From positions 1-35,152 of the forward strand of contig NZ_AULM01000038.1 of assembly GCF_000422285.1 (NCBI RefSeq): 35,152 bases of DNA. The letters are read 5' to 3'. Below the pieces are notes generated by a model that was not told where the DNA came from, searched no databases, and saw only the letters and a program-made list of their open reading frames with translations. This DNA is from Desulfatiglans anilini DSM 4660 (GTDB lineage Bacteria; Desulfobacterota; DSM-4660; Desulfatiglandales; Desulfatiglandaceae). Numbering within the stretch: position 1 is the first letter of the stretch; the number at the start of each line of letters is the position of its first letter. This document shows positions 1-35,152 of the stretch, one piece after another. A program made the translations under genes and the position numbers.

Positions 1-3
1 ATC

Positions 4-66
4 CGGAAATGGTCTTTTTGGCCAATCTCGGCGTCAATCTGCACGTTTGCTTGTGCGGCGACCTGC
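4..66. repeat. Imperfect direct repeat, copy 1 (upstream of tex)
   Basis: This stretch is repeated at 198-260. The first 20 bases (4-23, CGGAAATGGTCTTTTTGGCC) are identical, and the next roughly 45 bases are clearly related with scattered substitutions. The 11-mer ATCCGGAAATG that opens the window (1-11) also occurs inverted at 170-180 and again at 11223-11233. A short open frame (9-158, 49 codons) runs through copy 1, but it has no recognisable product and the equivalent frame in copy 2 stops early. I therefore read it as a non-coding repeat element or a degenerate remnant. Confidence 0.6.
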
Positions 67-197
67 AGGTCGCCTCCGCGCAAACGCTTGATTTCCTTGA
101 TATTGGCCAAACCGGGACCCGCCGTGAAGCGGTGGGACTGAGCACGCGCAGCGTGTAAAGAAAAATCCTCATTTCCGGATTGGAAACTGGGTTTTAT

Positions 198-260
198 CGG
201 AAATGGTCTTTTTGGCCCGTCCCGGTGTCCATCTGCATGTTTACCCGTGCGGCGGTCTGT
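198..260. repeat. Imperfect direct repeat, copy 2 (upstream of tex)
   Basis: Second copy of the 4-66 element, offset by 194 bases. It ends about 70 bases before the tex start codon, so the tex promoter is probably inside or just after it. The rest of 1-329 holds no gene I can support. Confidence 0.6.
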
Positions 261-329
261 AGAACGTCGTCGCAAGCCGATTATAGCATGGATATTTTTT
301 AGACGACGCCGTGGAGGCGTTCACCGCGT

Positions 330-2603
330 ATGCATGAGAAGCACCTCTCGATATTGACCGAAGAAATGGGGCTGGAGCCCTGGCAGTTGGAAGGAACCGC
401 TGAACTGCTTGCCGAGGGCGCAACTATCCCTTTCATCTCCCGCTATCGCAAGGAGCGGACGGGTTCCCTGGACGAGGTGGCGGTGGCCCGCATTCGTGAC
501 CGTCTGGAGCAGCTCGAAGAGCTGGACAAGCGTCGCGAGTCGATTTTGGCGACGATCGCCGAGCAGGGAAAGTTGACCCCCGATCTTACGCTGCGCATTA
601 TGCGGGCCGAATCCCTGGCCGTGCTGGAGGATCTCTATCTGCCTTACCGTCCCAAGCGCCGAACGCGTGGGACCATGGCGAAAGAAAAGGGCCTGGAGCC
701 GCTGGCAGCCCGGATTTTCGAGCAGGGCGCGGAGGGCGATCCCGACGCGGCGGCCGAGGCCTTTGTCGACCCCGAAAAAGGGGTCGGAAGTGCGGCGGAG
801 GCGCTTCAAGGGGCGCGGGATATCATCGCCGAGTGGGTCAACGAGCATCAGGAGGCCCGGGCGCTTCTGCGGTCGCTTTTCGAGCGGAAGGGGACTTTTC
901 AGTGCAAGGTCGTCAGCGGCAAGGAGGAAGAGGCGTCGAAGTACCGCGACTACTTCGATTGGGAGGAGCCGGTCTCCACCGCGCCGTCGCATCGTGTCCT
1001 GGCAATGCGGCGCGGGGAAAAGGAGGGGCTCCTCACTCTGCGCATCGCTCCGCCGGAGGAATCGGCGCTGGAGATCCTCGAGGCCGTCTTCGTCAAGGGC
1101 GCGTCGCCCCTGTCCGAACAGGTGTGGCAGGCGGTGCAGGATGGGTATCGCCGCCTCCTTTCCCATGGGCTCGAGACGGAGATCCGCCTCCAGACCAAGA
1201 AGCGGGCGGACGAAGAGGCGATCCGGATCTTCGCCGAGAATCTGAGGCAGCTCCTGCTGGCGCCCCCGCTCGGGGAAAAGCGGGTGATGGGTATCGATCC
1301 GGGATTCCGGACGGGCTGTAAAGTGGTCTGCCTGAATGCCCAGGGAAGGCTCGAGCATAACGAGACCATCTATCCGCTCCTGTCGGGGAAGGCGCGGGCG
1401 GAGGCCGGGGAGCGGGTCCGCGCACTGTGCGATCGATTTGCCATCCAGGCGATCGCCGTGGGCAACGGCACCGGCGGCCGGGAAACGGAGACGTTCCTGA
1501 GGGACCTGAAACTGCCCGCCTCGGTCCAGGTCGTGATGGTGAACGAGAGCGGCGCTTCGGTTTATTCCGCTTCGGAGGTCGCCCGGGAGGAGTTCTCCGA
1601 CTACGACCTGACGGTCCGCGGGGCCGTCTCGATCGGCAGGCGGCTGATGGACCCGCTGGCGGAACTCGTGAAGATCGATCCGAAATCGATCGGCGTCGGA
1701 CAGTACCAGCACGATGTGGATCAGCGCGGCCTCAAGGCCGGGTTGGACGATGTCGTCATGAGCTGCGTCAATGCGGTGGGGGTGGATGTGAACACGGCCA
1801 GCCGGCAGCTGCTGATGTATGTTTCCGGGCTGGGCCCGCAGCTGGCGGGAAATGTCGTGGCCTTCCGGGACCGTAACGGCCCTTTTCGATCGCGGGGGGA
1901 GCTGATGGATGTCCCGCGTTTGGGCAGCAAGGCGTTCGAACAGTCGGCCGGGTTTCTGCGCATCCGGGATGGTTTGAATCCTCTGGACGCCAGCGCGGTG
2001 CACCCGGAGAGCTACCCGATCGTGGAGACTATGGCAACGGATCTCGGCTGTGAGGTGGTCGACCTGATCCAGAAGGAGGCCGTCCGGCAGCGGATCCGGC
2101 CTGAGCGGTATGTGAACGAAAAGGTGGGTTTGCCGACCCTCCGGGACATCCTCGATGAGTTGGCGAAGCCCGGTCGTGATCCGAGAGAGCGTTTCGAGGC
2201 GGTCCAGTTCGATGAGGGCATCCAGACGATCGGCGATCTTCGTCCCGGGATGCATCTTCCCGGGATCGTGACGAACATCACCGCGTTCGGCGCTTTTGTC
2301 GACATAGGGGTTCATCAGGACGGGCTGGTGCACATCAGCGAGATGGCCGACCGCTTCGTGAAGGATCCGGGGGAGGTTGTCAAGGTGCAGCAAAAGGTTC
2401 TGGTGAGGGTGCTCGATATCGACACGGCCCGTCAGCGCATCGCCCTCAGCATGCGCACGGGTGGTGGCGCCGATGCAGGCCGTGAGGAGCGTCCCGGACC
2501 CGGCGGCCGCGGCGGCCATTCCGCCAAGAGGTCCAATCCTCCTCGCGAATCCGCTCAGAGCAGGCAATTCAACAACCCTTTCGCCAAGGTCTTCTCCAAA
2601 TAG
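330..2603 (+). CDS. tex: Tex-family transcription accessory protein
   Basis: A 757-residue protein of the usual Tex (YhgF) length and order. The N-terminal helical region contains FISRYRKERTG. A YqgF/RNase H-like domain starts near residue 320 (VMGIDPGFRTGCKV). Helix-hairpin-helix segments follow near 490-550 (GLGPQLAGNVVAFR, VPRLGSKAFEQSAGFLRI). An S1 RNA-binding domain lies near 638-712 (GIVTNITAFGAFVDIGVHQDGLVHIS), followed by a short basic, Gly/Arg-rich tail. Tex proteins bind nucleic acid in the cytoplasm and affect transcription and stress tolerance; the exact role varies by organism. The ATG at 330 has GGAGG at 313-317. A very long open frame on the opposite strand is a composition artefact. 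Confidence 0.97.
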   Translation: MHEKHLSILTEEMGLEPWQLEGTAELLAEGATIPFISRYRKERTGSLDEVAVARIRDRLEQLEELDKRRESILATIAEQGKLTPDLTLRIMRAESLAVLEDLYLPYRPKRRTRGTMAKEKGLEPLAARIFEQGAEGDPDAAAEAFVDPEKGVGSAAEALQGARDIIAEWVNEHQEARALLRSLFERKGTFQCKVVSGKEEEASKYRDYFDWEEPVSTAPSHRVLAMRRGEKEGLLTLRIAPPEESALEILEAVFVKGASPLSEQVWQAVQDGYRRLLSHGLETEIRLQTKKRADEEAIRIFAENLRQLLLAPPLGEKRVMGIDPGFRTGCKVVCLNAQGRLEHNETIYPLLSGKARAEAGERVRALCDRFAIQAIAVGNGTGGRETETFLRDLKLPASVQVVMVNESGASVYSASEVAREEFSDYDLTVRGAVSIGRRLMDPLAELVKIDPKSIGVGQYQHDVDQRGLKAGLDDVVMSCVNAVGVDVNTASRQLLMYVSGLGPQLAGNVVAFRDRNGPFRSRGELMDVPRLGSKAFEQSAGFLRIRDGLNPLDASAVHPESYPIVETMATDLGCEVVDLIQKEAVRQRIRPERYVNEKVGLPTLRDILDELAKPGRDPRERFEAVQFDEGIQTIGDLRPGMHLPGIVTNITAFGAFVDIGVHQDGLVHISEMADRFVKDPGEVVKVQQKVLVRVLDIDTARQRIALSMRTGGGADAGREERPGPGGRGGHSAKRSNPPRESAQSRQFNNPFAKVFSK

Positions 2604-2955
2604 GTAAACGGGGGCGAATTCGAAGGCGGCGACAGGCTTCTTGGTTTCAAGCGCTTGCGCAAAGGCATCTATCCTGTCGCTGCCGGGGCAAACGTTACGA
2701 ATGACGGCGACACGGGCCGACAAGGCCGTCAGTGGACGGGAGCCGCTGGTCGGGAGGTGGATGGATCGACGGCTGCGCGCCATGCGGATCGATCTTCGCT
2801 TGACTTCTGATCGATCCGGGCCGATCTTTGGCGGACTCCTGGTTGATTGGGGAAACGGCAGCCGAAATGCCGATTTTTTCTTCGGACACGCATGCTGAAG
2901 ACAGACACGGAATCCGGACGGATCCAGGCTGTTCAGATGCGGGAAAGGGATCGAG
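2604..2955. other. Intergenic region between tex and the 142-residue gene
   Basis: About 350 bases of GC-rich sequence. Short open frames are present on both strands, but none has a convincing ribosome binding site or family resemblance. I see no clear terminator; only short GC-rich palindromic patches such as GATCGATC-type repeats near 2760-2825. Confidence 0.4.
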
Positions 2956-3384
2956 ATGTTCAAGGATAAACAGGAGCAGGAGGCCTTTCAGGCATGGGTG
3001 GATGACTGGGCGGAGGATCCAATGAAGGCGGCTTTTTTGAAGCTCAAGCAGCACCTTGATGCCAAGGAGTCGACCGAACTGGTCTTCAAGGCGAGACCGG
3101 GCGTCAGCTATTCGCTCAGGGCCGTGCCGGTCGCTGAAACGGGCTACGACAAGCCGCTCTTCGCCATGGTGGATGTGGTGGACGATGACCCCGCCAACCG
3201 GTGGCTGTCGGTTTGTTTCTACGGCGACATGATCACGGATCCCGATGAGCAGGGCGACCTGATCCCCGGTGGTCTTCTGGGCGAGGACGGATACTGCTTC
3301 GATATGACCGAGGCCGATGACGGCCTGCTGGATTATCTGCGGGAGCGGTTGAACGAGGCGCACCGGAGCGCTCTGAACGGATAG
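2956..3384 (+). CDS. Conserved-looking hypothetical protein, 142 residues
   Basis: A small acidic soluble protein with no signal peptide or membrane segment. The start ATG at 2956 follows the purine-rich GGGAAAGGGA (2941-2950) at suitable spacing. The sequence has a charged helical N-terminus (KDKQEQEAFQAWVDDW), a central beta-like part (GVSYSLRAVPVAE, LFAMVDVVDDD, WLSVCFYGDMI) and a closing helix rich in Asp, Leu and Arg. I recognise no family. Codon use fits its GC-rich neighbours, and the protein composition looks natural, so I believe it is expressed. It is separated from both neighbours by more than 200 bases and is probably monocistronic. Confidence 0.75.
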   Translation: MFKDKQEQEAFQAWVDDWAEDPMKAAFLKLKQHLDAKESTELVFKARPGVSYSLRAVPVAETGYDKPLFAMVDVVDDDPANRWLSVCFYGDMITDPDEQGDLIPGGLLGEDGYCFDMTEADDGLLDYLRERLNEAHRSALNG

Positions 3385-3608
3385 GGCCGCTCCCGTCCTG
3401 TTCGCGGCTCGACCTGTTGCGGATCCTTCCTTTCTGTGGGGGGTCAGTCAGGCCGCCATCGAGGGCGTCTCTTGTTCGCGACGGCAGGGGCTGGAAGCGG
3501 TCTTGAAAGCAAACGCCCCGATCGATGCCGTTATCGGTCGAAGCGGTCTTTCTTTGATGACCAGCCGATGGCGGCCCGGGTTTTTGAAGGGTTTACGACG
3601 AGGTGAGC

Positions 3609-4028
3609 ATGAAACGCCGTTCATTGATGGCCACGGGTGTTTGCCTCGGGCTCGCCTTGTGGCTTGCCTGTTCACCCGATGCCGCTTCCCTGGCGGCGCA
3701 TCCCGCCGAAAACCCTGCGGCATCGACAAACGCTGCGGATGAGCGGGCTGGTGGTGTGAATGCGGGCGCGTGGCTGGTCCGGCTCTTTCGCGACCACATC
3801 TCGGCGGTGGATAGCAACCGGTGTCCGAGCTACCCGTCTTGTTCGGAATACAGCGTGCGTGCCTTCGAGAAGCACGGATTCGTGATGGGTTGGCTGATGA
3901 CGGTCGACCGCTTGATCCACGAAGGCTCCGAGGAAGAGGCCGTCTCAGGTACGGTGAGAGTAGGAGACCGTCTGTTGATCAACGATCCGGTTCACAACAA
4001 CGATTTCTGGTGGTACCGACCGAAATGA
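3609..4028 (+). CDS. yidD: YidD-like (DUF37) protein with N-terminal export signal
   Basis: The core around residues 60-100 carries the YidD signature: RCPSYPSCSEYSVRAFEKHG followed by GWLMTVDRLIHE. YidD is a small cysteine-containing membrane-associated protein linked to the YidC insertion pathway. This version is 139 residues. It has a basic, hydrophobic N-terminus (MKRRSLMATGVCLGLALWLAC) that looks like a signal peptide or imperfect lipobox, and a C-terminal extension ending in NNDFWWYRPK. The canonical protein is about 80 residues and lacks both. I chose the ATG at 3609 over the GTG at 3603 because GAGG (3600-3603) sits correctly before it. The stop overlaps the next start (ATGA, 4025-4028), implying translational coupling to the TPR protein. 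Confidence 0.85.
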   Translation: MKRRSLMATGVCLGLALWLACSPDAASLAAHPAENPAASTNAADERAGGVNAGAWLVRLFRDHISAVDSNRCPSYPSCSEYSVRAFEKHGFVMGWLMTVDRLIHEGSEEEAVSGTVRVGDRLLINDPVHNNDFWWYRPK

Positions 4029-4960
4029 TGCCGCGCTGGATCAGCCGGGTTCTGTTGGGCCTCATCCTTCTTTTGATGTGCGGCGGCGCTCCGGGAGACG
4101 TCTTTTCATCGGAGGTGGTGATCCGAAGCGACCACCAGTTCGCGTTCGCCAGGCAGTTTCTCGACCGTGGAGATTACCCGGCTGCAGCTGCGGAGTTCGA
4201 GCGCTTCCGCTATTTTTTCCCCGATGACCCGCGCGGGGACGAGGCGCTGTACCTGATAGGCTTCTGCCGGCTGCGCGAAGGCCGGCATGATGAGGCGCGG
4301 ACCCTGTTCGGGCGCCTGGTGAACGAAGGCGCGGATCCATCCCTTGCCGCCAGGGCCATGTTCATGGCGGGCGAGTCCTACTATGAAGAGGGACGGATGG
4401 AAGAGGCCTCGGCCGTTTTCGAAGAGGTCGTCCGGCGCTATCCGGGGCTCGAGATCAAGAACGCCGCCCTGTATCGGCTGGGCTGGGTCGATCTGCGCCG
4501 GGACCAGTGGGAAGAGGCCTCGGCCTCGTTCGAAGGCGTGAGCCCGGAGAGCCCTCTTTACGGAAGGGCCGGGCTGCTCGCCGGGGAGAGCCTCAAAGGG
4601 CCGGAGCTCCCCTGGAAGGAGCCCTCCACGGCCGGTGTGCTCGCGGCGGTCCTGCCGGGGGCGGGGCACGCCTATGTCGGCCGCTGGAAAGACGGTCTCG
4701 TGGCGCTGCTCCTGAACGGGGTCTTCATCTGGGCGGCCGTGGAGGCCTTCGACAGCGACCAGGATGTCCTGGGCGGGATCCTGGCCTTTTTGGAGGTCGG
4801 GTGGTACTCCGGCAATATTTACAGCGCCGTCAATGCGGCGCACAAATACAACCGGAAGGTGAGGGATGATTTCCGCAAAGGGCTCGATGAACGCCTCGAC
4901 CTGAGGCTCTTTACGGGGGGCGGCGGTGCCGTGGGGCTAGGCGTCAGCTGGCGGTTCTAG
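4025..4960 (+). CDS. TPR protein with signal peptide and C-terminal membrane segment
   Basis: A 311-residue protein that starts in an ATGA overlap with the YidD-like gene. A longer upstream extension of the frame only overlaps yidD and is unlikely. Residues 1-25 form a signal sequence (RVLLGLILLLMCGGAPGDVF). Roughly 35-185 holds TPR-like repeats of the YbgF/outer-membrane assembly style (FLDRGDYPAAAAEFERF, LYLIGFCRLREGRHDEA, AGESYYEEGRMEEASAVF, LYRLGWVDLRRDQWEEA). The last third has PGAGHAYVGRWKDG and a hydrophobic stretch, a pattern found in small membrane domains of the TM2/DUF5683 kind. It probably acts at the cell envelope together with the YidD-like protein. Its last 24 bases overlap the convergent nucleotidyltransferase gene. 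Confidence 0.85.
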   Translation: MMPRWISRVLLGLILLLMCGGAPGDVFSSEVVIRSDHQFAFARQFLDRGDYPAAAAEFERFRYFFPDDPRGDEALYLIGFCRLREGRHDEARTLFGRLVNEGADPSLAARAMFMAGESYYEEGRMEEASAVFEEVVRRYPGLEIKNAALYRLGWVDLRRDQWEEASASFEGVSPESPLYGRAGLLAGESLKGPELPWKEPSTAGVLAAVLPGAGHAYVGRWKDGLVALLLNGVFIWAAVEAFDSDQDVLGGILAFLEVGWYSGNIYSAVNAAHKYNRKVRDDFRKGLDERLDLRLFTGGGGAVGLGVSWRF

Positions 4961-5587
4961 GCTCCGGCCCGTCAAACGGGAGTAGTCCTCGGGCGTGTCA
5001 AGGTCACGGTCATCGTAGGGCCCTTCGACCTCCACCAGGTGGGTTTCTTCCGGGTGTTTCACAAAGAGCGCCTTGGCGCCTCTGTCCCCGCTCACTGCAT
5101 GGAGTTCGCCGAACAACGGGCGGCTGACCATGACCGGGTGGGTTCTTTTGCCGCCTATAGCGGCTGCGCCCAAAGGACATCCCGACGCCGGGACCGCCCG
5201 GATCAGCCGGTTGATGACAGCGCGGTCCGTGTGGGGCATGTCGCCAAGGAGGATCATGATGTGGTCGAAGCGCCTTTCGACCGCCTCGAGCCCCAGAATG
5301 AGCGACGTGCTCATCCCTTCCTGAAACCTCGGATTCTCCACCACGTCGAGCTTCGGGTGCGCCAGAAGGGCGCCGAGGCTCCTTCGCACACGCCCGGCCT
5401 CAAAGCCCAGAACAAGGACGACCGTTTCGAGGTCCGAAGCGAGCACCTCGGTCAGAACCCTGAAGAGGAGGGGCCTTCCTTCGATGTCCAACAGCTGCTT
5501 GGGCGTTCCCATGCGCCTGGAGGCCCCGGCGGCGAGGACGATTCCGGCCACGGCCTGGCATGTGCATGGCCTGACCGCCTCATGCAT
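4937..5587 (-). CDS. MobA-like (MocA-type) nucleotidyltransferase
   Basis: A 216-residue NTP transferase of the MobA-like fold. The nucleotide-binding loop GIVLAAGASRRMGTPKQLL is at residues 14-32, followed by the LLGDMP metal/nucleotide motif near 117 and a GGKRTHPVMV segment near 153. The closest familiar members are molybdenum cofactor cytidylyl- and guanylyltransferases (MocA/MobA) and related proteins of unknown substrate, so the exact cofactor is unresolved. The gene overlaps iorB by 8 bases at its 5' end and is the last gene of the leftward trpB2-iorAB block. That raises the possibility that a molybdo- or tungsto-enzyme works with this block, but none is visible here. Confidence 0.85.
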   Translation of the reverse strand: MHEAVRPCTCQAVAGIVLAAGASRRMGTPKQLLDIEGRPLLFRVLTEVLASDLETVVLVLGFEAGRVRRSLGALLAHPKLDVVENPRFQEGMSTSLILGLEAVERRFDHIMILLGDMPHTDRAVINRLIRAVPASGCPLGAAAIGGKRTHPVMVSRPLFGELHAVSGDRGAKALFVKHPEETHLVEVEGPYDDRDLDTPEDYSRLTGRSLEPPADA

Positions 5588-6158
5588 AAGATTCGAGCCC
5601 TTTCAGATACCCGGCATCGAAGACGCTGAGATTGGCGTCTTTCAACCGCTCCGGACTGGCGGCCTCGACGGTGGCACGCAGCTCGGCATGGCCGATGGGC
5701 GCGCTCTCGAAGGCGGAGAAGAAGCCGAGAAGCGCCAGGTTGGTGGACAGGGGGGCGCCGAGGTCCATGGCGGTCTTCTGGGCGGGGAATGCCCTGCAGA
5801 CGGCCCCGAGACGGTCGAGATAGGCCTGGACCTCGGGGCGTATGCTGCTGCTGGGGGCATCGAGATAAAGACGGCCCGCGGGCCGCAGGAAGGGCAGGGT
5901 GCGATACCCTTCGCTCTCGTCCAGGGCCAGCAGAAAATGGGCCTTCCCTTCGGGCACCAGGCTGCTATGGACCGGACCGAGCCTCAGGTGCGAGACGACC
6001 GAGCCACCCCGCTGGGCCATGCCGTGGGTCTCCGCGCCCATCACCTCGAAGCCCTTCGCGAGAGACGCCTGCGCGAGCAGTTTGGTCATGAAGAGGATGC
6101 CCTGTCCGCCGAGGCCGCTCAGAACGATGTTGACCGGATTTGCTGCTGTTTCCACCAC
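5580..6158 (-). CDS. iorB: Indolepyruvate:ferredoxin oxidoreductase, beta subunit
   Basis: A 192-residue protein of the pyruvate ferredoxin oxidoreductase gamma-like family, in the form found as the small subunit of IorAB. It opens with NIVLSGLGGQGILFMTKLLA and carries GAETHGMAQRGGSVVSHLR, the standard family signature. With IorA it catalyses ferredoxin-linked oxidative decarboxylation of aryl pyruvates to aryl-acetyl-CoA in the cytoplasm. The start is GTG at 6158, chosen because AAGGAGG lies 6 bases upstream within the end of iorA. The gap from the iorA stop is a single base, so the two subunits are made from one transcript. Confidence 0.95.
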   Translation of the reverse strand: MVETAANPVNIVLSGLGGQGILFMTKLLAQASLAKGFEVMGAETHGMAQRGGSVVSHLRLGPVHSSLVPEGKAHFLLALDESEGYRTLPFLRPAGRLYLDAPSSSIRPEVQAYLDRLGAVCRAFPAQKTAMDLGAPLSTNLALLGFFSAFESAPIGHAELRATVEAASPERLKDANLSVFDAGYLKGLESYA

Positions 6159-6159
6159 G

Positions 6160-8019
6160 CTATACCTCCTTTATGGCGCCCTTGGGACAGACCTGGATGC
6201 ACACCCCGCAGCCCGTGCAGAGGGCCTGGTTGACGGCCGTTTTCCCCAAGGCCCCGTCATGGTAGAGAGCGGGGCACTCGAAGCGCTCGAGGCACAGGCG
6301 GCACTCCACACAGTCATCCGTAACGGTCACCGTCCTGCGCACGGGAATGGCCTCCTTCCGGTAGGCGATGACGCAGGGGTGGCGCGCGATGATCACGGCG
6401 ATCCCGCCGTCGGGTTCGAGGGTGTAGCGGGCCGCCTCCTTGACGGCGCGGGTCATCTCGGCCAAGTCATAGGGGTCCACCACCCGCAGGAACTCGATCC
6501 CGCAGCCTTCCACCACTCTTTCGATCGAGACGGCCTTACCCCGGCTTCCATCGGCCCGCAGGCCGATACCCGGGGTGGGCTGCATTCCGGTCATGGCGGT
6601 GATTTCGTTGTCGAGGATCACCAGGACAAAGCGTGCGTCGTTGTAGACGGCGTTGATCAACCCGGCGGTCCCGGAATGGAAGAAGGTCGAATCGCCGATG
6701 GTGGCGACGACGGGCTGGGCCTCGCTGTCGGCTGCGAAGGCGTGGTAGAAGCCTGCGGCCATGGTGATGCCGGCGCCCATGTCGAGGCACGTGTCGACGG
6801 CCCCGAGGTTGAGCCCGAGGGTGTAGCAGCCGATGTCCGAGGTGAAGATGGCCTTGGGCTGGGCCTTGCGTATGGCGAAGAAAGAGGCCCGGTGAGGGCA
6901 CCCGGGGCACAGGGTGGGCCGGCGCATCGGCAGGCCGAGGCCTTCCACCAGCGCCCGCACCCCGAGGTCGGGGCCGGAGGAAAGCGGCTGCAGGCCGGCG
7001 TCGTTCAGGGTCCTGTCCAGGATCGCGGCGATCCGCTCGGGAACGAGTTCGCCTTCGGCCGGGACATGTCCGGACAGGCGGCCCAGGACCTTTTTCCGGT
7101 CGCCCAGGAGGTATTCGATGAAGGTGTCGGTTTCCTCCAGGACCAGGACCCGGTCGCACCGGTCCATGAAGGCATCGGCCGATTTGTAGGGAAAAGGAAA
7201 AGGAGCCCCGAGTTTGAGGATCGGGATATCGGAGCGGCCCTCCTCTGCCAGCAGGTCGGCCACGGCGGCGCTCGGCACCCCCCCGGCCACGATGCCCAGG
7301 GGGACCCGGGCGGGCGGGGCGGCGCCCGTATTGAACGGCGCGAAGGCCTCGAAGCGCCCCTGGATGGCTTCGAGCTTCTGGTTCAGTTCGCCGTGGAGCT
7401 TCAACCTGAATTTTGGTGTGGCGGCCCAGCGCAGGGGGTTCCTCTCGAAGACGGCCTTCCCGGTAGCGGATGCGACAGGCCTCCAGGTCATGTTCTGCCT
7501 GGCGTGGCAGACCCGGATCGCAGGCCGAAGGATGACCGGAAGGCGGAATTCCGCCGAAAGGTCCATCGCGGCCTTCACCATTTGCCGGGCTTCCTCGGGC
7601 GAGGAGGGATCGAAGACCGGCACCTTGGCAAGGCGCGCCATGAAGCGCGTGTCCTGTTCGGTCTGGGAGGAGTGCGGCCCCGGATCGTCGCATGAGATGA
7701 TGACCAGGGCGCCCGTGACGCCGAGGTAGGCTGAACTCATCAGGGAATCCGCGGCGACGTTGAGCCCGACCTGCTTCATGCAGCAGGCCGCCCGTTTCCC
7801 GGCCACGGCGGCGGCGTAGGCCGTGTCGAGCGCGACCTTTTCGTTCGTGGACCACTCGGTGTAGGCATGGATGCCCTCGGACTGCATCAGCCGCACCGTT
7901 TCGGGCAGGATCTCGGAGCTCGGGGTCCCGGGATAGGAGGTCAGGACCTGGCAGCCTGCCTCCAGCAGGCCCAGCGCAATGGCCCCGTTTCCCAAAAGAA
8001 ATTCAGAGCGCGTCGTCAC
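6160..8019 (-). CDS. iorA: Indolepyruvate:ferredoxin oxidoreductase, alpha subunit
   Basis: A 619-residue protein. The N-terminal pyrimidine domain has SYPGTPSSEI and EWSTNEKVALDTAYAAAVAG; the thiamine-diphosphate domain has CPGCPHRA and GDSTFFHSG. A C-terminal two-cluster ferredoxin segment carries CVECRLCLERFECP and CTGCGVCIQVCP. This matches the full IorA layout. It oxidises indolepyruvate, phenylpyruvate and similar aromatic 2-oxoacids, passing electrons to ferredoxin. The open frame extends further upstream (to 8250), but I prefer GTG at 8019. It forms a GTGA overlap with the stop of the upstream small gene, has AGGA nearby, and begins with the expected family N-terminus (TTRSEFLLGNGAIALGLLEAG). 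Confidence 0.95.
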   Translation of the reverse strand: MTTRSEFLLGNGAIALGLLEAGCQVLTSYPGTPSSEILPETVRLMQSEGIHAYTEWSTNEKVALDTAYAAAVAGKRAACCMKQVGLNVAADSLMSSAYLGVTGALVIISCDDPGPHSSQTEQDTRFMARLAKVPVFDPSSPEEARQMVKAAMDLSAEFRLPVILRPAIRVCHARQNMTWRPVASATGKAVFERNPLRWAATPKFRLKLHGELNQKLEAIQGRFEAFAPFNTGAAPPARVPLGIVAGGVPSAAVADLLAEEGRSDIPILKLGAPFPFPYKSADAFMDRCDRVLVLEETDTFIEYLLGDRKKVLGRLSGHVPAEGELVPERIAAILDRTLNDAGLQPLSSGPDLGVRALVEGLGLPMRRPTLCPGCPHRASFFAIRKAQPKAIFTSDIGCYTLGLNLGAVDTCLDMGAGITMAAGFYHAFAADSEAQPVVATIGDSTFFHSGTAGLINAVYNDARFVLVILDNEITAMTGMQPTPGIGLRADGSRGKAVSIERVVEGCGIEFLRVVDPYDLAEMTRAVKEAARYTLEPDGGIAVIIARHPCVIAYRKEAIPVRRTVTVTDDCVECRLCLERFECPALYHDGALGKTAVNQALCTGCGVCIQVCPKGAIKEV

Positions 8020-8294
8020 TTTTTCACGTTCCTTTCTTTGGCCTTTTCGATCATTTCGACCAGGGAAAGCAGTTTCGGCCTGGGAGGCGCCTCGAACGCT
8101 ACATCCCACTCTTCCTGCGTCAATTCCGCGCGCAGGAAGGCCTCTACAGGGAAGTAGGTATGCCAGCAGATCAGGGTTCTCGAGCAGGGCAGGCCGTGGT
8201 TTTCGCGCCGGCAATAGGCGAAGCCGATCTGGTGCCCCAGCCGGGGGCATCGGATCTCGAAGTCATCGCCGGGGGGGACGATCGGATTTTCCAT
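8016..8294 (-). CDS. Small four-cysteine protein coupled to iorA
   Basis: A 92-residue protein of unrecognised family. Four cysteines fall in residues 16-43 (RCPRLGH, YCRREN, PCSRT, ICWHTYF), a spacing that suggests a zinc or iron-sulfur site. The C-terminal half is a charged helix (LLSLVEMIEKAKERNVKK). Its stop overlaps the iorA start by four bases (GTGA), so it is translationally coupled to that gene. No strong ribosome binding site precedes the ATG at 8294. It could be an assembly, electron-transfer or regulatory partner of the indolepyruvate oxidoreductase, but that is context only. Confidence 0.75.
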   Translation of the reverse strand: MENPIVPPGDDFEIRCPRLGHQIGFAYCRRENHGLPCSRTLICWHTYFPVEAFLRAELTQEEWDVAFEAPPRPKLLSLVEMIEKAKERNVKK

Positions 8295-8308
8295 GATTTA
8301 CCGGATAG

Positions 8309-8334
8309 CCCGAGGCCCCGCGCGGGGCCTCGGG
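8309..8334. terminator. Perfect GC-rich palindrome between trpB2 and the small gene
   Basis: A 26-base perfect inverted repeat (arms CCCGAGGCCCCG and its complement, effectively no loop) sits 15 bases after the trpB2 stop on the minus strand. No T-run follows in either direction. It may be a weak terminator, attenuator or transcript-end stabiliser that separates trpB2 expression from the iorA block. Confidence 0.5.
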
Positions 8335-8349
8335 CGGGGATGAAGTGGG

Positions 8350-9726
8350 TTAACCGCGATACTGCTTCGGCTTGGGAAGGGAGGCGATGTCTCTGAGCGC
8401 GCGCTGGATCTCCTCCTCGGCCAGGGCGTGATCCTCGAGTTTTCCAGACAGAAAGGCCTCGTACGCCGCCATGTCCACCAGCCCGTGGCCGCTCCAGTTG
8501 AAGAGGATGACTTTTTCCTTGCCTTCCTCCTTGGCCTTGAGGGCCTCGCGGATGACCATCGCTATGGCGTGATCGGTCTCGGGCGCGCTGATGAAGCCTT
8601 CCGTACGGGCGAAGGTGATCCCGGCCTTGAAGGTCTCGAGCTGTGGCACGGCCTCCGCCCGGATCAGGTTGCTCATGGCGAGCTGGCTGATGATGGGAGC
8701 CATCCCGTGGTAGCGGAGGCCGCCGGCGTGGATGCCTTCCGGGACGAAGTTGTGCCCGAGGGTGTGCATCGGAAGGAGCGGGGTCATTTGGACCGTGTCA
8801 CCGAAATCATAGGCGAAGGGGCCGCGGGTCATGGTCGGGCAGGAGGTCGGCTCGACGCCGATGATGTCGATATCCTTGCCGTTGATCTTGTCACGCACGA
8901 AAGGGAGGCAGATCCCGGCGAAATTGCTTCCGCCCCCGGCGCAGCCGATGATGACGTCCGGATAATCACCGGCCATGGCCATCTGCTTTTGGCACTCCAG
9001 GCCGTTGATCGTCTGGTGCATCATCACGTGGTTCAGGACGCTGCCGAGGGAGTATTTCGTGTCTTCATCCATGACGGCGGCTTCCACCGCCTCGCTGATG
9101 GCGATCCCCAGACTGCCGGGCGATTCGGGGTTCTGCGCGAGGATGCTGCGCCCGGCCTGTGTTTCCGTGCTCGGGCTGGCGACGCACTGGCCCCCCCAGG
9201 TTTCCATCATGATCCGCCGATACGGCTTCTGGTGAAAGCTCACCTTGACCATGTACACCTTGGCTTCGATGCCGAAAAGTGAGCAGCAGAAGCACAGGGC
9301 GCTGCCCCACTGTCCGGCCCCCGTCTCGGTCGTGATGCGCTTGGTCCCGGAGATCTTGTTGTAGTAGACCTGGGCGATGGCGGTGTTCGGTTTGTGGCTC
9401 CCGGCCGGGCTCACCCCCTCATTCTTGTAATAGATCCTTGCCGGCGTCTGGAGGAACTTTTCGAGGGCATAGGCGCGGTAAAGGGGGGTGGGACGCCAGA
9501 TGAGGTATTTTTCCAGCACCTCGTCAGGGATGTCGATGTACGAATCCTGACTGACTTCCTGCTCGATCAGGGGCATGGGGAAGATCGGCAGAAGGTCCTC
9601 CGGCCCTACGGGCTGTCCGGTGCCCGGGTGCAGAGGGGGTTCCATGGGGGTGGGCATGTCGGGCATCACGTTGTACCACTGCCTTGGTATCTCCGATTCC
9701 GGCAACACGATTTTCCTGGTCTGCAT
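8350..9726 (-). CDS. trpB: TrpB2-type tryptophan synthase beta chain-like protein
   Basis: A 458-residue PLP enzyme of the TrpB2 subfamily, longer than the roughly 400-residue TrpB1. The PLP lysine lies in SHKPNTA, the active-site glutamate region is [10 protein letters not shown], and the phosphate-binding loop is [11 protein letters not shown]. The N-terminal [18 protein letters not shown] and [13 protein letters not shown] are typical of this subfamily. TrpB2 makes tryptophan from indole and a serine derivative; no trpA is adjacent, as is usual for TrpB2. The start at ATG 9726 follows GGAGG with good spacing (AAAGGAGGCATT), so a longer upstream extension is rejected. Placement beside iorAB suggests linkage to indole or tryptophan salvage or catabolism. 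Confidence 0.93.
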
Positions 9727-10347
9727 AATGCCTCCTTTCCTGACTATGGGGGGGTGAATTGAGGTCCCGGATAAAACACTCATTGTCCGGTGCCCGAAAA
9801 TCCTTTCTCCACCGTTTCCATCCGATCCACCGGTTTGAACCGCCTCAAGCTATAACAGGTTGGGTGCGGGGTTGGTGCCGTGAAAAACGATCGAGGCTCG
9901 ATCCGTGTTACGACAACCTCGCGACGGGACCTTGTCCGTGAGCAGAAAAAATGGACATTGATGCTGGAATGAGCAACCCGGCAATCTGGCAGCGTACGTG
10001 GTTTGCAAACGAAAAATGAATCTGGAAAACCTTATTGCTTCCTTGCTCCGAAGTCAAACAGTATTTGTCCGGCCTTTATGCTCCCCATCCCGAGCGGCGA
10101 TGAAACCGGTTTTTTTCTTTTGGGTTCTTGTCTTTCAGGAACAGTGGAGAGGAGTGAAAAAAGATTCGATCGAGGGCTCAAAAAACCGGAAGACGGGACG
10201 GGATGTCTGATCGGCCGACAGGGGCGGGTTTTTGGAATGGCGGCTGCGGCGGACTCCGGAAACAACGGGTGAGCAGGCCCATGAAAGGCGAAGGGGAGCC
10301 CATTTTGTGGGTGCTCCCCTTCGATGGAGTTTTGTTGCGGAGGCGGC
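9727..10347. other. Intergenic region between trpB2 and the AdoMetDC-like gene
   Basis: About 620 bases. Two overlapping short frames around 9998-10272 have no ribosome binding site, no family resemblance and poor composition, so I do not call them. The region must hold the trpB2 promoter on the minus strand, but I cannot place it with confidence. A terminator-like hairpin occupies 10289-10323. Confidence 0.4.
10289..10323 (-). terminator. Hairpin after the AdoMetDC-like gene
   Basis: An 11-base-pair stem (CGAAGGGGAGC at 10289-10299 with its complement at 10313-10323), closed by a 13-base loop that can pair further (CCA with TGG). It lies 25 bases past the stop of the minus-strand gene. The downstream T-run is short, but position and stem strength fit a transcription terminator. 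Confidence 0.65.
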
Positions 10348-10731
10348 CTACATCCGTTCGGTGATGTGCACGTTGACGGATTTGCCGCCGAAGAAGCGTT
10401 TAGAAAATTCGGTCACCTTATCGGGGTCATACAATTTGCAGCTGAAGATGTCCAGGTATACGGCATTGGTCAGATTCGCAAAGTGGCCCGAAATCAGCGA
10501 CGTTTCGATGAGCTGCAGCATCGAGTATCCGGCGACGCGTTCATCCTCGCCGAAGTGCACGACCTGGCACTCTCCAAACCGGCGCATCTCGATCAGATCA
10601 CACAGTTCCACTACGAAGCGTTTGATCGCTTCGGCGTCCCTAATGGTATCGGGGTTACAGTCATAGATGTCCAGGCTCGTCAATAGACCCCAGGGCTCCT
10701 TGGTTGCACGGGCAAGATTGTTCTGAATCAT
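10348..10731 (-). CDS. S-adenosylmethionine decarboxylase-like protein
   Basis: A 127-residue protein resembling bacterial class SpeH AdoMet decarboxylase, a self-cleaving pyruvoyl enzyme of spermidine synthesis. The C-terminal part (residues 68-100) has AGYSMLQLIETSLISGHF then VYLDIFSC, matching the SpeH order of processing site, histidine and DxFxC. The usual Glu-Ser cleavage dipeptide reads Glu-Thr-Ser (76-78), with one extra residue before the histidine, so self-processing is uncertain. Cys98 is kept. The ATG at 10731 follows AAAGGAGGG. No spermidine synthase gene is nearby. It has its own promoter (10947-10975) and a roughly 210-base leader. Homology seems fairly safe; activity is not. 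Confidence 0.7.
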   Translation of the reverse strand: MIQNNLARATKEPWGLLTSLDIYDCNPDTIRDAEAIKRFVVELCDLIEMRRFGECQVVHFGEDERVAGYSMLQLIETSLISGHFANLTNAVYLDIFSCKLYDPDKVTEFSKRFFGGKSVNVHITERM

Positions 10732-10823
10732 GTTTTAGTCCCTCCTTTCAGATATGACGATATCCGGCCTTGTTCTAGAACCTGGCGCTGTGCCTTGCGG
10801 CTGCGGGAGCGGAGGGTGAGGAA

Positions 10824-10883
10824 GGCAGAGTGTCTGCCCCCTCTACCGCTCAAGCGCCCCCTCGGTGGGAAGGGGCCTCTTGA
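10824..10883 (-). promoter_or_regulatory. Structured leader of the AdoMetDC-like gene
   Basis: The minus-strand leader contains two inverted repeats. One is a six-pair hairpin at 10824-10838 (GGCAGA / TCTGCC). The other is an imperfect 34-base hairpin at 10850-10883, with outer arms TCAAG/CTTGA and inner arms GCCCC/GGGGC. They lie between the promoter and the start codon, where an attenuator or riboswitch would sit. I do not recognise a known riboswitch class. Confidence 0.4.
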
Positions 10884-10946
10884 TGGTTCTCCCGAAGCCG
10901 TTGGACGGCAGGCCGGAAGCGCTGGTCATATCGATAAAAACAATAA

Positions 10947-10975
10947 AATATAGTTTATATAACCACCATTGTCAA
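10947..10975 (-). promoter_or_regulatory. Sigma70-type promoter for the AdoMetDC-like gene
   Basis: Read on the minus strand: TTGACA (10975-10970), a 17-base spacer, then TATATT (10952-10947). This is an almost consensus promoter facing the AdoMetDC-like gene, with a predicted transcript start near 10940. It lies right at the point where base composition drops. Confidence 0.65.
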
Positions 10976-11579
10976 TATATTTCATTATGCTGTTGCCAAA
11001 TCTAAGCAAAACGTACTGCTTGGTGCTCTAAAATTTCGGTGCGTAAGGCAGTTGCTAGAATTCTGTTCGGTTAGAGGTGATTTATTGCTTGACAAAGAAA
11101 ATGCTAAAGGTAGAATACGAACATTCGTTCGCTCCTTCGCTTTTTCGTCTTTTGGTGCTTTAGGGGCAATCAGGTGGGAGCTATGCATTTTACTAGGAAT
11201 TCGAACATGCTATCTTATGTCCATCCGGAAATGAAAATTTTTTGCCAGTATCAAGGAAATCAGGCCTTTGGGCGGAGGCGATCTGATGATTGCCGCATAA
11301 GCAGACGTGCGGATTGGCGCCGAGATTGGCAAAGAAATCATTTCGTGGTGGATCTATATTCTTAGACATTCCGAAGGAGAGAGTGGCAAGGCTGTAGCTT
11401 CCAACTGCGGAAAAGACATGAAAATTCTTATTTTCTGCCAGGGAAAATGGGGCGTTTAAAATTTATGCCTAGTATTGAGAACAGGCTAGCACGTAGAAGG
11501 AGCGAGCCGAGCAGGCGGAGCCTCTCAAGAAAAAAATAATGTATGAATGAGTTTGTGCGCATTTTTGGAGGTTTATAAT
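10976..11579. other. Intergenic region at the left edge of the AT-rich segment
   Basis: About 600 bases between the minus-strand promoter and the first gene of the catabolic cluster. It holds a rightward promoter with an operator-like palindrome (11089-11128), a third copy of ATCCGGAAATG (11223-11233), and two related strings (ATGAAAATTTTTTGCCAG near 11231 and ATGAAAATTCTTATTTTCTGCCAG-like near 11419). Small frames are present but none is convincing. It may contain degenerate remnants from an integration event, but no terminal repeats or transposase could be recognised. Confidence 0.4.
11089..11128 (+). promoter_or_regulatory. Promoter with TetR-type operator ahead of carboxyltransferase 1
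   Basis: TTGACA at 11089-11094, a 16-base spacer, TAGAAT at 11111-11116, and immediately after it ACGAACATTCGT at 11117-11128. The last differs at one base from the perfect palindrome ACGAACGTTCGT seen at 23585. Its position right after the -10 box suits a repressor. The start codon lies about 450 bases downstream, so the leader would be long. Confidence 0.6.
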
Positions 11580-13166
11580 ATGAGTAATAACGATAAAACA
11601 GTGAGTAAAAACCAAAAGCGAATGGAAGATTGGTGGCAGAGACGGGAAAAGATCATGCAGATGGGGGGTCCTAAAGCCGTCGAACAACACCGAAAAAAAG
11701 GCCTTATGACAGCAAGAGAAAGAGTGGATTACTTTTTCGATGCAGGGACGTTTACCGAGATTGGGACCTTTGTGACACATAGGGCAACCGCTTTTGGGAT
11801 GGACAACAAAGAGGTGCCAGCCGATGGTGTCGTGACGGGATTCGGAACGGTTAATGGCAGATATGTCGTTACGGCAAGTGAGGACTATACATGTATGGGA
11901 GGAAGTTTTGGGGAGGCTCATGGCCGGAAATTTGCTTATGCTATTGATTTCGCAAAAGATAAGGGTTGGCCTTTTGTAAGTATGAATGATTCAGGCGGCC
12001 TTAGAATGCAGGAGGGTATGGACGCGCTTGAAGCCTACGGCTGGCTATTTAGGGCTCAAGATCAGGCCTCCGGTATCATCCCGCAAATATCCTTGATTCT
12101 AGGTCCTTGCCTAGGGGGGCAGGCATATCACCCTGTGATGCAGGACTTCGTTATACAAGTAAGAGGCTCCGGGTTTTTAGGGATAGCTGGGCCAGCCTTT
12201 GTTAAAGCCCAGACAGCCGAAGAAATTAGCCTTGAAGATCTTTGTGGGGTAAAAGCGCATGCGGTGAAATCAGGTCAAACACATATTGTAGCTGAAAACG
12301 ATAAAGATTGCCTTGACAAGTGTAAACAATTATTGTCCTTCTTCCCATCGAACAATAAAGAAGCGCCTCCCACGGTTGTTAGTAAAGACAATCCTGAAAG
12401 AGAAATAGAAGGTTTGCTTGATATAATACCAGATGAGCCTTTCCGTGTTTTTGATATGTATAAAATCATAAAAAAGGTAGTTGATGAAGATAGTTTTTTT
12501 GAAACCTTAAGCCAGTACGCAACTAATATGATAACTGGGTTTGCACGTTTCAATGGACGAACAGTTGGAATTGTTGCAAACCAGCCATGTCGCTTAGCAG
12601 GTGCAATTGATATAAACGCAAGCGATAAGGCTGCAAGGTTTATAAGATTTTGTGATCTATTTAATATCCCTTTAATTACTTTTGTCGATTGTCCGGCATA
12701 TATGATAGGTTCGCAACAGGACTGGGGAGGGATTTTACGTCATGGAGCTAAACTATTGTTTGCCTGGTCAAATGCTACGGTGCCATTGATATCAATAATC
12801 ATTCGGAAATCCTATGCTGGGGCGCACTATGGGATGCTGGACAAATCCATTGGGGCGGATTTCGTGTATGCTTGGCCTACAGCAATCGTGACAGCGCTTG
12901 ACGGGAAAACAGTAGCTAGTGTAATATTTGATAAAGAGATAAAGGCGGCGGATGATTCGGAAAAAATAAGAGCTCAAAAAATCGCCGAGTATAATGAAAT
13001 TTATGCTAATCCCTACCATGCTGCGGCCAGGGGCTTTATCGACGATGTTATCGACCCGAAGGATACAAGAAAGATTATCAATAATTCGCTGAACGTGCTG
13101 CAAAATAAGTGGAAAACCTCATATTATTCGCAGCCCTGGAGAAAATATTCGAATATAAATATGTAA
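11580..13166 (+). CDS. Acyl-CoA carboxyltransferase (carboxylase/decarboxylase type), divergent
   Basis: A 528-residue protein of the biotin-dependent acyl-CoA carboxyltransferase beta family (propionyl-CoA carboxylase beta, methylmalonyl- and glutaconyl-CoA decarboxylase alpha). The N-domain has SGGLRMQEG and GPCLGGQAYHP. The C-domain has GGILRHGAKLLFAWSNATVP and RKSYAGAHYGM. Where the second copy in this window (25797-27347) keeps GGAYDVM, this one has AGAHYGM: Asp becomes Tyr417 at a position tied to acyl-group choice in this family, so the substrate probably differs from propionyl-CoA. ATG at 11580 follows GGAGG. No biotin carboxylase or carrier is adjacent. It is the first gene of the AT-rich cluster and is likely controlled from the operator at 11117. 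Confidence 0.88.
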   Translation: MSNNDKTVSKNQKRMEDWWQRREKIMQMGGPKAVEQHRKKGLMTARERVDYFFDAGTFTEIGTFVTHRATAFGMDNKEVPADGVVTGFGTVNGRYVVTASEDYTCMGGSFGEAHGRKFAYAIDFAKDKGWPFVSMNDSGGLRMQEGMDALEAYGWLFRAQDQASGIIPQISLILGPCLGGQAYHPVMQDFVIQVRGSGFLGIAGPAFVKAQTAEEISLEDLCGVKAHAVKSGQTHIVAENDKDCLDKCKQLLSFFPSNNKEAPPTVVSKDNPEREIEGLLDIIPDEPFRVFDMYKIIKKVVDEDSFFETLSQYATNMITGFARFNGRTVGIVANQPCRLAGAIDINASDKAARFIRFCDLFNIPLITFVDCPAYMIGSQQDWGGILRHGAKLLFAWSNATVPLISIIIRKSYAGAHYGMLDKSIGADFVYAWPTAIVTALDGKTVASVIFDKEIKAADDSEKIRAQKIAEYNEIYANPYHAAARGFIDDVIDPKDTRKIINNSLNVLQNKWKTSYYSQPWRKYSNINM

Positions 13167-13317
13167 AACTGAAATTATATACCGATTTTTGAAATATTAT
13201 TTAATTTTTTTTTATTCTACACTTATTGCAATGAAATAGAAAGAATAGAGTTGCCTAATTAAAATGGATAATATATGCTATTTTCCGAGAATATCAGAAT
13301 CCATTGGCTCTTGAAAC

Positions 13318-13911
13318 ATGAGAATATCTAAAACAAAACAAGATATAGTTGAAAAAGCAACTGACTTGTTCTATGAGCACGGATTTGTAAAGGCTTCAAT
13401 CCGCGATATTGTAAAGGCGGTCGGGATTACAAATTCGACGGTGTATATTCATTTTAAAAATAAAGATGAAATTCTCTATTACATTATAGAAAATATTGGC
13501 TCGACACTGCTTAGTGAGCTTAATGAAGGTATGAAAAACCATGATAATTTGATTGAATGCCTTAGAGAAATGGTTTACAGACAGGTTTGTCTTATAAAGG
13601 AGAAAAGAAAAGAAATAAAAATTTATATGGAAGAACAGTACCAACTTCCGCCTTCTCTCCGGGGCAAAGCACTTAAGCAGCATCGTGAGATATATAATAT
13701 ATATTATACGCTTTTGTGCAAAATGAACAAAATGGGATTTCTTCGTGATATTGACAATACTGTTATGACTTTTGCGGTTTTTGCAATGATGAATTGGTCC
13801 TACCGTTGGTTCGACGAAAATGGTAGACTCTCGATAGAAGAGATAGCTGATTCGATCATACGAATTTTTTTTGAGGGCATTTTCAAGGAGGGCATCCTAG
13901 AGAAAAGGTAA
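13318..13911 (+). CDS. TetR-family transcriptional regulator
   Basis: A 197-residue regulator with the TetR DNA-binding domain in residues 6-52 (LFYEHGFVKASIRDIVKAVGITNSTVYIHFKNKDEIL) and a variable helical ligand-binding domain after it. Regulators of this kind in fatty-acid clusters usually bind acyl-CoA and release DNA. No good ribosome binding site precedes ATG 13318. The gene is embedded in the catabolic cluster, and 49 bases after its stop lies the palindrome ACGAACGTTTGT (13961-13972). Related sites precede other units in the region, so it is the obvious candidate regulator. The ligand is unknown. Confidence 0.93.
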   Translation: MRISKTKQDIVEKATDLFYEHGFVKASIRDIVKAVGITNSTVYIHFKNKDEILYYIIENIGSTLLSELNEGMKNHDNLIECLREMVYRQVCLIKEKRKEIKIYMEEQYQLPPSLRGKALKQHREIYNIYYTLLCKMNKMGFLRDIDNTVMTFAVFAMMNWSYRWFDENGRLSIEEIADSIIRIFFEGIFKEGILEKR

Positions 13912-13960
13912 GCGCGTCTGCGGATTTAATATAGTTTAAAATTTTTTTAATTTAGAAAGA

Positions 13961-13972
13961 ACGAACGTTTGT
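13961..13972. promoter_or_regulatory. TetR-type operator between the regulator gene and crotonase 1
   Basis: ACGAACGTTTGT differs at one position from the perfect palindrome at 23585-23596. It lies 15 bases before the start codon of the enoyl-CoA hydratase gene and after an A/T-rich stretch that could hold a promoter. Binding here would block expression of the thiolase-dehydrogenase operon downstream. Confidence 0.6.
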
Positions 13973-13986
13973 AACTAGAGGCGATT

Positions 13987-14721
13987 ATGCTTATAAAAGA
14001 TACGCATGGAAATGTGGCAATTTTAAAAATCGACCGTCCAAGACAGGCTAACGCGCTGAATGCTGAGCTATTCGAATTGCTGAGCAATAAATTAAAAGAA
14101 TTACAGGATGACGAACGTATTCGCGTCGTAATAATCACGGGCGCTGGTGAAAAAGCGTTCTGTGCCGGGATAGATTTGAAGGAGAGGGCAAATAAGAACT
14201 TTGATGAAATGCTTTTGGAAAGGGAGACTATAATAAGAGCATTCTATCAAACACTAGGATATTTTACTAAACCAACCATTGCTGCGCTAAATGGACCAGC
14301 TTTGGGGGGTGGCGCGGAATTGGCGCTTACCTGCGATCTGAGAGTAGCAACACCAATGGCAAGTTTTGGGCAGACCGAAATTAAATGGGGGATGATTCCC
14401 TCATGTGGGGGCTGTCAGCGGCTGCGCTTAATCGTAGGTATGGGAAAAGCAAAAGAAATCATTCTTACAGGACGCGTCCTTGAGGCTGGTGAGGCATATC
14501 GACTAGGTATCTATAATAAGATTGTCAGAATAGAAGATCTGACAAAGGAAGCGATAAGACTAGCTAGGGAAATTGCTGGGAATCCAATCGTCGCAGTAAA
14601 GCAAGCTAAAAAGGTTTTGGATTTTGGTGCCTATATTAATTCAGCGCTCGATTTCGATTTTGAAGCGTCAAAAGAATGCTTTTCGAAAGGAGATGCTCAA
14701 AAAATTGCTAAAAAATTTTGA
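13987..14721 (+). CDS. Enoyl-CoA hydratase/isomerase (crotonase) 1
   Basis: A 244-residue crotonase-fold protein. The CoA/oxyanion region reads KAFCAGIDLKE and PALGGGAELALTCDLR. Both glutamates needed for hydration in classical enoyl-CoA hydratase are kept: the one in GGGAE, and 20 residues later the one in FGQTE. Hydratase activity is therefore expected. It would add water to a trans-2-enoyl-CoA in beta-oxidation; other crotonase reactions, including ring hydrolysis, cannot be excluded. ATG 13987 has AGAGG just upstream. It begins a run of rightward genes that continues into thiolase 1 (49 bases away). Confidence 0.93.
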   Translation: MLIKDTHGNVAILKIDRPRQANALNAELFELLSNKLKELQDDERIRVVIITGAGEKAFCAGIDLKERANKNFDEMLLERETIIRAFYQTLGYFTKPTIAALNGPALGGGAELALTCDLRVATPMASFGQTEIKWGMIPSCGGCQRLRLIVGMGKAKEIILTGRVLEAGEAYRLGIYNKIVRIEDLTKEAIRLAREIAGNPIVAVKQAKKVLDFGAYINSALDFDFEASKECFSKGDAQKIAKKF

Positions 14722-14770
14722 CGATACAAAAAATGGAAAACATTGATTAATGAAACTTAGGAGGTCAAGA

Positions 14771-15964
14771 ATGGAGTTGAAAGACATAGTTGTAGTTAGC
14801 GCTTGTCGAAGTCCGATGGGACTCTTTGGTGGAAGCCTTAAGGAAATGACAGTAGTAGATGTTGGATCACAGGTCATCAAAAAGACACTTCAAAAAATAG
14901 ACCTGAGTCCAGACATGGTCGACATGACAGTTTTTGGTAACTGTCGGCAGGCTGGAAACGGGGTAAATCCAGCTAGAATAGCATCGGAGATGGCGGGTAT
15001 ACCGATAGACCGTTTTGCACAAACTGTAAATTGTGCGTGCCCAACAGGTATAAAGGCAGTAATCATAGCATCACAGGACATTAGGTTAGGGGATGCGGAT
15101 ATTGTTGTGGCGGGGGGGATGGAGCATATGAGTTCAATCCCGCATCTTCTCATGGGATACAGGTGGCAGGGGTTTCGTTTAGGGAACGTATCGATCATGG
15201 ATGGGTGGAATGATACGTTTGATAGAATCGCAAAATGTTATATGGGTGAAACCGCAGAGAATGTTGCCGTAAAATATCATATACTCAGAGAAGATCAGGA
15301 TACGTTTGCGTACAATAGCCATAAAAAGGCGAGTGATGCCCAAAAAAAAGGTAAGTTTCTTGAAGAAATCGTTCCGATTGATGTGCCAGGCGATAAGAAA
15401 AGCGAAGGTTTTGTATTTGTAGAGGATGAATGTATCCGGCATGATGCAAGTATAGAAAAAATGGCGAAGCTACGTCCGGCATTTAAAAAGGAAAATGGGA
15501 CCGTGACGGCAGGAAATGCATGCGGAATGCCTGATGGCGCAGCAGCGCTAGTTCTAATGTCAAGGGAAAAAGCGAAATCACTGAGGTTACATCCTCTTTT
15601 TAGTATCGTAGCTTATTCAAATGCAGCTGTTGACAACGCATATATGGGCATTGGACCCACAGTATCAATTCCAGCAGCTCTTCGTAAAGCCGGAATGGAA
15701 AAGAATGACATAGATGCATTCGAAATTAACGAAGCGTTTGCTGCAACGAGCCTGGCCTGTGAAAGAATATTAGGGCTAGATCCGGAAAAAGTAAATATCA
15801 ATGGTGGGGCAATTTCCCTTGGACACCCAACCGGCTGCAGTGGGGCTAGATTGTTGGTGACCCTGAATAGTGTACTTAGACAGCAAGATAAGGAGTTCGG
15901 AGTTGCGAGTTTGTGTGGTGGGGGGGGCGTTTCTTGCGCTATTGTTATAAAACGAGAAGATTAG
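14771..15964 (+). CDS. Acetyl-CoA acyltransferase (thiolase) 1
   Basis: A 397-residue thiolase with all catalytic elements: nucleophile Cys90 (VNCACPTG), NEAFAA, the GHPTG histidine motif and the C-terminal CGGGG cysteine. The nucleophile context is NCACPTG instead of the common NxVCGSG, and the substrate loop around 130-155 (LLMGYRWQGFRLGN) differs from thiolase 2, so it may accept a different, perhaps branched or larger, 3-oxoacyl-CoA. The start at ATG 14771 is fixed by AGGAGG (14759-14764). It would cleave the 3-oxoacyl-CoA with free CoA in the cytoplasm. Confidence 0.92.
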   Translation: MELKDIVVVSACRSPMGLFGGSLKEMTVVDVGSQVIKKTLQKIDLSPDMVDMTVFGNCRQAGNGVNPARIASEMAGIPIDRFAQTVNCACPTGIKAVIIASQDIRLGDADIVVAGGMEHMSSIPHLLMGYRWQGFRLGNVSIMDGWNDTFDRIAKCYMGETAENVAVKYHILREDQDTFAYNSHKKASDAQKKGKFLEEIVPIDVPGDKKSEGFVFVEDECIRHDASIEKMAKLRPAFKKENGTVTAGNACGMPDGAAALVLMSREKAKSLRLHPLFSIVAYSNAAVDNAYMGIGPTVSIPAALRKAGMEKNDIDAFEINEAFAATSLACERILGLDPEKVNINGGAISLGHPTGCSGARLLVTLNSVLRQQDKEFGVASLCGGGGVSCAIVIKRED

Positions 15965-16115
15965 CAAATTAAAATATATGAACATACATTCAAAAAATCT
16001 TCTGTAATAAAAAAGATTGCACATTTCTATGAAAAAGAATTTTAAACATAAAATACGCATAGAATCGTGGTTATAGGCAAATAATATTATCTTAACCGCA
16101 AGTTAGGAGAAAATC

Positions 16116-17036
16116 ATGGATGATATAAAGGCAATTGATATGATGAATTATCCACCACAAGTCAGGGAATTGGTGGAGTATAACTTTAACGATTACGTTG
16201 AGTGGTTGCATATGGCTAAAACGACATTTAGACCTATGCTGCCTACAGGGCGATTTCCTATTACAGACGATGAAAAAGCTCAGCATAAACACCTCAAAGG
16301 TACTATGTTCTACCCGTATGATACTGTAAATGATCTAGTAAAAGCTATGGATGAATTTGGGTATGAAAAAATAACAATAGCAGCAGTAAAAATGTGGTCC
16401 CTACGATCGAACTATTTTGTCTGGGATTTTTCAGTCGATTTAGTTCAAAAACTTATTGAGAAGTCAAATGGTAGAATTATTGGTGCTGCGAGCTACAATC
16501 CTTTTAATATAGCAGAGAGCTTAAAGGAAATCGAAAAGGCCGTAAAGGAATATCATTTTAAGTTTGTGTACTTTCATACCATGAGTTTCGGATTAGCGCC
16601 GAACGATAAAAGATATTATCCGCTGTATGCGAAATGCAATGAACTAAAAATACCTGTCAGCGTACAAGTCGGACACTCAGCTGAGCCGATGCCAAGCGCG
16701 TTGGGAAATCCTATGTATATGGATGAGATTGCAATTACATTTCCGGATCTGAAAATAAATCTGTCACATACGGGTTGGCCATGGTTCAGAGAATGGTGCG
16801 ACTTAGTTTGGAAACATCCTAATGTTTATGGGGATATTTCGGCCTATATGCCGAAAAGTTTGGAGCCATACCAGATACAATTCATGTTTAGCGGGCGTGG
16901 AAATAAAAAGGTGATGTGGGGAACGAATGGAATTGGCCTCGGACGAGGAAAAAAGGAATTGATGGAGATGGAGGGGAAAGAGGAGGGTAAAAGAAACATC
17001 CTACGCGACAACGCTATTCGGTTTCTTGGATTATAA
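16116..17036 (+). CDS. Amidohydrolase-2-family protein lacking metal-binding motif
   Basis: A 306-residue protein with the overall pattern of the amidohydrolase-2 (PF04909-type) TIM barrel, the superfamily of ACMSD and resorcylate decarboxylase. Conserved parts include the barrel strands IIGAASYNPF, KFVYFHTMSF, VSVQVGHSAEP, INLSHTGWPW and KKVMWGTNG. The N-terminal Asp-x-His-x-His metal motif is replaced by IDMMNYPP (residues 7-14), and the late Asp is Asn271 in GTNG. His187 and His218 are kept. It is therefore either metal-free, repurposed or inactive. ATG 16116 follows AGGAGA. Its place between a thiolase and an acyl-CoA dehydrogenase suggests a CoA-ester-linked step such as ring opening or decarboxylation, but no reaction can be assigned. 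Confidence 0.82.
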   Translation: MDDIKAIDMMNYPPQVRELVEYNFNDYVEWLHMAKTTFRPMLPTGRFPITDDEKAQHKHLKGTMFYPYDTVNDLVKAMDEFGYEKITIAAVKMWSLRSNYFVWDFSVDLVQKLIEKSNGRIIGAASYNPFNIAESLKEIEKAVKEYHFKFVYFHTMSFGLAPNDKRYYPLYAKCNELKIPVSVQVGHSAEPMPSALGNPMYMDEIAITFPDLKINLSHTGWPWFREWCDLVWKHPNVYGDISAYMPKSLEPYQIQFMFSGRGNKKVMWGTNGIGLGRGKKELMEMEGKEEGKRNILRDNAIRFLGL

Positions 17037-17187
17037 AAGTAGTGCTGCTATTTAAATGTTAGCAACTAGAAAAAATTGTGTTAAAAATGTAAATACTAAT
17101 CAAGTGAAAAAAAGTTATGATGATTATTAAACCTAATTACGTCGCTTGTAATCAGATTTAAAACCTAATAATAAGGAGTTGTAGTCA

Positions 17188-18351
17188 ATGGATTTTGAAT
17201 TGCCAGAAGAAATCGTGTCAATACAGGATATGGCACGTAGATTTGCACAGAATGAAATTTTACCAACAGTCGGCGAGGATGAGGAGAATCACCGCTTCAG
17301 AAGGGACATAATTGAAAAAATGGGAAACCTTGGTTTTTTCGGTTGTCCAATACCAGAAGAGTACGGTGGGTCTAATCTTGGGTTTTTAGCACATACGGTT
17401 GTCGCGGAGGAGATTTCAAAGGTTAGCGGTTCGATTCGCGCGAGCTTTAACATGCAGACTATGGGGACGGCGCGGGAGATTTTCCAATTCGGTACTGATG
17501 AGCAAAAGCGTAAGTACATTCCAAGACTTATCAGCTGCGAGCTTCTTGGCTGCATTGGAATTACTGAGGCGAATGCTGGTTCGGACGTAAGCGCCATAAA
17601 GACGAAGGCTGTCAGACACGGAGATAAGTATGTTTTAAATGGATCTAAAAACTGGATTACCTATGCGCAGGTTGCTGATGTTGGAATTGTTTATGCTTAT
17701 ACAGATCCGAAGGTTAAATACAAAGGTTTGTCTGCTTTCATTGTAGATATGCACTGCCAGGGAGTGAGCGCTGGGCCTACAGCGACGAAAATGGGGTGGA
17801 AGGCCTGTCCAACTGGAGAGCTTTTTTTTGACGACGTTGAGGTGCCAAGCGAAAACCTGCTGGGGGGAGTGGAGGGGAAGGGCTTTGAGTGTGTTATGTC
17901 AGGGCTTAACAACACGCGACTTACTGCTGCGGCAGGAGCACTTGGTGTGAGCCAAGCATTGATTGAAGAGGCTGTGAAATACGCCCAAGCAAGAGAGCAG
18001 TTTGGAAAAGCCATTGGAAATTTCCAGATGGTACAGGATGAACTGGCTCGGATGATTGTAGAGACTGAGGCAGCACGATTGATGGTTTATAAGTCAGCGG
18101 TTCAAAAGGATGGTGGAAATTTAAAAAATCATTTGGAGACGGTCATGGGGAAATATTTCTCCTGCGACGTCGCATCGCGGGTTGCTGATGGTGCATTAAG
18201 AATTTTGGGAGCATACGGATATTCAAGTGAATACCCGGTTGAAAGGCTTTTCCGGGACGCAAAGCTTTATCAGATACTGGAGGGATCAGCGAATATTGGA
18301 AAAATGATAATAGCAACGGATGCGTTGGGATATAGGAAGGCGAATCGTTAA
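17188..18351 (+). CDS. Acyl-CoA dehydrogenase
   Basis: A 387-residue FAD enzyme of standard acyl-CoA dehydrogenase length. It has GCIGITEANAGSDVSAIKTKA (FAD/substrate signature), WITYAQVADV, RLTAAAGALGVSQALIEEA and YAQAREQFGKAIGNFQ. The likely catalytic base is Glu365 in QILEGSANIGK, the usual place for short- and medium-chain enzymes. It would oxidise the acyl-CoA at C2-C3 and pass electrons to ETF, which is not encoded in the window. The S-IRASFNMQ region resembles cyclic-acid and glutaryl-CoA dehydrogenases, so chain type is uncertain. The start has AAGGAG upstream, and the SDR gene follows after 14 bases. Confidence 0.93.
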   Translation: MDFELPEEIVSIQDMARRFAQNEILPTVGEDEENHRFRRDIIEKMGNLGFFGCPIPEEYGGSNLGFLAHTVVAEEISKVSGSIRASFNMQTMGTAREIFQFGTDEQKRKYIPRLISCELLGCIGITEANAGSDVSAIKTKAVRHGDKYVLNGSKNWITYAQVADVGIVYAYTDPKVKYKGLSAFIVDMHCQGVSAGPTATKMGWKACPTGELFFDDVEVPSENLLGGVEGKGFECVMSGLNNTRLTAAAGALGVSQALIEEAVKYAQAREQFGKAIGNFQMVQDELARMIVETEAARLMVYKSAVQKDGGNLKNHLETVMGKYFSCDVASRVADGALRILGAYGYSSEYPVERLFRDAKLYQILEGSANIGKMIIATDALGYRKANR

Positions 18352-18365
18352 GGAAGGTGTTTATC

Positions 18366-19118
18366 ATGACGAGACTTGCTGGAAAAACAGCTTTTATTAC
18401 TGGGGGCTCTAGGGGGGTTGGTCGAGCCATAGCAGTTGAATTTGCTCGGGAAGGCGCAAATGTTGCCATCACTTATGTAAGTAATGCCGAGGCTGCAAAA
18501 GAAGTCGTTGTAGAAATAGAAAGTTTTGGGAGACGAGGATTAGCTCTAAAAGCTGACGTGGCGGTTAGAAATGAAGTCGAGCAACTCATTGAATATATTA
18601 ACGCGAAATTGGGGCCAATCGATATCCTTGTAAACAATGCGGGGATTACGCGACCTGCAATGTTATGGAAGATGACCGATGAGCAATGGAATGCCGTTGT
18701 TGATGTTCATTTAAAAGGAAGCTTCCACTGTATACAAGCAGTATCAAAAATAATGATGGAGCGGAAATGTGGAAAAATTATCAACGTAACTTCGACCGCT
18801 GGGCTCGTCGGTACGATTGGCCAGCTAAATTACAGCGCCGCTAAGGGCGGCGTGATTGCGATGACAAAGTCAGCAGCACGTGAGCTAGCCGGAAAAAGAA
18901 TAAATGTAAACTGTATTTCTTTGGGTGTTGTCGAAACTGACATGACAAGGAAGCTCCAAGAGGATTCGAAATTGAGAGAAATATATGAGGAACGCATATT
19001 GCTAGGTCGGTTCGCTAAAACGGATGACGTTGTACCTGTCTTTCTTTTCCTAGCTTCAGGGGATTCAGATTACATGACGGGGCAGGTTTTGAACGTCGAT
19101 GGAGGTACGGTTTTATAG
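18366..19118 (+). CDS. SDR-family 3-hydroxyacyl-CoA/3-oxoacyl dehydrogenase
   Basis: A 250-residue classical short-chain dehydrogenase of the FabG type. The nucleotide loop is TGGSRGVGRAIA (residues 12-23), followed by NNAG near 88, catalytic Ser in STAG near 140, and YSAAK (Tyr/Lys) near 153. It would oxidise an (R)-3-hydroxyacyl-CoA made by the adjacent MaoC hydratase pair, or reduce a 3-oxo group. ATG 18366 is chosen over the GTG at 18357 because AAGGAAGGTG precedes it. Its tight spacing to the dehydrogenase upstream and MaoC downstream makes a single operon likely. Confidence 0.9.
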   Translation: MTRLAGKTAFITGGSRGVGRAIAVEFAREGANVAITYVSNAEAAKEVVVEIESFGRRGLALKADVAVRNEVEQLIEYINAKLGPIDILVNNAGITRPAMLWKMTDEQWNAVVDVHLKGSFHCIQAVSKIMMERKCGKIINVTSTAGLVGTIGQLNYSAAKGGVIAMTKSAARELAGKRINVNCISLGVVETDMTRKLQEDSKLREIYEERILLGRFAKTDDVVPVFLFLASGDSDYMTGQVLNVDGGTVL

Positions 19119-19139
19119 GTCACCAGATAGGATATTGTG

Positions 19140-19628
19140 ATGAATGAGCACGGTGGAAGCGCGCGGCAAAATGAATACAGCAAGGGGAAATGGTTGTTGT
19201 ATGACGATATATTCGTTGGAATGGAATTCCCGACGGTAAAATTTACAATCACTGAAGAACTAGTGAAAAAGTATTGTAAGGCAATGGGGGATGATAATCC
19301 GCTTTATTATGATAGCGAATATGCGAAAAACCTAGGATTCAGTAGACCTATTGCACCTTCGACGATCGTCTGCATTTATGCTATTCCGAGCGCTTTATTA
19401 AGTGGCTATAAGCCGAAAATAATTCCACCACCAGGAAACATCCATTTTAGACAAGAGTATGAATTTTTTAATGCCGCGCAAACTGGTGATATAATCAGCA
19501 TTTTTAGCACAGTAATAAATAAGGAAATTTTGCATATGAAAAGATTCGTAACAATTGAAAGCTTATATTTTAATCAACACGAAAAAAAAATCGCTTGTGG
19601 AAAAATTACTCCTATCTGGTCCAAATGA
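19140..19628 (+). CDS. MaoC-like hydratase subunit 1 (FAS1-dehydratase-type hot-dog domain)
   Basis: A 162-residue hot-dog-fold protein of the MaoC N-terminal/FAS1 dehydratase type. It contains KKYCKAMGDDNPLYYDSEYAK and GFSRPIAPSTIVCIYAI. At the usual Asp-x-Asn-Pro-x-His hydratase motif it has DDNPLYY, with Tyr in place of His, so it is probably non-catalytic. The next gene has the intact motif. The pair resembles two-subunit MaoC hydratases such as ChsH1-ChsH2, where each domain is a separate chain. The start is ATG 19140 or GTG 19137; only weak Shine-Dalgarno sequence is present. Confidence 0.8.
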   Translation: MNEHGGSARQNEYSKGKWLLYDDIFVGMEFPTVKFTITEELVKKYCKAMGDDNPLYYDSEYAKNLGFSRPIAPSTIVCIYAIPSALLSGYKPKIIPPPGNIHFRQEYEFFNAAQTGDIISIFSTVINKEILHMKRFVTIESLYFNQHEKKIACGKITPIWSK

Positions 19629-19664
19629 AATAGTCCGTTTGTTTGTAGAAGGGTGTTTGAAATA

Positions 19665-20066
19665 ATGAATATCGAAAAGCAAATACCTGTTTTGCATAAA
19701 GAAATTTCGCAAGATAGTATAGACGAGTATGCAATGGCTACCGGCGATTTTAATCCCATTCACGTCGATCTGGAATATGCGAAGGAGACTCCGTTTAAGG
19801 GCACAATTGCACATGGCTTCTATATTTTAGGGTTTCTTTCCGAGCTAATGACCAGAGAATTTGGTATGAGATGGACAAACGGAGGAGGCTTTGATGTGCA
19901 ATTCAAGCGACCTGTCAGGCCCGGTGATACAATTTGTGTGAGGGTAAATACACGTAACCGTTTAAAGGATTGTAGAAGTGATCGTACCTATTTTGAGGTA
20001 GTTTGGACAAACAGAAAAAATGAGATTGTCATTCTTGGTAAAACGTATATTAAAAATACGTTTTAA
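19665..20066 (+). CDS. MaoC-like (R)-specific enoyl-CoA hydratase subunit 2
   Basis: A 133-residue hot-dog-fold MaoC protein with the hydratase-2 motif intact: ATGDFNPIHVDLEYAKETPFKG (Asp and His catalytic pair), followed by IAHGFYILGFLSEL. It would hydrate a trans-2-enoyl-CoA to the (R)-3-hydroxyacyl-CoA, probably as a heteromer with the preceding subunit. I prefer ATG 19665 because GAAGGG lies about 10 bases before it; the GTG at 19653 is too close to that site. Downstream comes the CaiB-type gene, 23 bases away. Confidence 0.88.
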   Translation: MNIEKQIPVLHKEISQDSIDEYAMATGDFNPIHVDLEYAKETPFKGTIAHGFYILGFLSELMTREFGMRWTNGGGFDVQFKRPVRPGDTICVRVNTRNRLKDCRSDRTYFEVVWTNRKNEIVILGKTYIKNTF

Positions 20067-20089
20067 GTTGAAATTAGGGGAATTGCTTT

Positions 20090-21301
20090 ATGGCTTTACC
20101 ACTCGATGGGATTGCAATTTTAGACTTGACGAGGCTAATTCCAGGGCCTTTCAGCACACTTATTTTAGCCGATCTTGGAGCGGAGGTGGTGAAGATTGAG
20201 CCTCTGATCGTTGGTGATTATGAGCGGCAGATAGGACCTTTTCAAAATGGTATGGGATACAGGTTTATGTTGTTGAATAGAAACAAAAGAAGTATAGCCC
20301 TTAATCTGAAGGAGAGCGCTGGTCGTGAAATTTTTATGCGGATGGTTCAATCGTCCGATGTGGTCATTGAAGGATTTAGGCCTGGAGTTATGGAAAATCT
20401 AGGTCTCGGATATAATGATCTGAATAAAATTAATGAAAAAATCATTTATTGCTCGATTAGCAGCTATGGGCATACTGGTCCTTACCGTGAAAAAGTGGCG
20501 CATGATATTAATATCTTGGCTGTTACTGGGCTTCTGGATTTGATTGGGGCGCCCGGTGGTAGGCCCGTTATTCCTGGCGTTCAGCTCGTCGATGCTGTGA
20601 CGGCATTGTATGCCGTTATTGGAATAGAGGCCGCGCTAGCAGAAAGAGAGAAAACGGGTTATGGCCAAGAAATTGATTTGTCAATGCAAGACTGTTGTTT
20701 TTCATTGATGTTTGACAGTGTCCGTTACGAAATGTCTAATGCAGAGCGTCCACAGCGTGGAAAAGGTCGCTTAACGGGTGGACTTGCGCGTTACAACTTA
20801 TATGAGACTAAAGATGAAAGATATATAGTTCTTGGTGCACTTGAAAAAAAGTTCTATGAACATATTCTAAAAAAGCTGCATTTAGAAAATTTTTATGAAG
20901 ATAGTGAATTCCTGACAGCCTCGGAGGTTGATGAAAATAGGGAGGAAATGCTTAAAATTGAACTACAGCGTATATTTAAGACAAAATCTGCAAGGGAATG
21001 GGAAAAACTGTTGGATGAGGAGAACGTTTTCTTTAATGTTCTGAATACTGTATCTGAAGGGCTTAATGACCAGCAATTAAAATCTAGGGGCATGATTGCA
21101 GAGACAAAGCATCCTATAGCAGGTGATATAAAGCAGATAGGTTGTCCAATAAAATTTTCGCGCGCGAGCATAAGTTTGGAGCGTTTCCCTGCACCACGAT
21201 TAGGAGAACATACGAAAGAGATTCTTGCTAAACACAAGTATCAATTTTCTGAGATCGATGAGTTAATTAAAAGCGGGATTGTCGGCATTAATGAAAAATA
21301 G
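20090..21301 (+). CDS. CaiB/BaiF-family protein, alpha-methylacyl-CoA racemase-like
   Basis: A 403-residue member of the CoA-transferase family III fold. Its details match the racemase branch rather than typical transferases. HDIN at residues 138-141 and Asp168 (QLVDAV) are spaced exactly 30 apart, and Glu252 (GALEKKF) falls about 84 further on. These match the His-Asp-Glu set of mycobacterial alpha-methylacyl-CoA racemase as I remember it. The C-terminal part also has the racemase-like GEHTKEIL segment. It could interconvert the 2R and 2S forms of a methyl-branched acyl-CoA before dehydrogenation. A CoA-transferase role, for example with succinyl-CoA, remains possible. AGGGG precedes ATG 20090. 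Confidence 0.85.
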   Translation: MALPLDGIAILDLTRLIPGPFSTLILADLGAEVVKIEPLIVGDYERQIGPFQNGMGYRFMLLNRNKRSIALNLKESAGREIFMRMVQSSDVVIEGFRPGVMENLGLGYNDLNKINEKIIYCSISSYGHTGPYREKVAHDINILAVTGLLDLIGAPGGRPVIPGVQLVDAVTALYAVIGIEAALAEREKTGYGQEIDLSMQDCCFSLMFDSVRYEMSNAERPQRGKGRLTGGLARYNLYETKDERYIVLGALEKKFYEHILKKLHLENFYEDSEFLTASEVDENREEMLKIELQRIFKTKSAREWEKLLDEENVFFNVLNTVSEGLNDQQLKSRGMIAETKHPIAGDIKQIGCPIKFSRASISLERFPAPRLGEHTKEILAKHKYQFSEIDELIKSGIVGINEK

Positions 21302-21329
21302 TAAAAGCGGAAAGGACTGAAAGAGGGTT

Positions 21330-22112
21330 ATGGAACCGAAAAATGTCAACTTCGATGTAAAAAATGGGATCGGCTTTCTAACGATTGACCGGCCAAAGGC
21401 CATGAATGCCTTGAATGTTGAAACAATTGAGGAAATTAGGCTTCATGTTAGAGAAGTAAAAGAGAGTGGGAGTATCCGTGCGCTTATTATTACAGGCGCT
21501 GGGGAAAAAGCATTTGTTGCCGGTGCAGACATAACTGAGATAAGGCAATTGGGATTGAAAGATGGTTTTGACGCAATGAGGAAGGGTCATTTGATGACCA
21601 ATGAGCTAGAGACGGTTGGGGTGCCGACGATCGCAGCTGTGAACGGATTGGCTTTGGGCGGCGGATGTGAAATTGCGCTTTCATGCTCGTTAAGGTTGGT
21701 TACTGAAAATTCGAAATTTGGGTTTCCTGAGGTTGGGTTAGGCGTAATTCCTGGATACGGAGGAACGCAGAGGCTGAGTCGTTTGATTGGTAAGGGGCGC
21801 GCGCTTTGGTACCTTTTGACTGGAGAGATGATTGATTCCGACCGGGCGGTTGAAATGGGGCTCGCTAACCTAAAGGTGAAGGCTGAGGAATTGATTGAAA
21901 AATGCACTGAGATAGCGAATAAGATTGCATCTAAAGGGCCTTTTGCTGTTAAAGCCTTGCTTTGTGCCGTGAACCAAGGGTTTGAGACTGATCTGCAAAC
22001 TGCTTTGGTCCTTGAAGCAAGCATGTGTAATTTGGCACTTGCGAGTGAAGATAAAAAGGAGGGTATTAACGCCTTTTTTGAAAAGAGGAAGCCGGTGTTT
22101 AAAGGGGAATAA
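21330..22112 (+). CDS. Enoyl-CoA hydratase (crotonase) 2
   Basis: A 260-residue classical crotonase. KAFVAGADITEI and ALGGGCEIALSCSLR form the oxyanion region. The two catalytic glutamates, in GGGCE and FGFPE, are 20 residues apart as in rat mitochondrial enoyl-CoA hydratase. It likely hydrates short-chain enoyl-CoAs such as crotonyl-CoA to the (S)-3-hydroxy form, which suits the 3-hydroxyacyl-CoA dehydrogenase at 22644. It is the last gene of the operon that starts near 13987; about 530 AT-rich bases follow. AGAGGG precedes ATG 21330. Confidence 0.95.
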   Translation: MEPKNVNFDVKNGIGFLTIDRPKAMNALNVETIEEIRLHVREVKESGSIRALIITGAGEKAFVAGADITEIRQLGLKDGFDAMRKGHLMTNELETVGVPTIAAVNGLALGGGCEIALSCSLRLVTENSKFGFPEVGLGVIPGYGGTQRLSRLIGKGRALWYLLTGEMIDSDRAVEMGLANLKVKAEELIEKCTEIANKIASKGPFAVKALLCAVNQGFETDLQTALVLEASMCNLALASEDKKEGINAFFEKRKPVFKGE

Positions 22113-22643
22113 TGTTAAGCATTATGAATATAGAATTAAATTTAAGAATTATTGTATAATTATAATGGTTATTTGTATAGAATAATCATTCAGGAATATA
22201 CAAGAAATTTACAAAAACAAAAAAAGCTGTTAAAAATTCGCAAGCACATACGGGCATTAATGACTGATACAAATTGGGAAAAATGAAATAAAGTATAAAA
22301 TAAAAAAATCATAGACTGAGAAGATATATATTGACAAGAAAAGCAGAATTACATAGAAATAACTATTATATATATTTCTAACGAAAGCCTTTATAAAACG
22401 AATGATTAAGCGTAGGACCTATTGAAATAATAAACGTAGCTTAAAATGCTTATTGATTTTGCAATTTTTTTTAGAAATTAATGCTTTATGATAAAAGAAA
22501 TCTAAAAAAAGCTCAGAGCGATATAGAATCGAGCTTCAGTGAAAGAGAGGATGATAAAAATATATAGGTTGCAATAAGATTGTTTAAATTAAAAATGGTG
22601 GAGTGGTTATTCGGACAATCAGAAAATGGGAGGTATTCTTAAG
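22113..22643. other. Intergenic AT-rich region before the 3-hydroxyacyl-CoA dehydrogenase gene
   Basis: About 530 very AT-rich bases without a supported gene. A candidate promoter is TTGACA at 22331-22336 with TAGAAA at 22354-22359 (17-base spacer), though the A/T background makes chance matches common. No copy of the ACGAACGTTCGT palindrome was seen here. Confidence 0.4.
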
Positions 22644-23501
22644 ATGAGCGTGAAGAAAGTATTAGTAGTTGGCCTGGGATTGATGGGGAGGGGGATCCTT
22701 CAAGTGTGTGCCCAATCGGGACTTGAAGCATATGGTTATGATATGTCGGAAGAGGCCGTCAGAAACGCGACTGGATTTATTTCAAAAAGTTTAGAAAAGC
22801 GTGTAAAAAAGGGAAAGATGACTGAAGATGAAAAAAATAGTGTTTTAAAAAACATAAAAGCTGTCAATTCATTAGAAGATGCAAAAGATGTAGATCTTGC
22901 TATAGAGGCAGTTTATGAAGATATCAACGTGAAACAAGATGTCTTTAAAAAATTGGATGCTGTTTTACAACCTAATGCGATAATAGCATCAAACACCTCT
23001 GCTTTACCAGCCACGCCTCTTGCATCGGTTACGAAAAGACCTGACAAATTTATGATAATACATTTTCATCAGCCGCCAACAGTGATGAGGTTAATTGAAT
23101 TGGTAAAAGCTATTCAAACGAGTGATGAAACAGCTGCAACGGCTATGGAGTTTTGTAAAGCAATTAATAAGGATCCTGTACAAATAAATGTTGACTGTCC
23201 TGGGTTTCTAACAAATAGAACTATGATCCCGTTACTTAATGAAGTTATTTACTGTATTTACGAAGGGGTTTCCAGCAAAGAAGATATCGATCTGGCGTTC
23301 AAATCTGGATTTAATTGGCCAATGGGCCCAGTGACACTGTGTGATTTTATTGGGTTGGATACTCTGCTGCATATCATGGAGGATTTACATCACCGGCGGG
23401 GGGGGGATAAGTTTATACCTTGCCCACTCTTAAGCAATATGGTGGCAGCGGGGTATTTGGGACATAAATCAGGAAGAGGCTTCTACGATTATTCGAAATA
23501 A
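22644..23501 (+). CDS. 3-hydroxyacyl-CoA (3-hydroxybutyryl-CoA) dehydrogenase
   Basis: A 285-residue single-domain dehydrogenase of the Hbd/HADH type. The NAD loop is VVGLGLMGRGI (residues 8-18), followed by SNTSALPATPLA and a catalytic-histidine segment HFHQPPTVMRLIELV. The last is a variant of the common HFFNPVPVM with the first His kept. GFLTNRTMIPLLNEVI and GPVTLCDFIGLDTLL also match the family. It would oxidise (S)-3-hydroxyacyl-CoA with NAD+. ATG 22644 is preferred to the upstream ATG 22626 because GGGAGG lies between them. The gene stands alone, with more than 500 bases on each side, unlike its packed neighbours. Confidence 0.92.
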   Translation: MSVKKVLVVGLGLMGRGILQVCAQSGLEAYGYDMSEEAVRNATGFISKSLEKRVKKGKMTEDEKNSVLKNIKAVNSLEDAKDVDLAIEAVYEDINVKQDVFKKLDAVLQPNAIIASNTSALPATPLASVTKRPDKFMIIHFHQPPTVMRLIELVKAIQTSDETAATAMEFCKAINKDPVQINVDCPGFLTNRTMIPLLNEVIYCIYEGVSSKEDIDLAFKSGFNWPMGPVTLCDFIGLDTLLHIMEDLHHRRGGDKFIPCPLLSNMVAAGYLGHKSGRGFYDYSK

Positions 23502-24060
23502 TTAAAACGTTAAAGATCCTTAGTTGGTGTTAAGAAGGGTACTTTGAGAAGGCTCAATGATAATTCTTTTGTGCCTCTGAAAAAACGAACGTTCGTCTTT
23601 GTTTAAATAAAACCGTCAATTTGATTTCCAGCGAAAACGGAATCAGTAATCGATAAATTAAAAGGTATTGAAAAGAGGAAATTACTTTTTTGAAGGAAAC
23701 ATGGCTAGGCTAATCTCTTCAAGGTGATCCTGGACTACGCATATATTCTACAAGTCATATTTGCCATTTTTGTAAAATTTTTATGCTATATGAAATATGC
23801 TTGTAAATGCAATAGCTATGCCGAATTTAAACGGTGTAGCGAAAAAGCAAATCTGTGCGTGTAACACTAACGTGCAAGCGTAAATGTTTTGTTGTACTGT
23901 GTATAATAGATGTTTTTTTGTTGAAGTATATGCCGCGCAGATTTTGCATTCTAGTAGCGTATATATTTTTTGTATTGTAAATTATTGTATAGGACTTGTT
24001 GATGAAAATGGCATAAACGAAATTTAGTAATATAATGAAAATGTGTGAGGAATTTAAGAT
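23502..24060. other. Intergenic AT-rich region with operator, before thiolase 2
   Basis: About 560 bases with no supported gene. It contains the perfect palindrome at 23585-23596 and a small hairpin at 23544-23557 (TTGAG/CTCAA). The palindrome lies about 475 bases ahead of the thiolase start, similar to the long distance at 11117. No promoter box pair is convincing. Confidence 0.4.
23585..23596. promoter_or_regulatory. TetR-type operator, perfect palindrome
   Basis: ACGAACGTTCGT is a perfect 12-base palindrome in an A/T-rich setting. It is the best copy of a motif also found at 13961 (one mismatch), 11117 (one mismatch) and, in half-degraded form, at 31086. It probably binds the TetR regulator encoded at 13318-13911. 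Confidence 0.6.
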
Positions 24061-25239
24061 ATGGAAGAAGTAGTCATTTGTAGTGCTGTCCGTACACCTA
24101 TCGGTAATTTTTTGGGAAAGCTAAGCGGGGTTAGCTGTACGGAGTTGGGAGCTATCGTAATTAATGGCGCCATTGAGAGAGCTGGAATTTCTAAAAATGC
24201 CGTAGACGAAGTTGTAATGGGGAATGTGCTTCCATGCGGATTAGGCCAGAACCCGTGTAGACAGGCAATGATAAAAGCCGGAAATTTGTCTTTTGACGTC
24301 GGTGCATTAACAGTTAACAAGGTATGTGGTTCTGGACTAAAGGCAATTATGCTTCTCGTGCAGGGAATTCAAGCTGGAGATGCTAGAGTAGGTGTAGGTG
24401 GGGGTATGGAGTCTATGAGCCAGGCGCCCTATTACTTAGACAAGGCTAGGACTGGATATCGAATGGGGGTGGGGGTCATAGCTGATCATATGGTCCATGA
24501 TGGGCTCTGGGATGTGGTAAACGATTTCCATATGGGCTATACAGCTGAAATTATATCAGAAAAGTTCAAAGTATCCAAAGAAGAAATGGATCAATGGGCG
24601 TTTGATTCAAATATGAAAGCGATAAATGCTTGGGATGAAGGGAAATTTTCTGAGGAGGTTATACCTGTTAAAGTCACTGGTCGAAATGGTATGACAATTA
24701 CTATCGACAGAGATGAAGGGCCGCGTGTGCCAGATTTATCTGAGATTAGGCATCTTCGGCCTGCTTTTAAAAAGGACGGTCTGGTTACAGCGGGGAATTC
24801 ATCTAAAATTAGTGATGGGGCCGCGGCTCTCCTTGTGATGGGTAGGAGACAAGCTGAGGAATTAGGGTGCAGCATAATGGCAACAATAACTGCGCAGGCT
24901 GCAGGAGGGCTAGGTCTCGAAGATGTACTAATGTCGCCCATTAAAGCAATTCCTAAAGCATTGAGTAAAGCAGGTCTGAAGATTGATGATATAGACATCT
25001 TTGAAATAAATGAAGCGTTTGCCGCTTCGACTGTTGGCGTTATGAAAGAGCTTGGGATAAACCCTGAAAAGGTGAATGTGCATGGTGGGGCAGTGGCTCT
25101 TGGGCACCCAATAGGGGCTAGCGGTGCGAGAGTTCTGACAACGCTTTTATACGCGATGAAAGACATGAAGGCCCGGAGGGGGGTAGCCTCACTATGTCTT
25201 GGAGGTGGGGAAGCTGTTGCTTTGGTTGTTGAGATGTAA
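24061..25239 (+). CDS. Acetyl-CoA acetyltransferase (thiolase) 2
   Basis: A 392-residue thiolase with canonical catalytic residues in canonical positions: Cys89 (VNKVCGSGLKA), NEAFAA, His349 (GHPIGASG) and Cys379 (SLCLGGG). It resembles biosynthetic and degradative acetoacetyl-CoA thiolases and would release acetyl-CoA from acetoacetyl-CoA or a related short 3-oxoacyl-CoA. AGGA precedes ATG 24061. It is isolated between two AT-rich gaps and may have its own promoter controlled from the 23585 operator. Confidence 0.95.
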   Translation: MEEVVICSAVRTPIGNFLGKLSGVSCTELGAIVINGAIERAGISKNAVDEVVMGNVLPCGLGQNPCRQAMIKAGNLSFDVGALTVNKVCGSGLKAIMLLVQGIQAGDARVGVGGGMESMSQAPYYLDKARTGYRMGVGVIADHMVHDGLWDVVNDFHMGYTAEIISEKFKVSKEEMDQWAFDSNMKAINAWDEGKFSEEVIPVKVTGRNGMTITIDRDEGPRVPDLSEIRHLRPAFKKDGLVTAGNSSKISDGAAALLVMGRRQAEELGCSIMATITAQAAGGLGLEDVLMSPIKAIPKALSKAGLKIDDIDIFEINEAFAASTVGVMKELGINPEKVNVHGGAVALGHPIGASGARVLTTLLYAMKDMKARRGVASLCLGGGEAVALVVEM

Positions 25240-25796
25240 AAATAAAAAGTACTAAAATGGAGAAGGATCGCGTATTGGATGATATATTTTCTGGTTTTGT
25301 TTAATCGTGCGGGTTGTTATTGCACCACGTAGAAGAGTTCGCATGAAAGAAAAAAATTCGCACGTGAAAGAATTGTAAAATAAAGAGATGGATGCTGAAA
25401 GCAAATTTTATGTATCGATATAATGGCATAGAATTAAAACCTTTCATGTGTTCTTCTAGAATGCGAATTGTATAAAATAAGAAAATAAACATTTATTTAA
25501 GTTATATAATAATTATATTGATGAATTGAAAAAAATAATGAGTTAGTATCTACAGGTAATTAGTAAGATATTGATTTATTGCAAAGTTAGGTGCATAAAA
25601 AATGAAACTGTTGTAAAAATTGCATTGATACGTACGAGTGTGAATTGCTATATAACACATAATTGAAATGCTTGGAAAACATAACTGTATTTTATTTACT
25701 GAATGGAAAATGTAATTAATATGGCACAGTAGAAAAGAGATATCCCTATAAAATAGAACGATTCGTTATTTAGAAAATTGATGTTGGAGGTAGCTT
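25240..25796. other. Intergenic very AT-rich region before the 12S gene
   Basis: About 557 bases; one 60-base sample (25501-25560) has only 11 G+C. No gene is supported. Close to its right end is AACGATTCGTT (25757-25767), a shortened relative of the operator motif but with a different half-site spacing, so I do not call it an operator. Confidence 0.4.
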
Positions 25797-27347
25797 GTGA
25801 GTGTTGAAGATAAAATACAAGAGCTACAAAAAAGAAATCGAGAAGCTGAGCTTGGCGGGGGACAGAGGCGAATTGATGAACAACATGCCAAAAGTAAACT
25901 CACAGCGAGGGAACGAATAGGCTTTCTTCTTGATGAAGGCACTTTCGAAGAGTTGGACAAGTTTGTTTTGCATAGGTGTCATGATTTTGGGATGGAAAAG
26001 CAGAGAGTACCTGGGGATGGCGTTGTTACCGGGTTCGGCACCATAAATGGGCGACTTGTATTTGTCTTTGCTCAGGATTTTACGGTTTTCGGCGGCTCAT
26101 TGAGTGGCGCGTTCGGAGAGAAGGTTTGCAAAATTATGGACTTGGCACTGAAAAGCGGTGCCCCTATTATAGGTTTGAATGATTCTGGTGGTGCTAGGAT
26201 ACAAGAGGGAGTTGTCAGTCTCGCAAGTTATGGAGAGATTTTTAAAAGGAATGTGTTTTGCTCGGGTGTTGTGCCTCAGATTTCTGTTATTATGGGGCCA
26301 TGCGCAGGAGGGGCTGTTTATTCACCTGCCCTAACGGACTTTATAATCATGGTAAAAAGAACAAGCAACATGTTCATTACTGGGCCAGAGGTGATAAAAA
26401 CAGTTACTGCTGAGACTGTAACTTCGGACGAGCTTGGAGGAGCTCTAACACATAACGCAAAAAGCGGTGTCGCCCACTTCGCAGCTGAGTCTGACTATGA
26501 CGCATTAGATAATGTTAAGAAATTATTAGGCTTCCTGCCGCAGAATTTCAGGGAAATGCCTCTAGAGAAGGAGTGTGTAGACGACCCAAAGCGTACCGAC
26601 AAGTCGCTTAACAAAATTGTGCCTACGAATCCGCGGACGCCGTACGATATGAAAGAGATTATTCACTCAGTTCTGGATAATCATGAGTTTTTCGAAGTGC
26701 AGAGGCGATTCGCAATGAATCTGATCGTAGGGTTCGGGCGATTGAATGGGATGGTTGTGGGAATCGTGGCCAATCAGCCTCGAGTTCTCGCGGGGTGCCT
26801 TGATATCAACGCTTCTCTGAAGTGCTCAAGATTCGTAAGAACTTGTGACTGCTTCAATATTCCACTTGTTACGTTTGTTGATGTGCCTGGCTTTCTGCCT
26901 GGTATTAATCAGGAATATGGCGGAATCATAAAACATGGTGCTAAGATAATATACGCATACTGTGAGGCGACTGTTCCGAAAATTACTGTTATTACTAGGA
27001 AGGCGTATGGTGGAGCATATGATGTAATGTCAAGTAAACATCACGGGGCTGATATAAATTTCGCATATCCAACAGCTGAGATTGCTGTAATGGGACCTGA
27101 GGGGGCTGTGAATATTATATACAAGAAAGAAATTAACGGCGCAACGAATGGTGAGCATATAAAAAAGAAGTTTGTTGAAGAATATCGTGAGAGTTTTGCA
27201 AGTCCATTCAAGGCGGCTGAGTTGGGATATATAGATCACATCATTTTTCCTGAAAACACACGGCCTCGACTTATAAAAGCCCTCAAAATGTTAAAAACAA
27301 AAAAGGACTGGATTCCAGAGAGACGACATGGAAACGTTCCTTTGTAG
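25797..27347 (+). CDS. Propionyl/methylmalonyl-CoA carboxyltransferase, 12S subunit type
   Basis: A 516-residue carboxyltransferase of the classical PccB/transcarboxylase 12S family. The N-domain has [11 protein letters not shown] (residues 128-138) and [12 protein letters not shown] (167-178). The C-domain has [35 protein letters not shown] with the propionyl-type Asp409, and [11 protein letters not shown]. It would transfer the carboxyl group between biotin and propionyl-CoA/methylmalonyl-CoA. GTG 25797 is the start, set by GGAGG at 25786-25790. The next gene is the 5S partner, pointing to methylmalonyl-CoA:pyruvate transcarboxylase. Propionyl-CoA carboxylase or a sodium-pumping decarboxylase are alternatives if a biotin carboxylase or membrane subunit lies elsewhere. 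Confidence 0.93.
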
Positions 27348-27422
27348 AGGGTGTGGTAGTTCAAGGGAATTATTAAATTTTTATATTATATACTAAGTTT
27401 GTAATTTAAGTAGGAGATTGAA

Positions 27423-28916
27423 ATGTACGACTTGTTAGAAGAAGGCGTTATAAATCCTCTTAAGATTCAAGATAATACGTTTAGAGATGGTCACCAGTCC
27501 CTTTTAGCTACTAGGATGAGAACTGATGACATGATTCCCATCGCTGAGAAGATGGATACGGTGGGGTTTTGGGCTATGGAAGTGTGGGGGGGGGCGACCT
27601 TTGATACGATGCATAGATTTCTAGGGGAGGATCCGTTTGAAAGGATCAAAACTTTAAAAAAATATATTAAGAAAACCCCTTTTTCTATGCTTTTGAGAGG
27701 CCAGAATCTGGTTGGATACCGAAATTATGCAGATGATGTAAGCAAGCTTTTTGTGGATAAGAGTTGCGAAGCTGGCATGGATATTTTTAGAGTGTTTGAT
27801 GCGTTAAACGATTTTCGAAATTTCCAGACGGTTGTTGAACGAATAAAGGCTAACGGGAAACATTTTCAAGGTACCATATGCTATTCACTGACAGAACGCC
27901 GTATGGGGGGTGATGTTTTTAATCTTAAGTATTATGTTGAAAAGGCAAAGGAGATTGAAAGAATGGGAGCGGATACGCTATGCCTTAAAGACATGGCTGG
28001 GATTATGGCTCCATTTGACATAGCGAAACTTATTATTGAATTGAAGAAAGAAATTGGAATCCCTATTCACCTGCATACGCACTACACCAGCGGAATGGCT
28101 TCGATGGTGTATCTAGAGGCGATTAAAGCAGGGGTGGATATTATAGATACATGCCTTGCACCGTTTGGGTTGAGAACTTCGCAGCCTGCTGTTGAGCCGA
28201 TCGTTGCAACCTTATTTGGTACAACGAGAGATCCTGGCTTTGATTTAAATGTCCTGCTTGAATTGGGTGATTACATTGAGACGGTTGCCCCAAAATACCG
28301 CGATTATCTTGCAAAACACCGAATGTCTGTTATTGATACGGGAGTTTTGGCGCATCAGGTGCCTGGGGGTATGATCTCCAATCTTGTGAGTCAACTGACG
28401 GAAGCGAAGGCGCTTGATCGACTGCCTGAGGTGTATAAGGAGGTTGCAGTAACCCGTCGTGAGCTTGGAATGCCTCCATTGGTCACTCCGACCTCGCAGA
28501 TCGTTGGTGTACAAGCCGTTCTTAATGTATTATTTGGCAGGTACAAGATGGTGACAAACGAGGTGAAGGATTTAGTCTATGGGTTGTATGGGAAGACCCC
28601 TGCTCCCGTTGATCCTGATATACAAGCTAAAGTGTTAAAAAACTATAAGCGCGGACAAACTCCTGTGAGAGGGCGTGCTGCAGATTATCTTGAGCCTGAG
28701 CTAGCAGATGCGAAGCAAAAAATAGGTAGTTTAGCTAGAGATGAATATGATCTTCTTATCTTCGCATTATACCGGCAGAGCGGGGAACAATTTCTTAAGT
28801 GGAAATATGGTTTAGAGGCGAGACCTCAAAAGATAAGAGCTAAGACTTTTGAAGAAATCGAAAAGGAAGATCAGGCTCTTGCTGCCGCTCTGAAGCAGGT
28901 ATGCCTAACAATATGA
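27423..28916 (+). CDS. Transcarboxylase 5S / oxaloacetate decarboxylase alpha-type subunit
   Basis: A 497-residue carboxyltransferase barrel protein of the pyruvate carboxylase/OadA/5S family. Metal and substrate residues are visible: DNTFRDGHQS (Asp22), the lysine that becomes carboxylated in LCLKDMAG (Lys189), and HLHTHYTSG (His218, His220). The protein ends without a biotin-carrier domain, as in 5S and unlike full OadA. It would decarboxylate oxaloacetate to pyruvate, loading biotin for the 12S reaction, or the reverse. AGGAG precedes ATG 27423. The neighbouring 12S and downstream sucCD-sdh genes fit propionate or methylmalonyl-CoA flow. The biotin carrier (1.3S) is not in the window. Confidence 0.93.
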   Translation: MYDLLEEGVINPLKIQDNTFRDGHQSLLATRMRTDDMIPIAEKMDTVGFWAMEVWGGATFDTMHRFLGEDPFERIKTLKKYIKKTPFSMLLRGQNLVGYRNYADDVSKLFVDKSCEAGMDIFRVFDALNDFRNFQTVVERIKANGKHFQGTICYSLTERRMGGDVFNLKYYVEKAKEIERMGADTLCLKDMAGIMAPFDIAKLIIELKKEIGIPIHLHTHYTSGMASMVYLEAIKAGVDIIDTCLAPFGLRTSQPAVEPIVATLFGTTRDPGFDLNVLLELGDYIETVAPKYRDYLAKHRMSVIDTGVLAHQVPGGMISNLVSQLTEAKALDRLPEVYKEVAVTRRELGMPPLVTPTSQIVGVQAVLNVLFGRYKMVTNEVKDLVYGLYGKTPAPVDPDIQAKVLKNYKRGQTPVRGRAADYLEPELADAKQKIGSLARDEYDLLIFALYRQSGEQFLKWKYGLEARPQKIRAKTFEEIEKEDQALAAALKQVCLTI

Positions 28917-28953
28917 GGGAAAAAGTCTAATGGTTAACGGAGAACAGTGAGTA

Positions 28954-30129
28954 ATGAGAATTCATGAATACCAGGCGAAAGAGATCATGCGGAGTTTCGG
29001 CGTGCGAGTGCCCGAAGGCGTAATTATTGATCATGCCGATGAGGCTAGCAATGCCTGCAAGGGGGTCAAGGGACCTCCATGGGTTGTGAAAGCTCAGGTG
29101 CATGCTGGGGCCAGAGGCAAGGGAGGTGGGATTATTGTTTGTTGCGATGCCAATGAAGTTCTTGAGGCAGCGAAGGCCATGCTTGGAAGATCCCTTGTGA
29201 CGGTTCAAACTGGTTCAGAGGGCGTCAAAGTAAGGAAGGTCCTCATCGAAGAGTGTATCGATATCTTCAGCGAATTCTACCTTGGGGTTGTAATTGATCG
29301 TGCCCATGCGAAACCTGCAATGATTTTCTGTCCGGCCGGGGGAATGGAGATCGAGGAAGTTACGGCTGTGAAACCGGAGCTTATTTGGAAAGAGTATATT
29401 TACTCTGGAATCGGTCTGATGCCCTTTCAGACGAGGAATTTAGTTTACCAGCTGGACCGACTTACCAGTGGTGATAGCATAAAAAAACTGAGGAGCGTTA
29501 TGAGTAGTATGTGGTCGGTATTTAGCAGTTGTGATTGCTCTTTGTTGGAGATTAACCCTCTTGCTCTAACAACAGGTGGGGAATTTATCGCGCTTGATGC
29601 AAAAATGAATTTAGATGACAACGCGTTGTATAGGCAGAGAAAGATGTTTGAGCTTGATGCTGGAGTTGAAAAAGATCCATCAGAGGCAATTGCAGATGCG
29701 TATGATCTTAATTATATTCGATTGAATGGAAGCATCGGGGTCATGGTAAATGGTGCAGGGTTGGCTATGGCGACTATGGACCTTATCAAGGCTGCTGGTG
29801 GAGAACCTGCTAATTTTCTTGACGTTGGTGGTGGTGCCAACGAAGAGAAAATAACAAAGGCGTTCGAAATTATTTTGAAGGACAGACGAGTAAAAGCGAT
29901 CCTTGTAAACATCTTTGGTGGAATACTTCGATGTGATGTTCTTGCCCGAGGAGTCGTCTCTGCGGCTGAGAAGAACGGTGTGGGCGTTCCTTTAATCGTG
30001 AGACTGGAGGGAACGAATGTAGCCGAGGGAAAGAAGATTTTTGAGGAATCCGGCGTGGAATTTCTGGTTGCACAGAATCTATTGGAGGCGGCGGAATTGG
30101 TCGCTAGGCAGGTTTCAGGAGAAAACTGA
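28954..30129 (+). CDS. sucC: Succinate-CoA ligase, beta subunit
   Basis: A 391-residue ATP-grasp protein matching Suc[13 protein letters not shown] opens it, [16 protein letters not shown] is the nucleotide lysine loop, [10 protein letters not shown] and [13 protein letters not shown] are metal sites, and [25 protein letters not shown] and [11 protein letters not shown] form the CoA-ligase domain. With SucD it interconverts succinyl-CoA and succinate with nucleotide phosphorylation. Here it would harvest energy from succinyl-CoA derived from propionyl-CoA. The stop is three bases before sucD. Codon use is less AT-rich than in the genes to the left. Confidence 0.97.
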
Positions 30130-30131
30130 TT

Positions 30132-31007
30132 ATGAGTATACTGCTCGATGAAAACAGCAGGGTGATCGTTCAAGGCATTACCGGCCGAGAGGGTGTTTTT
30201 CATGCCGAACAGATGCTTAATTACGGGACGTCGATAGTTGGCGGTGTTACTCCTGGAAAAGGAGGACAAACAGTATCGGGTGTTCCGGTTTTTAATACTG
30301 TATATGAAGCTGTGAAAAGTGATGGCGCAAATGTATCGTGTATTTTTGTCCCACCGGCATTTGCTGCCGACGCCATCATGGAGTCTGCCGCAGCCGGAAT
30401 AGAACTCATTGTATGCATTACTGAGGGTATTCCCACGATGGATATGGTAAATGTGATTGCGTACTTGAAAGAGAAAAATTCTATTTTGATTGGTCCTAAT
30501 TGTCCAGGTATTATCTCGCCTAGTAAGAGTAAGGTTGGAATCATGCCTGGAGCAATACACACTCAAGGGCATATGGGAGTTATCTCAAGAAGTGGAACAC
30601 TTACCTATGAAGTAGTCGACCAGCTGACCAAAATGGGACTTGGTCAATCGACGTGTGTAGGTATCGGAGGGGATCCTATAATCGGAAGTAATTTTATTGA
30701 CCATCTCAAGCGCTTTGATGAGGATACTGAAACGAAAGGCGTTGTACTCATCGGAGAGATTGGTGGGAGTGCTGAGGAAGAAGCGGCTCAGTACATAGAA
30801 AGCGATTTTCAAAAGCCCGTGGTGGCTTTTATTGCGGGACAAACTGCTCCCCCGGGAAAGCGAATGGGGCATGCAGGGGCTATAATTGCTGGAGGAAAGG
30901 GGAGGGCCGAGGATAAAATTCGCGCTCTGAGATCTTCCGGTATTACCATCGCTGTCAGCCTTGCTACTATTGGCAAAACTGTTTTGGAGGTAGTAGGACC
31001 GGATTAG
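30132..31007 (+). CDS. sucD: Succinate-CoA ligase, alpha subunit
   Basis: A 291-residue SucD. The CoA-binding Rossmann part starts with [18 protein letters not shown] and [20 protein letters not shown] is typical, and the phosphohistidine is His247 in [11 protein letters not shown], the same place as in E. coli. It partners SucC. The start codon is three bases after the sucC stop, so the two are co-translated. About 100 bases follow before sdhC, including two operator-like half-palindromes. Confidence 0.97.
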
Positions 31008-31085
31008 AAACGTTCGAATGCGGCAGGGATTAGGGTATTTTTTATCCGAATTTTACTTGATTAGTTTTCCGTTAGGGATGTCACT

Positions 31086-31094
31086 ACGAACGTT
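31086..31094. promoter_or_regulatory. Degenerate TetR-type operator ahead of sdhC
   Basis: ACGAACGTT matches the first nine bases of the ACGAACGTTCGT palindrome; the right half-site is degenerate (AGG). A related inverted string, AACGTTCGA, is at 31009-31017. Both lie in the sucD-sdhC gap, 27 bases before the sdhC start in the nearer case. This is suggestive of the same regulator but weaker than the other sites. Confidence 0.35.
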
Positions 31095-31112
31095 AGGGGA
31101 GAGGGAACTGAA

Positions 31113-31763
31113 ATGGCCATTGATACCAGGGCTGCCGTTCTGACAACAGAAAGTGCATCGGCATATTTGGATTGGCTCCAGATGCTCACTGGGGCTGGGC
31201 TTATCCTATTTATGTGGAGCCATATGCTTCTGGTTGCTAGCGTTAACTTAGGTGCGAACGCTATGAACACGCTTGCCAGATTTCTTGAGGATACCTACAT
31301 GGCTCAGGTGGGGGGGCCGTTTATCGGTGCAACGTTTTTGATGCACTTCGTTTTAGCTGCCCGGAAGGTGCCTTTCAGGGTGGAGGACCAGAGCAGCATA
31401 TGGAAACACAGCAAAAGACTTAAGCATTCGGACACTTGGCTGTGGTTGATTCAGGCCTTTACGGCGATGATTATTCTCATTATGGGTTCTATACATATGT
31501 GGACGATACTCACCGACCTTCCGATTACGGCTGCCAAAAGCGCAGCCAGAATACAAGATGGATTCTGGCTTGTGTTTTATCTCATCCTTCTCCCCATTGT
31601 TGAAATTCACGTTGGAATAGGATTTTATCGAATTGGAGTGAAATGGGGGTTGATTAAGCGAAAAGGTCGAAAGAATTTCAAAAGATTCGAGAATATCTTG
31701 ACAGGGGTATTTATACTAATTGGGCTTGTCACGATCATTCGCTTTGTGACACTGACCGTCTGA
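31113..31763 (+). CDS. sdhC: Succinate dehydrogenase/fumarate reductase cytochrome b subunit (di-heme)
   Basis: A 216-residue membrane protein with five hydrophobic segments. Histidines at 37 (WSHM), 78 (LMHF), 128 (SIHMW) and 166 (EIHVG) are spaced much like the four heme ligands of Wolinella FrdC (44, 93, 143, 182). Glu164 stands two residues before the last ligand, the position of the essential Glu of the Wolinella proton pathway. It would anchor the flavoprotein and exchange electrons with menaquinone. The gene order C-A-B also matches Wolinella frdCAB. The direction of catalysis cannot be read from sequence. Confidence 0.93.
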   Translation: MAIDTRAAVLTTESASAYLDWLQMLTGAGLILFMWSHMLLVASVNLGANAMNTLARFLEDTYMAQVGGPFIGATFLMHFVLAARKVPFRVEDQSSIWKHSKRLKHSDTWLWLIQAFTAMIILIMGSIHMWTILTDLPITAAKSAARIQDGFWLVFYLILLPIVEIHVGIGFYRIGVKWGLIKRKGRKNFKRFENILTGVFILIGLVTIIRFVTLTV

Positions 31764-31822
31764 GTTATGAACACGGATTCTATTTCTCTACCAATCGTCA
31801 GCTTTCGACAGGGGTTATCACG

Positions 31823-33661
31823 TTGGAAACCATATTGACCGATCTACTGTGCATCGGTGCTGGTCTAGCCGGCGAACGGGTCGCCGTTGAATCAGCTTCG
31901 AGTGGATTTAGAACCATCTGCCTGAGCATTGTGCCGCCACGACGCTCTCATTCTTCCGCTGCTCAAGGGGGTATGCAGGCGGCACTCGGGCACTGCGCCA
32001 TGGGCGAGGGAGATTGCCCCGATGTGCACTTTCTAGACACTGTGAAGGGGTCCGATTGGGGGTGTGACCAGGAAGTGGTCAGACTGTTCGTGGACACAGC
32101 GCCGATCGCAGTTCGCGAGATGGCATTCTGGGGTATTCCTTGGAACCGGGTAGTACCGGGCAAGTCGTCCTACTTCAAGGGAGGGCAGAAATATGAAAAG
32201 GTTGAACCCACTGAAAGGGAGGGTCTTATCACTGCCCGGGATTTTGGTGGGACGGCCAAGTGGCGTACCTGTTACACATCCGACGGTACGGGGCATACGC
32301 TCCTTTACACCATGGACAACAAAGTCGTGGAACTCGGAGTGACGGTGCATGATCGCGTGGAGGCGATATCTCTTATCCACGATGGAGAGACGTGCAGCGG
32401 TGTGGTGGCCCGTTGCCTGAAAACAGGCAAACTTCGAGTCTATCTGGCCAAGGCGACGCTGATTGCAACGGGTGGCTATGGCAGGATCTACCGCGAGACC
32501 ACAAATGCCGTGATCAACGAAGGCTCCGGCGCCATCCTTGCTTTGGACACCGGAATCGTTCCCTTGGGAAACCCGGAGGCGGTTCAGTTCCACCCGACCG
32601 GCATTGTTCCTACCAATATCCTTGTGACAGAAGGGTGCCGGGGCGACGGAGGGACGCTCCTTGATGTCAACGAGGAACGCTTCATGCCCCAGTACGAACC
32701 GGAGAAAGCTGAACTTGCCTCGCGCGACGTGGTGTCGCGCTGGATGGCACAGCACATTCGGCAGGGTTTCGGGGTCAAGAGTCCCTACGGCGATCACTTG
32801 TGGTTGGATATCCGCCACTTAGGGGCACAGCACATCAAGACGAAGCTCCGCGAAGTGGAGGAGATTTGCAACAATTTTTTAGGGGTGGATCCGATCACCC
32901 AGCTCATCCCGGTGCGCCCAGCCCAGCATTACAGCATGGGAGGTGTACGGACGGACAAGGATGGCGCCGCCTACGGTCTAAAGGGATTGTTCGTAGCCGG
33001 CGAGGCGTCCTGTTGGGATATGCACGGGTTCAACCGCTTGGGCGGCAATTCCTTGGCCGAGACTATTGTGGCCGGCAGGATCGTGGGCAGTCAGATCGTT
33101 GAATGGCTGCAGGGGTATGAAACACAGTTCAAGACCTCCACAGTCCGGGACCGGGTGGGCCGCGATGAGGAGCGGATCAGGCGGCTGTGCACAGGCGCCG
33201 GCGGCAGGGAAAACGTCTTTGAAGTACTCAACGCCATGCGGGCTGAACTGATGGAGCGCGTCGGGATCTTCCGAAACGGTTCGGATCTTCAAAAAGCCGT
33301 CGAAAATCTGCAGAAAATTCATGAGAGGGCGCAAAAAGTAGGGCTCGGATCCAACGGGCTTGGAGCTAACCCCGAACTGAGCCTGGCCCTCAAGATCGAT
33401 AGAATGCTGAAGCTCGCGCTTTGCGTTGCCTACGCAGCCTTGCAGCGCGAGGAGAGCCGAGGTTGTCATTCCCGGGAGGATTTTCCCGCGAGAAACGATC
33501 GGGATTGGTTGAACCGGACCCTGGCTATATGGAGGGAAGGAAACGATCTGCCGACCCTCGACTATGAGCCAACCTCAAAGCTCATGGAGATCCCTCCTGG
33601 CGAAAGAGGGTATGGCGTGTGCAAGATTATCACCTGCGATGGGGATATCATAGGAGACTGA
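31823..33661 (+). CDS. sdhA: Succinate dehydrogenase/fumarate reductase flavoprotein subunit
   Basis: A 612-residue flavoprotein. The FAD loop is CIGAGLAGERVAVE (residues 10-23), the FAD-linked histidine is His43 in RSHSSAAQGG, and FHPTGI, RDVVSRW (active-site Arg) and RPAQHYSMGGV are the substrate-side motifs, with AGEASCWDMHGFNRLGGNSLAE later. It interconverts succinate and fumarate. The start is TTG 31823, the only start in frame near AGGGG (31810-31814); it leaves the family N-terminus intact. Its GC content is clearly higher than that of sucC. sdhB follows after four bases. Confidence 0.95.
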   Translation: METILTDLLCIGAGLAGERVAVESASSGFRTICLSIVPPRRSHSSAAQGGMQAALGHCAMGEGDCPDVHFLDTVKGSDWGCDQEVVRLFVDTAPIAVREMAFWGIPWNRVVPGKSSYFKGGQKYEKVEPTEREGLITARDFGGTAKWRTCYTSDGTGHTLLYTMDNKVVELGVTVHDRVEAISLIHDGETCSGVVARCLKTGKLRVYLAKATLIATGGYGRIYRETTNAVINEGSGAILALDTGIVPLGNPEAVQFHPTGIVPTNILVTEGCRGDGGTLLDVNEERFMPQYEPEKAELASRDVVSRWMAQHIRQGFGVKSPYGDHLWLDIRHLGAQHIKTKLREVEEICNNFLGVDPITQLIPVRPAQHYSMGGVRTDKDGAAYGLKGLFVAGEASCWDMHGFNRLGGNSLAETIVAGRIVGSQIVEWLQGYETQFKTSTVRDRVGRDEERIRRLCTGAGGRENVFEVLNAMRAELMERVGIFRNGSDLQKAVENLQKIHERAQKVGLGSNGLGANPELSLALKIDRMLKLALCVAYAALQREESRGCHSREDFPARNDRDWLNRTLAIWREGNDLPTLDYEPTSKLMEIPPGERGYGVCKIITCDGDIIGD

Positions 33662-33665
33662 GATC

Positions 33666-34403
33666 ATGCGAAGAGTGCTGACGTTCAATATTTTCCGTTA
33701 CAACCCGCAGGATCCCGCATCTAAACCTCACACGGACCTCTTCCGCTTGGAAGAAACCGACAGTATGACGCTGTTCATTGGGTTGACCCGTATCCGGGAG
33801 GAGCAGGATCCCTCTCTCCAGTTTGATTTTTGCTGCAGGGCGGGTATTTGCGGTTCTTGCGCCATGCTGATCAACGGCATGCCGGGCTTGGCATGCAAGA
33901 CTCTCACGAAGGACCTGCCCGAGAATATCACCCTCATGCCCCTACCGGTTTTCAAACTGATCGGGGATCTCTCCGTGGATACGGGCACATGGTTCAGGAG
34001 CATGAATGAACGAGTTGAATCATGGATTCACACCACAAAAGCGTTTGATCCGGGTGCCGAAGAAGAACGTATGGGTAACCACTTGGCCGAAGAAATTTAC
34101 GAGTTGGAACGCTGCGTCGAGTGCGGATGCTGTATTGCAGCTTGTGGCACGGCCAACATGAGGGGGGATTTCATGGGCGCCGTTGCATTGAACCGGATCG
34201 CACGTTTCATGCTCGATCCTAGGGATAATAGGGCGGACCGGGAATATTTTGACGTGATTGGAACAGACCAGGGCATCTTCGGGTGCATGGGGCTCCTGGG
34301 GTGTGAGGATGTGTGTCCCAAGAACCTGCCGTTGCAGGATCAACTCGGCATGCTCCGACGTAAAATGGGATGGACCGCGGTTAAACATTTGTTCCGCTTC
34401 TAA
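33666..34403 (+). CDS. sdhB: Succinate dehydrogenase/fumarate reductase iron-sulfur subunit
   Basis: A 245-residue protein with the [2Fe-2S] loop CCRAGICGSCAMLINGMPGLAC (residues 56-77), then CVECGCCIAAC near 149 and GCMGLLGCEDVCP near 205 for the [4Fe-4S] and [3Fe-4S] clusters. It carries electrons from SdhA to the hemes of SdhC. It is the last gene of the unit; about 260 bases without a recognisable gene follow before the next coding region. No clear terminator was seen. Confidence 0.96.
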   Translation: MRRVLTFNIFRYNPQDPASKPHTDLFRLEETDSMTLFIGLTRIREEQDPSLQFDFCCRAGICGSCAMLINGMPGLACKTLTKDLPENITLMPLPVFKLIGDLSVDTGTWFRSMNERVESWIHTTKAFDPGAEEERMGNHLAEEIYELERCVECGCCIAACGTANMRGDFMGAVALNRIARFMLDPRDNRADREYFDVIGTDQGIFGCMGLLGCEDVCPKNLPLQDQLGMLRRKMGWTAVKHLFRF

Positions 34404-34663
34404 GCTTATTCTGAGGTCAGACATTGGTAGGGTTACTGTTATGTCACGTACACGATTTCGGATGTTCGGTGGGAGTTTGGTCCTGTTTTTTCAAAGTTCC
34501 TCGGCGCTCTTTGCTCCGCAACCCATGTTTGAGCTGTGATGTTACGGAACACGATAAGTGTAATCAGCGAAACGGACAGATAAACAAGTAAATTTAGATC
34601 CTGCTATATTTGTTTAAATCTAGAAGAAGTAGCCTTTCTGGGGTTAATAACGGGAGAGATTCG

Positions 34664-35152
34664 ATGATCGAGATGCGTTTTCACGGCCGGGGCGGGCAGG
34701 GGGCGGTCACCTCGGCGGAGTTGCTGGCTCGGACGGCCATCCATCTCGGGCGGTATGCCCAGGCCTTCCCGAGCTTCGGCCCCGAACGAAGAGGCGCCCC
34801 GGTGGTGGCCTTTTGCCGGATCGATGACAGGCCGATTCGTTTACGGACCAATGTGAACCACCCCGATCTGGTCCTGGTGCTGGACCCGTCGATTCTTCGT
34901 CTGGTGGACGTCACTGCCGGGCTCAAAGAAGACGGGGTGATCGTGAGCAATACGCGCTTCACGGGCATGGAGATCCGGGTGGAGCTGGGCATCCTGCATG
35001 CGATCGCCACGGTCGATGCCACGCGGATCGCCCTCGAAGAACTGGGGGTTCCCATCACCAACACCACCATGCTGGGGGCTTTGTTGAAGGCCGATGAGAT
35101 CTTTCCGCCGGCGGAGCTGACCGAAGCCCTCAGGGCGCGCTTCGGCCGGGTG
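34664..35152 (+). CDS. 2-oxoacid:acceptor oxidoreductase, gamma subunit (truncated by window end)
   Basis: The first 163 residues of a PorC/VorC/KorC-type gamma subunit. RFHGRGGQGAVTSAELLA and GRYAQAFPSFGPERRGAPV are the family signature. The open frame runs to the last base of the window. ATG 34664 follows GGGAGAG. Composition is back at the GC-rich level (43 of 60 G+C in 34741-34800). It probably starts a pyruvate, 2-oxoglutarate or branched-chain 2-oxoacid:ferredoxin oxidoreductase operon; the other subunits would lie to the right, and the substrate cannot be chosen from gamma alone. Confidence 0.9.
   Translation, partial: MIEMRFHGRGGQGAVTSAELLARTAIHLGRYAQAFPSFGPERRGAPVVAFCRIDDRPIRLRTNVNHPDLVLVLDPSILRLVDVTAGLKEDGVIVSNTRFTGMEIRVELGILHAIATVDATRIALEELGVPITNTTMLGALLKADEIFPPAELTEALRARFGRV

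Follow-up and report, generated by a model that had tools for sequence, protein, structure and literature searches.

Apparent clade-wide loss of the canonical metal ligands in ThnN-type amidohydrolase-fold proteins, candidate ring-opening hydrolases of anaerobic aromatic degradation

What can a protein of a metallohydrolase family do once its metal ligands have gone? The question is raised by a gene of Desulfatiglans anilini DSM 4660 that lies in a stretch of 35,152 nucleotides (contig NZ_AULM01000038.1, positions 1 to 35,152; hereafter the window). The open reading frame (16116-17036, + strand) is intact, encodes 306 amino acids and has a ribosome-binding-like AGGAG ahead of its ATG. Its product matched Amidohydro_2 (PF04909) over residues 109-306 (E = 1e-30; 107.9 bits against a curated cut-off of 26.4). 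From this match, the reading frame, the tree and the selection analysis below, we assigned it as an amidohydrolase-fold gene of the ThnN type, and we use the name AMH for such genes across loci. Gene annotation of the window bore out the setting given in the preliminary description, with beta-oxidation genes on both sides of AMH. An AF2 model of the window protein from a two-row alignment reached a pLDDT of 41, too low for use, and DitZ was a weak match in the PDB.

ACMSD-type enzymes of PF04909 are metal-dependent and carry an HxH pair, two further His and an Asp as ligands. In the numbering of the window protein, these five canonical positions are 10, 12, 184, 218 and 271. The family-wide alignment placed Met10 and Tyr12 at the HxH pair, within the segment D8-M9-M10-N11-Y12 (16137-16151, +) that replaces the canonical D-x-H-x-H, so that both His residues are replaced and the motif Asp is kept. 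Profile-profile alignment (hhalign) placed His218 (16767-16769, +) at the beta-6 His and Asn271 (16926-16928, +) at the beta-8 Asp, a position with Asn in 17/22 and His in 5/22 members of the clade described below. In the same alignment, the clade sequence IPVSVQVGHS paired with IPVMFHTGTS of metal-type relatives; the beta-5 ligand position therefore falls on Gln184 (16665-16667, +), and His187 (16674-16676, +) lies opposite a Thr. The family-wide alignment agreed in placing the beta-5 ligand at Gln184. The preliminary description had claimed that metal ligands are missing, and it was right about DMMNY at residues 8-12, about Asn271 and about the kept His218, but its reading of His187 as a retained ligand was rejected: this residue stands three residues past the beta-5 position and is a residue of the clade (19/22; Gln in three members) and not a canonical ligand. 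Compared with ACMSD-type enzymes, the window protein lacks the strand-1 D-x-H-x-H, the strand-5 His and the strand-8 Asp and has the strand-6 His, keeping one of the five canonical ligand positions plus the motif Asp8. These alignments confirm that the metal site is missing and show that more of it has gone than first described.

We then asked how far this loss extends. The homologue search covered 395 genomes from the phylum as well as 85 from the class or order, and a maximum-likelihood tree was built from 56 rows. The ThnN-type proteins formed a clade of 22 rows (support 96/89) from about ten families of one phylum, and 16 metal-type rows with all five ligands grouped apart (98/97). Position 10 is His in none of the 22 members, position 184 is Gln in all of them and position 271 is Asp in none, while position 12 is His in four. 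The DMMNY-type variant thus marks a conserved clade, as the preliminary description had proposed to check, and none of the homologues that share its neighbours has an HxH motif. Within the clade, the window protein fell in a six-row subclade with the AMH proteins of thn operons (L006, L035 and L083; support 100/99). Its closest copy, a 60-aa fragment from Candidatus Tharpella aukensis with 88% identity, also reads DMMNYPP and is likewise preceded by TetR, enoyl-CoA hydratase (ECH) and thiolase genes.

Selection on the gene is strongly purifying. Over the 60 codons of the Candidatus Tharpella aukensis fragment (L004), the window gene and this copy have 29 synonymous and 7 non-synonymous differences, and two other close pairs gave a dN of 0.012 with a dS of 0.58-0.72 (dN/dS about 0.02). 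Together with the uninterrupted 306-aa frame, this supports the earlier statement that the protein is intact and well kept. Taken by themselves, the absent ligands would suit an ordinary metallohydrolase that has simply decayed in the window copy; we rejected this reading as scarcely credible, since the same loss runs through the clade, the reading frames are intact and dN is far below dS. As judged from the distribution of residues over the clade, the metal site was lost in its ancestor, and the loss is not peculiar to the window copy. Wider sampling of the orders and classes that had given single matches yielded no additional clade members, and a search of viral contigs yielded no homologue of the window protein. 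A sister group with a QVGHTGPL motif (L079, L080, L081, L128 and L133-L135) has Trp in the HxH region and Gln at 184 and adjoins acyl-CoA dehydrogenase (ACAD) and crotonase genes; it is a second branch without the metal site.

Six residues, E29, S95, Y127, H154, E190 and T219, are found in 22/22 clade members and are rare in both other groups; D8, Q184 and H218 are also invariant. Among the clade-specific residues are Ser95 (16398-16400, +), Glu190 (16683-16685, +) and His154 (16575-16577, +), a candidate acid/base or new metal ligand that has Tyr, Glu, Val or Gln opposite it in relatives. Homology with the metal ligands puts D8, Q184, H218 and N271 at the ends of strands, and S95, Y127 and H154 follow hydrophobic stretches that probably represent strands 2, 3 and 4. 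This pattern suggests that the mouth of the active site has been kept while its chemistry has changed.

The identity of the clade came from gene order. The thn operon of NaphS2 is laid out in Table 1 of a 2025 review (PMC12016498), and one clade locus, L063, parallels 15 consecutive genes of it with AMH exactly at thnN. Both L062 and L063 show the order MaoC-MaoC-thiolase-HBDH-ECH-ECH-AMH-ACAD-SDR-CoA-transferase-AtuA, with HGD-D, two BadFG and a ferredoxin-like gene upstream of the MaoC-MaoC run in L063; L093 shows AMH-ACAD-SDR-CoA-transferase-AtuA. With ThnN identified by this synteny with the published table, AMH of the window belongs to the ThnN family, which is linked to the anaerobic degradation of polycyclic aromatics. 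The hydrolase of the first ring in naphthalene degradation is unidentified, and ThnN is the best remaining and never-tested candidate; its family is described as using a metal ion, with metal-activated water assumed (PMC12016498). ThnL, a crotonase, opened the ring of a model compound and had no such activity on the true intermediate, and BamU of Geobacter is a ThnN homologue of unknown function (PMC12016498) that was induced 10.4-fold on benzoate (PMC1924859). In the open-access literature, we found no test of ThnN and no mention of its missing ligands.

The block around AMH in the window, with all genes on the + strand, is headed by a TetR-type regulator (13318-13911; in the same place in L078), an enoyl-CoA hydratase/isomerase like ThnM (45-47%; 13987-14721) and a thiolase like ThnJ (41-42%; TIGR01930; 14750-15964). 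AMH is followed by an acyl-CoA dehydrogenase like ThnO (45-46%; 17188-18351), which scored above the NCBIfam cut-off for the glutaryl-CoA dehydrogenase Acd, an SDR oxidoreductase like ThnW of the NaphS2-type operon (51-52%; 18357-19118), a MaoC-type hydratase like ThnH (37%; 19137-19628), a family III (CaiB) CoA-transferase (20090-21301), an enoyl-CoA hydratase (21330-22112), a 3-hydroxyacyl-CoA dehydrogenase like ThnK (45-50%; 22626-23501), a second thiolase (24061-25239) and an MmdA-type carboxyltransferase below the family cut-off (25797-27347). A second MmdA-type carboxyltransferase, also below the cut-off, lies at 11547-13166, so that the two flank the block. A glutaconyl-CoA decarboxylase role of these carboxyltransferases would fit the neighbouring glutaryl-CoA dehydrogenase. 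The block may convert a dicarboxylic acyl-CoA to acetyl-CoA by way of glutaryl-CoA-like and crotonyl-CoA-like steps; ring opening followed by thiolysis would give such a compound.

The G+C content is 41% in the block (11000-31000 of the window) compared with 63% in the flank at 1-10 kb, and it rises again past 31 kb. The other genome of the genus gave no AMH match, and the closest relative of the first genes of the block belongs to a different family. The low G+C content and the lack of a match within the genus point to horizontal acquisition of the block; no repeats, tRNA or RNA families were seen at its edges as island marks. A promoter and terminator scan of the window gave no more matches than shuffled sequence, so the operon structure is drawn from strand and order. 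Six thn-like neighbours are present, and the window holds no aryl-CoA reductase, ThnP or AtuA-type lyase gene. The same genome has Oah/BamA, the ordinary ring-opening hydrolase for benzoyl-CoA, and a search of it for AtuA, in which no control responded, gave no match; because of these two results, a naphthalene route is not indicated there.

ThnN-type genes range well beyond naphthalene operons. A dearomatising-type reductase gene was nearby at 9/21 clade loci compared with 1/12 loci of the GHTGPL group and 1/13 metal-type loci (Fisher p about 0.05, from loci that are not independent), which is suggestive only of a tie between AMH and reductase neighbours. The smallest operon, at L064 (4688-11498) and L094, consists of TetR, two BadFG, two HGD-D, ferredoxin, AMH and hydroxyacyl-CoA dehydrogenase genes; its aryl-CoA reductase genes resemble BzdQ, BzdN and BzdO (bzd-type), and it has no crotonase gene. 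At L074 and L095, AMH occurs with BadFG, CoA ligase and beta-oxidation genes. At four loci, L065 (8472-12583), L066, L067 and L068, it adjoins a MaoC-like protein and an OYE-family flavoenzyme whose best NCBIfam match, BaiCD, was below the cut-off; three of these loci (L065, L067 and L068) have FadL-type porins, and the OYE-linked members are the ones with His12 (four) and Gln187 (three). At L069 and L070, the genes around AMH encode a glycyl radical enzyme with its activase, an ECH and acyl-CoA dehydrogenases, with at least three glycyl radical enzymes in 19 kb, the scanned one falling below all named-family cut-offs. These loci possibly serve to activate a ring or alkyl acid by a radical route not known so far. 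No clear ring-degradation context was seen at L071, L073 and L077. At L073 (8315-10748; genome G406), two ThnN-type genes stand in tandem without clear aromatic-degradation neighbours.

What reaction, then, might AMH catalyse? The reading that we favour, tentatively and with somewhat less than even confidence, is that AMH is an active, probably metal-independent hydrolase that opens cyclic beta-oxoacyl-CoA rings, with reaction, substrate, metal independence and residue geometry all deduced from sequence and context. The ancestor of the ThnN clade would have lost the canonical metal site while the protein stayed an enzyme. The invariant D8, S95, Y127, H154, Q184/H187/E190, H218 and N271 are expected where the barrel strands end on the C-terminal side and could form a metal-free acid-base site; water activated there would attack a carbonyl in the ring of a cyclic beta-oxoacyl-CoA and open the ring by a retro-Claisen reaction. 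This would yield an open-chain 3-oxoacyl-CoA carrying a free carboxylate at its end, to be shortened by the neighbouring thiolase and oxidised by the neighbouring acyl-CoA dehydrogenase. Retro-Claisen ring opening in crotonase-type enzymes needs no metal. The position of AMH between the thiolase and the acyl-CoA dehydrogenase over the glutaryl-CoA dehydrogenase cut-off favours ring opening, because the thiolase and glutaryl-CoA dehydrogenase steps would follow it, and so does the vacant hydrolase step in the thn pathway. Moreover, in phenanthrene degradation the hydration of the diene is done by ApcA, a crotonase similar to ThnA (PMC13365417), which leaves the hydrolase step unfilled. Counting against ring opening are BamA in the same genome, the activity of ThnL on the model compound, the several clade members that lack a clear ring-degradation context and the crotonase-free minimal operon, which would also suit a hydratase. 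The earlier suggestion that the protein has taken on a new role in the ring chemistry of CoA esters is plausible. The wider form of our reading, in which the clade lost its metal before spreading through anaerobic aromatic degraders and opens reduced polycyclic and related CoA-ester rings without a metal at a new His/Glu-based site, seems to us only possible, and more doubtful than ring opening by AMH itself.

The invariant residues could also be taken as a rebuilt metal site. AMH would then still be metal-dependent, with D8, H154, H187/E190 and H218 as ligands and a metal-bound water used for the hydrolysis or hydration of a cyclic CoA ester. The invariance of D8, H154, E190 and H218 in 22/22 members, and the use of beta-4 as a metal-ligand position in several amidohydrolase subtypes, would suit this; however, four of the five canonical positions are altered, H187 is Gln in three members, and Q184 and N271 or H271 would be poor substitutes, so we consider it unlikely, if the most serious of the alternatives. 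Ranked below it, and improbable, is a metal-independent enzyme that adds water without opening the ring, acting as hydratase on a dienoyl- or enoyl-CoA ring or a beta-oxo-octahydro intermediate. The L064/L094 operon without crotonase puts AMH at the place of a hydratase, and hexahydro-2-naphthoyl-CoA was not converted by any of six other thn hydratases, and a further hydration step has no assigned enzyme (PMC12016498). Against this stands the assignment of ApcA, and ThnA may have misfolded in the naphthalene tests (PMC12016498). We regard as quite improbable a non-catalytic protein, either a structural partner of beta-oxidation enzymes or an acyl-CoA-binding pseudo-enzyme: the metal site is gone and several clade members have little context, yet polar clade-specific residues at or near the catalytic strand ends are invariant over deep divergence, and purifying selection is strong.

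Ring opening by a probably metal-free AMH remains our preferred reading, and it bears on the open question of which enzyme cleaves the first ring when naphthalene is degraded anaerobically, a step for which ThnN is the leading candidate. Judged by sequence, the assumption of metal-activated water for ThnN is probably wrong across the clade, 'metallo-dependent hydrolase' annotations are probably misleading in ThnN-type operons, and H154, E190, H218, D8 and S95 are the key candidate residues.

Among known systems, the nearest is ThnN itself (N47_E41360 / NPH_5899), which, as placed by synteny with the published table, belongs to the same clade and lacks the same ligands; the window protein shares 61-65% identity with the AMH proteins from three thn-type operons. 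The thn operon and the window have ThnM-, ThnJ-, ThnO-, ThnW-, ThnK- and ThnH-like neighbours in common and differ in the reductase, ThnP and AtuA-type genes that the window block lacks. BamU (Gmet_2147), an amidohydrolase-type gene of the anaerobic benzoate cluster of Geobacter metallireducens, is likened to ThnN through its description in the literature. ACMSD, the gamma-resorcylate and 5-carboxyvanillate decarboxylases and 4-oxalomesaconate hydratase share the Pfam family and the fold by profile match, whereas the window protein is altered at four of their five ligand positions. Among proteins of solved structure, the best match to the clade profile is the uncharacterised BB4693 (PDB 3irs and 3k4w; 2e-30), which has likewise lost two ligands, with Met for the beta-5 His and Ala for the beta-8 Asp; its active site differs, however, because Glu lies opposite H154, Gly lies opposite H187 and E190 is unmatched. 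LigI, the 2-pyrone-4,6-dicarboxylate lactonase, belongs to the amidohydrolase superfamily, hydrolyses its substrate independently of metal and is, by description, a precedent for metal-free catalysis, although its substrate is a lactone and not a CoA ester.
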